Source: Vineibacter terrae (GTDB lineage: Bacteria > Pseudomonadota > Alphaproteobacteria > Reyranellales > Reyranellaceae). From it: 64,000 nucleotides of DNA. The stretch covers positions 1 to 64,000 of the forward strand of contig NZ_VDUZ01000044.1 in the NCBI RefSeq assembly GCF_008039615.1, read 5' to 3'. Within the stretch, counting starts at the first letter, position 1. Every line of letters begins with the position of its first letter. Positions 1 to 64,000 of the stretch are shown here, in pieces. Under the pieces are notes generated by a model. The model made no database searches. It had not been told where the DNA came from and saw only the letters and a list, made by a program, of their open reading frames with translations. The position numbers were made by a program, and so were the translations under genes.

Positions 1-204
1 TGGACAGCGCCGAGCACGGCGCTACGCTCACACGGCAAGGGACCGCCATCAAACCACAAGCGCCCCTTATTGCCCTCCATTTTCCCCTTGATAACCGGTA
101 GGAGGTCCTCGCTGCGCTCGGGATGACGGCAGCGACTCACTTTCCATCGATAGCCGGTACTGACCAGTGATCGCTCAGACGATGCGGCTTGTTTCGCCGT
201 GTGG
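1..204. other. Gene-free edge with half of a REP-like repeat
   Basis: No convincing coding sequence lies before the lactonase gene. Positions about 104-127 carry one arm (ending CTCGGGATGAC) of the long hairpin repeat that is complete at 11418, 14321 and 17019. The right flank, with a CCATCGATAGCCGGTACT-like segment at about 145-165, resembles the right flank of the 11418 copy. The other arm is absent or lies outside the window. Confidence 0.5.
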
Positions 205-1119
205 TCAGTGTGCCAGCGCCAGGCCGGGACGCTTCCAGTCGACGGCAACCAGGCGGCCGCTGTTGGACAGTGTGATGAAAGCCGTCCCCATGTCCGGTCC
301 GCCGAAGCAGATGTTCGTGGTGTAGAGGTCGGGCATCGAGACCTGTTCGACGAGATCGCCGTCCGGCGAGATGACCGAGATGCAGCCCTTGAACAGGGTT
401 GCGACGCACACGTTGCCGCTGGCCTCGACCGCCAGGGAATCGAAGAGCTGATAGCCGGGCAGGCCGGCGATGAGCTTGCCGCCATTGGGCGACGGCCACG
501 GCTGCCTCTTGATCTCGCCCGGCCCCGTTATCTCGAAGGCCCACAGCCGGCCGGTGGGGCTTTCCACGACATAGAGGCGGTCGCCTTCGGGCGACAAGCC
601 GATGCCGTTGGGATGGATCATCGGGTGGATGACCTCCTTCAGGAGCGATCCGTCGGCCTTGGCATAGAAGACGCCACCACGATCCTGATCGCGTTGGCGG
701 ACCTTGCCGAGATCGGTGAACCAGAACCCGCCATGCCTGTCGAACACGATATCGTTGGGGCCGCGCAGCTTGATGTCACCGACGCCGGTGTAGAGCGTTT
801 CAACGGCGCCGGTCTGGAGATCGACGCGTTCGATGCGGCCGCCGCCATAGTCGTCCGCCTGCAGGACGGGCCGCAGCAGGCCGCCTTCCTCGTGCCATTT
901 GAAGCCGCCGTTGTTGCAGACATAGCACTTGCCGTCGGGTCCGATCGCCGCGCCGTTGGGACCACCGCCGGTCCTCGCGACGATTTCCTGCCGCCCGTCC
1001 GGCCGCACGCGGGTGAGCGTGCCGCGCTCGATCTCGACCAGGATCACCGAGCCGTCCGGCATCCAGATCGGGCCTTCCGGAAAGCGAAGGCCCGATGTGA
1101 TTTCCCTGATGACCGTCAT
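205..1119 (-). CDS. SMP-30/gluconolactonase/LRE-family lactonase
   Basis: A 304-residue six-bladed beta-propeller of the SMP-30/gluconolactonase family, which hydrolyses sugar or related lactones in the cytoplasm with a bound divalent metal. Typical metal-site segments are visible: FPEGP near the N-terminus, GPNDIVFD in the middle and LFDSLAV near residue 240. The ATG at 1119 (MTVIREITSG) is chosen because the family begins just before the LRFPEGP motif; an upstream extension in frame looks non-coding. It is the last gene of a leftward set with the Bug receptor and CoA ligase upstream, 35 bp after the receptor stop. The context suggests it opens a lactone formed from the compound that this island imports. 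The substrate cannot be read from the sequence. Confidence 0.85.
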   Translation of the reverse strand: MTVIREITSGLRFPEGPIWMPDGSVILVEIERGTLTRVRPDGRQEIVARTGGGPNGAAIGPDGKCYVCNNGGFKWHEEGGLLRPVLQADDYGGGRIERVDLQTGAVETLYTGVGDIKLRGPNDIVFDRHGGFWFTDLGKVRQRDQDRGGVFYAKADGSLLKEVIHPMIHPNGIGLSPEGDRLYVVESPTGRLWAFEITGPGEIKRQPWPSPNGGKLIAGLPGYQLFDSLAVEASGNVCVATLFKGCISVISPDGDLVEQVSMPDLYTTNICFGGPDMGTAFITLSNSGRLVAVDWKRPGLALAH

Positions 1120-1154
1120 GGGGTTTCCTTCCCGACAAGGGAGCGCCGCATCCG

Positions 1155-2123
1155 CTAGTCCACCGAAATCCGCGCTTCCTTGACGACGCGGGCCCACTTC
1201 CTGGTCTCATCGGCGATGAACGCACCGAAGGCCTCCGGCGTGCCGCCGACCAGCGTCGCGCCGGTGTCCTCCAGCGTCTTGCGGACATGAGGGACCTGCA
1301 GCGCCTGGTTCAGCGCCGCGTTGAGCTTGTCGATGACGGGCCGCGGCGTTCCGGCGGGCGCGACGATGCCCATCCAGCCCTCGACCACGACATCGGGCAC
1401 GCCGGCTTCGGCCAGCGTCGGAACGTCGGGCAGGCCGCGGGATCGTTCCGGGCCGGTCGTGGCCAGCGCGCGCAGAGCGCCCAGCTGGATGTGGCGGATC
1501 GACACCGGGATGTTGTCGAACATCATCTGCACCTGTCCGCTCAGCAGGTCCTGCTGTGCCGGCGCGCCGCCCCTGTAGGGCACGTGGACGATGCTGGTGC
1601 CGGTGGCGAGCTTGAACAGCTCGCCCGAGAGATGGGTCGAAGTGCCGTTTCCGGTGGAGGCGTAGTTCAGCGTGCCCGGCCTGGCCTTGGCCAGCGCGAT
1701 CAGCTCCTGCGGCGTCCTGGCCGGCACGCTGGGATGCACGACCAGCACGTTCGAGGATGTCGTGACCTGCGCCACGGGCACGAAATCGCGTTCGAAGTCG
1801 TAGGGCATGTCCTTGAACAGCGACGTGCTGATGGTGTTCCCGATCAGCGACATCAGGATGGTGTAGCCGTCCGGCTTGGACTTCGCGACCAGGTCGCTGC
1901 CGACATTGCCGGCCGCACCCGGCCGGTTGTCGACGATGACGCGCTGGCCGAGGGTCTGCGACATGGCCTCCGCGACCACGCGCGCGGTGACATCGGTCAC
2001 GCCGCCCGGCGGATAGGGCACCACCAGCCGCACCGGCCTGTCGGGGAACTGCTCGGCTGCCGCGAGGCTGGCGCACAGCGTCAACAACGCCGACATCACG
2101 CCGGCCAGCACCGCTCTCGACAT
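1155..2123 (-). CDS. Bug-family tripartite tricarboxylate periplasmic receptor
   Basis: A 322-residue extracytoplasmic solute receptor of the Bug (TctC-like) family. An N-terminal signal peptide (SALLTLCASLAAAEQF) precedes a mature protein starting FPDRPVRLVVPYPPGG, the family hallmark, followed by NRPGAAGNVGSDLVAKSKPDG, YASTGNGTSTHLSGE and HVPYRGG. Bug proteins usually deliver carboxylates to TctAB membrane partners; no tctAB genes are in this window, as is common for orphan receptors. It lies between the acyl-CoA ligase and lactonase genes in the same direction. It is paralogous to the receptor at 13221-14183, and both are coupled to a related CoA ligase, so the pair was probably duplicated as a unit. 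The ATG at 2123 gives a well-formed signal peptide. Confidence 0.9.
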   Translation of the reverse strand: MSRAVLAGVMSALLTLCASLAAAEQFPDRPVRLVVPYPPGGVTDVTARVVAEAMSQTLGQRVIVDNRPGAAGNVGSDLVAKSKPDGYTILMSLIGNTISTSLFKDMPYDFERDFVPVAQVTTSSNVLVVHPSVPARTPQELIALAKARPGTLNYASTGNGTSTHLSGELFKLATGTSIVHVPYRGGAPAQQDLLSGQVQMMFDNIPVSIRHIQLGALRALATTGPERSRGLPDVPTLAEAGVPDVVVEGWMGIVAPAGTPRPVIDKLNAALNQALQVPHVRKTLEDTGATLVGGTPEAFGAFIADETRKWARVVKEARISVD

Positions 2124-2182
2124 TTGCCGTTCCCTCACCGTTTCGTTCGTGCTTCCCGGTGGCGTGGCCGCCACGCCCGGCG

Positions 2183-3817
2183 TCAGCGCGTGACCTTGAT
2201 GCCGGCCTTTTCCCGGTCCCAGATTTCGGACAGCCGCTGCTGCGCCGCCTCCTGGAGCCTGAACTTCTGCACCTTCTGGGTCATGGTCTTGGGCATCTCC
2301 GCGACGAGCTCGAGGAAGCGCGGCACCATGAAATAGGCCATGTTGTCCTGGCAGAAGCGGATGAGCTCGGCCGGCTCGACCGTCATCTCCGGCCGCAGGA
2401 CGATCGTCGCCATCACCTCGTCTTCCGCCATCTCGGCGCGCACCGGAAAGACCGCGACCTCCCCGACCGCCGGGTGGCGCGAGATGATCTGCTCGACCTC
2501 CCACGCCGAGATGTTCTCGCCGCGTCGCCGCATCGCGTCCTTCTTGCGATCGACGAAGTAGAGATAGCCGTCCGGGTCGAAGTAGCCGCGGTCGCCGGTG
2601 TGGAACCACAGGTTGCGGTACGCCTTGAGCGTCTCCTGCGGCATGTTGTAGTAGCCCTGCGCGGCGATCCACGGCGCGTTGGCGCGCAGGCAGATCTCGC
2701 CGGCCTCGCCCGCCGGCAGCGGGAAATCGTCGTCATCCAGGATGGCGACCTGCATCTCCGGTCGCGGCTTCCCGGCGGAACGGGACTTCTCCGGCGGATG
2801 ATCGGGCGGCAGGACGGTCGCGTTGCCGTAGTCCGTCAGCGAGTAGACCGAGGTGAGCTGCAGGTTGAAGCGCTTCGCGAACTGCAGCCCGAACTCGGGG
2901 ATGGGCACCATCGTGGTCTGGCGCAGGATGCCGTCGTTGTCGTCGGGACGTTCTGGCTGCGCCCAGAGGATGTTGACCATGGCGCTCAGCAGGTTGAACT
3001 TGGTCGCGCCGGCTGCGCGCACCTCCTTCCAGAAGTTGCTCGCCGAGAAGCGCCGCGACAGCGCCACCGTCGCGTCCGCCACCAGCCCGGGCAGGCAGCC
3101 GCCGAGCAAGGCGTTGCCGTGAAACAGGGGCAGGCAGACGTAGAGGATGTCCTCGCGCTGATAGCCGAAGAAGCCCACGCGCGCGATCGGCGCGCTGAGC
3201 GCGTTGCAGTGGGTGAAGACATTGCCCTTGGACGGGCCCGTTGTTCCGGAGGTGTAGAACAGGCAGAAGCGATCGTTGAAGCGCACCTCCGTCGTGATCG
3301 GCGTGTCGGCGCCCGATTCGAGTTCCGCGTAATCGGTGACGGGAACGGCGAAACGCGATGCCAGCGCCGCGGCGACGGGACCGTTCTCGTCGAGCACCAC
3401 GGCGCGCCTGACCGCGGGGCATTGTGCCTGCACTGCAAGGAAGCGGTCGACATAGCCTGCTTCCAGCACGATCGCGACGGCGTCGGACTGGTTCAGGAAG
3501 TAGGCCAGCAGCTCGCCCTTGGCAGCGGTGTTGATCGGAATGGACACGCCGCCGAGCTTGCCCAGCGCGAAGTAGAGCCACAGGATCTCGGGCCGGTTGT
3601 CCAGCACGAGGGCGACGTGATCGCCCTTGCGGATGCCGAGCGCCTGAAGCCCGTTGGCGACGCGCGTCGTGATCGCATCGACCTCGCGATAGGAATACCG
3701 GCGACCTTCGAAGAGCAGATATGTCTTGTCGCCATTGCGCGCCGCCTGTCGTGCCAGGATTCTGCCCATCGTCCGGTCGCGGACCGGGATCGGCTCAAGC
3801 TCGCGCAAGCTCGTCAT
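2183..3817 (-). CDS. Acyl-CoA ligase of the AMP-binding (ANL) superfamily, copy 1
   Basis: A 544-residue adenylate-forming CoA ligase, probably activating a carboxylic acid as its CoA thioester in the cytoplasm. The AMP-binding loop YTSGTTGPSKGN is intact near residue 190. The C-terminal hinge region shows HTGDRGYFDPDGYLYFVDRKKD followed by RRGENIS. The C-terminal VQKFRL segment carries the usual lysine region. The ATG at 3817 is preceded by AAAGGGAG at good spacing. It heads the leftward unit ligase - Bug receptor - lactonase. Overall order and length match crotonobetaine/fatty-acid type ligases, but I cannot assign a substrate. It is clearly paralogous to the gene at 11574-13205 (for example RILARxAARNGDKxYLLFE and YALGK-type segments are shared). 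The TTTCA-type operator at 3971 lies in its promoter region. Confidence 0.9.
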   Translation of the reverse strand: MTSLRELEPIPVRDRTMGRILARQAARNGDKTYLLFEGRRYSYREVDAITTRVANGLQALGIRKGDHVALVLDNRPEILWLYFALGKLGGVSIPINTAAKGELLAYFLNQSDAVAIVLEAGYVDRFLAVQAQCPAVRRAVVLDENGPVAAALASRFAVPVTDYAELESGADTPITTEVRFNDRFCLFYTSGTTGPSKGNVFTHCNALSAPIARVGFFGYQREDILYVCLPLFHGNALLGGCLPGLVADATVALSRRFSASNFWKEVRAAGATKFNLLSAMVNILWAQPERPDDNDGILRQTTMVPIPEFGLQFAKRFNLQLTSVYSLTDYGNATVLPPDHPPEKSRSAGKPRPEMQVAILDDDDFPLPAGEAGEICLRANAPWIAAQGYYNMPQETLKAYRNLWFHTGDRGYFDPDGYLYFVDRKKDAMRRRGENISAWEVEQIISRHPAVGEVAVFPVRAEMAEDEVMATIVLRPEMTVEPAELIRFCQDNMAYFMVPRFLELVAEMPKTMTQKVQKFRLQEAAQQRLSEIWDREKAGIKVTR

Positions 3818-3950
3818 GGATGCGCTCCCTTTCCCTCTATCCGGGCCCGCGGGTTCCGGACGGCGGCATCCGCCCGGTGCAATCACGAAGGCAGGCAGCC
3901 GTCCGTGTGTGGGGCTCCATCCCGGGCCATGATGCATAAGGCTGTAGCTG

Positions 3951-3985
3951 TTTCAATATAAAATACCGGGTTTCAATATTCGAAA
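3951..3985. promoter_or_regulatory. TTYCA-W5-TGRAA operator for the ligase-1 unit
   Basis: Two TTTCAATAT copies start at 3951 and 3971, exactly 20 bp apart. The second forms a near-palindromic 15-mer, TTTCA-ATATT-CGAAA (3971-3985). It matches 13 of 15 positions of the site at 14195-14209 in front of the second Bug/ligase unit. It sits in the 297-bp divergent region between the ligase gene (start 3817) and the binding-protein gene (start 4115). By position and form it is a likely IclR-family site. Confidence 0.55.
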
Positions 3986-4073
3986 CATATGCCGTGACCC
4001 TGCCGCGGCTTTGAAGTTGCTGTTGCCAGCGCCAGGTGTCGGACCTACAGTATGACCGAATAATGGAAGATCA

Positions 4074-4088
4074 TTCCATATAATGGAA
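4074..4088. promoter_or_regulatory. Palindromic operator in front of the ABC binding-protein gene
   Basis: A perfect inverted repeat TTCCA-TATAA-TGGAA ends 26 bp before the start codon at 4115. The same arms (TTCCA/TGGAA, five A/T bases between) occur at 10445-10459 in front of the permease operon and the iclR-type gene. Size and symmetry fit IclR-family sites. Its closeness to the start would suit repression. Confidence 0.65.
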
Positions 4089-4114
4089 CACAAGGTACAG
4101 ATGGGAGACCGTTC

Positions 4115-5287
4115 ATGACCATCCGTCGTCTCGCGACATGCGCAGCTGCGCTGGCGTGTCTTTGGATGCCGGCCGGGCCGGCAAACGCCGAGGCGGGCGT
4201 CACCAAGGATGAGATCGTGCTGGGCGGCACCAACGCCCTGACCGGCGCGGTCGCGGCCGTCTGCTACGGCGTCTCGCACGGCTCGCTGGCGCATTTCAAG
4301 AAAGTCAACGAGCAGGGCGGCATCAACGGCCGCAAGATCCGCTACGAGCTGCTCGACGATGCCTATTCGGCGCAACGCGCCATCGGCAACACGCGGCGCC
4401 TGATACAGCAGGAGCAGGTCTTCGCGATCTTCGGCGGCTGCGGCACGGCGACGGCCGCGGGCGTCCTGTCGATCGTCGAACGCGGCGATGTGCCCTATCT
4501 GTTCCCCTATGCCGGTCTCGACAAGCTGGTCGATCCGCCGAAGAAGCACATCTTCGGCCTGCTGCCCCTCTACCCGTCGCAGTACACGACCCTGCTGCCA
4601 TACGTCATCGCGCAGTCCAAGCCCAAGACGGCGGCGCTGCTGTCGAACAACATCGCGGGCGCCGACGAGATCCGTGCCGCGGTCAAGGCGATCCTGGCAA
4701 AGGCGGGAGTCGAGGTCGTCCTCGACGAGCTGATGGAGGTCACGTCGCCCGAGCGGGCGGCTTATGTGCTGAAGGTCAAGGACAAGAATCCCGACCTTCT
4801 GGTGCTGTCGGATACGGCGCCGGGCGGCGCGCGCCTCTTCATCGAGCTGGAGCGGCAGAACTGGAAGCCGAAGATGGTGACCGGGATCTCGACGTTGACC
4901 GACGAATCCTTTCTGCGCGCCGCCGCCAAGCTTGCGGAAGGCCAGCTGATCGCGCCGGGCGTCGTCCTGCCGCCGACGGCAGCGCAGTCCAAGAGCTGCG
5001 TCGAGGAGCTCGCCGCCTACAACAAGGACATCGCGCCGAGCCACTTCACCATGTTCGGCTGCCTGGTGGCCCGCGTCCTGGTCGAAGGCCTCAGGCGGGC
5101 CGGTCCCGACCTGACGCGGGAGAAGCTGATCAGCGCCCTTGAGAGCATCAAGGAGTATGATACCGGCATCAGTGGCAAGGTGAGCTTCGCGCCGAACCGC
5201 CGCATGGGCATCGATTCGGTCTACCCGATCGGCGTGCAGAACGGTCAGTTCAAGATCCTGGGCGAGCCGCTCGTGGTCACCCGGTGA
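4115..5287 (+). CDS. LIV-type ABC transporter substrate-binding protein
   Basis: A 390-residue periplasmic binding protein of the branched-chain amino-acid/amide type (peripla_BP_6 class). The signal peptide runs to about residue 26 (ending GPANAEAG). The mature start GVTKDEIVLGGTNALTG and the INGRKIRYELLDDAY segment are family hallmarks. It should capture an amino acid, amide or aromatic/organic acid and hand it to the permeases encoded at 8525-10365. Those permease and ATPase genes lie about 1.8 kb downstream in the opposite direction, so the transporter is split over two units that share an operator type. The gene is followed at short distance by the thiolase-like and DUF35 genes, so uptake and catabolism appear coupled. 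A ligand cannot be named. Confidence 0.9.
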   Translation: MTIRRLATCAAALACLWMPAGPANAEAGVTKDEIVLGGTNALTGAVAAVCYGVSHGSLAHFKKVNEQGGINGRKIRYELLDDAYSAQRAIGNTRRLIQQEQVFAIFGGCGTATAAGVLSIVERGDVPYLFPYAGLDKLVDPPKKHIFGLLPLYPSQYTTLLPYVIAQSKPKTAALLSNNIAGADEIRAAVKAILAKAGVEVVLDELMEVTSPERAAYVLKVKDKNPDLLVLSDTAPGGARLFIELERQNWKPKMVTGISTLTDESFLRAAAKLAEGQLIAPGVVLPPTAAQSKSCVEELAAYNKDIAPSHFTMFGCLVARVLVEGLRRAGPDLTREKLISALESIKEYDTGISGKVSFAPNRRMGIDSVYPIGVQNGQFKILGEPLVVTR

Positions 5288-5312
5288 GCAGCGGCGACAG
5301 GCGGTGACGGAC

Positions 5313-6488
5313 ATGTATAGAAAGACTGCGGTCGTCGGCATCGGCCAGACCGAGTTCTCACGGGATTCCGGGCGTACCGAATGGGAGCTCGCGCTCGAGG
5401 CGATCCTCGCCGCGGCCGCCGACGCCGGCATCGAGCCATCCGAGATCGACGGCATCGTGCGCTATGCCTACGACAACGTCACCCAGGCAATGCTGGCCCG
5501 CACGCTCGGATCCAGGGACATCCGCTGGTATGGCGAAATCCCGTTCGGCGGCATCGCCCAATGCGGTGTCGTCGCCCAGGCATCGGCGGCCATCGCCGCC
5601 GGCATTGCAACGACGGTCGTCGTATACCGGTCCCTGAACGAACGATCCGGCGTGCGCTACGGCCGCGCCGAGCGCAATATTCCGTCGGACGGCGAATTCG
5701 TCCATGCGGCAACCGACAGGTCGCCGGCGGGGCAGTTCTCCGGCCCCTATGGCTTGCATGTGCCGGGCCAAGTCATGGCGCTGTGGGCCCGGCGCTATGC
5801 GTACGAGGCCGGCATCACTGTCGAGCAGCTGACGGAAGCGCTCGGCGCGGTGGCGGTCCAGCAACGCAACTACGCCAATACCAATCCGGCGGCCATGATG
5901 CGCGACCGGCCGCTCGACCGCGACGCGTATCTGGCCGGCCGCATGATCTCGGCGCCGCTGCGGCTCTACGACTACTGCCTCGAGTCCGACGGTGCGGCGG
6001 CCATGATCATCACCTCCGCCGAGCGTGCCCGCGCGCTGCGGCCGGATCCGGTCTACGTGCTGGCGGCGCAGCAGAGCCTCTACCGCCATTCGGAGCCGAT
6101 CACGGTCTACGCCGCCGACCTGACGACATTCTCCGGCCCCGGAAACATCGACAAGCTCTACGCCGACGCGCGTGTCAGGCCGCAGGACATCTCGGTGGCC
6201 GAGTTCTACGACGCCACGTCCTTCGCCGGCATGACCTGCCTGGAGACGTACGGCTTCGCCGGCCACCTGACGGCCTGGAAGCACGTGCTGGACAAGGGCA
6301 TCGGGCCGGACAGCCCTGTGCCCGTCAACACGCATGGCGGACATCTGTCGGAAGGCTACATCCATGGCCTCAACCACCTGACGGAGGCGGTCCGGCAGCT
6401 GCGCGGCATCGCCGCGAACCAGGTGCCCGGTGCCGAGGTCGCGCTGGTCGGGTGCCATGGATCCAGCTCGGCGATTTTTGGAAGGTGA
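5313..6488 (+). CDS. Thiolase-like (SCP2/lipid-transfer type) acyl-CoA enzyme
   Basis: About 391 residues of the thiolase superfamily, beginning YRKTAVVGIGQTEFS, a start typical of the SCP2-thiolase/'lipid-transfer' group. Other visible hallmarks are a central HGGHLSEGYIHG segment and a C-terminal GCHGSSSAIFGR. Members that partner a DUF35 protein, as the next gene does, can act as thiolases or as retro-aldolases (the Ltp2-ChsH2 case in steroid side-chain degradation). The canonical N-terminal thiolase cysteine context is not clear here (IAQCGVVAQAS), so cleavage chemistry is open. An alternative GTG start lies at 5304; neither has a strong ribosome binding site. It is the second gene of the binding protein - thiolase - DUF35 unit, 25 bp after the previous stop. 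Confidence 0.85.
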   Translation: MYRKTAVVGIGQTEFSRDSGRTEWELALEAILAAAADAGIEPSEIDGIVRYAYDNVTQAMLARTLGSRDIRWYGEIPFGGIAQCGVVAQASAAIAAGIATTVVVYRSLNERSGVRYGRAERNIPSDGEFVHAATDRSPAGQFSGPYGLHVPGQVMALWARRYAYEAGITVEQLTEALGAVAVQQRNYANTNPAAMMRDRPLDRDAYLAGRMISAPLRLYDYCLESDGAAAMIITSAERARALRPDPVYVLAAQQSLYRHSEPITVYAADLTTFSGPGNIDKLYADARVRPQDISVAEFYDATSFAGMTCLETYGFAGHLTAWKHVLDKGIGPDSPVPVNTHGGHLSEGYIHGLNHLTEAVRQLRGIAANQVPGAEVALVGCHGSSSAIFGR

Positions 6489-6494
6489 TGCCGC

Positions 6495-6905
6495 ATGCTG
6501 ATCGTGCCGAAGGCGGACGCGCTGACTGAGCCCTACTGGCAGGGTGTGAAGGACGGCAAGCTGCTGCTGCAGAACTGCCGCAGCTGCGGCCTTGCCTGGC
6601 ATCCGCCGACGCCCATCTGCCCGGCGTGCCAGGCCAAGAACTACGAATGGCGTCCCGCCAGCGGGCGCGGCACCGTCTACAGCTTCACGGTCGTGCACCA
6701 CGCCGCGCATGTTGCGGTCGCGCGGAAGGTACCCTACCTCGTGGCGCTGGTGACCCTGGAAGAAGGGCCGCGCGTCGTCAGCAACATCCTGAGCTGTCCA
6801 GCGGAGCGGGTGCAGGTTGGGATGCCGGTCACGCTGACCTTCCAGGAGATCTCGCCCGGCGTGGTGCTGCCGCAGTTCGAGGCGGCGCAGAACCTCAGAA
6901 CATGA
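6495..6905 (+). CDS. DUF35 zinc-ribbon/OB-fold acyl-CoA-associated protein
   Basis: A 136-residue protein with the two-part DUF35 layout: an N-terminal rubredoxin-like zinc ribbon (CRSCG ... CPAC, four cysteines near residues 33-54) and a C-terminal OB-fold (GRGTVYSFTVVH ... PYLVALVTLEEG). Such proteins bind and orient acyl-CoA for a thiolase or aldolase partner. It follows the thiolase-like gene by 6 bp, so the two products probably form a complex. Its 3' end overlaps by 11 bp the end of a convergent, truncated short-chain dehydrogenase remnant. Confidence 0.88.
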   Translation: MLIVPKADALTEPYWQGVKDGKLLLQNCRSCGLAWHPPTPICPACQAKNYEWRPASGRGTVYSFTVVHHAAHVAVARKVPYLVALVTLEEGPRVVSNILSCPAERVQVGMPVTLTFQEISPGVVLPQFEAAQNLRT

Positions 6906-7046
6906 ACTGGCCGCCGTTGACGTGCAATGTCTGGCCGGTGACGAACGAGCCGGCGTCGGAGGCGAGATAGAGGCAAGCGGCGGCGATGTCGCCGACCTTG
7001 CCCATGCGGCCGACCGGGATCTGCTTCCATGGCGATCCCGCCCTCC
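6895..7046 (-). pseudogene. C-terminal remnant of a short-chain dehydrogenase/reductase
   Basis: Read leftward, about 45 codons give WKQIPVGRMGKVGDI, then AAACLYLASDAGSF, then VTGQTLHVNGGQFMF and a stop at 6895-6897. This is the unmistakable C-terminus of an SDR of the FabG type (PVGRxG, LASDxxSFVTGQ, HVNGG). No upstream SDR sequence exists: the reading stops about where the livF-type gene ends (7047). The gene has lost its Rossmann fold and active site, presumably by a deletion that joined its tail to the transporter operon. The upper boundary is approximate. Confidence 0.8.
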
Positions 7047-7754
7047 TCAATCGGTGCCGAGATAGGTGCGCATCAGATCGCCTTCGGCACGCAGCGCGTC
7101 CGGTGTGCCCTGGAACGCGATGTGGCCATTGACCAGGAGATAGACGCGATCGGCGACCTTGAGCGTCTGATGCACGTTCTGCTCGACCAGCAGCACGCTC
7201 AGTCCTTCGGTCTTGATGGTGTGCATCAGGTCCATCAGCTGATGCACGATGCGCGGCGCCAGGCCGAGCGACAGCTCGTCGATCATCAGCAGCTTGGGGC
7301 GCGCCAGCAGGCTGCGGCCGATCGCCAGCATCTGCTGCTCGCCGCCGGAGAGCATCCCGGCGGGCTGGTCGCGCCGCTCGGCCAGGACGGGAAAGAGCTC
7401 GAAAACGCGATCCAGGCCACCGCTTTTCCTCACGCCGCCGCGCGCATAGGCACCGAGCTGCAGGTTCTCGATGACGGTCAATTCCGCCAGCACGCCGCGC
7501 CCTTCCGGCACATGCGAGATGCCTAGCCGCACCAGCTGATGTGCCGGGCGGCGGGAGACATCGTGGCCGTCGAAGCTGATGCGTCCGGCGCGCGCGGACA
7601 GCAGGCCCGAGAGTGTCCGCAGCAACGTCGTCTTGCCGGCGCCATTGGCGCCGAGAACGGCGACGATCTCGCCGGCGCCGGCTTGCAGCGAGATGCCGTG
7701 CAAGGCCATCATCTCGCCATAGCCGACCCGCAGGCCCTCGGCTTGAAGCAGCAT
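7047..7754 (-). CDS. livF: LivF-type branched-chain ABC transporter ATPase
   Basis: A 235-residue ATPase. The Walker A motif GANGAGKTTLL is near residue 35, the signature LSGGEQQ near 137, and the Walker B/switch region LLMIDELSLGLAP follows. The last is typical of LivF except that the usual DEPSLGL proline is a leucine. It energises import with the LivG-like partner, whose stop lies only 3 bp upstream. It is the last gene of the leftward livHMGF-type operon. The gene symbol marks the family position; the ligand may not be a branched-chain amino acid. Confidence 0.9.
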   Translation of the reverse strand: MLLQAEGLRVGYGEMMALHGISLQAGAGEIVAVLGANGAGKTTLLRTLSGLLSARAGRISFDGHDVSRRPAHQLVRLGISHVPEGRGVLAELTVIENLQLGAYARGGVRKSGGLDRVFELFPVLAERRDQPAGMLSGGEQQMLAIGRSLLARPKLLMIDELSLGLAPRIVHQLMDLMHTIKTEGLSVLLVEQNVHQTLKVADRVYLLVNGHIAFQGTPDALRAEGDLMRTYLGTD

Positions 7755-7757
7755 CGA

Positions 7758-8528
7758 TCAGGCCTCCGTGCCGATATATGCGGCCACGACCTGCGGATCG
7801 GTCTTCACCAGGGATGGGTCGCCAAAGGCAATCCTGCGGCCGAGGTCAAGCACGGTGACCGCGTCGGCGATGCCCAGGAGAAACTCGACATGGTGCGTGA
7901 TCAGGAGGATCGTGACGTCCGTGCTGCGCTGCAGCTCGCGCAGCGTCCGGCGCAGCCGCTCCATTTCCGCTTCGTTGAGCCCGGCCGTCGGTTCGTCGAG
8001 CAGCAGCAATCTTGGGTCGATCGCGATCGCACGCGCCAGCTCGACTGCCTTGCGCATGCCGTACGGCAGGCTCGCGACGAGCCTGTCGGCAACGTCCGAC
8101 AGGCCGGTGAACGCCAGCGATTCCAGCGCCCGCGCGCGCGCCTGGCGCTCGTGCCGATTACGCCGGCCGAGCAGAAGCATCTCCTCGAGCAGGCCACCGG
8201 GATGGCGGGCATGCATTCCCGCCATGACGTTCTCAAGGACGGAGAGCTCGCCGATGAGGCCGAAATTCTGGAACGTGCGGGCAATCCCCATGCCGGCGAT
8301 GGCATGGGGCGGTGCTGCCAGCAGATCGGCCCCCGCAAGCCGGATGCTGCCGGCCGTCGGCCGGACCAGGCGCGTGATGCAGTTGAGCAACGTTGTCTTG
8401 CCGGCGCCGTTGGGTCCGATCAATCCGTGCACGGACTGGGGCCGGACGAGCAGATCCACCCCGCTGAGCGCGGTCACGCCTCCGAACTGGACAGAGAGGC
8501 CTTGGATTTCCAGGAGATGGTCGGTCAT
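7758..8528 (-). CDS. livG: LivG-type branched-chain ABC transporter ATPase
   Basis: A 256-residue ATPase with Walker A GPNGAGKTTLL, the LivG-typical IARTFQNFGL segment, an atypical signature LPYGMRKAVELARA (LivG proteins often lack LSGG) and Walker B LLLLDEPTAGLN. H-loop sequence LLITHHVEFL is intact. Its start overlaps the stop of the upstream permease gene by four bases (ATGA), which suggests translational coupling. Confidence 0.92.
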   Translation of the reverse strand: MTDHLLEIQGLSVQFGGVTALSGVDLLVRPQSVHGLIGPNGAGKTTLLNCITRLVRPTAGSIRLAGADLLAAPPHAIAGMGIARTFQNFGLIGELSVLENVMAGMHARHPGGLLEEMLLLGRRNRHERQARARALESLAFTGLSDVADRLVASLPYGMRKAVELARAIAIDPRLLLLDEPTAGLNEAEMERLRRTLRELQRSTDVTILLITHHVEFLLGIADAVTVLDLGRRIAFGDPSLVKTDPQVVAAYIGTEA

Positions 8529-9481
8529 TCCCGCACCGCCGCCGGCACCGGCTGCGGCCGCAACCGGCGGATCGCGCTCTTGGCCATGCCCAGCAGCCCG
8601 GACGGAAACAGCGTCGCGACAAGGCAGAAGATGAGGGCGTAGATGATCTCACTGAGATTCTGCGCCGACTGCGTCAGCTCGGGGATCAGCACGATGAACA
8701 GAGCGCCGAGGATCGGCCCGACCAGCGTGCCGGAGCCGCCGATCATCACGGCCGCGAACATGTTGATCGACAGCTCGGGCGTGTAGGTTTCGGGTGCGAC
8801 ATAGGTCGTTACCAGCGCCAGCAGACTGCCGGCGACCGCGCCATAGACGCCGCTCAGCATGAATGACAGCATCTTGGCGCGCAGCAGGTTGATGCCGAGG
8901 CTCTGCGCGACGATCTCGTTGGTGCCCAGGGTGCGCAGCGCGCGGCCTGTCTTGCCGGTGGCGATGCTGTGGGCCCAGAACACGCCGACCACGAAGATCG
9001 CCAGCACCATGTAGTACAGCGGCCGGCCGCCCCAGGCGCGCGCCAGCGCGGTCTCCGGCATGAACAGGCCCTGCGGCCCGCCGGTGAGGTCGAACGCCTT
9101 CACAACATGAAAGAGCATGTAGCCGAAGGCGAAGGTGACGATCGCCAGCGAAAAGCCGGTCAGACGCAGCGACGGCAATCCGATCAGAGCGCCGACAGCG
9201 ATCGCTATGACCACGGCCAGCAGCATGGCCGGCAACAGTGGCCAGCCCCAGCTGATCGTCGCGACCCCGGTGGCGTAGGCGCCGATCAGCATGAAGCCGC
9301 CATGACCGAACGAATAGATCGAGGCCAGCCCGATCGGGATGTTCAGCCCGACGGCGGACAGGGCGAAGATGAGCCATACGCTGATGACGTAACGGGGATA
9401 GGTGCCCAGCCACAGCGGTGCGATGGCAAGCGCCGCGACGGCGATCAGGGCGAATGCCCAGCCTGAGGTTTTGCCGGGCAT
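8525..9481 (-). CDS. livM: LivM-type permease
   Basis: A 318-residue, strongly hydrophobic inner-membrane permease of the branched-chain amino-acid type. It has about eight to ten membrane segments and the LivM hallmarks GLNIPIGLASIYSFGHGGFMLIGAY and LPSLRLTGFSLAIVTFAFGYM (each shown in part). The ATG at 9481 shares one base with the stop codon of livH (TGATG). Translation beyond this start in frame is shadow sequence of livH. Confidence 0.9.
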   Translation of the reverse strand: MPGKTSGWAFALIAVAALAIAPLWLGTYPRYVISVWLIFALSAVGLNIPIGLASIYSFGHGGFMLIGAYATGVATISWGWPLLPAMLLAVVIAIAVGALIGLPSLRLTGFSLAIVTFAFGYMLFHVVKAFDLTGGPQGLFMPETALARAWGGRPLYYMVLAIFVVGVFWAHSIATGKTGRALRTLGTNEIVAQSLGINLLRAKMLSFMLSGVYGAVAGSLLALVTTYVAPETYTPELSINMFAAVMIGGSGTLVGPILGALFIVLIPELTQSAQNLSEIIYALIFCLVATLFPSGLLGMAKSAIRRLRPQPVPAAVRE

Positions 9482-10365
9482 CAGACGCGCCCCCGCTGCA
9501 CCTTGCCGAGGATGCCGGCCGGCCGCAGCAGCAGCACGAGCAGCAGGACCATGAAGACGAACGGCTCGCGCATGTGGATGGAGATCGCCACTGCCGCGAA
9601 GGATTCGGCGACACCGAGTATCACGCCGCCGACGAGGACGCCGGCGAAGCTGTAGAGCCCACCCATGATGGCCGCGGTGAATGCCTTGAGGATGTAGGGG
9701 CGCATCAGGCTGGTCTCGAGGAAGGAGATCGGCGCGACCAGCAATCCGACGATCGCGCCGATGGCGCCCGCGATCAGCCAGACGGAGAGCGCAATCCGGC
9801 GGACGTTGATGCCTTGCAGCGAAGCGACTTCCGGGTTGATCGCCACGGCCCGCATCGCGAGGCCCAGCTGGGTGTAGCGGAAGAACAGCAGGAACGCCGC
9901 GGCCATGATGATTGTGACGCCGACCGTGCCGAGCTGGTCGTAGCTGATAGAGAAGCCGAGCACGGGCACCGTTTCGGGACCGAACACCGTCGGCACGCGG
10001 TAGGGTTCCAGGGCGCCCCAGGCATAGACGGAGACGGCATAGATCAGCGTGTAGAAGCCCAGCGTCCGCACCGTCATGTTGAGATGGCCGGCATTCGGCC
10101 GGGGGCGCAGCATGATGAGGTAGACGGCGCCGCCGATCACGCCCGACACCGCAACGGTGATCAGCCAGGACAGCCACAATGGCAGGTCCAGCGGCAGCAC
10201 CCCCATGAGGAGGATGAAGCCGGCGAACATGCCCAGCTCGCCCTGCGCGAAATTCGCGACGGCGGTCGTGCGGAACACCAGGACGATGGCCAGACCGAGA
10301 AGGCCGTAGAGACCGCCGTTCAGGACGCCGTTGATGATCGTGGAGGCAAGGAGCTGACTGCTCAT
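9481..10365 (-). CDS. livH: LivH-type permease
   Basis: A 294-residue permease, first gene of the leftward livHMGF-type operon. It starts MSSQLLASTIINGVLNGGLY, then GLLGLAIVLVFRTTAVANFAQGE, which matches the LivH family start, and carries several membrane helices and a terminal LLLRPAGILGKVQ. The operon promoter should lie in 10366-10500, which contains the 23-bp palindrome at 10441. With the binding protein at 4115 this makes a complete LIV-type importer. Confidence 0.92.
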   Translation of the reverse strand: MSSQLLASTIINGVLNGGLYGLLGLAIVLVFRTTAVANFAQGELGMFAGFILLMGVLPLDLPLWLSWLITVAVSGVIGGAVYLIMLRPRPNAGHLNMTVRTLGFYTLIYAVSVYAWGALEPYRVPTVFGPETVPVLGFSISYDQLGTVGVTIIMAAAFLLFFRYTQLGLAMRAVAINPEVASLQGINVRRIALSVWLIAGAIGAIVGLLVAPISFLETSLMRPYILKAFTAAIMGGLYSFAGVLVGGVILGVAESFAAVAISIHMREPFVFMVLLLVLLLRPAGILGKVQRGRV

Positions 10366-10440
10366 CGATGATGCCTCGAGCTGGCATGATGCGTGCGTGC
10401 CGTGCGGCCGGTTGCAAACACGTCTTGCGTTTCCCTGAAC

Positions 10441-10463
10441 GTCGTTCCATTATATGGAACGAC
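10441..10463. promoter_or_regulatory. 23-bp perfect palindromic operator between livH and the iclR-type gene
   Basis: Perfect 10-bp arms GTCGTTCCAT / ATGGAACGAC flank a 3-bp centre. The core TTCCA-TTATA-TGGAA matches the site at 4074. It is placed between the divergent livH (start 10365) and IclR-family gene (start 10530), so one bound regulator could control both, including autoregulation. Confidence 0.75.
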
Positions 10464-10529
10464 CTTTCGAATAATAGATCCTAGGCCGTCAGGCTACACG
10501 TGGCAACTTGTTTGGGGGACATCACCGAT

Positions 10530-11387
10530 ATGGCGCGCACGCCGGCGAAATCGAATCTGTCGAAGAAGTCGCGAAAGATGCCTCGCCATCCGCGGCGCGA
10601 CCTGGATCTCGAAGGCAGCGACCCCCGGATCGTGACCACGCTGGCCCGCGGCCTGCGCGTGCTGCGCGCCTTTCACGCTCACGACGAGCAGCCCCTGGGC
10701 AACAAGGAGCTGGCCGAGCGGACGGGCTTGGCGAAGGCGACCGTCTCCCGCCTGACATACACCCTGACGCAGCTCGGCTTCCTGTCTCAGGATGCCCGCA
10801 GCGGCGCCTATGCGCTGGCTGCCGGCGTGCTGGCGCCGGCCTACACGTTCCTGTCGCGTCTCGATATTCGGCGCGTCGCGCGTCCCTACATGCAGAAGCT
10901 GGCGATCCAGCCCGGCGTGACCGTCTCGCTGGCGACGCGCCACGAGCTGAGGATGACGGCGATTGAATCGGTCGTCGCCGAATCCGTGGTCCCGCATGCC
11001 GGCCTGTTCGGGGGCCGCGCGCCGATCGCGCGGACCGCCATCGGTCACGCCTATCTTGCCGGCCTCAAGCCCGACGCGCGCGAGCAGCTGATGGCTGAGC
11101 TGCGGGACCACTATGCCGGTGATTGGGCGACGATCGGTCCACGCATCCAGCGCGACATCAGGACGATCGAGAGGAAGGGCTACTGCGTCGTGCTGGGTGA
11201 ATGGACACCGAGCATCAGCGGTGTCGCCGTTCCCATCGTTGTCGACGACGACGGATTGGTCCTGTCGATGAGCGCGGGGGGGCCGGCCAAGCTGCTGTCG
11301 GCCGACCTGCTCGAGGAGCTTGGCATCATGTTGCGCGATGTGCGCCGCGAGCTTGAACGCGCCGTGGGCCGCCCCATCCGCGAGTAG
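10530..11387 (+). CDS. IclR-family transcriptional regulator
   Basis: A 285-residue IclR-type regulator. An N-terminal basic tail of about 35 residues leads into the winged helix-turn-helix (NKELAERTGLAKATVSRLTYTL, in part, near residues 65-90). The C-terminal effector domain (RPYMQKLAIQ ... GVAVPIV) follows. The ATG at 10530 is preceded by GGGGGA at about 10 bp; a GTG at 10500 is possible but gives no family homology. It is divergent from the livHMGF operon and next to a palindrome shared with other units of the island, so it is the natural regulator of all four. The effector is probably the imported acid or its CoA ester (inference). Confidence 0.92.
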   Translation: MARTPAKSNLSKKSRKMPRHPRRDLDLEGSDPRIVTTLARGLRVLRAFHAHDEQPLGNKELAERTGLAKATVSRLTYTLTQLGFLSQDARSGAYALAAGVLAPAYTFLSRLDIRRVARPYMQKLAIQPGVTVSLATRHELRMTAIESVVAESVVPHAGLFGGRAPIARTAIGHAYLAGLKPDAREQLMAELRDHYAGDWATIGPRIQRDIRTIERKGYCVVLGEWTPSISGVAVPIVVDDDGLVLSMSAGGPAKLLSADLLEELGIMLRDVRRELERAVGRPIRE

Positions 11388-11417
11388 TACCTGGAATCGC
11401 TGGCCGCTGATACACCC

Positions 11418-11502
11418 GTCATCCCGAGCGCAGCGAGGGATCTCCCGCGAGGGACGCACCGTGCACCATTCGCGGGAGATCCCTCGCTGCGCTCGGGATG
11501 AC
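11418..11502. repeat. REP-like hairpin with 32-bp perfect arms (family 1)
   Basis: Arms at 11418-11449 and 11471-11502 are exact reverse complements; each contains CCCGAGCGCAGCGAGGGATC. They are separated by a 21-base loop. Related copies occur at 14321, 17019, 36075 and 42329, with half copies near 104 and 20472. It lies between the convergent iclR-type and ligase-2 genes, where it could also serve as a transcription barrier. Confidence 0.9.
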
Positions 11503-11573
11503 GGTCACGCCTTACCTTCCACCGATACTCGGTACTAAATATCGACGATGACGGATTTATCGGGGCGCAGAAA

Positions 11574-13205
11574 TCAACGTTTCACCGTGACGCCGGCTTT
11601 CTCGCGGTCCCAGACCTGGCCGAGCCGTTCCTCGGCCGATTGCTTCAGCACGCTCTTCTGCACCTTCTCCGTCATTGTCTTGGGCAGGGCGGGCAGGAAT
11701 TCCAGGAAGCGGGGAACCATGAAGTAGGACATGTTCGCTTCGCAGAAGCGCACAAGCTCGACCGGATCGAGCGTCTGGCCCGGACGGCACACCACGCTCG
11801 CCATCACCTCGTCCTCCGACATCTCGGAGCGCACGGGATAGACCGCGACTTCCATCACGGCCGGATGCCGGCCGATGACCTGCTCCACCTCCCAGGACGA
11901 GATGTTCTCGCCGCGACGGCGGATCGCGTCCTTCTTGCGGTCGACAAAGAAGAGATAGCCATCCTCGTCGAGCATGCCGCGGTCCCCGGTGTGGAACCAG
12001 CCGCCCCGGTTCGCATCGGCATTCGCTTCCGGCATCTTGTAGTAGCCGCGACCGCCAAGCACGGGATTGTCGCTGCGCATGCAGATCTCGCCGGCAACCC
12101 CGGGGCCGACGATACGGTCGTCGTCGTCCATGATGACGAGCTCGACATCGGGCCGCGGCTTGCCCGCCGACCGGTACTTCGAGGCCGGATAGCCTGGCTG
12201 AAGGAACGTGCCCTGTCCGAAGTCGGTCAGTGAATACGATGAGACGATCTCGACGCCGAAGCGCTCGGCGAATTGCGGCGCGAACTCGGCGACCGGCACC
12301 ATGTTGACGCGATGGACCTTGTGATCGCGATCGCCAGGGCTGGCGGGCTGGCCCCACAGGATATTGGTCATCGAGCTCAGCAGGTTGAACTGGGTCACGC
12401 CATGGCGGCGGATCTCGTCCCAGTAGGCGCGCGCCGAGAAGCGGCGCGACAATGCCAGCGTCGCGTCCGCCGCAAGCGCCGGCATCGACGCGGCACCCAT
12501 GGCATTGCCGTGGAACAACGGCAGGCAGGTGTAGATCACGTCGTCCTTCTGGTAGCCGATATACTGCGCCCGGCCGATCGAGAAAGCCCAGCTTCCGGCA
12601 TTGGATCGCACGACGCCCTTGGAGGGGCCGGTCGTGCCCGACGTGTAGAAGATGCCGTGCGGCTCATGTATGTCCACGGCCACGCCCGGCGGTCGGTCGG
12701 CGCCGCCCTCGAGCTCGGGATAGGCCAGGATCGATACGCCCGGCAGCTTCGGCGGTTCGGCTGGCGGCACCCCCGGCTCGTCGATGATGACGACACGTGC
12801 CACCCGGGGTGCGCGCTCAGCGACCTCGAGGTATCGCGCCAGGGATTCGCTGCCGACCATGATCGCCGTCGAATCCGACTGGTCCAGGAAGTACAGGAGC
12901 AGGTCGCCTTTCGTGGCGGTGTTGACCGGCACGACCACGGCGCCGATCTTGCCCAGGGCGTAGGTCAGGAACAGCGTTTCGGGACAGTTCCCCATCAGGA
13001 TGGCGACGTGATCGCCGGTCCTGATGCCGAACGCCAGCAAGGCGTTGGCGATGCGGTTGGTGCGGCTGTCGAGATCGGCGTAGGAATACGACTTGTCCTC
13101 GAACAGCAGGTAGGGCTTGTCGCCGTTTCGGGCCGCCGCCCGGGCCAGGATCCGGTCGAAGGTGAGATCCTCGGCAGCGATATCGATGTCGCGCAGCGCT
13201 TTCAT
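11574..13205 (-). CDS. Acyl-CoA ligase of the AMP-binding (ANL) superfamily, copy 2
   Basis: A 543-residue paralogue of the ligase at 2183-3817. It has the AMP-binding loop YTSGTTGPSKGV, the hinge HTGDRGMLDEDGYLFFVDRKKD and RRGENISSWEVEQ, all intact. The ATG at 13205 follows AAGGGAG at a suitable distance. It is the second gene after a Bug receptor (13221-14183, 15-bp gap), whereas in copy 1 the ligase precedes the receptor. Two related but distinct ligases suggest that two acids, or two steps of one pathway, need CoA activation. Confidence 0.9.
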   Translation of the reverse strand: MKALRDIDIAAEDLTFDRILARAAARNGDKPYLLFEDKSYSYADLDSRTNRIANALLAFGIRTGDHVAILMGNCPETLFLTYALGKIGAVVVPVNTATKGDLLLYFLDQSDSTAIMVGSESLARYLEVAERAPRVARVVIIDEPGVPPAEPPKLPGVSILAYPELEGGADRPPGVAVDIHEPHGIFYTSGTTGPSKGVVRSNAGSWAFSIGRAQYIGYQKDDVIYTCLPLFHGNAMGAASMPALAADATLALSRRFSARAYWDEIRRHGVTQFNLLSSMTNILWGQPASPGDRDHKVHRVNMVPVAEFAPQFAERFGVEIVSSYSLTDFGQGTFLQPGYPASKYRSAGKPRPDVELVIMDDDDRIVGPGVAGEICMRSDNPVLGGRGYYKMPEANADANRGGWFHTGDRGMLDEDGYLFFVDRKKDAIRRRGENISSWEVEQVIGRHPAVMEVAVYPVRSEMSEDEVMASVVCRPGQTLDPVELVRFCEANMSYFMVPRFLEFLPALPKTMTEKVQKSVLKQSAEERLGQVWDREKAGVTVKR

Positions 13206-13220
13206 GATCGCGGCTCCCTT

Positions 13221-14183
13221 TCAGTCCGCCCGGGCGCCGGACGCTTCGACGACGCGGGCGAACTTTGCGATCTCCGCGCGCGTGTAGGCCTTCATCTCGT
13301 CCACGCCCATGACCTGCGGCTCGACGCCCAGTGACGACAGCTTTTCACGGTAGTCCGGCATGGCCGCAACCTTGCGCATCTGCGCGTTGAGGTACGCGAT
13401 GATCTCCGGCGGGGTTTCGGCAGGTACGTAGATGCCCGCCCAGGACAGGACGACGACATCGAAACCCTGCTCCTTCAGTGTCGGCACGTCGGGCATCGAC
13501 GGGCGGCGGACCGGGCCGGTCAGGCCCAGCGGCCGCAATTGCCCGGACTGGATGTACGGTGTCGCCGAGATCAGGTTGTCGAACATGACCTCGACACGGC
13601 CGGCGACGAGATCCGCGAGCGCCGGCGCGCTCCCCTTGTAGGGCACATGCGTCATCTCGATTCCGGTCTGCAGCTTGAACAGTTCGCCCGACAGATGCGT
13701 CGTGGCGCCTGTGCCGGAAGACGCGAAATTCACCTTGCCGGGGTTCGCCTTCGCGTAGGCGACGAACTCCCCGGGGGTCTTCATCGGCAGCGTCATGGGC
13801 ACGACCATGACGCTGGGCGTGCTGCCGATCATGCCGACGGGTGCGAAGTCCTTCGCGAAGGAGAACGACAGGCGCCGGTAGAGGCTGGCATTGATGGCCG
13901 ATGCGGCGCCGCCGATGAACAGCGTGTAGCCGTCGGGACGGGCGCGTGCCACCGACTCGCCGGCGATGTTGCCGTTTGCGCCGGGCTTGTTCTCGACGAC
14001 GACCTGCTGGCCGATGAGCTCCGACAGCTTGGACGCCGTCAGGCGCGCGAGCACATCGGTGCTGCCGCCCGCGGCGTATCCGACGACAAGACGCAGCGGC
14101 CTTGCCGGATAGTCCTGCGCCTGCGCCGGCATGGCTGCCGTCATCATCAAGGCGGCGCAGAGCGCCGAGGCCAATTTCCACAT
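13221..14183 (-). CDS. Bug-family tripartite tricarboxylate periplasmic receptor, copy 2
   Basis: A 320-residue receptor with a signal peptide (ALCAALMMTAAMPAQAQ) and mature start DYPARPLRLVVGYAAGGSTD. The family motifs NKPGANGNIAGE, FASSGTGATTHLSGE and HVPYKGSAPAL are present. Start ATG 14183 is preferred over upstream in-frame codons because it gives a good signal peptide. No TctA/TctB membrane genes are linked. It heads a two-gene unit with ligase 2, controlled from the TTTCA-type palindromes just upstream. Confidence 0.9.
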   Translation of the reverse strand: MWKLASALCAALMMTAAMPAQAQDYPARPLRLVVGYAAGGSTDVLARLTASKLSELIGQQVVVENKPGANGNIAGESVARARPDGYTLFIGGAASAINASLYRRLSFSFAKDFAPVGMIGSTPSVMVVPMTLPMKTPGEFVAYAKANPGKVNFASSGTGATTHLSGELFKLQTGIEMTHVPYKGSAPALADLVAGRVEVMFDNLISATPYIQSGQLRPLGLTGPVRRPSMPDVPTLKEQGFDVVVLSWAGIYVPAETPPEIIAYLNAQMRKVAAMPDYREKLSSLGVEPQVMGVDEMKAYTRAEIAKFARVVEASGARAD

Positions 14184-14191
14184 GACAACCC

Positions 14192-14232
14192 GTGTTTCAA
14201 TATATGAAATCTTCGCTCTTATATTGAAACAC
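14192..14232. promoter_or_regulatory. TTTCA-ATATA-TGAAA operator and larger inverted repeat
   Basis: A perfect 15-bp site TTTCA-ATATA-TGAAA lies at 14195-14209, 11 bp from the Bug-2 start codon. It sits inside a larger inverted repeat: GTGTTTCAATATA (14192-14204) pairs with TATATTGAAACAC (14220-14232). The motif matches that at 3971 in front of ligase 1. Confidence 0.65.
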
Positions 14233-14320
14233 GAGCTGTCCATACCTGACAAGGGGCGCGCAATGCGCTGGCGAACTTGCGGCCTTGTCCGTGTGGGCAT
14301 GGCTGTCGCATATGTCCCCT

Positions 14321-14406
14321 GTCATCCCGAGCGCAGCGAGGGATCTCCTGCGGCAGGGCGCACCGTGCGCTATTCGCGGGAGATCCCTCGCTGCGCTCGG
14401 GATGAC
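14321..14406. repeat. REP-like hairpin (family 1)
   Basis: Long inverted repeat nearly identical to the 11418 copy, with one mismatch in the inner arm (CTCCTGCG against CTCCCGCG) and a loop containing GCGCACCGTGCGC. It lies upstream of the Bug-2 promoter and downstream of the convergent side of the aminomutase gene. Confidence 0.88.
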
Positions 14407-14489
14407 GATTCTGGCATGGCTGCGAAGAGCGTCAGGCTTCGCTCAGAAGGACACCGTGAGAACGACGCTTCCACCTGACGCGATACGCT

Positions 14490-15548
14490 CTAGCCGTCCG
14501 GGTAGTCGTGCCGCTCGCCGCGGAAATCGGTAACCGCGCGGCGGCCGTCGCTGTCGGCGTCGCTCACATAGCTCGGGCCGATCGGGCTCTTGCCGTGGCC
14601 GCCGGGGATGTCCAGCACATAGGTCGGCTGGCAGAGGCCCGAGAGGCGGCCGCGCAAGGCGCGCATCAAGGCCTGGCCTTCGTCGATCGGCAGGCGGAAG
14701 TGGCTGGTGCCGCGCGCCAGGTCGGGATGATGCAGGTAGTAGGGCCGCACGCGCGCGGCGACCAGGGCGCGGAACAGCGCCTCGAGCGCCTCGACCGAAT
14801 CGTTGACGCCGCGCAGCAGCACGCTCTGCGACAGCAGCACGATGCCGGCGTCGGCCAGGCGGGCCAGGCAGGCGCGGGCCGCCGGCGTCAGCTCGCGGGC
14901 GTGATTGCAATGCACCCCGACATAGACGGCAGCGCGCCTGGCCTTCAGCGCGTCGACCACGGCGGTGTCGACCCGCGCCGGGTCGACCACCGGCACGCGG
15001 GTATGAAAGCGGATCACCGCGACATGCGCGATCGCGTCCAAGGCCTCGACGATGCGTGCGATGCGCCGCGGCGAGAGCATGAACGGATCGCCGCCGGTGA
15101 TGATCACCTCCCAGATCTGCGGCCGGGCGGCGATGTAGGCCAGGGCCGCCTCGAATTCGGCCTCATTCAGCGCCGCGCCGCCGGGGCCAACCTGCTCGCG
15201 GCGGAAGCAGAAGCGGCAATACACCGGGCACGTATGCAGTGGCTTCAGCAGCACCCGATCGGGATAGCGATGCACGATGCCCTTGACCGGCGCATAGGCG
15301 TGATCGCCGATGGGATCGTCCCGCTCCTCGGGCGTGGTCGTCGCCTCCTGCGCCGTGGGGATGAACTGCCGGGCGATCGGGTCGTCGGCCGGCGTGCCCT
15401 CGATCAGGTCGAGCACGTCAGGCGTCACCGCGATGGCATAGTCAAGCGCAACCTGCGCCAGCGCCGGGTCGGCGAGGGCGGTGCGGGGCAAGGTGCCGGC
15501 CTCGACGAGGTCGGCGAGGCTGCGGGCGGTGGTCGGAGCGCGGGTCAT
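14490..15548 (-). CDS. Radical SAM lysine 2,3-aminomutase family protein (KamA/EpmB type)
   Basis: A 352-residue radical SAM, PLP-dependent aminomutase. The iron-sulfur cluster motif CPVYCRFCFRR (CxxxCxxC) is near residue 108. The segment IITGGDPFMLSP and a C-terminal IPGGHGKSPIGP carrying the likely PLP lysine are present. Such enzymes convert L-lysine to beta-lysine, either as free amino acid or for modification of elongation factor P. The length is between EpmB and classical KamA. No efp or epmA gene is beside it here, so the exact role is open. It appears to be a single-gene unit. Confidence 0.88.
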   Translation of the reverse strand: MTRAPTTARSLADLVEAGTLPRTALADPALAQVALDYAIAVTPDVLDLIEGTPADDPIARQFIPTAQEATTTPEERDDPIGDHAYAPVKGIVHRYPDRVLLKPLHTCPVYCRFCFRREQVGPGGAALNEAEFEAALAYIAARPQIWEVIITGGDPFMLSPRRIARIVEALDAIAHVAVIRFHTRVPVVDPARVDTAVVDALKARRAAVYVGVHCNHARELTPAARACLARLADAGIVLLSQSVLLRGVNDSVEALEALFRALVAARVRPYYLHHPDLARGTSHFRLPIDEGQALMRALRGRLSGLCQPTYVLDIPGGHGKSPIGPSYVSDADSDGRRAVTDFRGERHDYPDG

Positions 15549-15633
15549 GGGGGCCGTCGGCCTTCAACGCCCATTCCGGGCCAGCGTCAAGGCCCCATGC
15601 CACCGCGGGCCCCGTGTCCCGCTGCCGCGGCCG

Positions 15634-16941
15634 TCATCTTGCGTGCCGTCCGGTGAACGGATTCCAGCCCAGGGCGGCGAGGGCGGTCCACGCCGTGGCC
15701 CCCAGGTGCGGGCGATTGAAATAGAAGAAATCGGGCGTCCGGCTGTCGGGCCCGATGGTGAGGCCCGTCGTGAGACGCGCTGCTGGCGTGGCGAGGAGCC
15801 AGCCGCCCGCGGCGCGATGCGCACGCAGGCCGGCAAGCAATTCCGCGGCCCGCGCCGGGTGCCCTGTCGCCTGCAACGTCAGCGCGGCCTGCGCCGTGCC
15901 TTCGACCCACAATCCATCGCGATCGTTGTCGAAGTCATACCCGCCCGGGACCGCGAAGCGCCGTTCGACGCAGCCCAAGGTCGGCGACCAGGCCGGCGCG
16001 GCGTCGAGCAGCAGGTGGGGCCAGAGCTGCGTGTCGAGCGCCAGGTGTCCCGCATCGGCCATCGGTCCCAGGGGCAGTGGGCCGGCGGCCAGGTCGGCGC
16101 CCGGGAATGCCGGCACCGTGCCAAGAACGAAGCAGCCGATGTCGCCTGCCAGCGCGGCGTCAAGGAAGCCGCGCGCCGCCTTCGCCATGTCGGCCATGCG
16201 CGCGTCGCCGCTGATGCGCGCATGCCAGCCGGCAGCGGCGGCGATATCCACGTTGTGCTCGGTCGAAGCCCAGCCGAGGCGCACCTGCGCGGGATCGTAG
16301 CCATACAGGCCGCCTGTGAATCCGACCCCGCCGGCGGCACGTGTGTGCGACTCGATCCAGCCCAACGCCCGCCGCGCGACGGCAAGATCGTCGGTGTTCC
16401 CGGTCGCCTGATGGAGCGTCAGAGACGCCAGCGCCACCCAGGCGACGTTCCCTGTCGCGCTGCCGTCCTGGTATGGGTCTTCCGCCCACCGGGCGGCCGC
16501 GGCATCCCACCAGCCCGGCAGCAAGGCCGCCTCGTTGGTTCGCACCGCGCCAGCCCGATAGGCGTTGCGCACGCGTCCGTCACGGAAGCTGCGATCATTG
16601 TCGAGCGCATGAACGAACGCCGCGCCGATGCGCCGGGCGCGGTCCGTATCGCCGCACGCGACGAGCGCAATGATCGCCAGCGCGTTATCGTAGGTGAACG
16701 CGGTGCTGCGCAACGCCAGCGGCACCTCGCGTTCCTTTGGACCCGGTTGGTAGCTTGCGATGAACAGGGGCCCAGCGCCGGTGGCCGTCGCGTCGACTGA
16801 AGTTGCCAGTGCGGCGCAAAGCTCGCGCGCAAGGACCGGCGCCGTCGGCGCCGCGTGCCCGGTTCGTGCGCCGCCGGCAAGGATGCCGAGCGCAAGGACG
16901 CATAACGACAGGACGCTTCCCGGCTTAAGCGGCACGCGCAC
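15634..16941 (-). CDS. Exported protein, probable six-hairpin (alpha/alpha toroid) glycosidase-like
   Basis: A 435-residue protein with a signal peptide of about 30 residues (ending TGHAAP). The body is rich in paired helices with repeats of the type ALxxLxLxxATG..., AYRAGAVRTNE and LYGYDPAQVRLGWASTEHNVD. This resembles six-hairpin glycosidase-like proteins annotated in alphaproteobacteria as hypothetical or carbohydrate-acting. The conserved STEHN segment near the middle may be functional. No catalytic acids can be named with confidence. It stands alone between the aminomutase and dienelactone hydrolase genes. Confidence 0.7.
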   Translation of the reverse strand: MRVPLKPGSVLSLCVLALGILAGGARTGHAAPTAPVLARELCAALATSVDATATGAGPLFIASYQPGPKEREVPLALRSTAFTYDNALAIIALVACGDTDRARRIGAAFVHALDNDRSFRDGRVRNAYRAGAVRTNEAALLPGWWDAAAARWAEDPYQDGSATGNVAWVALASLTLHQATGNTDDLAVARRALGWIESHTRAAGGVGFTGGLYGYDPAQVRLGWASTEHNVDIAAAAGWHARISGDARMADMAKAARGFLDAALAGDIGCFVLGTVPAFPGADLAAGPLPLGPMADAGHLALDTQLWPHLLLDAAPAWSPTLGCVERRFAVPGGYDFDNDRDGLWVEGTAQAALTLQATGHPARAAELLAGLRAHRAAGGWLLATPAARLTTGLTIGPDSRTPDFFYFNRPHLGATAWTALAALGWNPFTGRHAR

Positions 16942-17018
16942 GACCCCTCATGGGCCTGTGGTCTGCGGATAGCCGTGGGCGCACCCCGCTCGGCAGGGCG
17001 ATCGCATATGGCCCTGCT

Positions 17019-17104
17019 GTCATCCCGAGCGCAGCGAGGGATCTCCTGCGGCAAGGCGCACGGTGCGCCATGCGCGGGAGATCCCTCGCTGCGCTCGGGA
17101 TGAC
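17019..17104. repeat. REP-like hairpin (family 1)
   Basis: Long inverted repeat with arms beginning GTCATCCCGAGCGCAGCGAG and ending in its complement. The loop GGCGCACGGTGCGCC is itself palindromic. It lies between two genes on the minus strand (the six-hairpin-type gene and dienelactone hydrolase 1). Confidence 0.88.
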
Positions 17105-17151
17105 GGGAAGGGGGCCGCGCGGATATCGCTGTCGCGTGGGACCAGGCGCCC

Positions 17152-17868
17152 TTACGCCAATGCCTTCTTGAACAGGTCCAGCGTGCGGCCGTTGGCGAGC
17201 TTGCAGCTGGCTTCGTTGTAGTGCTGGCCGCCGACGCGGCAGAAGGCATGGTCGTCGTTGGCATAGCCGTGGACCGTGACGTGCGGGTTGTCCTTCAGCC
17301 CGTCGCGGATCTTCTTCTGCGTGTCCGGCGGCACGAAGCCATCCTTCTCGGCGATATGCAGGATAGTCGGGTTCTGCAGGCCCTTGGCGTCGTCGAGCTT
17401 GCCGTCGATGCCGACGCCGTAATACGCCGCGCCCGCCTCGGCGTCGGAATGGCACATCATCATGTAGGTGAGGAAGCCGCCCAGGCAGTAGCCGGTGACG
17501 CCGACCTTGCCGGTGCAGCCGGCCGTGGCGCGCAGGAAGGCGAGCGACACCTTGAGGTCGTCGATGCCCTTGGCCTGATCGAAGCCCTTGTAGAGCGCGA
17601 AGGCCTGGTTCCATTCGTCCTGGCTCTGGTCGGTGATGTCGACGCCTTCCTCCTGGCGCCAGAAGATGTCCGGCGACAGCGCCACGTAGCCTTGCGCCGC
17701 CCACGAATCACAGATGTCGCGCATCACCTTGTTGACGCCGAAGATCTCCTGGATCACCAGCACGCCCGGCCCGCTGCCGCTCTTGGGCTTGGCGAGATAG
17801 CCGCCCATCTTGCCGTCGCGCAGGCGGATCGATGTGTTGAGATGCGGGTTGGGCATCGGATGCTCCAT
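17152..17868 (-). CDS. Dienelactone hydrolase family protein, copy 1
   Basis: A 238-residue alpha/beta hydrolase. The nucleophile motif GYCLGG (cysteine nucleophile, as in classical dienelactone hydrolase) is near residue 125, IQEIFGVN supplies the usual glutamate region, and DDHAFCR holds the catalytic histidine region. It may open dienelactones or related esters in the cytoplasm. The ATG at 17868 is preceded by AAGGAA; an ATG at 17856 is also possible. It is a separate unit, read toward the repeat at 17019. Confidence 0.88.
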   Translation of the reverse strand: MEHPMPNPHLNTSIRLRDGKMGGYLAKPKSGSGPGVLVIQEIFGVNKVMRDICDSWAAQGYVALSPDIFWRQEEGVDITDQSQDEWNQAFALYKGFDQAKGIDDLKVSLAFLRATAGCTGKVGVTGYCLGGFLTYMMMCHSDAEAGAAYYGVGIDGKLDDAKGLQNPTILHIAEKDGFVPPDTQKKIRDGLKDNPHVTVHGYANDDHAFCRVGGQHYNEASCKLANGRTLDLFKKALA

Positions 17869-17962
17869 TGCCGGTGTTCCTTGGAAGCCGCGACGGTAGC
17901 GTGCCGCGTGTGGCAAGTCATCCCCTGCGGACACCCCATCGCGTCGCGAAGCGGTCGTGGCG

Positions 17963-20308
17963 TCATCCTGCCAGCCTTTCGAGATCCGCGAGGTCTTCGC
18001 GACGCTGCTTCACCCGTCGGTCGTAGGCGGCCTGGTTCTTTGTGCAAATGAGGCTGTAGGGCCGGCCGCGTCGTTCGGTTTTCACGTCCAGGTCGCACCT
18101 TGCGTGGCGAATGGCATCTTCGACATGGCGGCGGTCAGGTTCGGCAGCCCTGAGGATCCACGTCCTCTCCATGGGATGAACGAGAAAGCGATTCACCTCG
18201 GCGCAGTTGCGGCATTTGCAGCCGATCGTGCCGTCCCGGCTCCAGTCCTTCGGAGCCTCCAGCGGCTTCGCGATGCGCGTGCGCAGGTGCTCGACGCAGA
18301 TCGCGTGCAGCTGCTGAACGGCCGCCGATCCATTGATCTCGGGCATGTCGATCAGCTTTCGGAACGCGGGGACCAGGATGGCATCAAGGCTGTAGGTGCT
18401 GCGCCAGTTCAGGATGTGGTCTGCTGCGCGTGCCGCCAGGGCATCGCCAACGGGCACGACGCCCGCAAAAAGATCGACGATGAGCTGGGGCTGCACCGTG
18501 CGACCGCCTGGCCAGCTATCCGGCCTCCAGTCATTCTCCAGCCAGCCATCCTCCTCCTCCTCCTCCTCCTCCTCATCATCATCGCTTTCTGCTTTCGGGG
18601 GCAGGTCACCACCCGGCAGCGCGTCGATCAGCGCAGCGGCCGCGCCAGAGTAGGCAGAACGGCCCGGAGACAGTATTGCGACGACGCGCGCCAGCAACGC
18701 GGCACAGGCATCGAGCGACAACCTCGCGGCCCCGGCGATGATGCGCTCGGTCAAGGCCGCGATTCGATCCGGCGAGAGCAGGCCGAGCGCACCGAGGACC
18801 GCATCGTTGTCGCTCTTGTCGAAACCATGGACGACGATACCCGACAGGAATGCCTCGACATGCGCCCCGTCATGGAGACGGGTCAGCACGGCCAGCATTT
18901 GAGCGATTTCGCTCGGCGCCTTGTTTTGCCGCGGATACCAGTGGCGTGACGGCCATGTGGACAGCATGTGTCCGGCGAGCTCATGCGCCTGATCCCACAG
19001 TGGCGCTTGCCGATCCGCACCATCGGTGGCCCAGCGTTCGGCCAGGTCGGCCAGGTCGGCCAGATACGGCAGAGTGACCGCTAGCCCAGCCTGGTTCAGA
19101 ACAGCGAAGGTCCGCTCGCTGGGCCACATGACCAGCGCTGCCCGACTGTAGGTCCGTTCGAAGGTGGCACCTTCGTTGCCGGTCGCCTCGGTGAAATCCT
19201 CGTCGTCGGGCTCCATGTCGTCGAAGGCATCCGGCGGAGAGAGCTCCTCGTCTTCGATCGGGAGCGCGGCCAGCGTTGGCCGGCTGCCGTCCGGCCGCCG
19301 CCATTCCGACAGGGTCGCGTATCGATTGTCGACTTCACCAGCCGCCAGATCCGGCTCGCGCCAGCGACCCCTGTACCCGCCATTGTCGACGTATTCGGCG
19401 GTGCCGCTTTCCTCGATCGACACAAGCGCCGTGTACAGGTCGCAACCGGCCTGCGACGCCGCGGCAACGAGCACGCGCGCCACGGCGGCGTCCGCTCCCT
19501 TCAAGGTGTCGAACGCCAGCTCTGCCGGTGTGTAGGCATGATCCAGGGGATAGATCACCTTTTCGGGTGTGTGATCGTCCTGAGATCGTTTGCCGGCGCC
19601 CCATGCCCGCAACAGCGCCGCAACGTGAGCCTGCTCGCTCTCGTAGCTGGGAGGCTCGAGCTTCGGTCCCTTGCCCCGACGCACAAGGCTGTAGACCAGC
19701 ACCAGCCGGGATCCCGTCGTGATGGGGAGCACCTCATGGACGCAGTCGGCATAGAAAGCGGCGAACGCCGCCTCCGAAAGGTCTTCGCAGCGCAGGTCGA
19801 GCCGGACTTCGCGGTCCTTGTGTCGAACGACGAGTTCGCCACCTGTCGACTCGGATGGCAGCGCGACCACGAGGGTCGCGAACATGCCGGGCACCTTCTC
19901 GGTGTCGCGATGACTCACGAAGAAGCTGCCCTGGTCATAAACCAGAAGCTTGTAGAATTCGGCGGCGATGCCATCGCCCGTTCCAAGCCCGTCCGCGACA
20001 CGGGCCAGGATCGCCTCCAATGTGCCTGCCCAGTGCTTGCCGCCAAGCCGCACCCGGTCCGGGGCGATTTGCCAGGTGCGGCGGACCGTGGTGTCGACGA
20101 GGGTTTCCTCGCCGCGGCCATAGGGCGCGCGCTCGGCGACGGCGATGAGCTGCTCGGCCTGGATCGGCAGAAGCGGGAAGGCAATGGTGCCGACGCCGTC
20201 GACGTCCAGGCGCGGTGGCGGGCTGTCGACCGTTCCGGAAGCGAAGAAATCTCCGGGCCGCCGGACAGTGCGCAGCACGGCGGCGAGTTCAGTGGTGATG
20301 GATGACAT
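17963..20308 (-). CDS. Large 2OG-Fe(II) oxygenase-like protein with long C-terminal region
   Basis: A 781-residue protein. The N-terminal 240 residues look like a prolyl-4-hydroxylase-type jelly roll: FFVSHRDTEK (HxD iron ligands), GMFATLVVALPSES, GGELVV, a distal CVHEV histidine and GSRLVLVYSLVRR, which supplies the 2-oxoglutarate-binding arginine. The remaining 540 residues are largely helical, contain a run of eight glutamates (encoded by an eight-unit CTC microsatellite at 18551-18574) and end in a basic, cysteine-containing region (GCKCRNCAEVNRF). Such fusions are annotated as hypothetical 2OG oxygenases; target and role are unknown. It has no operon partner. ATG 20308 is chosen because homology begins soon after; an upstream in-frame start at 20341 exists. 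Confidence 0.75.
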   Translation of the reverse strand: MSSITTELAAVLRTVRRPGDFFASGTVDSPPPRLDVDGVGTIAFPLLPIQAEQLIAVAERAPYGRGEETLVDTTVRRTWQIAPDRVRLGGKHWAGTLEAILARVADGLGTGDGIAAEFYKLLVYDQGSFFVSHRDTEKVPGMFATLVVALPSESTGGELVVRHKDREVRLDLRCEDLSEAAFAAFYADCVHEVLPITTGSRLVLVYSLVRRGKGPKLEPPSYESEQAHVAALLRAWGAGKRSQDDHTPEKVIYPLDHAYTPAELAFDTLKGADAAVARVLVAAASQAGCDLYTALVSIEESGTAEYVDNGGYRGRWREPDLAAGEVDNRYATLSEWRRPDGSRPTLAALPIEDEELSPPDAFDDMEPDDEDFTEATGNEGATFERTYSRAALVMWPSERTFAVLNQAGLAVTLPYLADLADLAERWATDGADRQAPLWDQAHELAGHMLSTWPSRHWYPRQNKAPSEIAQMLAVLTRLHDGAHVEAFLSGIVVHGFDKSDNDAVLGALGLLSPDRIAALTERIIAGAARLSLDACAALLARVVAILSPGRSAYSGAAAALIDALPGGDLPPKAESDDDEEEEEEEEDGWLENDWRPDSWPGGRTVQPQLIVDLFAGVVPVGDALAARAADHILNWRSTYSLDAILVPAFRKLIDMPEINGSAAVQQLHAICVEHLRTRIAKPLEAPKDWSRDGTIGCKCRNCAEVNRFLVHPMERTWILRAAEPDRRHVEDAIRHARCDLDVKTERRGRPYSLICTKNQAAYDRRVKQRREDLADLERLAG

Positions 20309-20612
20309 GGCATTGCGCTCTCTTCTCGCTGACCCGGGCAACGGGTATCAAGGCAAGGCCAAGCGCTCAATCCCGGCCGAAATTCGTCCCCCTAATCCAC
20401 AAGGCCGACGATGCGCATCCAGACCGGAGCGCGTTTCGGTCGAATGGAACCGCAGTGTCGATTGATCCGCTGTCATCCCGAGCGCAGCGCGGTAACGCGG
20501 GGCAAGCCCCGAAATCGCTCTGAATGCGGTAGCGCGCCCCGGCCGGCGAGTCATCTCGGCCGGCGCCGGTTCCCACCCTCAGTTTCGGTCTTCGACCCGA
20601 AGCCGTCGCCTC
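20309..20612. other. Gene-free interval with fragments of repeats
   Basis: No gene is supported. Positions 20472-20489 carry a partial family-1 repeat arm (TCATCCCGAGCGCAGCG). Positions 20378-20409 match 24 of 32 bases of 21918-21949, which lies next to a remnant resembling the oxygenase gene. Confidence 0.5.
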
Positions 20613-20918
20613 TCACGCCGTGCGAACGAGGCTGAGCGCGGCGCCTTTGCCCCGCACTTCCGCCTCTTCGAGCTCGGCGGCGGCAATGGCGCGATCGAGC
20701 GCGGCGCGCAGCGCCTTGGCCGTCTCCAGCGTCAGCTCGACACCGGCCCGCGCCCCGGGGTCGAGATCCGTGTTGATGAAGTCGAGCGTGATGACGTCGC
20801 CCAGCGGCGCATGTCGCGCATGGTCATAGGCAACCACCGCCTGCGATAGCGGGAACCATTCGTTTCCGCGCTTTGCCATGCCCTGCGCGCGGGCGATCTC
20901 GACAATAGCCGTGCACAT
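20613..20918 (-). CDS. Small conserved protein of unknown function
   Basis: A 101-residue protein beginning MCTAIVEIARAQGMAKRGNE, then WFPLSQAVVAYDHARHAPLGD and DFINTDLDPGARAGVELT, and ending in helices. I recall a small family with this MCT...YDH pattern (possibly DUF6295) but cannot verify it. The ATG at 20918 follows GGAGG at 7 bp. It starts 11 bp after the stop of the dienelactone hydrolase 2 gene in the same direction, so they probably form a two-gene operon. Confidence 0.75.
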   Translation of the reverse strand: MCTAIVEIARAQGMAKRGNEWFPLSQAVVAYDHARHAPLGDVITLDFINTDLDPGARAGVELTLETAKALRAALDRAIAAAELEEAEVRGKGAALSLVRTA

Positions 20919-20929
20919 GTCCGAGCCTC

Positions 20930-21682
20930 CTACGTCGCCAGATGCTTGCCGAAGAAGGCGAACACCTTGCCCCAGCCATCCATGGCCTGCTCGGGCCGGT
21001 AGAGGGGCCGGTGCCAATAGAAGATGCCGTGGCCGGCACCGTCGTAGCGGTAGAATTCGTGTGCCTTGCCGTGCTTCTTGAGCTCGGCCTCGTGCTGGTT
21101 CACCTGCTCGGGGCTCGGCGCGCGGTCGTCGTTGCCGAAGAGGCCGAGCAGCGGGCAGCACAGGTCCTTCGTCATCTCGATCGGTGCGACGGGTGTCTTG
21201 GCGTTGAGCTCCTCCTGGCCCATCACCACGCGGCCGCCCCACAATTCGGCGCAGGCATCGACGTCCTGGCGCTGGCAAGCATAGATGAAGGCGTGCCGGC
21301 CACCGGAACAGGAGCCGAAAAGGCCGACCTTGCCGTTGTGATTGGACTGCGCCCGCATCCACTTCACGGCGGCCTCCGTGTCGCCGACCATCTGGGCATC
21401 GGCAATGCCGCCCCCGGCGCGCACCTTGGCGGCGACGTCGTCGGGGTTGGCCTGGCCGCCCTCGCGCTCATAAAGATTGGCGCAGATCGCGAGATAGCCG
21501 TGATGCGCGAACCGGCGCGTCGTCTCGATGTAGAACTCGCTCCAGCCCGGGAGATGGTGGACGAGCACGACGCCCGGGAAGGCGCCCGGACCAGACGGCT
21601 TGGCCACGTAGGCGGTGATCGGGGTTCCTTTGTCGCCGTTGATGGTCACGTTCTCGCAGGTCATGCCTCGGTAGAATGACAT
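20930..21682 (-). CDS. Dienelactone hydrolase family protein, copy 2
   Basis: A 250-residue alpha/beta hydrolase. The nucleophile elbow reads GSCSGGR; LVHHLPGW (oxyanion region), FGNDDRAPSP (acid) and GAGHGIFYWHRP (histidine) complete the set. It differs from copy 1 and belongs to the group acting on varied carboxyl esters. It precedes the small protein gene at 20613 in one likely operon. Confidence 0.88.
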   Translation of the reverse strand: MSFYRGMTCENVTINGDKGTPITAYVAKPSGPGAFPGVVLVHHLPGWSEFYIETTRRFAHHGYLAICANLYEREGGQANPDDVAAKVRAGGGIADAQMVGDTEAAVKWMRAQSNHNGKVGLFGSCSGGRHAFIYACQRQDVDACAELWGGRVVMGQEELNAKTPVAPIEMTKDLCCPLLGLFGNDDRAPSPEQVNQHEAELKKHGKAHEFYRYDGAGHGIFYWHRPLYRPEQAMDGWGKVFAFFGKHLAT

Positions 21683-21874
21683 CGATTTCCTCCATTGAGC
21701 GTGAGCCCGGGCCGTTCACCGGGGCATCGGAGCGCCGCGCGATCATCGATACGGGGGGCGCGGTCCCTTTGCGGCCGGAGCCCGTCGCACGGATGAGTAT
21801 TTGACGATCGTCCGCCAGGCGCAACAGGAGGCAGCCGAGCTGCTCGACCGTCTGGAACGACATGACAGCACGAC

Positions 21875-21949
21875 GGTTGCGAATATGCCCGCATCTTCTC
21901 GGTGTCGCGATGGCGTCTGAGATTCGTTCCCTCGATCCACAACGCCGGC
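21875..21949 (-). pseudogene. Probable remnant of a 2OG-Fe(II) oxygenase gene copy
   Basis: Positions 21875-21912 match 19873-19912 inside the oxygenase gene almost base for base (shared CTTCTCGGTGTCGCGATG), encoding RHRDTEK against SHRDTEK, the iron-binding HxD segment. Directly next to it, 21918-21949 matches the region upstream of the oxygenase gene (20378-20409, 24 of 32 bases). The rest of the 21683-21982 interval has no gene. The simplest reading is a deleted duplicate of the oxygenase locus. Confidence 0.45.
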
Positions 21950-21982
21950 CGCGCGCCGATCGGCGCGAAGCCGAAGCCGTGC

Positions 21983-22414
21983 TCAGCCGGTGCCGATCGC
22001 GAAGCGATACTGGCGGCCGTGCTTCTTTCCGAAACGCAGGATCCGCTCATCGTAGGTGACCAGCGGGCAGTCGAACTCGATCGCCGTGGCGATCAGAAGC
22101 CGGTCAGCCAGGTCACGGTGCTCCAGGTGATGAAGCTGATAGGCACGGCAGGCCGCTGTGTGGGTCAGCGGCGCGGCTTCGATCCCGGGGACGTCCGTGA
22201 AGCGCTTCACCCAGGCATCGACCGGACTGTCGAGATCGATTCGCCCCGTGTCGACAAGCAGCGCAATCTCCCACGTTGTGACGGCGCTCAGGATGATGGT
22301 TCCACCGCCATGCCAGCAACCGTCGATCAGCGCCTGCGTCGAACGGCGCAGGCGGCTATCGCCGCTGTCGAGCCAAAGGGCGATGTGTGTGTCGAGCAGA
22401 AGGGCATTTTTCAC
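21983..22414 (-). CDS. PIN-domain toxin, VapC type
   Basis: A 143-residue PIN-domain protein starting ALLLDTHIALWLDSGD, with the acidic metal-binding residues in LDTH, WEIA, DLADRLLIATA and VTYDE. Such proteins are ribonucleases held in check by the product of the preceding gene. Its start overlaps the antitoxin stop by four bases, which ties translation of the two together. Confidence 0.9.
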   Translation of the reverse strand: MKNALLLDTHIALWLDSGDSRLRRSTQALIDGCWHGGGTIILSAVTTWEIALLVDTGRIDLDSPVDAWVKRFTDVPGIEAAPLTHTAACRAYQLHHLEHRDLADRLLIATAIEFDCPLVTYDERILRFGKKHGRQYRFAIGTG

Positions 22415-22665
22415 CGGTCGATCTCTCGGCCAGTCTCGGCATCGGGTTCGACATCCAGCACCGGTGCAAGAAGATCCACGCCTTCGCGAACCCGCACCGA
22501 TTCGCGATGAGCGCCGAACAGGGAGCCGGCGCGGGCGTTCTGCTCGAGCAGCTGCCGCATGGCCAGGGCTACCGCCTCGGTCTTGTTGCCGCCGGTCAAC
22601 TTTCGCGCCGCGTCCTCGATGAGGGCGACGACCTCAGGCCGGTTGATGGTGACCACGTTCGCCAT
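22411..22665 (-). CDS. VapB-type antitoxin (PSK/RHH-like)
   Basis: An 84-residue protein starting MANVVTINRPEVVALIEDAA with GNKTEAVALAMRQLLEQN, the pattern of Rv0623/PSK-type VapB antitoxins: a short DNA-binding N-terminus and an acidic toxin-binding tail (LLAPVLDVEPDAE). The start at 22665 follows GAGG. The operator lies immediately upstream (22677-22703). Longer upstream reading is non-coding. Confidence 0.88.
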   Translation of the reverse strand: MANVVTINRPEVVALIEDAARKLTGGNKTEAVALAMRQLLEQNARAGSLFGAHRESVRVREGVDLLAPVLDVEPDAETGREIDR

Positions 22666-22676
22666 GGCAACCTCGA

Positions 22677-22703
22677 TAATGATATCATTACTTATATAAT
22701 GAT
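22677..22703. promoter_or_regulatory. Operator of the VapBC-type operon
   Basis: A perfect 14-bp palindrome TAATGAT/ATCATTA (22677-22690). The octamer ATAATGAT recurs at 22676 and 22696, exactly 20 bp apart, in an AT-rich island ending 11 bp before the antitoxin start. The layout fits cooperative autoregulation by the antitoxin-toxin complex. Confidence 0.65.
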
Positions 22704-22822
22704 CAATGTCGGGACTGCAAGCGGTCGACGACTGCCACGCCGAAGCGACGGGCGGTCTCCGCTGCTCGACCCCGCGGACGTCGCCCTGCCGAGCAGCACG
22801 ACCGCGCCAAGTCGGCATGTCG

Positions 22823-22902
22823 CTTAGACGAAGAATCAAGGGAATTCCAATCGCGATCGAAGACGGCTGCAAGGTCTTCCGGCCGAAGATCCGCCATCCT
22901 CC
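22823..22902 (+). promoter_or_regulatory. Three-part promoter element, copy A
   Basis: Box 1 is CTTAGACGAAGAATCAAG at 22823, box 2 GCAAGGTCTTCCGGCCG at 22869, and box 3 CCGCCATCCTCC at 22891. Offsets 0/46/68 are identical to copies at 25250 and 31283. The start codon of the small exported protein follows 36 bp after box 3. Confidence 0.65.
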
Positions 22903-22938
22903 GCCCGCTCGAAACACGGCACGACGCGGAGAATGAAC

Positions 22939-23490
22939 ATGAAGATCCTCGTCAACAGGCTTCGTCAAGAAGGCCATGAGGCCGTGGCCGTGTCGACGAA
23001 CCTTGGTATCTGCGCAGCAGTGTTGGCGGCTGTTTGCATCAGCGCGGCACCCGCCCCTGACGCCGCTGGCGGCAGGTCGGGAGTGACGCTCGTCCATGAC
23101 AAGCGCGGCAGCTTTTCATCTGTGTGCGCGGAGTCGACGCCTGCCTTCACCGACGTGACGGTCCGCGAGGCCTTGATGCGCGCCACTCTCCACGAGATCG
23201 ACCAGCAGGCTTCTGGTTCGGCCACGGTTGGCTCGGCCGCGGTTTTGAGCCTGTCCGGGCGCGCCCTGCAGATCCAGGCCGGCACGGCCCCGCGTCGTCA
23301 ACAAGGGCGGGGCGTGCGCGCCCTCCTGAGGGCAATCCAGACGATATTTCACCTAGCACGAACGGCCTGCCTCGCGATGGTCGAGCGCCTTTCGCTCTCC
23401 GCGGCCCCGCGACGGCGAACTCTTGCGTCCGTCAGCCTCGCCAACAGGGGCGCTCTGACCGTCCGCGCCGGCGGGTCGGATGCGGTTTAA
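22939..23490 (+). CDS. Small protein of unknown function, possibly exported
   Basis: A 183-residue reading frame starting MKILVNRLRQEGHEAVAVST, with a hydrophobic segment (LGICAAVLAAVCISAAPAP) that could be a signal peptide or membrane anchor. The rest is basic and low in recognisable motifs. Start 22939 has GGAG 7 bp upstream; an ATG at 22933 is in frame. I do not recognise the family. Its coding status rests mainly on the ribosome site and on the shared promoter element upstream (copy A), which elsewhere precedes real genes. Confidence 0.4.
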   Translation: MKILVNRLRQEGHEAVAVSTNLGICAAVLAAVCISAAPAPDAAGGRSGVTLVHDKRGSFSSVCAESTPAFTDVTVREALMRATLHEIDQQASGSATVGSAAVLSLSGRALQIQAGTAPRRQQGRGVRALLRAIQTIFHLARTACLAMVERLSLSAAPRRRTLASVSLANRGALTVRAGGSDAV

Positions 23491-23611
23491 CGCCGGTCGA
23501 ACGTTTATCGGGCCCATTTGTGAACAAAACGCCCTGAGGCCCGTTGCTGGCGGGATCGCAGAGGACGCTCGGTGATCGACGATCTCGCACCCAGCCGGCC
23601 AGCCCCGGCCC

Positions 23612-25195
23612 TCACGCTGGCAGCCCCGCTCTTCGCAGGCCTTCGACGAACGTGTCGAGATCCTCCGGTCGCCGGAGCACGACCCAATCCTCGACGTCCG
23701 CGAGCCGCAACGCAGGGGCGAGACGGCGCACATGCTGCATCGCTCGGCGCGCATCGTCCATCCGGCCGGCAAGGGCGTGGCTCGCGGCGCCGAAGGCGAA
23801 CACCCGCAGGACGTCGGGCAGCTCCCTGGATGCCTTTTCCGCCCACGCCGACGCCATGTCGAAGCGTCCGGCGAACATGTGTGCCATCGCCGTGCCGGTC
23901 TGCATCTGGAATGTCTCGGGATCCAGCGGGCTCAAGCGCATGGCGCGCGCAAAGCGCTCAACCGCGTCGTCAGGCTCGCCGCACGAGATCCGCTGGAAAC
24001 CGCTGAGATACCAGGCGATCGTCAGGTTGGGATTGAGCACCAGGGCGCGGTCGACCGCGGCGATGCCTTTGTCGAGATCGCCGCCGAAATGGGCCAGCGC
24101 ATGCCCGCCGCGCGTGAGGGCAACCGCATCGCTGGCGCCCAGCTCGATCGCGCGGTTGGCCAGCCGCGCGCCCTCGGCATAGTCCCGCACGCGGTCGCGG
24201 ATCCAGCCATTCATCTTGCGCCAGTAAAGGCACCACGCCGCCATGCCATAGGCCGACGCGAAAGCGGGATCGAGCTCTATCGCCCTGTAGAACAACGCCA
24301 GTGCGGCGCTGATACCCTCGCTGGTTGCCTGGTGGAAGCTCGCCATGCCGCGCAGATAGTAGTCATAGGCACCGAGATTGTCGGTCGGCTTGCGCAGCGC
24401 GCGCTGGATTTCGGCTCGTTCCACGCGTGGCGCGATGGCGGCGACGACACTCTGGGCCAGCTGATCCTGCAGCTCGAAGATGTCGTCCAGCGCGCTTTCG
24501 AAACGGTCCGTCCAGAGATTTGTCCCGGTCGCCGCGCTGACGAGCTGTCCGGTGATGCGAACCCGGTTCGCTGCCTTGCGCACGCTGCCTTCCAGCACAT
24601 AGCGCACGCCCAGCTCGCGGCCGACCTCCTTCAGGTCTACCGCCCGGCCCTTGTAGACGAAGCTCGAGTTGCGCGCGATCACGAACAGCCAGCGATGGCG
24701 TGACAGCGCGGTAACGATGTCCTCCACCACGCCGTCGGCGAAGTACTCCTGCTCGGGATCGCCGCTCAGGTTCTGGAACGCCAGCACGGCGATTGACGGC
24801 TTGTCGGGAAGAGCCAGCACAGGTGCCGATATTTCGGTCGATCCGGCGGGCTCGGTCGCGAGGGAGCTGCCGCCATCTTGGGCCGGGAGGTCCCTGATAT
24901 CGCCAACAAACCGGAACCCTTTGCGGGCGACTGTCCGGATCAGGCGCTGCGCCTCGCCGCTGTCACCGATCGCCCGGCGCACCGCATTGATATGGCTGGT
25001 CAGCGTCGATTCGGAGACGATCCGCCCATCCCACACCGCGTCCAGCAGGTCGTCCTTGCTGACGACGCGGTCGCGGTGCTGCACCAGGTAGACCAGCAGG
25101 TCGAAGACCTTGGGCCCGACGGCGACCGTCGCGGCCCCGCGCGTGAGCTCCCGTCGCTCGGGGTCGAGCACATAGTCCTCGAACGCATACTGCAC
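23612..25195 (-). CDS. Winged-helix / TolB-like / TPR transcriptional regulator, copy 1
   Basis: A 527-residue regulator. Residues 1-105 form an OmpR/CadC-type winged helix (VGPKVFDLLVYLVQHRDRVV ... RKGFRFVG). A TolB-like segment follows near residues 130-260 (PDKPSIAVLAFQNLSGDPEQ, YFADGVVEDI, YVLEGSVRK). TPR repeats run from about 270 to the C-terminus. This architecture is common in alphaproteobacteria, often as one-component regulators of unknown ligand. It is divergent from the kinase/efflux operon at 25365, with promoter element copy B in the shared 169-bp region, so it is a candidate regulator of that element. It is about 60% similar by eye to the gene at 36335-37921. Confidence 0.88.
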   Translation of the reverse strand: MQYAFEDYVLDPERRELTRGAATVAVGPKVFDLLVYLVQHRDRVVSKDDLLDAVWDGRIVSESTLTSHINAVRRAIGDSGEAQRLIRTVARKGFRFVGDIRDLPAQDGGSSLATEPAGSTEISAPVLALPDKPSIAVLAFQNLSGDPEQEYFADGVVEDIVTALSRHRWLFVIARNSSFVYKGRAVDLKEVGRELGVRYVLEGSVRKAANRVRITGQLVSAATGTNLWTDRFESALDDIFELQDQLAQSVVAAIAPRVERAEIQRALRKPTDNLGAYDYYLRGMASFHQATSEGISAALALFYRAIELDPAFASAYGMAAWCLYWRKMNGWIRDRVRDYAEGARLANRAIELGASDAVALTRGGHALAHFGGDLDKGIAAVDRALVLNPNLTIAWYLSGFQRISCGEPDDAVERFARAMRLSPLDPETFQMQTGTAMAHMFAGRFDMASAWAEKASRELPDVLRVFAFGAASHALAGRMDDARRAMQHVRRLAPALRLADVEDWVVLRRPEDLDTFVEGLRRAGLPA

Positions 25196-25249
25196 GCCAG
25201 CCCTCCCTGATCGCCCACGCAGGCATCGGACTGCCGGACCGGCGGGTCG

Positions 25250-25329
25250 CTTGGACGAATAAGCAAGGGAAATTCAATCACAATCAAACGGCGACGCAAG
25301 GTCTTCCGGCCGGCGGTCCGGCATCCTCC
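25250..25329 (+). promoter_or_regulatory. Three-part promoter element, copy B
   Basis: Box 1 is CTTGGACGAATAAGCAAG at 25250, box 2 GCAAGGTCTTCCGGCCG at 25296, and box 3 CCGGCATCCTCC at 25318. The offsets are the same as in copies A and C. The kinase start codon lies 35 bp after box 3, and the divergent regulator gene starts at 25195. Confidence 0.7.
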
Positions 25330-25364
25330 AGCCGCTCGAACACGACACAGGCCGGAGGCACCTC

Positions 25365-26129
25365 ATGAGCCCTCAGCAGAACCTGGCCATCGTCAGCGGC
25401 GCTTCGCAGTCCAACAATGTCGGCATCTTCATGGCTGCCTCGATTGCGCACGAGGTCAACCAGCCCCTGGCCGCGATCGTGGCCAACTCACATGCGTGCC
25501 GACGCTGGCTGTCCGCCGATCCCCCGAATCTCGACCGGGGCAGGACGACGCTGGAGCGGATCATCCGCGACGCCAACGCGGCCGCCGAGCTCATCAGCCG
25601 CATCGGTGGGCTCTTCAGCCGGGGCGGCGCCCGGGCACGAACATCAGTCGATATCAACCAGGTGATCAATGCGGTCTGGCAGTCGATGGCCGATGAGATC
25701 GCGACGAAGAATGTCCGCGTCGTGATCGAGCTCGACCGCGACCTTCCGCCTGCACGCGCCGACCGGATCCAGATCCAGCAGGTCCTCGTCAACCTCATCC
25801 GCAACGCGCTCGATGCGCTCGATACAGGCGCTGACAACGCAAGATCGTTACGGATCCGCTCATTGCGCGACGAGGCCGGCACGATCCGCGTGGAGGTCCG
25901 GGACAACGGGATCGGCCTGAACGAGTTCGAGCAGATCTTCGAGCCGTTCTTCACCACCAAGAAGCACGGCATGGGCATGGGGCTCGCGATCTGCCGTTCA
26001 ATCATCGAGTCCCATGATGGCCGGCTCTGGGCAGCGCCCAACAAGCCGGGCGGGACGACGTTCGTCTTCACGCTGCCGGATCACGCCAGCGATGCCGAGG
26101 CGCTGCGTGCCAGTCATGGAGCCCAATGA
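25365..26129 (+). CDS. Soluble sensor histidine kinase without a sensor domain
   Basis: A 254-residue kinase core. The phosphoacceptor helix ASIAHEVNQPLAAIVANSHA is near residue 25, the N box NLIRNALDAL near 145, DNGIGL (G1), FEPFFTTK (F box) and GMGMGLAI (G2) follow. There is no membrane segment or PAS/GAF input domain: only about 20 residues precede the H box. Input must come from a partner protein. The HEVNQPL pattern is that of FixL/DctB-type kinases. It is translated just before a FixJ-type regulator, with the stop 1 bp before that start. Confidence 0.92.
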   Translation: MSPQQNLAIVSGASQSNNVGIFMAASIAHEVNQPLAAIVANSHACRRWLSADPPNLDRGRTTLERIIRDANAAAELISRIGGLFSRGGARARTSVDINQVINAVWQSMADEIATKNVRVVIELDRDLPPARADRIQIQQVLVNLIRNALDALDTGADNARSLRIRSLRDEAGTIRVEVRDNGIGLNEFEQIFEPFFTTKKHGMGMGLAICRSIIESHDGRLWAAPNKPGGTTFVFTLPDHASDAEALRASHGAQ

Positions 26130-26130
26130 C

Positions 26131-26895
26131 ATGACAAACGACGCTTCCAGGCTCCTGCCGCGCCATCAGTCTGGCTTGCCGGCGAGCGGTGGCGAACCGG
26201 AGTGCCCCCTCGTGTTGATTGTCGACGACGATGAGGCGGTCCGGACCGCGCTTCAGGAGCTCCTTCTCTCGGTGGGTCTCGACGCGACCTGCTTCGCATC
26301 GACGCGCGAGTTGCTGGGCGCCCGGCTTCCGGCAAGGCCTGGCTGCCTGATCCTCGACATCCGCATGCCGGGATTGAGCGGCCTGGATTTCCAGCAGCAT
26401 CTCGCATCGAGCGGCAACAGGAAGCCGATCATCTTCCTCTCCGGCCATGCCGACGTCGCGATGACGGTCAAGGCCATGAAAGCCGGTGCCGTCGACTTCC
26501 TCACGAAGCCGGTGCCTGAACAGGGGTTGCTCGACGCCGTGTCCGCCGGAATTGCAAGGGACATCGCGCAGCGGGCCGAGGATCGCATCGTCAAGCTGCA
26601 TGTCGAACGGTTTGCCACGCTGACCCCGCGTGAGCGCCAGGTTCTGCATGCGCTGGCCTACGGGCGGATCAACAAGCAGATCGCTTTCGACCTGGGAATC
26701 AGCGAGGTCACCGTCAAGCTCCACCGCGGCAACGTCATGCGGAAGATGCAGGCGGCGTCCGTCGGACAGCTTGTACGCACTTGGGAATCGATGCCCATCG
26801 AGCTTCGCGACGGACCGTTGGATGACTGCATCCATGGTCGGCGATCCGGCATCTGCCGCCCACTCGAGCACAACATCAGCTGGAGGAACATATGA
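26131..26895 (+). CDS. FixJ/NarL-type response regulator
   Basis: A 254-residue regulator. The receiver domain has acidic pocket VDDDE, phosphoacceptor LILDIRMPG and switch lysine FLTKP (residues about 25-140). A LuxR-type helix-turn-helix follows (LTPRERQVLHALAYGRINKQ ... VKLHRGNVMRKM, to about 225). The last 25 residues are unusual: they are encoded by sequence closely matching the leader of promoter element B, so the gene's tail doubles as the leader of the next gene. Start 26131 follows GGAG at 9 bp; an ATG at 26116 overlaps the kinase gene. The stop overlaps the hlyD-type start (ATGA). Confidence 0.92.
   Translation: MTNDASRLLPRHQSGLPASGGEPECPLVLIVDDDEAVRTALQELLLSVGLDATCFASTRELLGARLPARPGCLILDIRMPGLSGLDFQQHLASSGNRKPIIFLSGHADVAMTVKAMKAGAVDFLTKPVPEQGLLDAVSAGIARDIAQRAEDRIVKLHVERFATLTPRERQVLHALAYGRINKQIAFDLGISEVTVKLHRGNVMRKMQAASVGQLVRTWESMPIELRDGPLDDCIHGRRSGICRPLEHNISWRNI
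26846..26891 (+). promoter_or_regulatory. Partial copy of the box-3 leader in front of the HlyD-type gene
   Basis: CCGGCATCTGCC at 26846-26857 and the following bases up to the start codon match the box-3 leader of copy B (CTCGA-CAC core, GGAGG before the ATG). The distance from box 3 to the start codon is the same. Boxes 1 and 2 are missing. It lies wholly inside the response regulator coding region. Confidence 0.5.
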
Positions 26896-28295
26896 CGACG
26901 AACGACGCCAGCGGTTCGCTTCAGATGGCCGGTGGCCTCCACGATACCATCGAACGCGAGCAAAAGGATCTGCGGGGCGAAGTGCTTCGGCAAGGCAGGG
27001 CGGCCGACGAGGAGCTCCAACACCGGAAGGAAGGTGCCAGCGCACCCAAGCTACCGCCGGAACTCATCGAAGCGGCACGTGTACCGCCCATGTCGGGCAA
27101 AACCGCCAGTGTCGCGTTGAAGGTACCTGGCGGGGGCAACGCCACGCCGCGTCCCGCAACGCCGGACAACGCTGGCCACGGCAACCCCGACGCGGCCGCG
27201 CCGCCCGCGCCATCGCGCAGCCTGCGACGGCTGATCATACCGATGCTGGCCGTCGGCATCGTCGGCGTGTTCGTGATGATGGCGTCGGTTCGCTGGGAGG
27301 CGTGGCTGGCAGCGGCAGCCGTGCAGACGACGGACAACGCAACGGTGCGCGCCGACGTGACGCGGCTTAGCGCGCGCGTGAGCGGCAATATCAGGCGCGT
27401 TGCGGTCGAGGATTTCCAGCACGTCAAGGCAGGTGATGTGCTGATGGAAATCGAGCCGCATGACTACGACGCCGTCGTGGCGCAAGCCGAGGCAAGCGTC
27501 GCCGCTGCGCGGGCCCAGCTCGACAACCTCGAGAATCAGAAGGCATTCCAGCAGGCAGCCATTGCCCAGGCGGAGGCGCAGCATCTGTCTGCGCTCGCCC
27601 GTACGGTTCAAATGCGCGAGGAGCTGGCACGGCAGGAAGCGCTCCTGCGCGGCAGTCTCGCGGGCACCCGCCAGCGGGTAGAGCAGGCGACGGCCAATCA
27701 CGACGCGGCCAAGGCCGCCCTGGCCGCCAGCGACGCGACGGTCGAAGCCCAGCGCCGCCAGCTCGATGTCTTGAACGGCCAGCAGGCATTGCTGAGTGCC
27801 AATGTCCGCGCCGCCGAGGCGGCGTTGACGATGGCCCGATTGCGCCTGGGCTATACACGGATCGTGGCGCCGGTAGACGGCGTCGTCGGCGAGCGTCGTG
27901 TGCAGGAAGGTGACTACGTCAATGTCGGCACCATGCTGATTGTCGTGGTGCCACTGCCGAATCTCTACGCCGTCGCCAACTACAAGGAGACGCAGCTCAC
28001 GCACGTGGTGCCGGGCCAGCCGGTCGAGGTTACCGTCGACATGTTTCCGGGCACGGTCCTGCATGGCCGCGTGGAGCGTCTCTCGCCGGCAAGCGGATCG
28101 AGCTTCGCCTTGCTGCCGCCCGATAATGCCACCGGAAATTTCACCAAGGTGGTGCAGCGGATCCCCGTCCGCATCGCATTCGACGCCGGGCAGCCTTTGA
28201 TCGAGCAGTTGCGGCCCGGGATGTCGGTGGTGACACGGATCAATGTGACGGGTGACGCCAAGAGACCTGCGCAAGGGGGCGGCCATGGCAACTGA
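26892..28295 (+). CDS. HlyD/EmrA-family membrane fusion protein
   Basis: A 467-residue periplasmic adaptor of a drug/toxin efflux pump. A poorly structured N-terminal 110 residues, rich in Pro, Ala and Gly, is longer than in EmrA. One membrane helix follows (LIIPMLAVGIVGVFVMMASV), then the lipoyl-like half motifs (TTDNATVRADVTRLSARVSG and IVAPVDGVVGERRVQEGDYV), a coiled coil (about 200-300) between them and a beta-barrel region. It pairs with the MFS protein of the next gene, whose start lies within its last codons. Confidence 0.9.
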   Translation: MTTNDASGSLQMAGGLHDTIEREQKDLRGEVLRQGRAADEELQHRKEGASAPKLPPELIEAARVPPMSGKTASVALKVPGGGNATPRPATPDNAGHGNPDAAAPPAPSRSLRRLIIPMLAVGIVGVFVMMASVRWEAWLAAAAVQTTDNATVRADVTRLSARVSGNIRRVAVEDFQHVKAGDVLMEIEPHDYDAVVAQAEASVAAARAQLDNLENQKAFQQAAIAQAEAQHLSALARTVQMREELARQEALLRGSLAGTRQRVEQATANHDAAKAALAASDATVEAQRRQLDVLNGQQALLSANVRAAEAALTMARLRLGYTRIVAPVDGVVGERRVQEGDYVNVGTMLIVVVPLPNLYAVANYKETQLTHVVPGQPVEVTVDMFPGTVLHGRVERLSPASGSSFALLPPDNATGNFTKVVQRIPVRIAFDAGQPLIEQLRPGMSVVTRINVTGDAKRPAQGGGHGN

Positions 28296-29925
28296 GCCGA
28301 TCGGTGCTGGTGCCGCCTCGACGGGCCGCTCCAGCCACAACCCTGTGCTCGGGGCGGCCGCGGTGCTGGTCGGAGCCTTCCTGGTGAGCTTCGACCAGCG
28401 GCTGTTCGCCATAGGCCTGCCGGACCTCAGAGGCGCCTTCGGATTGACGTTCGACGAGGGCACCTGGCTCGCTACGATCGCGCTGGCGCCGCAGCTCCTC
28501 GTCGCACCCGCCATTCCCTGGCTCGCGACCGTGCTTGGCGTGCGCCGCGTGCTCGTTGTGCCCGGTTTGGTCTACATCGCCCTGTCGCTGGCCATTCCCT
28601 TCGTCAGCGACTACCAGGTGCTCCTGACCCTGCACTTCGTTCATGGCCTGCTGCTGGGCATCTTCATCCCGGTAACGATCATGATCGTTCTGCACAACCT
28701 GCCCATGCGGTGGTGGATTGTCGGTCTCGCGATGTACTCCTTCCGGCTGTCCTTCACGGGCAATTCAGGCGTGTCGCTGGTGGGTTTCCATGTGCAGCAC
28801 CTGGGCTGGGAGTGGATTTATTGGCAGAACGCCATCGTCGCCGTGCTCATGATATTGCTGACGTGGCTGGGCACGCCGCGCGAGGGCGTCAATCGCCGGC
28901 TCCTCGCCAGTGCCGATTGGGGCGGCATGCTGATGCTGGGCGGCGGCCTTGCCCTGATCTACGCCGGCCTCGACCAGGGCAATCGGCTCGATTGGTTCGA
29001 GTCCGGGATCGTCACCAGCCTGCTTGTGGGCGGCGGTGTGCTGGTCGTCGGCTTCCTGATCAACGAGGCGGTCGTGCGGGAGCCATGGGCGCACCCATCG
29101 GTCCTGATGTCGCGAAACATCGGCCTCGCGATGTTGGCGCTCATGGCCTACATGGTCACGAGCCTGTCCAACATGATGCTGGTCCCGACCTTCCTGACCG
29201 TCGTCGGCCACCTCCGGCCCGAGCAGGTCGGCGACGTGCTCCTCAACTGCACGGCCTTGCCGTTGGTCGGCGTGGTGACCGCCGCGGTCTTGCTGCTGCG
29301 CCGGTTCGACGCACGGTTGGTGATTCTCGGCGGGCTGACATGCTTCGCCGTTGCCGGCTGGATGGGGACCGGCATCACGCCCGAGTGGTCGCCCGATGAC
29401 TTCGTGCCCATGGCGCTCATGCAGTCGCTTGGCCAGGGCCTCACCTTCACCGGCCTGCTGGTCTTCGTGGTGTCGAACGCGAACCCCGCGCGGACAGTCG
29501 CGCTCGTTGCCTACATCCAGGTGATGCGCCTGGACATCATCGAGATCACCACCACTGTCATGAGCACCTGGCTGCGCGTGCGCGAGCAGGTTCATTCAAA
29601 TCTGATCGGCCTGCATGTGTCGGTGGGCGACAGCGAAGTCGTGCAGGCCCTGGATCACCTGAAAGCGCGATTCATCGAGCACAGCGCCGCCGCCGAGACA
29701 GCCGTGGCACGCGCCACCAGCACCTTGGCGTCGCTGGTGCGGCGCCAGGCCGACGTTCTGTCCTTCATCGATGGTTTCGAGGTGACCTTCTGGGCCGCGA
29801 TCGCCGGCATCCTGCTGGTCAGCCTGATGCGCACGGCACCGCCCGGTCCGCTCACGCCGGCCGCGCCGAAGCCGGCGCCAGCGGTCGGGCGCTCGCGGCC
29901 TGCCTCAACCTATCCCAAGGTGTAG
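28285..29925 (+). CDS. DHA2-type MFS efflux transporter (EmrB-like)
   Basis: A 546-residue inner-membrane transporter with about 14 membrane segments. The first helix AAAVLVGAFLVSFDQRLFAI and the segment LATIALAPQLLVAPAIPWLA match the EmrB/QacA group. The ATG at 28285 follows AGGGGG and overlaps the end of the adaptor gene by 11 bp. The kinase, regulator, adaptor and transporter genes are tightly coupled, so the two-component system most likely controls this pump. A TolC-type outer-membrane partner is not in the window. Confidence 0.9.
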   Translation: MATEPIGAGAASTGRSSHNPVLGAAAVLVGAFLVSFDQRLFAIGLPDLRGAFGLTFDEGTWLATIALAPQLLVAPAIPWLATVLGVRRVLVVPGLVYIALSLAIPFVSDYQVLLTLHFVHGLLLGIFIPVTIMIVLHNLPMRWWIVGLAMYSFRLSFTGNSGVSLVGFHVQHLGWEWIYWQNAIVAVLMILLTWLGTPREGVNRRLLASADWGGMLMLGGGLALIYAGLDQGNRLDWFESGIVTSLLVGGGVLVVGFLINEAVVREPWAHPSVLMSRNIGLAMLALMAYMVTSLSNMMLVPTFLTVVGHLRPEQVGDVLLNCTALPLVGVVTAAVLLLRRFDARLVILGGLTCFAVAGWMGTGITPEWSPDDFVPMALMQSLGQGLTFTGLLVFVVSNANPARTVALVAYIQVMRLDIIEITTTVMSTWLRVREQVHSNLIGLHVSVGDSEVVQALDHLKARFIEHSAAAETAVARATSTLASLVRRQADVLSFIDGFEVTFWAAIAGILLVSLMRTAPPGPLTPAAPKPAPAVGRSRPASTYPKV

Positions 29926-30006
29926 GTCCATCTACTTCTTGGGTAGCAGAACCTAGCAGGCTGCACGGTATCGAGGGCTCGGCACGTCAGCGATCATGGT
30001 CTCGCC

Positions 30007-30038
30007 ACTAGCGGAGCAACACACTAGCAGAGCAACAC
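30007..30038 (+). repeat. Tandem 16-bp repeat upstream of the metallo-hydrolase gene
   Basis: ACTAGCGGAGCAACAC (30007-30022) is followed directly by ACTAGCAGAGCAACAC (30023-30038), one mismatch. It ends 22 bp before the start codon at 30061 and could be a binding site or simple duplication. Confidence 0.6.
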
Positions 30039-30060
30039 ACGAGCGCAGGAGGAGACTGAC

Positions 30061-30975
30061 ATGTTCGACAACGCCTTACATCTCGAGAGACCGAAGACCG
30101 ACGAACTGGTTCCGTCGCGCTACGCGCTGCGGGTCGGCGAGATTGACGTGCTGGTGGTCAGTGATGGGCTGCTGTCGCTGAAAACCCCGAACTTGGCCAC
30201 CAATGCCGACCCGTCCGAGGTGGCGGCCTGGCTGGACCACACGTTCCTGCCGCCAGACGAGATGGTGTGGCCGGTGAACGTGGTCGTGGTGCGTAGTGGC
30301 GGCCGGACCATCCTGATCGATTCTGGGCTCGGGGAGCAGCAGCCGGACTTCAGGCGGGCCGGGCGGTGGGCCCAGCGCCTGCAGGCTGCAGGCATCGATC
30401 TAGCGTCCGTGACCGACGTGGTGCTTACCCACATGCACTTCGACCACGTTGGCGGGCTGCTCGTCGACGGGGTGAGGGAGCGGCTGCGTCCGGACGTGCC
30501 GATCCACACCGCTGCCGCCGAGGCCAAGTTCTGGGCATCGCCCGATTTCTCCACTAACGCCTCCATGCCAGCGTGGTTTCCGGACGCGGCTCGGTCGGCC
30601 GCCGCCAGGTTTTTGACCGAGTACGGTAGCCAGCTGCGGTTGTTCGAGGCGGAGTATGAGGTGGCGCCAGGGGTGCTCGTCCGTCGTACCGGCGGCCACA
30701 CCGTCGGGCACAGCGTGGTCCGCCTGGCGTCCGGAGGCGACCGGCTGACGTTCCTCGGCGATGCCGTGCTGCCAGCCGGTTTCGACCACCCCGACTGGCA
30801 CAATGCCTTCGAGCACGACCCCGAGGACGCTGCTCGCGTCCGGATCGGTCTTTTGCAGGAGCTGGCGGCGACCCGCGAGCCGCTGGTGGCCTGCCATCTA
30901 CCGTTCCCGTCCCTCGGCCGGGTCGCGGTCGCCGGCGACGCCTTTCGTTTTGTACCGGCCTATTGGGAGTACTGA
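30061..30975 (+). CDS. MBL-fold metallo-hydrolase
   Basis: A 304-residue metallo-beta-lactamase-fold enzyme. The metal motif THMHFDHVGG is near residue 122; further ligands appear in GGHTVGHS and FLGDAVLP. It belongs to the broad group of lactonase-like hydrolases; no signal peptide is visible. The start at 30061 follows AGGAGGAG. It uses leucine codons TTA and CTA more than its neighbours and is bracketed by its own strong terminator, which suggests a separately acquired gene (inference). Confidence 0.88.
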   Translation: MFDNALHLERPKTDELVPSRYALRVGEIDVLVVSDGLLSLKTPNLATNADPSEVAAWLDHTFLPPDEMVWPVNVVVVRSGGRTILIDSGLGEQQPDFRRAGRWAQRLQAAGIDLASVTDVVLTHMHFDHVGGLLVDGVRERLRPDVPIHTAAAEAKFWASPDFSTNASMPAWFPDAARSAAARFLTEYGSQLRLFEAEYEVAPGVLVRRTGGHTVGHSVVRLASGGDRLTFLGDAVLPAGFDHPDWHNAFEHDPEDAARVRIGLLQELAATREPLVACHLPFPSLGRVAVAGDAFRFVPAYWEY

Positions 30976-31053
30976 CCGCTCAAGGCCGAACGCGACGACC
31001 GCATGCGTTTGAGCAACGGGTCGATCGCTGCCTCATACGACATTGCCCACACC

Positions 31054-31095
31054 TTCGCCGGCTTAGGCTTCGGCAGCCTAAGCCGGCGAATTTTT
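31054..31095 (+). terminator. Strong intrinsic terminator after the metallo-hydrolase gene
   Basis: A perfect 15-bp stem (TTCGCCGGCTTAGGC at 31054-31068 with its complement at 31076-31090), a 7-base loop and five T residues. The 435-bp interval 30976-31410 otherwise holds only promoter element copy C. Confidence 0.9.
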
Positions 31096-31282
31096 GTGGC
31101 GAGATCATCTCGCGCCCGCGCGGTACTGGCTTGCTCGTGCGCCGGCCGGGATCGAGCGCGTCATCGCCGATGATGCATTGCGCCTCGGCGCTCCTGATCC
31201 CGTGCACAGATGATGCGCATCCAGCCGATGCGGTTGTCGTCGGGCGATCTTCAAATTGTGTGCGCTGAATGACGGTGGCCAA

Positions 31283-31362
31283 CTTGGACGAATAACCAAG
31301 AGAACGGCAACGGCAATTCAAGGGCGTTGCAAGGTTTTCCGGCCGGTTTGCGGGCATCCTCC
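31283..31362 (+). promoter_or_regulatory. Three-part promoter element, copy C
   Basis: Box 1 is CTTGGACGAATAACCAAG at 31283, with perfect CTTGG/CCAAG arms. Box 2 is GCAAGGTTTTCCGGCCG at 31329 and box 3 CGGGCATCCTCC at 31351. Offsets equal those of copies A and B. The flavoprotein start lies 48 bp after box 3. Confidence 0.68.
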
Positions 31363-31410
31363 GCTCACATCGATCGCGATGGACGTGATCGATATCCAAC
31401 AGAGGGTCCC

Positions 31411-32637
31411 ATGCCGAAGAATCCATCTACCCAGCGCATCGTCATCATCGGTGCCGGCTTCGCCGGTATGTACGCTGCGCTCTCCGCTGCCCGCCTTCGC
31501 GACATGAAGGGCGTCTCGCCTCAGGAGCTTGAGATCGCGCTGGTCGCACCGGAGCCGACCCTGGTGGTCCGCCCGCGTCTCTATGAGCCGAAGCCGGAAA
31601 CCCTGACCGCGCCGCTTCAGGATGTCCTCAAGGCCATCGACGTCATCTACGTGCAGGGCCGCGCCGAGACGATCGACACCAAATCCCGTGCAGTGGAAAT
31701 CGCGACCGCCAAGGGTGCGCGCGACACGCTGCAATACGATCGGCTGGTCGTGGCCACCGGCAGCCGGCTGTTCCGCCCGGACATCCCCGGCCTCGCCGAG
31801 CACGCCTTCAGCGTCGACCAGCTCGACGATGCGGTCGCCCTCGACCGGCACCTGCATAGCCTGGCGGATCGGCCGGCGTCGCCGGCGCGTGACACGGTCG
31901 TCGTCGCCGGCGGTGGCTTTACCGGCATCGAGGTGGCGACGGAGATGCCGGCGCGGCTGCGTGCGATCCTCGGCAAGAATGCCAGGCCGCGCGTCGTCAT
32001 CGTCGAGCGCAATGAGGGGGTCGCGCCCGATATGGGCGTTGGCCCCCGGCCGGTCATTATGGGCGCACTGCGTGAGCTGGGTGTTGAGACCCGGCTCGGT
32101 ACCGGCGTCGCAGCGCTGGACGAAGGCGGTGTCACGCTGGCCAACGGCGTGCGCATCGAGAGCGCGACCGTGATCTGGTCGGCAGGCATGCGTGCTGCAC
32201 CGTTGACCGCACAGATCCCGGCCGAGCGCGACAATTTCGGCCGGCTGCTGGTCGACCGGGCGTTGCGCGTGCCGTCGGTGCCCGGCGTTCTCGCGACCGG
32301 CGACGCGGCCAAGGCCGCCTGCGACGATGTCGGCAACTACGCGCTGATGTCGTGCCAGCATGCCACGCGGATGGGCGCCTTTGCCGGCCACAACGCCGCC
32401 GCCGAGCTGCTGGGCGAGCCGCTCAAGCCGTATCACCAGAAGGCCTATGTCACCTGTCTCGACCTCGGTGCGTTCGGCGCGCTCTTCACGCGCGGCTGGG
32501 ACCGCAAGGTGGAGATGGTCGGCGCCGAGGCCAAGAAGACCAAGCAGGAGATCAACACGGTGTGGATCTATCCGCCGCGCGCGGAGCGTGCTGCCGCGCT
32601 GGCGTCGGCCGATCCGGAGCGTGTCACCGACCTGTAA
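31411..32637 (+). CDS. NDH-2-like FAD/NAD(P) oxidoreductase
   Basis: A 408-residue pyridine nucleotide-disulphide type flavoprotein. FAD-binding VIIGAGFAGMYAALSAARL is at the N-terminus, a second dinucleotide motif VVVAGGGFTGIEVATEM near residue 165, and VLATGDAAK near 295. It resembles type II NADH:quinone dehydrogenases (Ndh), but no C-terminal membrane helix is obvious, so electron acceptor and membrane attachment are uncertain. The ATG at 31411 follows AGAGGG. It heads a run of four rightward genes that includes acetoacetate and hydroxybutyrate enzymes. Confidence 0.85.
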   Translation: MPKNPSTQRIVIIGAGFAGMYAALSAARLRDMKGVSPQELEIALVAPEPTLVVRPRLYEPKPETLTAPLQDVLKAIDVIYVQGRAETIDTKSRAVEIATAKGARDTLQYDRLVVATGSRLFRPDIPGLAEHAFSVDQLDDAVALDRHLHSLADRPASPARDTVVVAGGGFTGIEVATEMPARLRAILGKNARPRVVIVERNEGVAPDMGVGPRPVIMGALRELGVETRLGTGVAALDEGGVTLANGVRIESATVIWSAGMRAAPLTAQIPAERDNFGRLLVDRALRVPSVPGVLATGDAAKAACDDVGNYALMSCQHATRMGAFAGHNAAAELLGEPLKPYHQKAYVTCLDLGAFGALFTRGWDRKVEMVGAEAKKTKQEINTVWIYPPRAERAAALASADPERVTDL

Positions 32638-32715
32638 GGCCCGCACGAGACGTGGGTTGCGCGCCCTCGGCGGCGCGCAGGCCGCTCGGCAAAGACCTGC
32701 CTGGAGCTCACCACA

Positions 32716-33492
32716 ATGAACCGAGAGACCGTTCGCACGAAAGCGTTCGCCATGCCGCTGACGAATCCGGCTTTTCCGTCCGGCCCGTACCGCTTCGTCA
32801 ACCGCGAGTATTTCATCATTCAGTATCGCACGGATCCCGAGGCGCTGCGCCGCGTGGTGCCGGAACCGCTCACGCTGCTCGAGCCGGTGGTGAACTACGA
32901 GTTCATCCGTATGCCGGATTCAACGGGCTTCGGCGACTATACCGAAAGCGGCCAGGTCATCCCGGTGTCGTACCAGGGTCAGGTCGGCGGCTTCACCCAC
33001 CAGATGTTCCTCAATGATCATCCACCCATCGCGGGCGGGCGCGAGCTGTGGGGCTTTCCCAAGAAGCTGGCGCAGCCGACCCTGGCGGTCGAGACCGACA
33101 CGCTGGTCGGCACCTTGAACTACGGCTCGGTCCGCATCGCCACCGCGACCATGGGCTACAAGCACCGCACGCTGGACGCCGCCGTCGAAGCCAGGAAGCT
33201 CACGGCGCCCAACTTCCTGATCAAGATCATTCCCCATGTCGATGGCACGGCGCGCATCTGCGAGCTCGTCCGCTACCATCTCGAGGATGTGACCGTGAAG
33301 GGCGCCTGGACGGGCCCGGCCTCCTTGCACCTGTGCCCGCACGCGCTGGCGCCCATCGCCGAATTGCCGGTGCTGGAAGTGCTGTCGGCCAAGCACTTGG
33401 TCGCCGACCTGACGCTCGGCCTCGGCACCGTCGTGCATGACTACCTCGCCGCCGAGCCAGCACGCCTGCCACGCCACGCGATGTCGATCTGA
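32716..33492 (+). CDS. adc: Acetoacetate decarboxylase family protein
   Basis: A 258-residue protein with the decarboxylase hallmark [15 protein letters not shown] near residue 105-119, where the first lysine of the pair forms the Schiff base. It converts acetoacetate to acetone and CO2 if substrate specificity is as in the family. [20 protein letters not shown] and the C-terminal end are typical. It is placed 78 bp after the flavoprotein gene and before a patatin and a 3-hydroxybutyrate dehydrogenase gene. This fits turnover of hydroxybutyrate via acetoacetate. Confidence 0.9.
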
Positions 33493-33522
33493 TCCAGATC
33501 CACCGATTCCAGGAGAACAAAA

Positions 33523-34713
33523 ATGTACGTGAACCGTAAGCAGCTCAGCGATAGCGACGCCTCAACGCAGATCGAGATGCCACACTATGACGTCGTGGCT
33601 CTGGTGCTGCAGGGCGGCGGCGCGCTCGGGGCCTACCAGGCCGGAGTCTACGAAGGCCTGCACGAGGCCGGAATCCGGCCGACCTGGCTGGCCGGCATCT
33701 CGATCGGCGCGCTCAATGCCGCCGTGATCGCTGGTTCGCCCGAATCCCACCGCGTGGGGCGCTTGCGCGAGTTCTGGGAGACCATCTGCGCTGCGCCGGT
33801 GGAATGGCCGGCGCATGAAGGCCTGGCCGGCGCCTTGCCCTTCACCTTCGACCTGCGCTCGGCGCGCAATACGGCTGCGGCGATGCGGGCCCTGCTGACG
33901 GGGCAGACCGGTTTCTTCAAGCCGCGCTTCCCGCCACCCTTCATGTCGCTGTTTCCCGGCGACGCAGGCACCAGCTTCTACGACACCACGCCGCTGCGCG
34001 ACACGCTCAATCGCCTGGTCGATTTCGATCTGCTGAACGCGGGCGACACCAGGGTCAGCGTCGCGGCAGTCAATGTCCGCAACGGCAATATCGTCTACTT
34101 CGACACAGCGGATCGCCAATTGAGGGCCGAGCACTTCATGGCATCGGGCGCCCTGCCGCCGGGCTTCCCCGCCATCGAAATCGACGGCGAGTACTACTGG
34201 GATGGTGGCGTGGTTTCGAACACGCCGCTCTCCCGCATCCTCTCGAGCGAGCCACGGCGCGATACGCTCACCTTCCAGGTCGATCTGTGGTCGGCCAAGG
34301 GCCGGCTGCCCAGCGACCTCCTGGAGGTGTGGAGCCGGCAGAAGGACATCCAGTATTCCAGCCGGACCCGCGCCATCACCAATCACATGCTGCAGATGCA
34401 GAAGATGCGCCAGGCGCTGCAGCAACTGATGGCGAAGCTGCCGGAGGCAGCGAAGAACGACCAGGACGTCATGGCTATCGCCGATCTGGCCCGCCATCAG
34501 GCCCACAACATTGTGCATCTGATCTACCAGTCCAAGGCCTTCGAAGGTCATTCCAAGGACTACGAGTTCGGGCTGCATGCGATGCGCGAACACTGGCAGA
34601 GCGGCCTGGACGACATCCGCCGCACCCTGTCCGATCCGCGCCGCCTGCACCGCCCTGCGCCAGAGCAGGGCATGATCACCCATGACGTGCATCGCGAGAC
34701 CCGCGTCTCGTAG
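33523..34713 (+). CDS. Patatin-like phospholipase/hydrolase
   Basis: A 396-residue patatin-fold enzyme. Oxyanion glycines are in LQGGGALGAYQAGV, the nucleophile in GISIGALNA (GxSxG) and the dyad aspartate in WDGGVVSN. The C-terminal 140 residues contain a helical region (HMLQMQKMRQALQQLMAKLP), as in patatins with a DUF3734-like tail. It hydrolyses acyl esters, perhaps lipids or polyhydroxybutyrate-related material. The location between acetoacetate decarboxylase and BdhA suggests a role in storage-polymer or lipid turnover (inference). Confidence 0.88.
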   Translation: MYVNRKQLSDSDASTQIEMPHYDVVALVLQGGGALGAYQAGVYEGLHEAGIRPTWLAGISIGALNAAVIAGSPESHRVGRLREFWETICAAPVEWPAHEGLAGALPFTFDLRSARNTAAAMRALLTGQTGFFKPRFPPPFMSLFPGDAGTSFYDTTPLRDTLNRLVDFDLLNAGDTRVSVAAVNVRNGNIVYFDTADRQLRAEHFMASGALPPGFPAIEIDGEYYWDGGVVSNTPLSRILSSEPRRDTLTFQVDLWSAKGRLPSDLLEVWSRQKDIQYSSRTRAITNHMLQMQKMRQALQQLMAKLPEAAKNDQDVMAIADLARHQAHNIVHLIYQSKAFEGHSKDYEFGLHAMREHWQSGLDDIRRTLSDPRRLHRPAPEQGMITHDVHRETRVS

Positions 34714-34721
34714 TGGATTCG

Positions 34722-34804
34722 CTTCATGGTGAGCTTGTCGAACCATGAAGCGCCGCACCGCTGTCCGTGCGGGGCCTTCATGGTTCGACAAGCTCACCAT
34801 GAAG
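34722..34804. repeat. Inverted repeat with 29-bp perfect arms (family 2)
   Basis: Arms at 34722-34750 and 34776-34804 are exact complements and each contains GGTGAGCTTGTCGAACC. Each arm also carries CTTCATGG/CCATGAAG at its ends, so each arm can fold alone. A second copy lies at 35874-35958. It sits between the patatin and bdhA genes. Confidence 0.9.
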
Positions 34805-34853
34805 GCAAAGAGGGACTCTATGAGTTTAGGTCACATCACAAGGGAATACAGTC

Positions 34854-35636
34854 ATGTTGAAAGGCAAAGTTGCGATCGTCACCGGGTCCACGAGCGGCAT
34901 TGGCCTCGGCATCGCCAGGGTGCTGGCAGGCCAGGGCGCCGATATCGTCCTGAATGGCTTCGGCGACGCCGGCGAGATCGAAGCGATCCGCAGCGACCTC
35001 GAGCGCGCGCATGGCGTGCGTGCCGTCCACGACGGTGCCGACATGTCGAAAGGTGACGCCGTGCGGGGCCTGGTCGCGGCCACTGTCGAGAAGCTGGGCC
35101 GCATCGACATCCTGGTGAACAACGCCGGCATCCAGTTCACGGCGCCGGTCGAGGAGTTCTCGGCCGCCAAGTGGGACGCGATCCTGGCGATCAATCTGTC
35201 GGCCGCGTTCCACGGCATTGCCGCGTCGGTGCCGCCGATGAAGAAGCAAGGCTGGGGCCGGATCATCAATATCGCCTCGGCGCACGGGCTGGTCGGTTCG
35301 GTCCACAAGGCCGCCTATGTGGCCGCCAAGCACGGGCTCGTTGGGTTGACCAAGGTGGTCGGGCTGGAAACGGCAGGCACCGGCATCACGGCCAACGCCG
35401 TCTGCCCCGGCTGGGTGCTGACGCCGCTGGTCGAGAAGCAGATCGCCGACATCGCGGCCCGCAAGAAGATCAGCCGCCGCGATGCGACAATGGAGCTTCT
35501 CGGCGAGAAGCAGCCGTCGCAGACCTTCGTCACGCCGGAGCAGCTGGGTGGGACGGTGGCGTTCCTGTGCTCGCCCGCAGCTGATCAGATCACCGGCACC
35601 TCCATCGCCGTCGATGGGGCTTGGACCGCCCAGTAG
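34854..35636 (+). CDS. bdhA: 3-hydroxybutyrate dehydrogenase
   Basis: A 260-residue short-chain dehydrogenase. NAD-binding TGSTSGIGLGIA, NNAGIQF and the catalytic set S-Y-K (NIASAHG, AAYVAAKHG) are present. CPGWVLTPLVEKQI and the C-terminal DGAWTAQ are strongly characteristic of bacterial BdhA. It interconverts D-3-hydroxybutyrate and acetoacetate with NAD+. It feeds acetoacetate to the decarboxylase encoded two genes upstream, or to CoA activation elsewhere. Confidence 0.92.
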   Translation: MLKGKVAIVTGSTSGIGLGIARVLAGQGADIVLNGFGDAGEIEAIRSDLERAHGVRAVHDGADMSKGDAVRGLVAATVEKLGRIDILVNNAGIQFTAPVEEFSAAKWDAILAINLSAAFHGIAASVPPMKKQGWGRIINIASAHGLVGSVHKAAYVAAKHGLVGLTKVVGLETAGTGITANAVCPGWVLTPLVEKQIADIAARKKISRRDATMELLGEKQPSQTFVTPEQLGGTVAFLCSPAADQITGTSIAVDGAWTAQ

Positions 35637-35678
35637 GACGCCGACGCCCCTCACCACTCTCGCGAAAGGATCAGAGCA

Positions 35679-35900
35679 ATGAAGGACCAATCACGCCCAT
35701 CGTCAGGTCTGCTCCGTCGCGAAGTCCTGCTGGGCGGTGTGGTCGGCATCGCCGCAGCCGGCGCAGCTGTCGCTGATCTGGTCCAGGACGAGGATGACCT
35801 TCCTGCGTCTCTTGTACCTTCCCCGCCTGCAGCAGGGCCGTCCGGGGAAAAAGGAGAGCTTCAGCGCCAAAGCCTTCATGGTGAGCTTGTCGAACCATGA
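35679..35900 (+). CDS. Short protein whose end is encoded by a family-2 repeat; probably truncated
   Basis: A 73-residue frame starts 42 bp after bdhA with AAAGGA upstream. The N-terminus (LLRREVLLGGVVGIAAAGAA) resembles a twin-arginine signal or anchor. The last residues (SLHGELVEP) are encoded by the inverted repeat at 35874. The original reading frame was probably longer and was cut by the repeat. Family unknown. Confidence 0.4.
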   Translation: MKDQSRPSSGLLRREVLLGGVVGIAAAGAAVADLVQDEDDLPASLVPSPPAAGPSGEKGELQRQSLHGELVEP

Positions 35901-35958
35901 AGGCCTCTCACGGCGGCTGGTGCGAGACGCTTCATGGTTCGACAAGCTCACCATGAAG
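35874..35958. repeat. Inverted repeat, family 2, second copy
   Basis: Arms 35874-35902 and 35930-35958 match those at 34722 exactly; the loop differs. Together with the repeat at 36075 it fills most of the 434-bp gene-free interval 35901-36334. Confidence 0.9.
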
Positions 35959-36074
35959 CGTTGCGGCGACGATGCTTGCCCACCACCTCGGAGCCTTGTT
36001 TCATAGGTAGTCGAAGATCCCGCCTATATGCGATGGCCCTGCACTCCGGCAGGGCATTCGCATATGACCTCGCT

Positions 36075-36177
36075 GTCATCCCGAGCGCCCCCTTCGACAG
36101 GCTCAGGAGAGGGATCTCCTGCGGCAAGGCGCACGGTGCGCAATTCGCGGGAGATCCCTCGCTACGCTCGGGATGAC
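36075..36177. repeat. Composite family-1 hairpin with an inserted segment
   Basis: The right arm matches the other family-1 copies. The left arm is interrupted after CCCGAGCGC by about 23 bases containing CTTCGACAGGCTCAGG, a piece typical of another repeat type. Further fragments at about 36231-36295 (CGCTCGGGATGACG; CTTCGCTGCGCTCAGGACGA) belong to the same family. No gene is seen between 35959 and 36334. Confidence 0.8.
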
Positions 36178-36334
36178 GGTAGGGGCATATGCGAATGCCC
36201 TGCTGCACTCCGGGAGAAGGATAAATCCACAAGCGCTCGGGATGACGACTGAGCGAACCACCGCAAGGTCCTTCGCTGCGCTCAGGACGACGGCTGCGGC
36301 TGATTCAGCAAGCAATGAACCAGTCTCGCCGGCC

Positions 36335-37921
36335 TTATTCAGGCAACCCTGCCTTACGCAGGCCGTCCAGATAAGCATCCATCAGCTTCGCATCAAAAAT
36401 GGGCGCCCGCTGGCGCAAGGCTGAAACGGTCAATGTGGGCTCCTGTTGCAGCAGATGTGAGACCGTATCGCGTGCCTCCGCCACGCGACCGAGCTCGGCC
36501 AGGCATGCCGCATGGAAGCGAAGCGCCGGCGCAAAGGAGGGCCGCTCCCTGAGCGCGCGGGACGTCCATGTGATGGCCTCATCGAAGCGTCCGGCCATGA
36601 GGTAGGTGCACCCCAGCGCGGTCATGGTAAAGAATGATTCGGAATCATATGGGCTTAGTCGGATAGCCTTGAGGAGCGGCGGGACCGCTTCGTCGGGCCT
36701 CCCGGCGGTTGCCAGCGCCCAGCCGTGAAGGGCGAGCGCCTGCGCGCAGTTCGGGTTCAGGGCAAGCGCCCGTTCATACAGCGCAAGCGCCCGCTCGGGA
36801 TCGACACGAAGCTGCCACAGCGCAAAGCCCACCATCCACAGCACTGTCGGGTCGTCCGCGCCATCCCGCAGCGCCTCCTGGCCAAGCCGGACCGCGTTCG
36901 CCTTTTCGGCTTCCGGTGCGGCGGCCCAGCCGTGGGGATTCCGCCACGCGTAGCAGCGCGCCGCCAGCGCCTTCGCCAGCGCAAAGTGCGGGTCGATGGC
37001 GATCGCCCGATCGAGGAGCGCGAGCGCTTGATCCACGCCCTTGCGGGTCAGGGTGTAGAAATGCGGCAGCGCCCGGAGATAGCAATCGTAGGCGTCGAGG
37101 CTTCCGGTCGGCTTGCGCATTGCGCGCTCGATCTCCGCCCGTTCCACCTGTGGCGCGATGACGCCAACGACTCCCTCGGCCATCCGGTCCTGCACCTCGA
37201 AGATGTCGTCGAGGGCGCTTTCGAAGCGGTCCGCCCAGATATGCGCCCCGGTCGTCGCATCGATGAGCTGCCCCGTGATGCGCACGCGGTTGGCTGCCTT
37301 GCGCATGCTGCCTTCCAGCACGTAGCGCACACCGAGCTCGCGGCCCACCTGCTTCACGTCGACCGCCCGGCCTTTGTAGGTGAAGCTCGAATTGCGGGCG
37401 ATGACGAACAGCCAGCCGATGCGCGACAGCGCCGTGATGATGTCCTCCACCACGCCGTCGGCGAAGTACTCCTGCTGCGGATCGCCACTCAGGTTCTCGA
37501 ACGCCAACACGGCGATTGACGGCTTGTCGGGAAGAGACAGAACCGGCGTGGACGCTTCATCCGGTCCGGCGGTTCCGGTCTCGACTGAGCTGACGCGATC
37601 CGCTGCCCGGGCCTCTTCCCAAACGTCGCCAACAAACCGGAACCCCTTGCGCGCGGCGGTCCGGATCAGGCGCTGGGTCTCGCCGTTGTCACCGATCGCC
37701 CTGCGTAGCGCGTTGATGTGGCTGGTCAGGGTCGATTCAGAGACGATCCGCCCATCCCACACGGCTTGCAGCAGGTCATCCCTGCTGACGACGCGGTCAC
37801 GGTGCTGCACCAGATAGAGCAGCAGGTCGAAGACTTTAGGTCCAACGGCAATCGCCTCGGAACCTTGGGTAAGCTCCCGCCGGTCGGGGTCGAGCAGGTA
37901 GTCTTCAAACCTGTACTGCAC
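36335..37921 (-). CDS. Winged-helix / TolB-like / TPR transcriptional regulator, copy 2
   Basis: A 528-residue paralogue of the gene at 23612-25195 with the same order: winged helix (VGPKVFDLLLYLVQHRDRVV), TolB-like part (PDKPSIAVLAFENLSGDPQQ, YVLEGSMRK) and TPR repeats (LALYERALALNPNCAQALAL). A GTG start at 37921 (QYRFEDYLLDPDRREL follows) is chosen because the paralogue begins with ATG at the same point. Its promoter region has no copy of the three-part element. Ligand and targets are unknown. Confidence 0.87.
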   Translation of the reverse strand: MQYRFEDYLLDPDRRELTQGSEAIAVGPKVFDLLLYLVQHRDRVVSRDDLLQAVWDGRIVSESTLTSHINALRRAIGDNGETQRLIRTAARKGFRFVGDVWEEARAADRVSSVETGTAGPDEASTPVLSLPDKPSIAVLAFENLSGDPQQEYFADGVVEDIITALSRIGWLFVIARNSSFTYKGRAVDVKQVGRELGVRYVLEGSMRKAANRVRITGQLIDATTGAHIWADRFESALDDIFEVQDRMAEGVVGVIAPQVERAEIERAMRKPTGSLDAYDCYLRALPHFYTLTRKGVDQALALLDRAIAIDPHFALAKALAARCYAWRNPHGWAAAPEAEKANAVRLGQEALRDGADDPTVLWMVGFALWQLRVDPERALALYERALALNPNCAQALALHGWALATAGRPDEAVPPLLKAIRLSPYDSESFFTMTALGCTYLMAGRFDEAITWTSRALRERPSFAPALRFHAACLAELGRVAEARDTVSHLLQQEPTLTVSALRQRAPIFDAKLMDAYLDGLRKAGLPE

Positions 37922-38227
37922 GTCGGCCCTACCGAGCCTGGGCGAGAGGACTGTCGTCCCACCCAATCGATGGCACGAGCATACCGTCCCTGGTGAGGAA
38001 CCTCTCGCTCACAACCAGGCTGAAAGGACCGAACAATAGGACCCCTCTGGTCTGCACCATGCACCCCGTCATCGCGTGGCCTTTCGCAGCTGCCTACGCC
38101 ATTCTTCATTATAGGTGAATGATCAGTCGTACCACGGTGCGCGGGCCACCGCCACTCCAGGGTGCGCGCGCATCATGGCCGTAGCCCTTGACAGTTTTGC
38201 TTCATCGGACGACGGTGCGCCCGATTC
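37922..38227. other. Intergenic region between regulator and TPP riboswitch
   Basis: No gene is supported here. It must contain the promoters of the leftward regulator and of the rightward thiC transcript, but I see no convincing conserved boxes. Confidence 0.4.
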
Positions 38228-40246
<2,019 letters not shown>

Positions 40247-40255
40247 CGACGTAGG

Positions 40256-40287
40256 CATATGGGCGGTGCGGTGGCACTGCCCATATG
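40256..40287 (+). terminator. Hairpin after thiC
   Basis: A 9-bp stem, CATATGGGC (40256-40264) with GCCCATATG (40279-40287), starts 10 bp after the thiC stop. No T run follows, so it may stabilise the RNA end or aid termination rather than act as a classical terminator. Confidence 0.45.
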
Positions 40288-40341
40288 TTGCGTCTCCGCA
40301 ATTCCCCCGAAACATGTCCGCCCATGGTTGAGGGCCTTCTT

Positions 40342-40363
40342 GCAATATTGCTCGCAATATCGC
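40342..40363. promoter_or_regulatory. Operator-like repeats before the PIN-type toxin gene
   Basis: GCAATATTGC (40342-40351, a perfect palindrome) and GCAATATCGC (40354-40363) are two copies 12 bp apart, ending 10 bp before the toxin start. This fits autoregulation by the toxin-antitoxin pair. Confidence 0.55.
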
Positions 40364-40373
40364 AAAATACGTG

Positions 40374-40790
40374 ATGCGGCTTGTGCTTGACACCGATGTG
40401 CTTGTGGCGGCGGTGCGCAGCGAGCTGGGGGCGTCGAGAAAACTGCTTGTGGGTGTTTTGCGCGAACGCGTCACGCTTCTCGCGACGACGGCCTTGTTCC
40501 TTGAATACGAGGCGGTTCTGAGACGCCCTCAGCACTTGCGCGCCGTAGGCATGTCGGTGGCGGAGGTCGATGACATCCTTGACGGTCTCGCTAACGTCGT
40601 GGTGCCGGTCGAGGTGGTGTATAGGTGGCGTCCGCAGTTGATTGATGCCGGCGACGAGCTTGTGCTGGAAGCGGCGGTCAATGGTCGAGCTGATCGCTTG
40701 GTGACGTTCAACATCCGTCACTTTGCGCCTGCCGAACGTTTCGGCATCCGTATTTGCAGGCCGGGCGACGTAGTGGGCAGCTGGAGGTAG
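40374..40790 (+). CDS. PIN-domain toxin, COG1569-like
   Basis: A 138-residue PIN-domain protein starting MRLVLDTDVLVAAVRSELGA. The acidic residues of the nuclease site are in LDTD, LEYEAVL, DAGDELVLEAAV and FNIRHF. The family is a predicted toxin group with a downstream antitoxin. A GTG codon at 40371 could also start translation. It precedes the antitoxin gene by 3 bp, a toxin-first order. Confidence 0.85.
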   Translation: MRLVLDTDVLVAAVRSELGASRKLLVGVLRERVTLLATTALFLEYEAVLRRPQHLRAVGMSVAEVDDILDGLANVVVPVEVVYRWRPQLIDAGDELVLEAAVNGRADRLVTFNIRHFAPAERFGIRICRPGDVVGSWR

Positions 40791-40793
40791 GTC

Positions 40794-41111
40794 ATGCGTC
40801 GAAGCAATTTTGCCCTGCGTCTTCAGCCGGGGCTCCTCGATGAAGCCCGACGGGCAGCAGTCGAGGAAGGCGTGGCATTGAACCAGCTCATCAATGTGGC
40901 CGTCGCCGAAAAGGTGGCTGCCCTGCGTACAGCAGCTTTCTTTCGTGAGCGGGCGTCGCGCGGCAGCACTGCTAAAGCCCTGAAGATCTTGGCGCGTGCT
41001 GGTGTAGACAACCCGCCGATGCCTGGTGACGAGTTGCCGCCCGACTTCAAGGGTCAGGCGACGCGTACAAGTTTGCCTGGACGAGCATCGCGTAAGTCAA
41101 GGGCGGGCTGA
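40794..41111 (+). CDS. Probable antitoxin of the PIN toxin
   Basis: A 105-residue protein starting MRRSNFALRLQPGLLDEARR with LNQLINVAVAEKVAALR, a ribbon-helix-helix-like (HicB/CopG-type) pattern often found as the partner of COG1569 toxins. The tail is basic and probably flexible. It follows the toxin gene directly. Confidence 0.8.
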   Translation: MRRSNFALRLQPGLLDEARRAAVEEGVALNQLINVAVAEKVAALRTAAFFRERASRGSTAKALKILARAGVDNPPMPGDELPPDFKGQATRTSLPGRASRKSRAG

Positions 41112-41154
41112 TAGGTATGGGAGTCGGGCAGGCAGACCTGCCCGGTCAACATCC

Positions 41155-41580
41155 ATGGTAGTCAAATTCATCGACTTGGATATGGCTCTGGAAATCGCCA
41201 GCTCTGATGGCAGCATGGGCGGGAGCGAGGCCTTCCTGTGCCGCCAGACAGGCAAAATCCACTATAGCGACTCCGAGTTGGACAATCCCGAGGAGGCATT
41301 GCCCGACGATATCGGCGACACCACGAAGTACATCGCCATTCCCACCAAGAGAGATCTCGATCTGGGCACGCCGCTGGTGTTCGAGTTCGTGCGCGCGTTC
41401 ATGCCCGACGACTATGACCACGTCCGGAGCATCTTCAGCCGGCGCGGCGCCTATGGCCAGTTCAAGAACTTCCTGGCACGTGAGCGGATGCTCGACCGCT
41501 GGCACGACTTTGAGTCCAAGGCTCAGGAAAGGGCGCTGCGCGAATGGTGTGCCGATAACGGGATCGAGGTCGAAGACTGA
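41155..41580 (+). CDS. UPF0158 family protein
   Basis: A 141-residue protein. It begins MVVKFIDLDMALEIASSDG, carries TGKIHYSDSELDNPEEALPD, and ends with an ERMLDRWHDFESKAQERALR segment followed by EWCADNGIEVED, the UPF0158 signature. Function is unknown; members are often near toxin-antitoxin genes. It starts 43 bp after the antitoxin gene and may be cotranscribed with it. Confidence 0.85.
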   Translation: MVVKFIDLDMALEIASSDGSMGGSEAFLCRQTGKIHYSDSELDNPEEALPDDIGDTTKYIAIPTKRDLDLGTPLVFEFVRAFMPDDYDHVRSIFSRRGAYGQFKNFLARERMLDRWHDFESKAQERALREWCADNGIEVED

Positions 41581-41760
41581 GCGCAGGGCTCTCGTGCCGG
41601 CTACGGTCATCCTCGCTGTGCTCGGGATGGCCGGTGCGTCGAGGACCGGCTCACCTGCTTGCGTAGACATCGGCAGATGGGCGACGACGATCTGCCGAAT
41701 GATTGACGTCAGCTTCCGTGGATCATCATCAGGCCGCGATCGTGGCAGCCGGGGGCAGCG

Positions 41761-42300
41761 ATGAAGGACAGCAAGATGGCCGTCTTCGAGGTGATGGCAG
41801 CGGGGCGGCGCGCGTTGCGCGCGTCCGTGATCGGCATGAGCGTCATGGCCTGCGTGCCGATGCTGGGAGCCCCCGTCGCGGCTCAGAACCTCGGCCTGGT
41901 CGACAATTCAGGGTTCTCGCCGCAGGATGTGCTTCGCCTGCTCAAGGGCTGGGGCTATCCCGGCGACCTCAAGAGCGATCCCAGCTACCCGCGCATCGCG
42001 GGCAAGATCGAGGGCCTCAACTACGAGATCTATTTCTACGGCTGCAAGAACGCCCAGGCCAATTGCCGCGACTACCAGTTCTTTACGACCTTCACGTTCA
42101 GGCAGCCGGTGCCCTTGGAGAAGATCAACGAGTGGAACGACAAGAAGCGCTGGGCCTTCGCATCGACCGACGGCAAGGGCGAGGTGCGGCTGAAGATGGA
42201 TGTCGACCCCGACGGGTCCGACCTGGCGCAGGGCTTCGAGAGCAATTTCAACATCTGGAAGAGCGTGCTGATCAGCTTCAAGAACCACATCGGCGGCTAG
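41761..42300 (+). CDS. Exported YbjN-domain-like protein
   Basis: A 179-residue protein with an N-terminal signal peptide (SVMACVPMLGAPVAAQN). The domain SPQDVLRLLKGWGYPGDLKS and GLNYEIYFYGCKNAQANCRD resembles the YbjN/type III chaperone-like fold. Two cysteines in that segment may form a disulphide in the periplasm. The role is unknown. Confidence 0.75.
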   Translation: MKDSKMAVFEVMAAGRRALRASVIGMSVMACVPMLGAPVAAQNLGLVDNSGFSPQDVLRLLKGWGYPGDLKSDPSYPRIAGKIEGLNYEIYFYGCKNAQANCRDYQFFTTFTFRQPVPLEKINEWNDKKRWAFASTDGKGEVRLKMDVDPDGSDLAQGFESNFNIWKSVLISFKNHIGG

Positions 42301-42328
42301 CACCCGGAATCGCGGGGCTGATGCAGCT

Positions 42329-42393
42329 GTCATCCCGAGCGCATCGAGGGATCTAGGGATGGCGCCTGGATCCCTCGATGCGTTCGGGATGAC
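42329..42393. repeat. Shorter variant of the family-1 hairpin
   Basis: Arms start GTCATCCCGAGCGCATCGAG and end in a matching CTCGATGCGTTCGGGATGAC with a short loop; the tip bases differ from the other copies. The rest of the 429-bp gap 42301-42729 is unusually AT-rich for the window. Confidence 0.8.
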
Positions 42394-42493
42394 AGTCGTG
42401 CCTCTACCGGATTATCCTTGTTCTTTAAGTAAGAACAGTATATGCTTCAGCGTGACGGATGGGAGTCTCGGCGAGGTGCGGGGACGGTGAATT

Positions 42494-42729
42494 TCAGCGC
42501 AAACTCCGCAACTTTGCGGCGCCGCAAATTATGATGTCTAAGCCACTGTAATAATTGAACGTTTTCTCTCCCAGCCAATTGCAGAAACCGCGCAGGCCGG
42601 TTCGCGTGGCGGCACCGGAACACGAGGCGCCCAGGGGCAGGTTGATCGTGGCGTCGAGGAGGCCCATTTGATGGAACAAATCGAGAAAATGGACGCGAAT
42701 GCCCGGCCGTGGGAGTAATCCCTCGGGGC

Positions 42730-42742
<13 letters not shown>
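42494..42742 (-). CDS. Uncertain small reading frame
   Basis: An 82-residue leftward frame ([40 protein letters not shown]) with a composition that differs from the shadow frames nearby. Its start overlaps the lhr start region, there is no clear ribosome site and I do not recognise it. A shorter start at 42667 is possible. It may be a gene remnant or chance. Confidence 0.15.
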
Positions 42743-47103
<4,361 letters not shown>

Positions 47104-47106
47104 TCG

Positions 47107-47877
47107 TCAGCGGAACACGCCGTGGAAGCGGCCGAGGAAGGTCGCCAGCCGTTCCGACTTGGGATTGACCAGCAGGGCGTCGGGCGGCCCTTGCTCGGCG
47201 ATGCGGCCGCCCTCCATGAAGACGACCCGGGTGGCGACCTCGCGCACGAACAGCATCTCGTGGCTGACCACCAGCATGGTCATGCCGCTCTTCGCCAGGT
47301 CCTGCATCACGGCCAGCACCTCGGCCACCAGCTCGGGGTCGAGCGCCGAGGTCACCTCGTCGAACAGCACCAGCTTGGGCTCCATGGCCACCGCGCGGGC
47401 GATGGCGACGCGCTGCTGCTGGCCGCCGGACAGCTGGTAGGGGTAGTGGCCGCGCCGCTCCGACAGGCCGACGCGGTCGAGCCAGCGCCGTGCGGTCTCG
47501 ACCGCCTCGGCCTTCGGGCGCTTCTGCACCTTGATCAGGCCCAGGGTCACGTTCTGCTCGGCCGTCATGTGCGGGAACAGGTTGTAGCTCTGGAACACCA
47601 TGCCGATCTTGGCGCGCTGGGCGCTGATGGCCGTCTCGCCGAGCCGCCGATGCGTGCCTTCGGTGTATCCGATGCGCTCGCCGTCGACCTGGATCTCGCC
47701 CTGGTGGAACTCCTCGAGCAGGTTGATGCAGCGCAGGAACGTGGTCTTGCCCGACCCCGAGGCGCCGATGATGGCCACCACCTCGCCCTGCTGCACCTCG
47801 AGGTCGATGCCCTTCAGCACCTCGGTGGCGCCGAAGCGCTTGTGGACGTCGATGGCGCGGAGCAGCGGCTGGGCCAT
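47107..47877 (-). CDS. Polar amino-acid ABC transporter ATPase (GlnQ/HisP-like)
   Basis: A 256-residue ATPase. Walker A GASGSGKTTFLRC, signature LSGGQQQRVAIARA and Walker B LVLFDEVTSALD are intact; FQSYNLFPHMTAEQNVTLGL and HEMLFVREVATRVVFMEGG are typical of amino-acid importers. It is the last gene of a leftward set with two permeases and a binding protein. Confidence 0.92.
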   Translation of the reverse strand: MAQPLLRAIDVHKRFGATEVLKGIDLEVQQGEVVAIIGASGSGKTTFLRCINLLEEFHQGEIQVDGERIGYTEGTHRRLGETAISAQRAKIGMVFQSYNLFPHMTAEQNVTLGLIKVQKRPKAEAVETARRWLDRVGLSERRGHYPYQLSGGQQQRVAIARAVAMEPKLVLFDEVTSALDPELVAEVLAVMQDLAKSGMTMLVVSHEMLFVREVATRVVFMEGGRIAEQGPPDALLVNPKSERLATFLGRFHGVFR

Positions 47878-47886
47878 GGGGAACCG

Positions 47887-48555
47887 TCAGTAGCGGAAGT
47901 GGGCGGTGCGGCGCTCGATCAGCGCCCCCAGCTGCGAGATGGCGAAGTTGACCAGCACGTAGAGCATGCCAGCGGCGAAGTAGAACTGCAGCACGAGATA
48001 GTTGCGCGCGATCGTCTGCTGCGTCGCCAGCAGCAGCTCGACGACGCCGATGATCGACAGCAGCGTCGTGCCCTTCACCATCTCCACTGCCGTGTTGACC
48101 CAGGGCGGCAGCAGGCGGCGGATCGCCTGCGGCAGCAGCACGTAGCGCAGGCGCTGCCAGAAGGTGAGCCCGATCGCCTTGCCGGCCTCGGTCTGCCCGA
48201 TCGGGATCGACTCGATGGCGCCGCGCACGGTCTCGGACATATGCGCGCCGCAGAAGCCGCCCAGCGCCACCACGCCGGCGGTGAAGGGCGAGATCTGGAT
48301 GCCCAGCAGGGCGAGCCCATAGTAGCTGAACAGGATCAGCACCAGCACCGGGATGCCGCGCACGGCATCGACATAGCCGCGCAGCAGCAGGCGCACCGGC
48401 CATGGCCCGTAGCTCAGCGCGACGCCGCCCAGGATGCCGATCAGCGAGCCGATGACGATGGTGATCCCGGACAGCCGCGCCGTGGTGGCCAGCCCGGCCA
48501 GCAGGCCGTAGCGCGCCGCCCAGGCCTCGTAGAGGAAGGACCCTGGCTCGAACAT
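47887..48555 (-). CDS. Polar amino-acid ABC transporter permease
   Basis: A 222-residue HisM/GlnP-type membrane protein with about five helices and the EAA-type loop region (GQTEAGKAIGLTFWQRLRYV) that contacts the ATPase. The start at 48555 lies 4 bp after the stop of the second permease. Confidence 0.9.
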   Translation of the reverse strand: MFEPGSFLYEAWAARYGLLAGLATTARLSGITIVIGSLIGILGGVALSYGPWPVRLLLRGYVDAVRGIPVLVLILFSYYGLALLGIQISPFTAGVVALGGFCGAHMSETVRGAIESIPIGQTEAGKAIGLTFWQRLRYVLLPQAIRRLLPPWVNTAVEMVKGTTLLSIIGVVELLLATQQTIARNYLVLQFYFAAGMLYVLVNFAISQLGALIERRTAHFRY

Positions 48556-48558
48556 GGC

Positions 48559-49224
48559 TCACCGGATCACGGCGTAGCGCCGCTCGACCCGGCGCAGCAG
48601 CCAGGCGATGGCGTAGCAGGTCACGAGGTAGAGCGCGCTGGCCGTCAGCCACGACTCCATGACCCTGAAGGTGTTGGCGTTGATCTGGCGCGTGACGAAC
48701 GTCAGCTCGGGGATGGCGATGGCGGCGGCCAGCGACGTGTCCTTGAACAGCGAGATCAGGTTGTTCGACAGCGCCGGCAGGGTGATGCGGAACATCACCG
48801 GCAGCACGACATGGACCTGCCGCTGCACCGGCCGCAGGCCGATCGCCTTGGCCGCCTCGACGTAGCGCGCCGGCATCGACGCCAGCCCGGCGCGGAACAC
48901 CTCGCACAGATAGGCGCCGGCATAGATCGAGAGCGTGATCACGAAGCTCTCGATCTTGCCCAGGAAGAAGATGCCGAGCTCCGGCAGCCCGAAATAGACG
49001 AAGAAGATCAGCAGCAGGATCGGGCAGTTGCGGATGATCTCGACATAGGTCCACACCACCGCGCGCAGCGGCGCCAGCCGCGACTGGCGCCCATAAGCGG
49101 CGAGCAGGCCGATGACGGTGCCGATGGCCAGCGACAGCGCCGCCAGCCACAGGCCCAGCCACAACCCGGCCAGCATCTTGTCGAAGCTGCGGAAGATGAC
49201 GTCGAAGTTGAACTGGTAGGTCAA
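48559..49224 (-). CDS. Polar amino-acid ABC transporter permease, TTG start
   Basis: A 221-residue HisQ/GlnP-type permease beginning TYQFNFDVIFRSFDKMLAGL with RYVEAAKAIGLRPVQRQVHV as the EAA loop. The only upstream in-frame ATG (49281) lies in repeat sequence. A TTG at 49224 with GGGGGAG 6 bp before it is the better start, an unusual but supported codon. The partner permease and ATPase follow directly. Confidence 0.85.
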   Translation of the reverse strand: MTYQFNFDVIFRSFDKMLAGLWLGLWLAALSLAIGTVIGLLAAYGRQSRLAPLRAVVWTYVEIIRNCPILLLIFFVYFGLPELGIFFLGKIESFVITLSIYAGAYLCEVFRAGLASMPARYVEAAKAIGLRPVQRQVHVVLPVMFRITLPALSNNLISLFKDTSLAAAIAIPELTFVTRQINANTFRVMESWLTASALYLVTCYAIAWLLRRVERRYAVIR

Positions 49225-49229
49225 GCAGG

Positions 49230-49352
49230 TCTCCCCCAACGAAGTTGGGGGAGGTGGCCGAAGGCCGGAGGGGGACGCCACGTGGTCTCAGTTGCCAAGA
49301 TCACGTTGTCTCCCCTCCACCCCTTCGGGGCACCTCCCCAGCGGAGCTGGGG
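49230..49352. repeat. REP-like hairpins between transporter genes (family 3)
   Basis: Two short inverted repeats, CCCCCAAC/GTTGGGGG at about 49232-49251 and CCTCCCC/GGGGAGG with an AGCGGAGCT centre near 49334-49353, flank further CACCCCTTCGGGG sequence. The block separates the binding-protein gene from the first permease gene, a common place for REP elements that raise binding-protein expression relative to the membrane genes. Confidence 0.7.
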
Positions 49353-49359
49353 AGGCGGA

Positions 49360-50283
49360 TCAGGCGAATTCCTGCGGGAAGCCCACCTTGGGCGTCGTCA
49401 GCTCGATGCCGAACCACTTCTTGTAGGAGGCCGCGAAGTAGTCGAAGTCGACGCCCATCATGGCTTCCTTGTAGACGGTGTTGACCCAGTTCAGCCAGAT
49501 CGGGTCGCCCGGCCGCACCGCCGAGGCGTACGAGTTGGGCATCCAGCCGTAGCCGCCCTCGACGTAGCGGTTGGGGAACTGCTGCATCAGCCAGCGGATG
49601 GCCGACTGGTCGGCGAGGTAGGCATCGACGCGCCGCGCGTTGAGCGCCTGCAACGTCGAATCCGGGCTGTCGAACTGGTCGACGCCGGCTTCGGGCAGCG
49701 CCTTGTGGACCCATTCCTCGATGAAGACGTTCTGCATGGCGCCGACCTTGGCCGACTTGCCGGCGGCCTTCACCTCCTGGAAGGTCTTGTACTTGCCGCC
49801 GGCCATCATCATCAGGCCGACGCCTTCGCGGTAGTAGGGGTGGGTGAACTCGACCTGCTGCGCGCGGCCGGGCGTGATCGTCATCCACTGCACGACGATG
49901 TCGACCTTGTTGGTCACCAGGCTGGGGATGCGCGCGTCCGAGCCCTGGATCACGTACTCGACCTTCTCGTAGTCATCGAACAGGTTCTTGGCCAGCAGCC
50001 GCGACAGGTCGATGTCCATGCCGACCAGCTTGCCGCTGCGGTCTTCGAAGTGCCACGGCGGGTTGGTGCTGCCGGTGCCGACGATCAGCTTGCCGCGCTT
50101 CAGCACCTCCTGCAGCTTGCTCTTGGACGGGTCGATCGTCTGGGCGATGGCGGGTCGCGGCGCGGTGGCGACGGCGCCGACCGCACCGACCGCGGCGACG
50201 ACGCCGGCTGCGGCCGTCGAGAGCTGGAAGATGTCGCGACGCGTCGCTGCCGGCAGCGGTTCTTGCGTGTCGTCCTTGCCCAT
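49360..50283 (-). CDS. Polar amino-acid ABC transporter substrate-binding protein
   Basis: A 307-residue extracellular-solute-binding protein family 3 member. The N-terminus ATRRDIFQLSTAAAGVVAAV is a twin-arginine-type signal, cleaved near AIAQT. The mature domain (RGKLIVGTGSTNPPWHFEDR, GMDIDLSRLLAKNLF, VDIVVQWMTITPGRAQQVEF) is typical of amino-acid binding proteins. The start ATG 50283 is used because the upstream frame is non-coding. It is the first gene of the leftward operon. Confidence 0.9.
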   Translation of the reverse strand: MGKDDTQEPLPAATRRDIFQLSTAAAGVVAAVGAVGAVATAPRPAIAQTIDPSKSKLQEVLKRGKLIVGTGSTNPPWHFEDRSGKLVGMDIDLSRLLAKNLFDDYEKVEYVIQGSDARIPSLVTNKVDIVVQWMTITPGRAQQVEFTHPYYREGVGLMMMAGGKYKTFQEVKAAGKSAKVGAMQNVFIEEWVHKALPEAGVDQFDSPDSTLQALNARRVDAYLADQSAIRWLMQQFPNRYVEGGYGWMPNSYASAVRPGDPIWLNWVNTVYKEAMMGVDFDYFAASYKKWFGIELTTPKVGFPQEFA

Positions 50284-50421
50284 CGGAAGTCCCCCTGGAT
50301 CGCCGCGGCACGCTTCGCCGCGCGTCGATCCTTGCAGACTCCGGACCGGCGCGCAGGAAAAAATGCAATCGGGATGTTGCGGATGAGTGCGAATATTCAA
50401 CCGCCCGCCGGCGCGCGACGC

Positions 50422-51405
50422 CTACAGGCCCTTGAGGAACGCCAGCAGCAGCCGGTTCACCTCGTCCGGCCGCTCGCCCTGGATCCAATGGCCGGCGCCG
50501 TCGAGGATGTGGCTGCCGCGCAGGCCCGGCAGCGTCTGCGGATAGGCGTCCAGCTGCGCCTGCGACGCCGGGAAGCGCAGCACGCCGTCGCGGCTGCCGG
50601 CGATGAACATCGAGGGCTGGCGGATCGGCAGTCCGCGCCAGGGGCCGAACAGCGACCAGCTGCGCGTCAGGTTGCGATACCAGTTGAGCCCGCCGCGGAA
50701 GCCGGTGCGCGTGAACTGGGCCGTGTAGTAGTCGAGGTCGGCTTCGCTCAGCCAGGCCGGCAGCGCCGGCGGGTCGACGGTGTTGTCGAGCAGGCCGCCG
50801 CCCTCCGGCAGCTGGGCGAAGCCCTTGCCGCGCTCCTTCATCTCGCCGCTGGCGGTGAAGTAGATGCGGCGCAGCGCCGTGCGCACGTCGCGCTCCAGCT
50901 CGGCCTCGGCGACACCCGGCTTCTGGAAATACTGGATGTAGAAGTTGCGGATGCCGAGCTTGGCCAGCGCCGACAGCAGATCGACATGGCCCGACGGCGT
51001 CCACGGCACGCTCATGCCGACCACGGCGCGGAACACGTCGGGCCGCAGCATCGCGCTGTTCCATGCCGCCGGCGCGCCCCAGTCGTGGCCCACGATCACG
51101 GCCTGGGTCTCGCCCAGCTGCTTCACCAGCTCGACCATGTCGCCCACGATGTGCAGCAGCGTGTAGTGCTCGATCTCGGGCGGCGCGTCAGTGCCGCCAT
51201 AGCCGCGCATGTCGGGCGCCACGCAGCGGAAGCCGGCGGCGCTGAGCGCGGTGATCTGGTGGCGCCACGAATACCAGCTCTCAGGCCAGCCATGGCAGAA
51301 CAGCACCAGCGGCCCGCTGCCGGCTTCGGCGTAGCGCATGGTGATGCCGTTGGCGGTGGTGGTCTTGAGCGTGATGCCCGCGATCGGCGAGTCGAGCAGA
51401 GTCAT
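50422..51405 (-). CDS. Alpha/beta hydrolase, epoxide-hydrolase-like
   Basis: A 327-residue hydrolase. FCHGWPESWYSWRHQ (HGxP oxyanion motif), GHDWGAPAAWN (nucleophilic aspartate) and GAGHWIQGERPDEVN (histidine) are all the epoxide hydrolase signature. A two-tyrosine cap region includes YFTASGEMKERG and NWYRNL. Start 51405 follows AAGGAGG. It is divergent from the OsmC-like gene at 51507. Confidence 0.9.
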   Translation of the reverse strand: MTLLDSPIAGITLKTTTANGITMRYAEAGSGPLVLFCHGWPESWYSWRHQITALSAAGFRCVAPDMRGYGGTDAPPEIEHYTLLHIVGDMVELVKQLGETQAVIVGHDWGAPAAWNSAMLRPDVFRAVVGMSVPWTPSGHVDLLSALAKLGIRNFYIQYFQKPGVAEAELERDVRTALRRIYFTASGEMKERGKGFAQLPEGGGLLDNTVDPPALPAWLSEADLDYYTAQFTRTGFRGGLNWYRNLTRSWSLFGPWRGLPIRQPSMFIAGSRDGVLRFPASQAQLDAYPQTLPGLRGSHILDGAGHWIQGERPDEVNRLLLAFLKGL

Positions 51406-51506
51406 CGATGGTTCCTCCTTTATGGTTCCACTGTAGCGCAAAGGGCGGCATGCTGGCGGCGATTGCACACCATCAGCCGCTGCGCGAAAGCCAGGAGTCC
51501 CGCGCC

Positions 51507-52007
51507 ATGAACCTCGAACAACTGCGTTCCATCCAGGCTCCGCTCAAGGACAAGTATCGCCAGGAGCCGGGCGCCGCCGTGATCACGCTGCGGGCGGCCG
51601 GCGATCTCGATTCCGACTCCATCGCCTGCAAGGTCGACACGGGCCGCGCTCTGGTCGAAGCCGGGCTGCATCCCGCGACCGGCGGCGACGGCTCGCAGGC
51701 ATGCTCCGGCGACATGCTGCTGGAGGCGCTGGTGGCCTGTGCTGGCGTCACCCTGAAGGCCGTGGCCACGTCGCTGGGCGTCGCCATCCGCAAGGGCACG
51801 GTGCGCGCCGAGGGTGATCTCGATTTCCGCGGCACGCTCGCGGTCGACAAGGCGGCGCCGGTGGGTTTCCGCGACATCCGCCTGTCGTTCGACCTCGATA
51901 CCGATGCCACGCCGGAGCAGCTGGCGACGCTCTACAAGCTCACCGAGCGCTACTGCGTCATCTATCAGACCCTGAAGAATCCGCCGTCACTGGCGCTGAG
52001 GGCGTAA
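51507..52007 (+). CDS. OsmC/Ohr-family peroxiredoxin-like protein
   Basis: A 166-residue OsmC-fold protein with the two conserved cysteines in GSQACSGDMLLEAL and VACAGVTL, consistent with organic hydroperoxide reduction or sulfur chemistry. Start 51507 follows AGGAG. Its stop lies 4 bp before the stop of the convergent YeeE-type gene. Confidence 0.88.
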   Translation: MNLEQLRSIQAPLKDKYRQEPGAAVITLRAAGDLDSDSIACKVDTGRALVEAGLHPATGGDGSQACSGDMLLEALVACAGVTLKAVATSLGVAIRKGTVRAEGDLDFRGTLAVDKAAPVGFRDIRLSFDLDTDATPEQLATLYKLTERYCVIYQTLKNPPSLALRA

Positions 52008-52011
52008 GCCG

Positions 52012-53151
52012 TCAGGACCGCGACGCCGCGCCGATGGCGGCGTCGGCGGCCTGGCCGGCCAGCCGCTGCCGCAGGGCGGCGGCGATCTGGCGGCGCTTCA
52101 GCGCCAGGATCGCGCCGGCGAAGATCGCGGTGATGGCCAGCAGCGAGCCGATCGACAGCGTCGAGACGCCGGTCAGCCCCTGGCCGATGGTGCAGCCGAT
52201 CGACAGCACGCCGCCGACGCCCATCAGCACGCCGCCCACCAGGTAGCGCGCCGTGTTGCCGGCGCCCTCGAAGCCCTGGAGCTTGGCCTCGCCGCGCAGC
52301 ACCGCGACCAGGGCGGCGCCGACGGAGATGCCCAGCACCCAGGCGATGCCGAAATCCATCGTCGCGCCGGTGTAGGTGAGGCCGTACACCAGGGTCTGAG
52401 CGAGCGGTCCGGTGACCGTGATGCTTTCCGGCGGCAGCGGGTTGAACTCGTCGGCCGCGAGGATGCCGGTGACGGCAAACCCGGCGGGCACCAGCAGGCC
52501 GATCAGCGCGCCGCCGATCAGGTGCCGCGGCGCGACGCGGCGGCGGAAGACGTAAGCCAGCGCCGGCAGCACCAGGGCCGCCACGACGAGGGCCTGCGCC
52601 GAGGTCGACGTGACGCCCCAGACCTTGGCGGCGACCCCCGTGAGGCTCTGGTCGGCCAGGCCGAAGGCCTTGAGGTCGACCCCGGTGGCGCCGCTGAACG
52701 CTTGGCGCGGCAAGGCGAGCAGGCCGCGCAAGGTGGTGTAGGCAGCGATGGCCAGCACCATCAGGCTCACCAGCGAGCGCAGGTTGCCGCCCGCCGCCAG
52801 CACCAGCAGCCGCGCGCCGCAGCCGCCCGTCAGCACCATGCCGACTCCGAAGGCAAGGCCGCCCAGGACCACGCCGCCCAGCGGCAGCAGCGCCGGCAGG
52901 TAGAGGGTCTTGCCCACATCCAGCAGGCCAGCGCCGATCAGCGCCTGGGTCCCCAGCAGGGCCACGGCCGCGGCGAGAAGATAGCCGCGCAGCCGGGGCG
53001 CATCGGGCGTCGAGACCAGGTCCTCGGCCGCGCCGCGCACGCAGAACGCCGACCACCGCGCAATGGCGCCGAAAGCCAGCCCGATGGCGAGGCCGCCGAG
53101 CAGCAGGATGGTTCTGGGGTCGAGGTCGGCCACGGCAAAGCCCTTTTTCAT
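52012..53151 (-). CDS. YeeE/YedE family sulfur transporter
   Basis: A 379-residue membrane protein with about ten helices and glycine/cysteine-rich repeats of the YeeE/YedE (DUF395) family: GVGMVLTGGCGARLLVLAAG and LSIGCTIGQGLTGVSTLSIG carry the central cysteines thought to pass thiosulfate or related sulfur. Both half motifs are present, so it is a fused two-repeat type. The promoter region is the AT-rich island at 53152-53227. Confidence 0.9.
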   Translation of the reverse strand: MKKGFAVADLDPRTILLLGGLAIGLAFGAIARWSAFCVRGAAEDLVSTPDAPRLRGYLLAAAVALLGTQALIGAGLLDVGKTLYLPALLPLGGVVLGGLAFGVGMVLTGGCGARLLVLAAGGNLRSLVSLMVLAIAAYTTLRGLLALPRQAFSGATGVDLKAFGLADQSLTGVAAKVWGVTSTSAQALVVAALVLPALAYVFRRRVAPRHLIGGALIGLLVPAGFAVTGILAADEFNPLPPESITVTGPLAQTLVYGLTYTGATMDFGIAWVLGISVGAALVAVLRGEAKLQGFEGAGNTARYLVGGVLMGVGGVLSIGCTIGQGLTGVSTLSIGSLLAITAIFAGAILALKRRQIAAALRQRLAGQAADAAIGAASRS

Positions 53152-53209
53152 CTGTCGGGCTGTAAATTATCCAATTCACCGAAATTTTCGAGATATATTT
53201 ATTAATATA

Positions 53210-53224
53210 ACAATATAGTATTGT
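53210..53224. promoter_or_regulatory. Palindrome in the AT-rich promoter of the YeeE-type gene
   Basis: ACAATA-TAG-TATTGT, a perfect 6-bp arm palindrome, lies 58 bp upstream of the start at 53151 in a 76-bp AT-rich island. It is a candidate site for an ArsR-type sulfur sensor, which often accompanies such transporters; no such gene is present in the window. Confidence 0.4.
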
Positions 53225-53227
53225 ATT

Positions 53228-54772
53228 TTATGTGCCAGGAGGACGCCGTTTGGCGAACGGCAGGACAAGGAGGCCGGCGGCAGTGATGATGGCCAGCATG
53301 GCCCAGGCATCGTTCACGGCGGCCACGAAACCGGCCCGCTCGATCAGCGGCCGCAGCAGGGCCTCGCTCGCCGCGTCGATAGGACCCGGCGCACGTCCGG
53401 CCAGGGCTTCGGCCGGCACGCCGATGAAGCTGGCGGCGCCGACATCGCCGGCTGACAGGCGCGACAGGAGATGCTGCGCATGCCCGGCGGCGCGGCCGTA
53501 GATGGCGGTGTCGATCAGCGCCAGGCCGATGGCGCCGCCCAGGTTGCGCATCAGGTTGAACAGGCCGCTGGCATCCGGCACGCGCGCCGGCGGCAGGTGG
53601 CCCAATGCCAGCCGGGTCGGGGGCAGCAGGCAGAACATGATGGCGCCGCCGCGGATCACCTGCGGCCAGAACATGTCGTCGAAATCCGACTCCCAGGTCT
53701 GGAACGCGCTCAACCCCAACCCGAGCCCGAACAGCACGAAGCCCGCCGCCGTCAGCCAGCGGGCGTCAACGCGCCGCTCCAGCGCCACCGCCAGCGGCGC
53801 CGTCAGCAGCTGCATGACGCCGGTCACCAGCATGATCTCGCCGATCGCCAGGGGACCATGGTTGCGCACGAAGCCGAGAAAGACCGGCATCAGGTAGACC
53901 GAGCCGTAGAGCCCCATGCCGAGCACGAAGCTGAGCCAGCAGCCGATCGCGAAGTCACGGTCGGCCAGCGCCCGCAGGTCAACGACGGGTCGCTGCCGAC
54001 GAACGGTGCGACGCACGAATGACACGCCCGTGGCGGCGCATAGCAGGAGCAGGCCGAGCACCCACGGCGATGTCCAGCCGCGGGATGGCGCCTCCTTCAG
54101 CGCGATCTCCAGCGCCGCCAGCGCCAAGGCCATCATCAGCAGCGAGGGGCCGTCGAGCGTGCGCACATGGTCGATATCGATGCGTTCCGCAGGCAGCATG
54201 CCGGCGCCCAGCAGCGCTGCGATCAGACCGGGCACCACGTTGATCAGGAACAGCCAGTGCCAGGAATAGGTCTCGGTGATCCAGCCGCCGACAATCGGGC
54301 CGAGCGTCGGCGCCAGCACGGCTATCACGCCGGCGACGGTCGTCGCCAGCGCCTGGCCGCGCGCCGGAAAAAGCAGGAAAACGGCCGCGAAAACGGCTGG
54401 TATCAGCGTGCCGCCCGCGAAGCCCTGCACGGTCCGCCACGCGACCAGCACGGCGAAGTCGCCGCTTGTCGCACAGCCGATGGACGCCACGGTGAAAACC
54501 GACACGGCGATCACGAACAGGCCGCGCATGCCGAGCACGCGCGTCAGCCACCCCGTGAGCGGGATCGCGATGACCTCGGCGATGAGATAGGCGGTCTGGA
54601 TCCAGCTCATCCGGTCGGGCGCGATCAAGAGCGCCGACTGGATGTTGGGCAACGACGTGGCGACGACCTGGATGTCGAGGATCGCCATGAACATGCCCAG
54701 GCACATGGCCGCGAAGCCGCTCCAGGTGGAGAACGGGGTGCGGGGCGGATCCGCTGCCGAGGGCGATGTCAT
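53228..54772 (-). CDS. DHA2-type MFS efflux transporter (EmrB-like)
   Basis: A 514-residue transporter with about 14 helices. FAAMCLGMFMAILDIQVVAT and SLPNIQSALLIAPDRMSWIQ are the EmrB N-terminus; GAVATS-type GWLTRVLGMRGLF and FMAGGTLIPAVFAA-like segments (here QGFAGGTLIPAVFAA) follow. No adaptor gene is adjacent. The start at 54772 gives the family N-terminus. Confidence 0.9.
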   Translation of the reverse strand: MTSPSAADPPRTPFSTWSGFAAMCLGMFMAILDIQVVATSLPNIQSALLIAPDRMSWIQTAYLIAEVIAIPLTGWLTRVLGMRGLFVIAVSVFTVASIGCATSGDFAVLVAWRTVQGFAGGTLIPAVFAAVFLLFPARGQALATTVAGVIAVLAPTLGPIVGGWITETYSWHWLFLINVVPGLIAALLGAGMLPAERIDIDHVRTLDGPSLLMMALALAALEIALKEAPSRGWTSPWVLGLLLLCAATGVSFVRRTVRRQRPVVDLRALADRDFAIGCWLSFVLGMGLYGSVYLMPVFLGFVRNHGPLAIGEIMLVTGVMQLLTAPLAVALERRVDARWLTAAGFVLFGLGLGLSAFQTWESDFDDMFWPQVIRGGAIMFCLLPPTRLALGHLPPARVPDASGLFNLMRNLGGAIGLALIDTAIYGRAAGHAQHLLSRLSAGDVGAASFIGVPAEALAGRAPGPIDAASEALLRPLIERAGFVAAVNDAWAMLAIITAAGLLVLPFAKRRPPGT

Positions 54773-54924
54773 CGTGTCAACGCCGCTTCGCGCCTTGCGC
54801 CGGCCTGGCGTGGTCAACGCGATGCTCCGCGCGATGGGGGCAGGGATGAACCCAGGTGGCCGCAACGGCCACCCGGCGGTTCACAAACCCGCACGGTGTC
54901 CCGCTATTCCCATGCTTGTCGTCG

Positions 54925-56556
54925 TCATGTCTGCTCGTCATGCAGGAAGGCGCGCATCTCGGTCACGAAGCGTTGCCATGCCGGTTCACCTTCCAGAAGG
55001 ATGTGGTTGCGGCTTTCGAGCGGCACGAAGCGTGCGCCGGGAATGGTCGTCGCCATCAGCCGGCCCTCGGCGAACGGCGCAACGTTGTCGTCCCGGCAAT
55101 GCAGCACCAAAGTTGGCGCACGGACCTGCGCCATCAGCGGCCTGATGTCGATGCCGCCGAACACCTCGTTCAGGCGCACGGCATTGCGCGGCGATATCGT
55201 CATGCGCTGCAGATCGTTGAACCACTGGATCTGCTCATTGCTGCCGTCCGGGATGAAGAGCGACGTGAACACCTGCCGGAACGCGGGATTGTCCTGCCCC
55301 CAGCCCAGCTCCATGAGCACACCCAGCGCACGTCGGCGTGCCGCCTCCTCGGGTGCACGCAAGGCCCAGCCCTGCGTGTAGCCGCCGTAGAGCACCAGGC
55401 GGCTGACGCGTTGTGGGTGCTTGACGGCATAGGCGATCGCGATGGCGCATCCCTGCGATACGCCCAGCATGTCGAAGCGCTCCAGGCCGGCGGCATCGAC
55501 CACCGCTTCCAGGTCGCGCACGAAGGTATCGAACGTCAGGTTCGGTGCATCCCAGTCGGAGAGGCCGTTGGCGCGCTCGTCATAGCGGACCAGGCGGTGA
55601 TTGCGGACCAGCTCACGGATCCAGTGCTGCCAGACCGGACTTTCCCAGTCGTATTCGAGATGCGTCATCCAGTTGGCGGGCTTGACCAGCGGCGTGCCCT
55701 GGCCCGCCGTCGCGTAGGCGATGCGCACTCCGTCGTCGGCGATGCAGAAACGAATCTCCTGGCGCGCAGGCGGTCGTGCCGGCGCAGCAGGCGGTGCGGC
55801 CGGCGCCGGCTCACTGCCCGGAGGTTCGGTGAGACGCGGCGCGGGCGACGCCATGCCGGCTTCGCGCCAGGCCTGGAGCAGCGGGCCCTTGGGTCCGCCC
55901 ACCGGTCTTAGCGCCCGGTTGGCCGTTTCGTACTGCTCGCGTGCCTCCTGCTGCCGGCCGGCTTGCGCCAGCAGCCGGACGAGGCGGCTCCACGCCTGCT
56001 CGTCCTGTGGGTCAATCTGCACCAGGATGCGAGCATACGGCATTGCCGCCTCGCCCGACATGCGTTCGACGAGCGCCGACAGGATCCGCACGTGCAGGGC
56101 ACGCGCATCCTCGCGCTCGGCGACGTACCATGAGCGGAACTCATGGTACTCGGGCAACTCGAGGCCTTCCAGGAACACACCGCGGAACGCCGCGGCGGCG
56201 TCCTTGAGCCGGTCGATCGGCGTGGTCTCGATATTGTCGAGACTGTCGCGCAGCGATACGAGATCGACCGTGGCGCTGCTCACGTTGAATTGTATGACCG
56301 AGCGATCGGCATGAATGAGCGGCGTTTCCCCGTCCTGCGTCAACGCGCGGATGCGGCTTAGGCTCCAGCGCAGCGCGCCGCGCGGGTCGTCGGGCACATC
56401 CCACAGCAATTCGCATAGCCGTTCGCGCCGGTGCGCGCGGCCTGTCGTCGCGAGGTAGGCCAGCAGCGCCCGTGTCTTTTTTGAGCGCGGCAGCTCCACG
56501 CGCTCGGCGCCGCGCAACACTTCCATCTCACCCAGAAGTCGGATTCCCAACATCAT
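54925..56556 (-). CDS. SARP-like BTAD regulator fused to an alpha/beta hydrolase
   Basis: A 543-residue fusion. Residues 1-95 look like the winged helix of SARP regulators (MMLGIRLLGEMEVLRGAERV ... LLAYLATTGRAHRRERLCEL). Residues 95-235 form a BTAD bacterial activation domain, then a proline-rich linker (about 245-275). Residues 280-543 are an alpha/beta hydrolase with an intact triad: GVSQGCAIAIAY (Ser), CRDDNVAPF (Asp) and SRNHILLEG (His). Such fusions occur as predicted regulators in proteobacteria and actinobacteria. The start at 56556 follows AAAGG; upstream reading is non-coding. It is divergent from the polyketide synthase gene, so control of that gene is plausible. Confidence 0.85.
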   Translation of the reverse strand: MMLGIRLLGEMEVLRGAERVELPRSKKTRALLAYLATTGRAHRRERLCELLWDVPDDPRGALRWSLSRIRALTQDGETPLIHADRSVIQFNVSSATVDLVSLRDSLDNIETTPIDRLKDAAAAFRGVFLEGLELPEYHEFRSWYVAEREDARALHVRILSALVERMSGEAAMPYARILVQIDPQDEQAWSRLVRLLAQAGRQQEAREQYETANRALRPVGGPKGPLLQAWREAGMASPAPRLTEPPGSEPAPAAPPAAPARPPARQEIRFCIADDGVRIAYATAGQGTPLVKPANWMTHLEYDWESPVWQHWIRELVRNHRLVRYDERANGLSDWDAPNLTFDTFVRDLEAVVDAAGLERFDMLGVSQGCAIAIAYAVKHPQRVSRLVLYGGYTQGWALRAPEEAARRRALGVLMELGWGQDNPAFRQVFTSLFIPDGSNEQIQWFNDLQRMTISPRNAVRLNEVFGGIDIRPLMAQVRAPTLVLHCRDDNVAPFAEGRLMATTIPGARFVPLESRNHILLEGEPAWQRFVTEMRAFLHDEQT

Positions 56557-56762
56557 CGACACCTTTCCGGCCGTTCGATTATCCGGGCGTACACCGCTGC
56601 TGCCAACACCGCGCACTTCCCTTGACAGGGAAGAAATCGAGGCCCGCCGGTGTTCACCACATGGGACGAGGGAAACCCGTTGGGTACGTGCCCGTTCCCG
56701 ACAACGTGACATCCGAACGTTGTCGTTCGCATCGTACAGTCGTCCGTTGAACGCGTGCACCC

Positions 56763-57818
56763 ATGGCTGCCATCGTCCGCCTTCTGTCGCTTGCCACTGC
56801 CACACCGCCACATGCCGTCTCGCAGCGTGACCTCATGGCGGCCGCCGGCGATTATTTCGGCGCCAACGGCGTCGACGTGGAACGCCTGCTGCCGGCGTTC
56901 CTCCACGCCGGCATTGATCGCCGGCATCTGTGCGAGCCGCTCGATTGGTATCAACGGCCGATCGGTTGGAAGACGCGCAATGATGCGTTCCTCCGGCATG
57001 CGCCGGCCTTGCTGGAAGAAGCCGCGCAAAAGGCGGTGGCTGACGCCGGTCTGACGCTTGGCGAGATCGACCAGGTCGTCACGGTGTGCTCCACCGGCGT
57101 GGCGACGCCGAGCCTCGACGCGCTGCTCATGGAGCGGCTGCCCTTGCGCGACGACATCGGCAGGTTGCCGATCTTCGGGTTGGGATGCGCCGGCGGCGTC
57201 ACCGGGCTGGGCGTGGCCGCCAGGCTCGCGCGCGCCACGCCGGGCACGAACATCCTGTTCCTGGTGGTTGAGCTCTGCACGCTGACCTTCCGCAGCGGCG
57301 ATCGTCGCAAGGCCAATATCATCGCCACGGCCTTGTTCGGAGACGGCGCCGCCGCCGCCGTGGTGCGGGCGCAGGATATCGCCAACGACAACCCCGTCAT
57401 CCTCCATGCCGGCGAGCAGCGCTGGCCGGGAACGCTCGACGTGATGGGCTGGGATGTCGCTGAGGACGGCCTGACGGTGCTGTTCTCGCGCGACATACCG
57501 ACATTGGTGCGCGGGAAGCTGCGCCAGGCGGCCGACGACTATCTGGCGCGGCACGGCATGACTCTGTCCGACATCGACGGCTTCATCGCCCATCCCGGCG
57601 GTGCCAAGGTGCTCGATGCCATGGAGGACGTGTTCGGCCTGCAGACCGGCGGCATGGTCGAGGCGCGCGCGGTGCTGCGCGACTACGGCAACATGTCGGC
57701 CGCGACGGTGATGTTCGTGCTCGACCGCGCGTTGCGGCGCGGCCTGCGCGGACAAAATCTGATGTCGGCGCTGGGGCCGGGGTTCACCGGGTCGTTCCTC
57801 ACGCTCGCGGCGGCCTGA
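56763..57818 (+). CDS. Type III polyketide synthase
   Basis: A 351-residue chalcone-synthase-fold enzyme. The catalytic triad is visible: Cys142 in GLGCAGGVTGL, His in FIAHPGGAKVLDA and Asn in YGNMSAATVMFVLD. It condenses an acyl-CoA with malonyl-CoA, here probably giving an alkylresorcinol or alkylpyrone because it is linked to a membrane methyltransferase gene. Start 56763 gives MAAIVRLLSLATATPPHAVS, a standard start. Confidence 0.93.
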   Translation: MAAIVRLLSLATATPPHAVSQRDLMAAAGDYFGANGVDVERLLPAFLHAGIDRRHLCEPLDWYQRPIGWKTRNDAFLRHAPALLEEAAQKAVADAGLTLGEIDQVVTVCSTGVATPSLDALLMERLPLRDDIGRLPIFGLGCAGGVTGLGVAARLARATPGTNILFLVVELCTLTFRSGDRRKANIIATALFGDGAAAAVVRAQDIANDNPVILHAGEQRWPGTLDVMGWDVAEDGLTVLFSRDIPTLVRGKLRQAADDYLARHGMTLSDIDGFIAHPGGAKVLDAMEDVFGLQTGGMVEARAVLRDYGNMSAATVMFVLDRALRRGLRGQNLMSALGPGFTGSFLTLAAA

Positions 57819-57880
57819 CGCCAAAAGGACCGATGCAGGCCATCGGTCTGTTGACAAGCATGGTCGTGATGGAGGCAAGC

Positions 57881-58399
57881 ATGCACCACAAGCTCCAGAG
57901 CATTCGGCGCGTCGCCGCGGTGGCGGCGTTCGCGGCAGCCCTTTCGGCGGTGGCTGCCTTGCCGGCTGCGGCCAACATGGGCGGCGGCAGCTCGGACCGT
58001 TCCACGCCGGCCAAGCCGGCCAATCCGGATTTCGAGAATGCCAAGGCGGCCATCGCAGCCAAGCAATATCCCAACGCCATCGGCTGGCTGCAGCGCGTGA
58101 TCGCCAACGAGCCCAACAACCCCGAGGCTTACAATCTGATGGGCTTCGCCACGCGCAAGTCCGGCAATCCTGCCGCCTCGCTGCAGTACTACCAGAAGGC
58201 GCTGTCGCTCGACCCCAAGCATCTGGGTGCGCATGAATACATCGGCGAGGCGTATCTGATGCTCGATCAGCCGCAGCGCGCCGATGAGCATCTCGCTCGG
58301 CTCGACCAGCTGTGCACCTTCGGCTGCAAGGAGTATCGCGACCTGAAGGCGGCGATCGCCAATTACAAGAAGGGCATCCGTCCGCAGGCGAATCGCTAG
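57881..58399 (+). CDS. Exported TPR-repeat protein
   Basis: A 172-residue protein with a signal peptide (ending LPAAANMGGG) and about three TPR motifs (AIGWLQRVIANEPNNPEAYN, SLQYYQKALSLDPKHLGAHE). It lies between the polyketide synthase and methyltransferase genes in the same direction. A start at 57881 with GGAGG is chosen over in-frame starts at 57860 and 57869. Its role in the locus is unknown; a periplasmic scaffold is a guess. Confidence 0.82.
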   Translation: MHHKLQSIRRVAAVAAFAAALSAVAALPAAANMGGGSSDRSTPAKPANPDFENAKAAIAAKQYPNAIGWLQRVIANEPNNPEAYNLMGFATRKSGNPAASLQYYQKALSLDPKHLGAHEYIGEAYLMLDQPQRADEHLARLDQLCTFGCKEYRDLKAAIANYKKGIRPQANR

Positions 58400-58494
58400 G
58401 TCCGCCACTCCCCGACGCGGTGCGGGCGTAAAGCAGAGGGTGCCTCTGCGCTCTCGCCGCTGCGGGACATGACGGGACGAGAGCAGAATACGCC

Positions 58495-59055
58495 ATGACA
58501 CCATTGGCCTGGCTGCTCGGCTTTGTTGTGTTGCAGCGTCTGGCGGAGCTGGCGCTGGCGCAACGCAACACGCGCCGTCTGCTGGCCCGGGGCGGACGCG
58601 AGGTCGGCGCCGGCCACTATCCGCTCTTCTTTCTCCTGCACGGCTCGTGGCTGCTGGCGATGGCGTTGACCGTGCCATGGTCCACCGAGCCGTCCTGGTT
58701 CCTGATCGCGGTGTTCTTCGCCCTGCAGGGGCTGCGTGTCTGGGTCGTGGCCAGCCTCGGGCCGTTCTGGACCACCCGCATCATCACCCTCGATGACACA
58801 CCGCTGGCCCGCCGAGGCCCCTACCGGTTGCTGAATCACCCGAACTATTGGGTTGTCGCCGGTGAGATTGCCGTGCTGCCGCTGGCTTTCGGCGCCTGGC
58901 CCATCGCGCTGGTCTGGTCGGTCCTCAATGCGCTGCTGCTGCGCCATCGCGTGCGCGTGGAGAATGCGGCGCTGGCAGCACGGGACCGGTCGGCGGCGGC
59001 GATGGCAGATCCCGGGCGTGCTCGTGGCACGACGTCTATAACGCCTCGCCCCTGA
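58495..59055 (+). CDS. Isoprenylcysteine-carboxyl-methyltransferase-like membrane protein
   Basis: A 186-residue membrane protein with about four helices and the ICMT-type C-terminal cofactor region (GPYRLLNHPNYWVVAGEIAV, RVRVENAAL). In known resorcinolic lipid loci an ICMT-like enzyme methylates the phenol made by the type III polyketide synthase. Its last 20 bases overlap the end of the convergent UbiH-type gene. Confidence 0.88.
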   Translation: MTPLAWLLGFVVLQRLAELALAQRNTRRLLARGGREVGAGHYPLFFLLHGSWLLAMALTVPWSTEPSWFLIAVFFALQGLRVWVVASLGPFWTTRIITLDDTPLARRGPYRLLNHPNYWVVAGEIAVLPLAFGAWPIALVWSVLNALLLRHRVRVENAALAARDRSAAAMADPGRARGTTSITPRP

Positions 59056-60337
59056 TCAGCCTGGGCAGGTCGCCGACCAGTCCCATCGCATGGCGCATGA
59101 AGAACCGTCGCAGCGGCGGCAGCCGGTTCACGGCGGCCAGCCCGACATCGCGCACCACGCGCAGCGGCGCCAGATCATTGGAGAACAGGCGGTTCAGCGT
59201 GTCGGTGGCGCCGATCATGCTCAGGCTGTCGACCCGGCGCCAGCGCTCGTAGTCTGCCAGGACCGATGCATGGCCGATATCCAGGCCCAGGCGGTAGGCG
59301 TCGGCCACAACCTCGGCCAGCGCGGCGGCGTCGCGCAGCCCCAGGTTCCAGCCCTGTCCGGCGATAGGGTGGATGCTGTGGGCAGCATCGCCGACCAGCG
59401 CCAGGCGCGTTGCGGTGAAATGCTCGGCGGCCTGGACCGACAACGGGTATGAGAAGCGAGGCCCCACCGCCTTGACAGCGCCGAGATGCTCGCCGAAGCG
59501 GCGGACGAACTCGTGTTGAAACTCCGCTTCGGGCAGACGCAGCAAGGTGGGCACGAGCGTGGTGTGTTCCGTCCAGACGATCGACGAGCGATGCGCGCCG
59601 CTGTCCGGATCGTCCGTCATGGGCAGGATGGCGAACGGTCCGGCCGGCAGGAATTTCTCCTGCGCCACACCGCGATGCGGCAGCTCGTGCTCTGCCGTGA
59701 CCACCAGGGCTGTCTGAGGGTAGTCGGCTCGGAGCAGCCGGATTCCGGCTTGTTCCCGCAATGCGCCGCCACGGCCTTCGGCCGAGACCAGTAGCGTCGC
59801 CCGGATCTTGCGGCCATCGGCCAGGGCCACACGGGCGTCATCCTCGCTGCGGACCGTGGTCGCGACATCGGCCGGTGCCAGCACGCGCACCGACGGCAGT
59901 GTCTCCAGGCGGCGGAACAAGGCCACGCGAATGTGACGATTTTCCACGATATGGCCCATCGGCGCGGCGGGCTCGCCCTCGCGGCCTGCCTGGCGATGAT
60001 CGAAATGCAGATGCAGCCGGGACACGGGCGCCGGACCGCCAGCCGGGTCGAGACGACCGTCCGAAATCCGGATGTCGAGGATCGGCTCGGCATGGGGGGC
60101 GATAGCAGGCCAGACCCCGATCGCCTCCAGCGCCCGCTGCGATCCGTGCGCGATTGCCGTCGTGCGGCCGTCGAATGTCGGGGCGACCTGTGCCGGCCCC
60201 GCCACGCGATCGATCACCGTGACGCGCAAGCCGGCCGATCCCAAGGCGGCCGCCAAGGTGGCGCCGATCAGGCCGGCGCCAATGATCAGGACATCCGCTG
60301 CTTGCTCGTCAGCCACGATCTTCGCGTTCCTGTTCAA
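59036..60337 (-). CDS. UbiH/UbiF-family FAD hydroxylase
   Basis: A 433-residue flavin monooxygenase. VLIIGAGLIGATLAAALGSA is the FAD-binding start, LVGDAAHSIHPIAGQGWNLG the family hallmark near residue 310. In alphaproteobacteria these enzymes hydroxylate ubiquinone precursors. Because the type III polyketide synthase locus is convergent beside it, a role in oxidising the resorcinol, as in SrsC of Streptomyces griseus, is possible but not favoured by the orientation. Confidence 0.88.
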   Translation of the reverse strand: MNRNAKIVADEQAADVLIIGAGLIGATLAAALGSAGLRVTVIDRVAGPAQVAPTFDGRTTAIAHGSQRALEAIGVWPAIAPHAEPILDIRISDGRLDPAGGPAPVSRLHLHFDHRQAGREGEPAAPMGHIVENRHIRVALFRRLETLPSVRVLAPADVATTVRSEDDARVALADGRKIRATLLVSAEGRGGALREQAGIRLLRADYPQTALVVTAEHELPHRGVAQEKFLPAGPFAILPMTDDPDSGAHRSSIVWTEHTTLVPTLLRLPEAEFQHEFVRRFGEHLGAVKAVGPRFSYPLSVQAAEHFTATRLALVGDAAHSIHPIAGQGWNLGLRDAAALAEVVADAYRLGLDIGHASVLADYERWRRVDSLSMIGATDTLNRLFSNDLAPLRVVRDVGLAAVNRLPPLRRFFMRHAMGLVGDLPRLIRGEAL

Positions 60338-60428
60338 GTTCTTCGGCCCCTAGGTGCGCCTTTTTTCGTCAGGCGCCAAGCATGCCGGCGGGCAAGAGGC
60401 AGCGTGTCGCGGCGAGGCTGTTCCTTGA

Positions 60429-60887
<459 letters not shown>

Positions 60888-60904
60888 GAACAGGGGACAA
60901 GAAG

Positions 60905-62284
60905 ATGACAATGCAGAAGGTTCGCGCCGTGGCGCTGGCGGCCGCGGGCGCCACGTTGACGGCGGTCTATTCGGCCAGTGTGCTGGCGCAGCAAGCGCCC
61001 GCTGCCGGCGCGCCGGCGACCCCGCCTGCAGCGCCGCCGGCACCCAAGCTCGATACCGGTGACACCGCCTGGATGCTGACGTCGACGGCGCTGGTGCTGA
61101 TGATGACCATCCCCGGCCTGGCGCTGTTCTACGCCGGCATGGTCCGTCGCAAGAACGTGCTGGCCACGGCCATGCAGAGCTTCGCCATCACGGCGCTGAT
61201 CACGGTGCTGTGGATGATCGTCGGCTACAGCCTCGCCTTCACCAAGGGCGGCGCCTGGGTGGGTGATCTCAGCCGGTTCTTCCTGCGCGGGTTGGCGATC
61301 GATTCGGTGCATGATCTGGCGAAGACCATCCCTGAATCGGTCTTCATGTGCTTCCAGATGACCTTTGCCATCATCACACCGGCGCTGATCACGGGCGCGT
61401 TCGCCGAGCGCATGAAGTTCTCGGCGATGATGTGGTTCATGGGCCTGTGGTCGATCCTGGTCTATGCGCCGATCGCCCACTGGGTGTGGGGCGGCGGCTT
61501 CCTCGGCGACTGGGGCGTGCTTGACTTCGCCGGTGGCACCGTCGTGCACATCAATGCCGGTGTCGCGGGCCTGGTCTGCGCGCTGGTGCTGGGCAAGCGC
61601 AAGGGCTACGGCAGCGAGAACCTGGCGCCGCACAACCTCGTGCTGTCGGTGATCGGCGCGTCGCTGCTGTGGGTCGGCTGGTTCGGTTTCAACGCCGGCT
61701 CGGCGGTGAGCGCCGGCACGTCGGCCGGCATGGCGATGGCCGTGACGCAGATCGCCACCGCGGCCGCGGCGCTGGGCTGGATGTTCGCGGAGTGGGCCGC
61801 ACGCGGCAAGCCTTCGGTGCTGGGCGTCATCTCCGGCGCCGTTGCCGGGCTGGTCGCGATCACGCCGGCTTCGGGCTTCGTCAACCCGACAGGGGCGCTG
61901 ATCATCGGCATCGTTGCCGGCGTCGTCTGCTTCTGGGCCGCGACCTCGCTCAAGAACATGCTGGGCTACGACGATTCGCTCGACGCGTTCGGCGTGCATG
62001 GCATTGGCGGTTTCATCGGCGCGGTGCTGACCGGCGTCTTCGCCACACAGCTGATCACCGGCAAGGTCGACGAGAAGAACCAGCCGGTGCCGGCCGGCCT
62101 GATCGATGGCAACGCCGGCCAGGTGCTGACCCAGATCTATGGCGCTGCCGTCACCATCGTGTACTGCGCGGTCGTTACCTTCATCATTCTCAAGATCGTC
62201 GACGTGATCATCGGCCTGCGTGTCGATCAGGAGCAGGAGATCGAAGGCCTCGACATCAACCTGCATGGTGAAACCGTGCACTGA
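60905..62284 (+). CDS. amtB: Ammonium transporter Amt, copy 1
   Basis: A 459-residue Amt protein. A signal peptide (ending ASVLAQQ) precedes the 11-helix core. The pore histidines lie in VVHINAGVAGL and FGVHGIGGFIGAVL, and the vestibule region FAERMKFSAMMWF is typical. It takes up ammonium across the inner membrane and is gated by PII. It starts 17 bp after the PII stop. Confidence 0.95.
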   Translation: MTMQKVRAVALAAAGATLTAVYSASVLAQQAPAAGAPATPPAAPPAPKLDTGDTAWMLTSTALVLMMTIPGLALFYAGMVRRKNVLATAMQSFAITALITVLWMIVGYSLAFTKGGAWVGDLSRFFLRGLAIDSVHDLAKTIPESVFMCFQMTFAIITPALITGAFAERMKFSAMMWFMGLWSILVYAPIAHWVWGGGFLGDWGVLDFAGGTVVHINAGVAGLVCALVLGKRKGYGSENLAPHNLVLSVIGASLLWVGWFGFNAGSAVSAGTSAGMAMAVTQIATAAAALGWMFAEWAARGKPSVLGVISGAVAGLVAITPASGFVNPTGALIIGIVAGVVCFWAATSLKNMLGYDDSLDAFGVHGIGGFIGAVLTGVFATQLITGKVDEKNQPVPAGLIDGNAGQVLTQIYGAAVTIVYCAVVTFIILKIVDVIIGLRVDQEQEIEGLDINLHGETVH

Positions 62285-62440
62285 GCTCAACGCCGCCCCT
62301 GGGCCGCCGCGCGCGGCACCCGCCCTCCGTCCGCGACGCGGATGGAGGGTGGAGGGGCCCAGGCCGCAGGTCGGTCGGGTCTCAGGGGCTGCCAGCGTTC
62401 CCTCCGCCGCCGGGCCTCGCACGTCCGGTGGCACCTGCAA

Positions 62441-62476
62441 CGCCCGGCGCCGTCCACGGTGTCCGGGCGTTTTTTT
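62441..62476 (+). terminator. Intrinsic terminator after amtB copy 1
   Basis: CGCCCGG (62441-62447) pairs with CCGGGCG (62463-62469), extended inward by CGCCGT/ACGGTG, followed by seven T residues. It separates the two PII-Amt units. The interval 62285-62643 is otherwise gene-free, with an AT-rich stretch near 62490-62590 that should hold the next promoter. Confidence 0.88.
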
Positions 62477-62499
62477 GCCCTACATCCCTGTTCGCCTAA

Positions 62500-62982
<483 letters not shown>

Positions 62983-63022
62983 CAATTGCCGACAAGCCGA
63001 TAATAAATGGGGGGAACGCGCG

Positions 63023-64000
63023 ATGCCCGCTTTTCTGACGTGCGCCCGACGGCCGGCTGCCGTCGGGTTTTTTGTGATGCTGCCGACCTTTGCCATCGCC
63101 GCCGACAACAAGGTGAAGATCGACAGCGGCGACACGGCGTGGGTGCTGGTGGCCACGGCCTTCGTGCTGCTGATGTCGATTCCGGGCTTGGCGTTGTTCT
63201 ACGCCGGCATGGTGCGCAAGAAGAACGTGCTGGCCACCACCGCCCAGACTCTTGCCACGGTTGCGCTGGTGTCGGTGCTGTGGGTCGTCGTCGGCTACAG
63301 CCTGGTGTTCACGCCTGGCAGCGCCGTCATCGGGGATCTGTCCCGCTTCCTGATGGCGGGCCTGAAGATGGACAGCGTGCACGAGGCAGCCAGGACGGTG
63401 CCGGAGAACGTCTTCATGATGTTCCAGCTCACGTTTGCCGCCATCACGCCGGCGATCGTGGTGGGTGCCGCTGCCGACCGTATCAAGTTCTCGGCGATGC
63501 TGTGGTTCATGGCGCTGTGGCTGCTGGCGGTCTACTGCCCTGTGGCGCACTGGGTCTGGGGTGGCGGCTTCCTGCAGAAGGCCGGCGTCCTCGATTTCGC
63601 CGGCGGCATCGTGGTGCATATCAACGCCGGCGTGGCCGGCCTGGTGCTGGCGCTGGTGCTCGGGCCGCGCCGCGGTTATCCGACCGAGAACATGGCGCCC
63701 CATAATCTCGTGCTGACGGTGGTCGGCGTCTCGCTGCTGTGGGTCGGCTGGTTCGGGTTCAACGGTGGCTCGGCCGTGGCGGCCGACGCGCGCGCCGGCA
63801 TGGCGATGACGGTGACCCATGTCTCGGCCGCGACAGCAGCGCTGGCGTGGATGTTCGCCGAGTGGGCAACGATGGGCAAGCCGAGCGTTCTGGGAATCGC
63901 CTCCGGTGCCGTCGCCGGGCTCGGCACGATCACGCCGGCATCCGGCTATGTCGACATCGGCGCGGCGCTGATCATCGGCCTGGTCGCGGGGCTGGGGTGC
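63023..64000 (+). CDS. Ammonium transporter Amt, copy 2 (partial at window end)
   Basis: The first 326 codons of an Amt protein; the end lies outside the window. A signal peptide (AAVGFFVMLPTFAIAADNKV) leads into the core (DTAWVLVATAFVLLMSIPGL), with the first pore histidine in VVHINAGVAGLVLALVLG. It is paralogous to the Amt at 60905. The ATG at 63023 follows GGGGGGA. Unusually, the signal-peptide codons contain an intrinsic-terminator-like hairpin (63045-63073). Confidence 0.92.
   Translation, partial: MPAFLTCARRPAAVGFFVMLPTFAIAADNKVKIDSGDTAWVLVATAFVLLMSIPGLALFYAGMVRKKNVLATTAQTLATVALVSVLWVVVGYSLVFTPGSAVIGDLSRFLMAGLKMDSVHEAARTVPENVFMMFQLTFAAITPAIVVGAAADRIKFSAMLWFMALWLLAVYCPVAHWVWGGGFLQKAGVLDFAGGIVVHINAGVAGLVLALVLGPRRGYPTENMAPHNLVLTVVGVSLLWVGWFGFNGGSAVAADARAGMAMTVTHVSAATAALAWMFAEWATMGKPSVLGIASGAVAGLGTITPASGYVDIGAALIIGLVAGLGC
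63045..63073 (+). terminator. Terminator-like hairpin inside the start of the second amt gene
   Basis: CCCGACGGC (63045-63053) pairs perfectly with GCCGTCGGG (63059-63067) around a 5-base loop, followed by six T residues. It looks like a normal rho-independent terminator, but sits 22 bp inside the amt reading frame and 62 bp after the PII stop. Confidence 0.65.

Follow-up and report, generated by a model that had tools for sequence, protein, structure and literature searches.

A conserved but uncharacterised 2OG-Fe(II) oxygenase of Vineibacter terrae with a second alpha/beta domain, a helical arm, and a small C-terminal domain

The window, a stretch of 64,000 nucleotides from a Vineibacter terrae contig, contains a 781-residue frame whose N-terminal third has the appearance of an iron- and 2-oxoglutarate-dependent oxygenase. 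The locus raises the question of what the remaining two thirds of the protein are and on what kind of substrate such an enzyme would act.

The gene, its surroundings, and its family

The oxygenase frame was read on the minus strand from an ATG at position 20308 to a stop codon ending at 17963, with 0 internal stops. A purine-rich GAGAAGAGAG, which may serve as a ribosome-binding site, preceded the ATG by 9 bases. The gene was single-copy in its own genome. The frame is not a product of chance, since relatives are encoded at 40 more loci in other species and the dN/dS values were 0.05–0.28, and the oxygenase is a conserved but uncharacterised bacterial enzyme. An Rfam search of positions 16900–23700 gave no match. 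The gene-level features were as follows.

17963–20308, minus strand: whole gene of a 781-residue 2OG-Fe(II) oxygenase family protein (open frame, translation, and 40 related loci)
20318–20327, minus strand: purine-rich GAGAAGAGAG, possible ribosome-binding site (read from the sequence)
17923–23577, unstranded: strain-variable block with the oxygenase gene (blastn against contig 8 of a same-genus genome, G002)

When the window was compared with contig 8 of G002 by blastn, matches were obtained at 14490–16830 (78%), 17152–17922 (92%), and 23578–28880 (89%), all on the one contig, and the stretch between these flanking syntenic blocks, positions 17923–23577, was replaced there and had no match as a whole. 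A dienelactone hydrolase gene (17152–17934) was located downstream of the oxygenase gene, 28 bases apart, and a DUF6295 gene, a second dienelactone hydrolase gene, and a PIN-domain/antitoxin-like pair were located upstream. An operon with the downstream hydrolase was rejected, because close relatives keep the hydrolase without the oxygenase. The oxygenase gene was absent from three other genomes of the genus, save one weak match at E 3.9e-4. The GC content at the third codon position was 0.77 in the oxygenase gene vs 0.88–0.89 in the two neighbouring dienelactone hydrolase genes, a compositional difference that is a weak sign of recent arrival.

Two further observations were made in this region. 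The DUF6295 gene (20613–20918) adjoins the second dienelactone hydrolase gene (20930–21682), and the pair (20613–21695) moves together, being located on a different contig in G002. Short stretches at 22821–23090 and 25250–25357 matched several places in the G002 region (72–80%) and seem to be copies of a dispersed repeat close to where the variable block ends.

The 40 further loci were found in a species-genome scan with identities of 35–60%, and came from Alpha-, Beta-, and Gammaproteobacteria and one Acidobacteria metagenome-assembled genome (MAG). Including the window, 35 of 41 loci were full-length; loci L030, L031, and L041 were partial, and the frames of L032, L036, and L037 were broken. 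Alignment A1 contained 34 rows, as it also omits L018, which scores the same as L019. A distant branch was composed of Streptomyces plasmid proteins (31.8% identity) and small-genome members of the window's class. Similar long proteins presumably exist in fungi. Public records already annotate members as '2OG-Fe(II) oxygenase'.

A family match at E ≤ 0.001 was obtained in 9 of 101 relatives, two of them weak, and in 10 of 398 genomes of the phylum, one of them weak, the own genome being included in both counts; the weak matches lay near the threshold (E 3.9e-4 to 8.7e-4). The family was found on 23 of 72,556 plasmid records. A search of 50,697 phage records with two family members as queries found nothing, and four viral_contigs scans likewise gave no family match. 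Within genera, its presence was patchy. The family is rare and patchy, lies in the variable part of genomes, and is often plasmid-borne. In a tree of the A1 rows and one Streptomyces row, the sequences were grouped largely by class, with 4 class changes vs the least possible 2. This small number of changes makes exchange across classes look limited and argues against very free spread. Broken copies were common (L032, L036, L037, G004, and a truncated plasmid copy). They also include an in-frame copy without residues 50–364, observed in G148 (contig 165, 824–2140; L116/L075) as one 445-residue frame, in which the catalytic core and most of the second domain were gone. The G148 genome was rated 99% complete, and this copy is either a natural core-less variant or an assembly collapse.

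Architecture of the protein

The protein was composed of an oxygenase core, a second alpha/beta domain, a helical arm interrupted by an acidic linker, and a small C-terminal domain. The features are given below.

19676–20248, minus strand: double-stranded beta-helix 2OG-Fe(II) oxygenase core, residues 21–211 (Pfam PF13640, AlphaFold2, and fold comparison)
19904–19912, minus strand: H133-R134-D135, first two predicted iron ligands (invariant in 34/34; HQD in the distant branch)
19736–19738, minus strand: H191, predicted distal iron ligand (invariant in 34/34)
19706–19708, minus strand: R201, predicted 2-oxoglutarate anchor, 10 residues past H191 (invariant in 34/34)
19121–19675, minus strand: second alpha/beta domain with two long helices and five strands, residues 212–396 (AlphaFold2; no PDB relative found)
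19121–19189, minus strand: EATGNEG...Y..AA...WP signature, residues 374–396 (conservation in 35 full-length members)
18239–19120, minus strand: helical-repeat (solenoid-like) region, residues 397–690 (helical in the AlphaFold2 model)
18497–18601, minus strand: acidic low-confidence linker within the helical region, residues 570–604 (pLDDT and identity)
17966–18238, minus strand: small C-terminal alpha/beta domain, residues 691–781 (model and conservation)
18203–18220, minus strand: C697-K-C-R-N-C702, possible metal site (CxCxxC complete in 32/34 rows)

Pfam named the core only, as 2OG-FeII_Oxy_3 (PF13640; E 2.7e-7, residues 120–205). The score of 31.9 bits was above the curated cut-off of 27, and this profile was matched by all 34 family members at the E-value limit used. 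The NCBIfam profile PRK05467 (PKHD-type) covered residues 124–206 below its threshold (16.7 bits vs a cut-off of 143). Residues His133, Asp135, His191, and Arg201 were identical in 35/35 full-length members and in 34/34 rows of A1. In the distant branch HQD replaced HRD, and the H, D, distal H, and R were retained in three distant relatives. The full iron and 2-oxoglutarate binding pattern (HRD, distal His, and Arg) described in an earlier note on this sequence was thus confirmed, and the loss of iron ligands that the note had allowed for was seen in none of the 35 full-length members. The core almost certainly represents an active-type 2OG oxygenase.

The AlphaFold2 model of the whole protein, built with the 34 family rows, had a pLDDT of 85.6 and a pTM of 0.72. 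When this model was compared with the PDB by VIA, the top Z was 13.5, with the Shewanella protein 3dkq (rmsd 3.2, 151 aligned). Among the matches listed were B. pseudomallei 6n1f (Z 13.2), PiuC 9ghl (12.9), PHD2 6yw3 (12.9), the P. putida EF-Tu prolyl hydroxylase 4iw3 (12.4), AlkB 4nih and 3bkz (12.3; rmsd 3.2, 156 aligned), and SnoN (12.0), with differences of about one unit counted as ties. The best two entries in Foldseek were those of the P. putida EF-Tu prolyl hydroxylase. The listed solved structures matched the whole model mainly via the core. PADLOC '2OG' profiles labelled CRISPR-associated were matched by 34/34 members; the coverage was restricted to the core, and the CRISPR-associated identity was judged generic. 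At L041 (701–1444), a frame of ~247 residues had 60% identity to residues 1–211 only, with contig remaining beyond it, and is either a core-only copy or a frame break.

In the model, the two helices of the second domain spanned residues 223–239 and 271–287, and the five strands spanned residues 251–254, 289–306, 321–337, 369–374, and 381–396. Residues 212–402 modelled alone gave a pLDDT of 88.5 and a pTM of 0.82. When the isolated domain was compared with the PDB, 995 chains were aligned, 10 of them at Z ≥ 2 with a best Z of 2.9, and no relative was found; its profile had no match among PDB sequences at E up to 10. In the viral library the matches were weak, with a best E of 5.6e-4 (TM 0.34) and 0.019 for Terrestrivirus. 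Residues Glu374, Gly377, Asn378, Gly380, Tyr387, Trp395, and Pro396, which include the GN motif of the domain, were invariant in 35/35 full-length members, and the distant branch had EYEGYxGNxG...WYxRAA as its version of the signature. Residues Lys270, Asp273, Glu325, Glu355, Asn378, and Tyr387 were invariant across 37/37 rows of alignment A3.

The helical region was the least conserved structured part. The mean pairwise identity over the 34 rows was 34% and 40% in its two parts, compared with 63% in the core, 55% in the second domain, and 49% in the C-terminus, and the linker had 17% identity and a pLDDT below 50 at residues 570–602. In five close pairs, the dN/dS values were 0.05–0.20 in the core, 0.10–0.27 in the second domain, 0.20–0.28 in the helical region, and 0.11–0.26 in the C-terminus, which indicates that every part of the protein is kept by purifying selection. 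The C-terminal domain was rich in conserved basic residues and contained an invariant Lys757-Asn758. The cysteine-rich basic end expected from the earlier reading was recognised as the C-K-C-R-N-C motif at residues 697–702. Its CxCxxC pattern was lost in L033 and L029 and complete in the other 32 of 34 rows, so a metal site is possible yet inessential to the family.

The C-terminal two thirds had been taken for one large domain without recognisable relatives. Pfam indeed recognised none of it, whereas the single domain gave way to three pieces. A metabolic domain was detected there neither by Pfam nor by PDB sequence searches. The latter used profiles of the whole protein, the second domain, and the C-terminus and yielded no convincing match, the best being to a stretch of threonyl-tRNA ligase (E 0.12). 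Pfam matches to TetR_C_12 in 6/34 members (best E 0.0013) and to a holin in 2/20 C-terminal pieces (best E 0.0008) were both judged to be chance.

Neighbouring genes and the TOTE primase-helicase

When the flanking frames were compared all-against-all, no universal neighbour and no widely common family were found. A Pfam scan covered 116 neighbours, taken from 34 loci with a maximum of two on each side and selected by crude criteria of length and GC position; among the 25 commonest families, none had more than 4 members (helicases and integrases). The PADLOC matches among neighbours were mostly a generic helicase or ATPase.

One neighbour was recurrent, a primase-helicase whose primase part is the Pfam 'TOTE conflict system, Archaeo-Eukaryotic Primase'. 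The name TOTE is given as TPR, OB, TBP, and Effector in a preprint (PMC12458937), from whose main text the word oxygenase is absent. The TOTE primase-helicase was present in 8 loci of a collection in which 102 of 119 loci showed a family match and many were duplicates or short-flanked. It adjoined the family in the Burkholderiaceae loci L009, L010, L014, and L099, in L038 (a gammaproteobacterial MAG, with the helicase part and a fragment), in L098 (Microvirga VF16), and in L100 and L119 (Streptomyces chartreusis, a distant relative), and hence recurred beside the oxygenase in four separate lineages and two phyla. The TOTE gene and the oxygenase gene were divergently oriented in L038, in L098, and in both Streptomyces loci. 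In L014 the TOTE gene was on the same strand, downstream by ~180 bases, and in L009, L010, and L099 an integrase-like frame lay between the two. The partner was in two pieces in L009 and in three in Streptomyces, and was without the primase middle in L038. There, at 1793–3327, query residues 138–385 of the TOTE-like helicase were missing and the flanking parts were adjacent, which represents either a helicase-only form or a decayed gene.

The TOTE gene was found on 114 of 72,556 plasmid records and, within the phylum, in 12 of 200 genomes. At least 4 of the 23 family plasmid records, among which the gene surroundings were examined for 12, had a TOTE gene within ~2 kb, one of them with a truncated family gene only. 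Independent placement would give ~0.04 such records, an expectation in which clustering in islands is uncontrolled. The TOTE primase had no match in the own genome, the window locus included.

Conflict-type neighbours besides TOTE were single cases or close relatives. A SNF2-type helicase and a SWIM protein were near the oxygenase in two Bradyrhizobium plasmids, a DrmD-like helicase was near L024, and an AAA protein was near L028. In S. chartreusis, genes annotated as TIGR02677/02678/02680 followed the oxygenase; we take TIGR02677–02680 to be Wadjet. On the S. chartreusis plasmids, L119 contained TIGR02678–02680 and DUF2397 genes at 7001–12594, from ~1.4 kb past the oxygenase end.

Proposed function and comparison with known systems

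Our main reading, held tentatively, is that the protein may well be a protein hydroxylase dependent on Fe(II) and 2-oxoglutarate, encoded by an accessory gene that is spread horizontally. As the motif, fold, and invariance suggest, residues His133, Asp135, and His191 would hold the iron and Arg201 would hold 2-oxoglutarate. The second domain would pack beside the core as part of the catalytic unit, since both show conservation even where the other parts lack it. The substrate, which is most probably a protein, would be held close to the iron by the variable helical arm together with the cysteine-bearing end, and one substrate residue would be hydroxylated. The target might be a housekeeping protein or a part of a mobile-element conflict rather than an intermediate of a linked pathway, because there is no universal neighbour and the gene is patchy among close relatives and plasmid-borne. 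A protein or nucleic acid is probably the substrate rather than a food molecule, given the variable genome location, the plasmid carriage, and the predicted conflict genes that are sometimes adjacent. Modification of a protein or nucleic acid, as suggested earlier, is plausible in view of the core, which resembles those of prolyl hydroxylases, PKHD-type enzymes, and AlkB, and also of the helical arm and the absence of a universal pathway neighbour.

The fold favours neither protein nor nucleic acid, because AlkB structures lie within the same VIA tie as protein hydroxylases, and DNA helicase and primase neighbours would equally suit a nucleic-acid substrate. An oxygenase that hydroxylates or demethylates DNA or RNA bases, with the arm and the basic cysteine-bearing end gripping the nucleic acid, would also be consistent with the primase-helicase in four lineages, the adjacent SNF2-type helicase, SWIM protein, and DrmD-like helicase, and the abundance of conserved basic residues in the C-terminal domain. 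However, the 10-residue spacing of His191 and Arg201 suits prolyl hydroxylases and PKHD-type enzymes better than AlkB, judging from the motifs usual in these enzymes, and Pfam recognised no nucleic-acid-binding domain convincingly, and we consider such an activity possible but on the unlikely side. It is highly improbable that the enzyme tailors small molecules or small peptides. SnoN ties at Z 12.0 and small-molecule substrates are known for some enzymes that have this core, but no biosynthetic neighbour was in common in the all-against-all comparison of flanks or in the 25 commonest families of the 116 neighbours, and the 570-residue extra part is unusual for small-molecule tailoring enzymes.

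Cutting across these substrate readings, the enzyme could belong to a mobile-element conflict or defence module with the TOTE-type primase-helicase, where present, and would then act on this partner or on a protein of an invader. The adjacency in four lineages despite the rarity of TOTE, and the TIGR02677/02678/02680 genes that follow in S. chartreusis, point in this direction. TOTE is nevertheless missing at most loci, the window included, and from the own genome; the clustering of accessory genes in islands means that adjacency may be a matter of shared location; and some partner copies (L009, L038, and Streptomyces) are broken. Membership of such a module is doubtful. A more specific proposal, that of an oxygen- and 2-oxoglutarate-dependent conflict-system component on plasmids and islands, a hydroxylase whose second domain would be new and which would switch or disarm the adjacent primase-helicase or an invader protein by modifying it and have its pairing of core and second domain in common with giant-virus oxygenases, seems improbable.

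To our knowledge, known bacterial protein hydroxylases are few and small. In a small open-access literature search, no published description was found of this architecture, of the second domain, or of the association with TOTE. A family of 750–815 residues with its own second domain, arm, and terminal domain is a candidate for oxygen-dependent regulation in mobile-element conflict, on the basis of its plasmid spread and of the repeated presence, in two phyla, of an adjacent primase-helicase predicted to belong to a conflict system. If the protein hydroxylase of our main reading were an accessory housekeeping enzyme, it would still represent an unassigned enzyme family with a domain for which no PDB relative was found.

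Among known systems, the P. putida EF-Tu prolyl 4-hydroxylase (4iw3 and 4j25) and human PHD2 have the oxygenase core fold in common with the V. terrae protein and carry the HxD...H...R ligand set, as here. Their identity to the V. terrae core was about 11–20%, and their chains are ~200 residues long, whereas the V. terrae protein has 570 more. The match to the prolyl 4-hydroxylase core fold (Z 12.4 for 4iw3 and 12.9 for 6yw3) was tied with other subfamilies, including the AlkB-type core (4nih and 3bkz, Z 12.3). The PKHD-type proteins, Shewanella 3dkq and PiuC 9ghl, had the highest VIA Z values (13.5 and 12.9, tied with others), but their chains of 207–234 residues have no room for a second domain, an arm, and a cysteine-bearing end.

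The ribosomal oxygenase OGFOD1/Tpa1 has a core followed by a second beta-rich domain, which is a second beta-helix. The whole model gave a weak whole-length Foldseek match to it (4nhy; E 2.5e-4, 521 columns, TM 0.23 by target), and OGFOD1 was not among the listed PDB matches of the isolated V. terrae second domain. Vaccinia C16 is described (PMC9674614) as a PHD2-like domain with a curved five-stranded domain without relatives, its cofactor residues being lost. By the same description (PMC9674614), poxvirus C4/C16 have, after the core, an antiparallel sheet and two helices, an outline similar to that seen here. A second domain like the C-terminal Ku-binding domain of C4/C16 was considered on account of this description and is kept as a lead only, C16 being missing among the listed PDB matches of the V. 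terrae domain.

The four best viral matches of the whole model were giant-virus Fe2OG proteins, aligned over 359–470 columns with poor rmsd, and a Terrestrivirus protein was aligned beyond the core (E 8.6e-9, 404 columns). Since these alignments are longer than the core, they offer a lead that the pair of core and second domain may exist in giant viruses as well.
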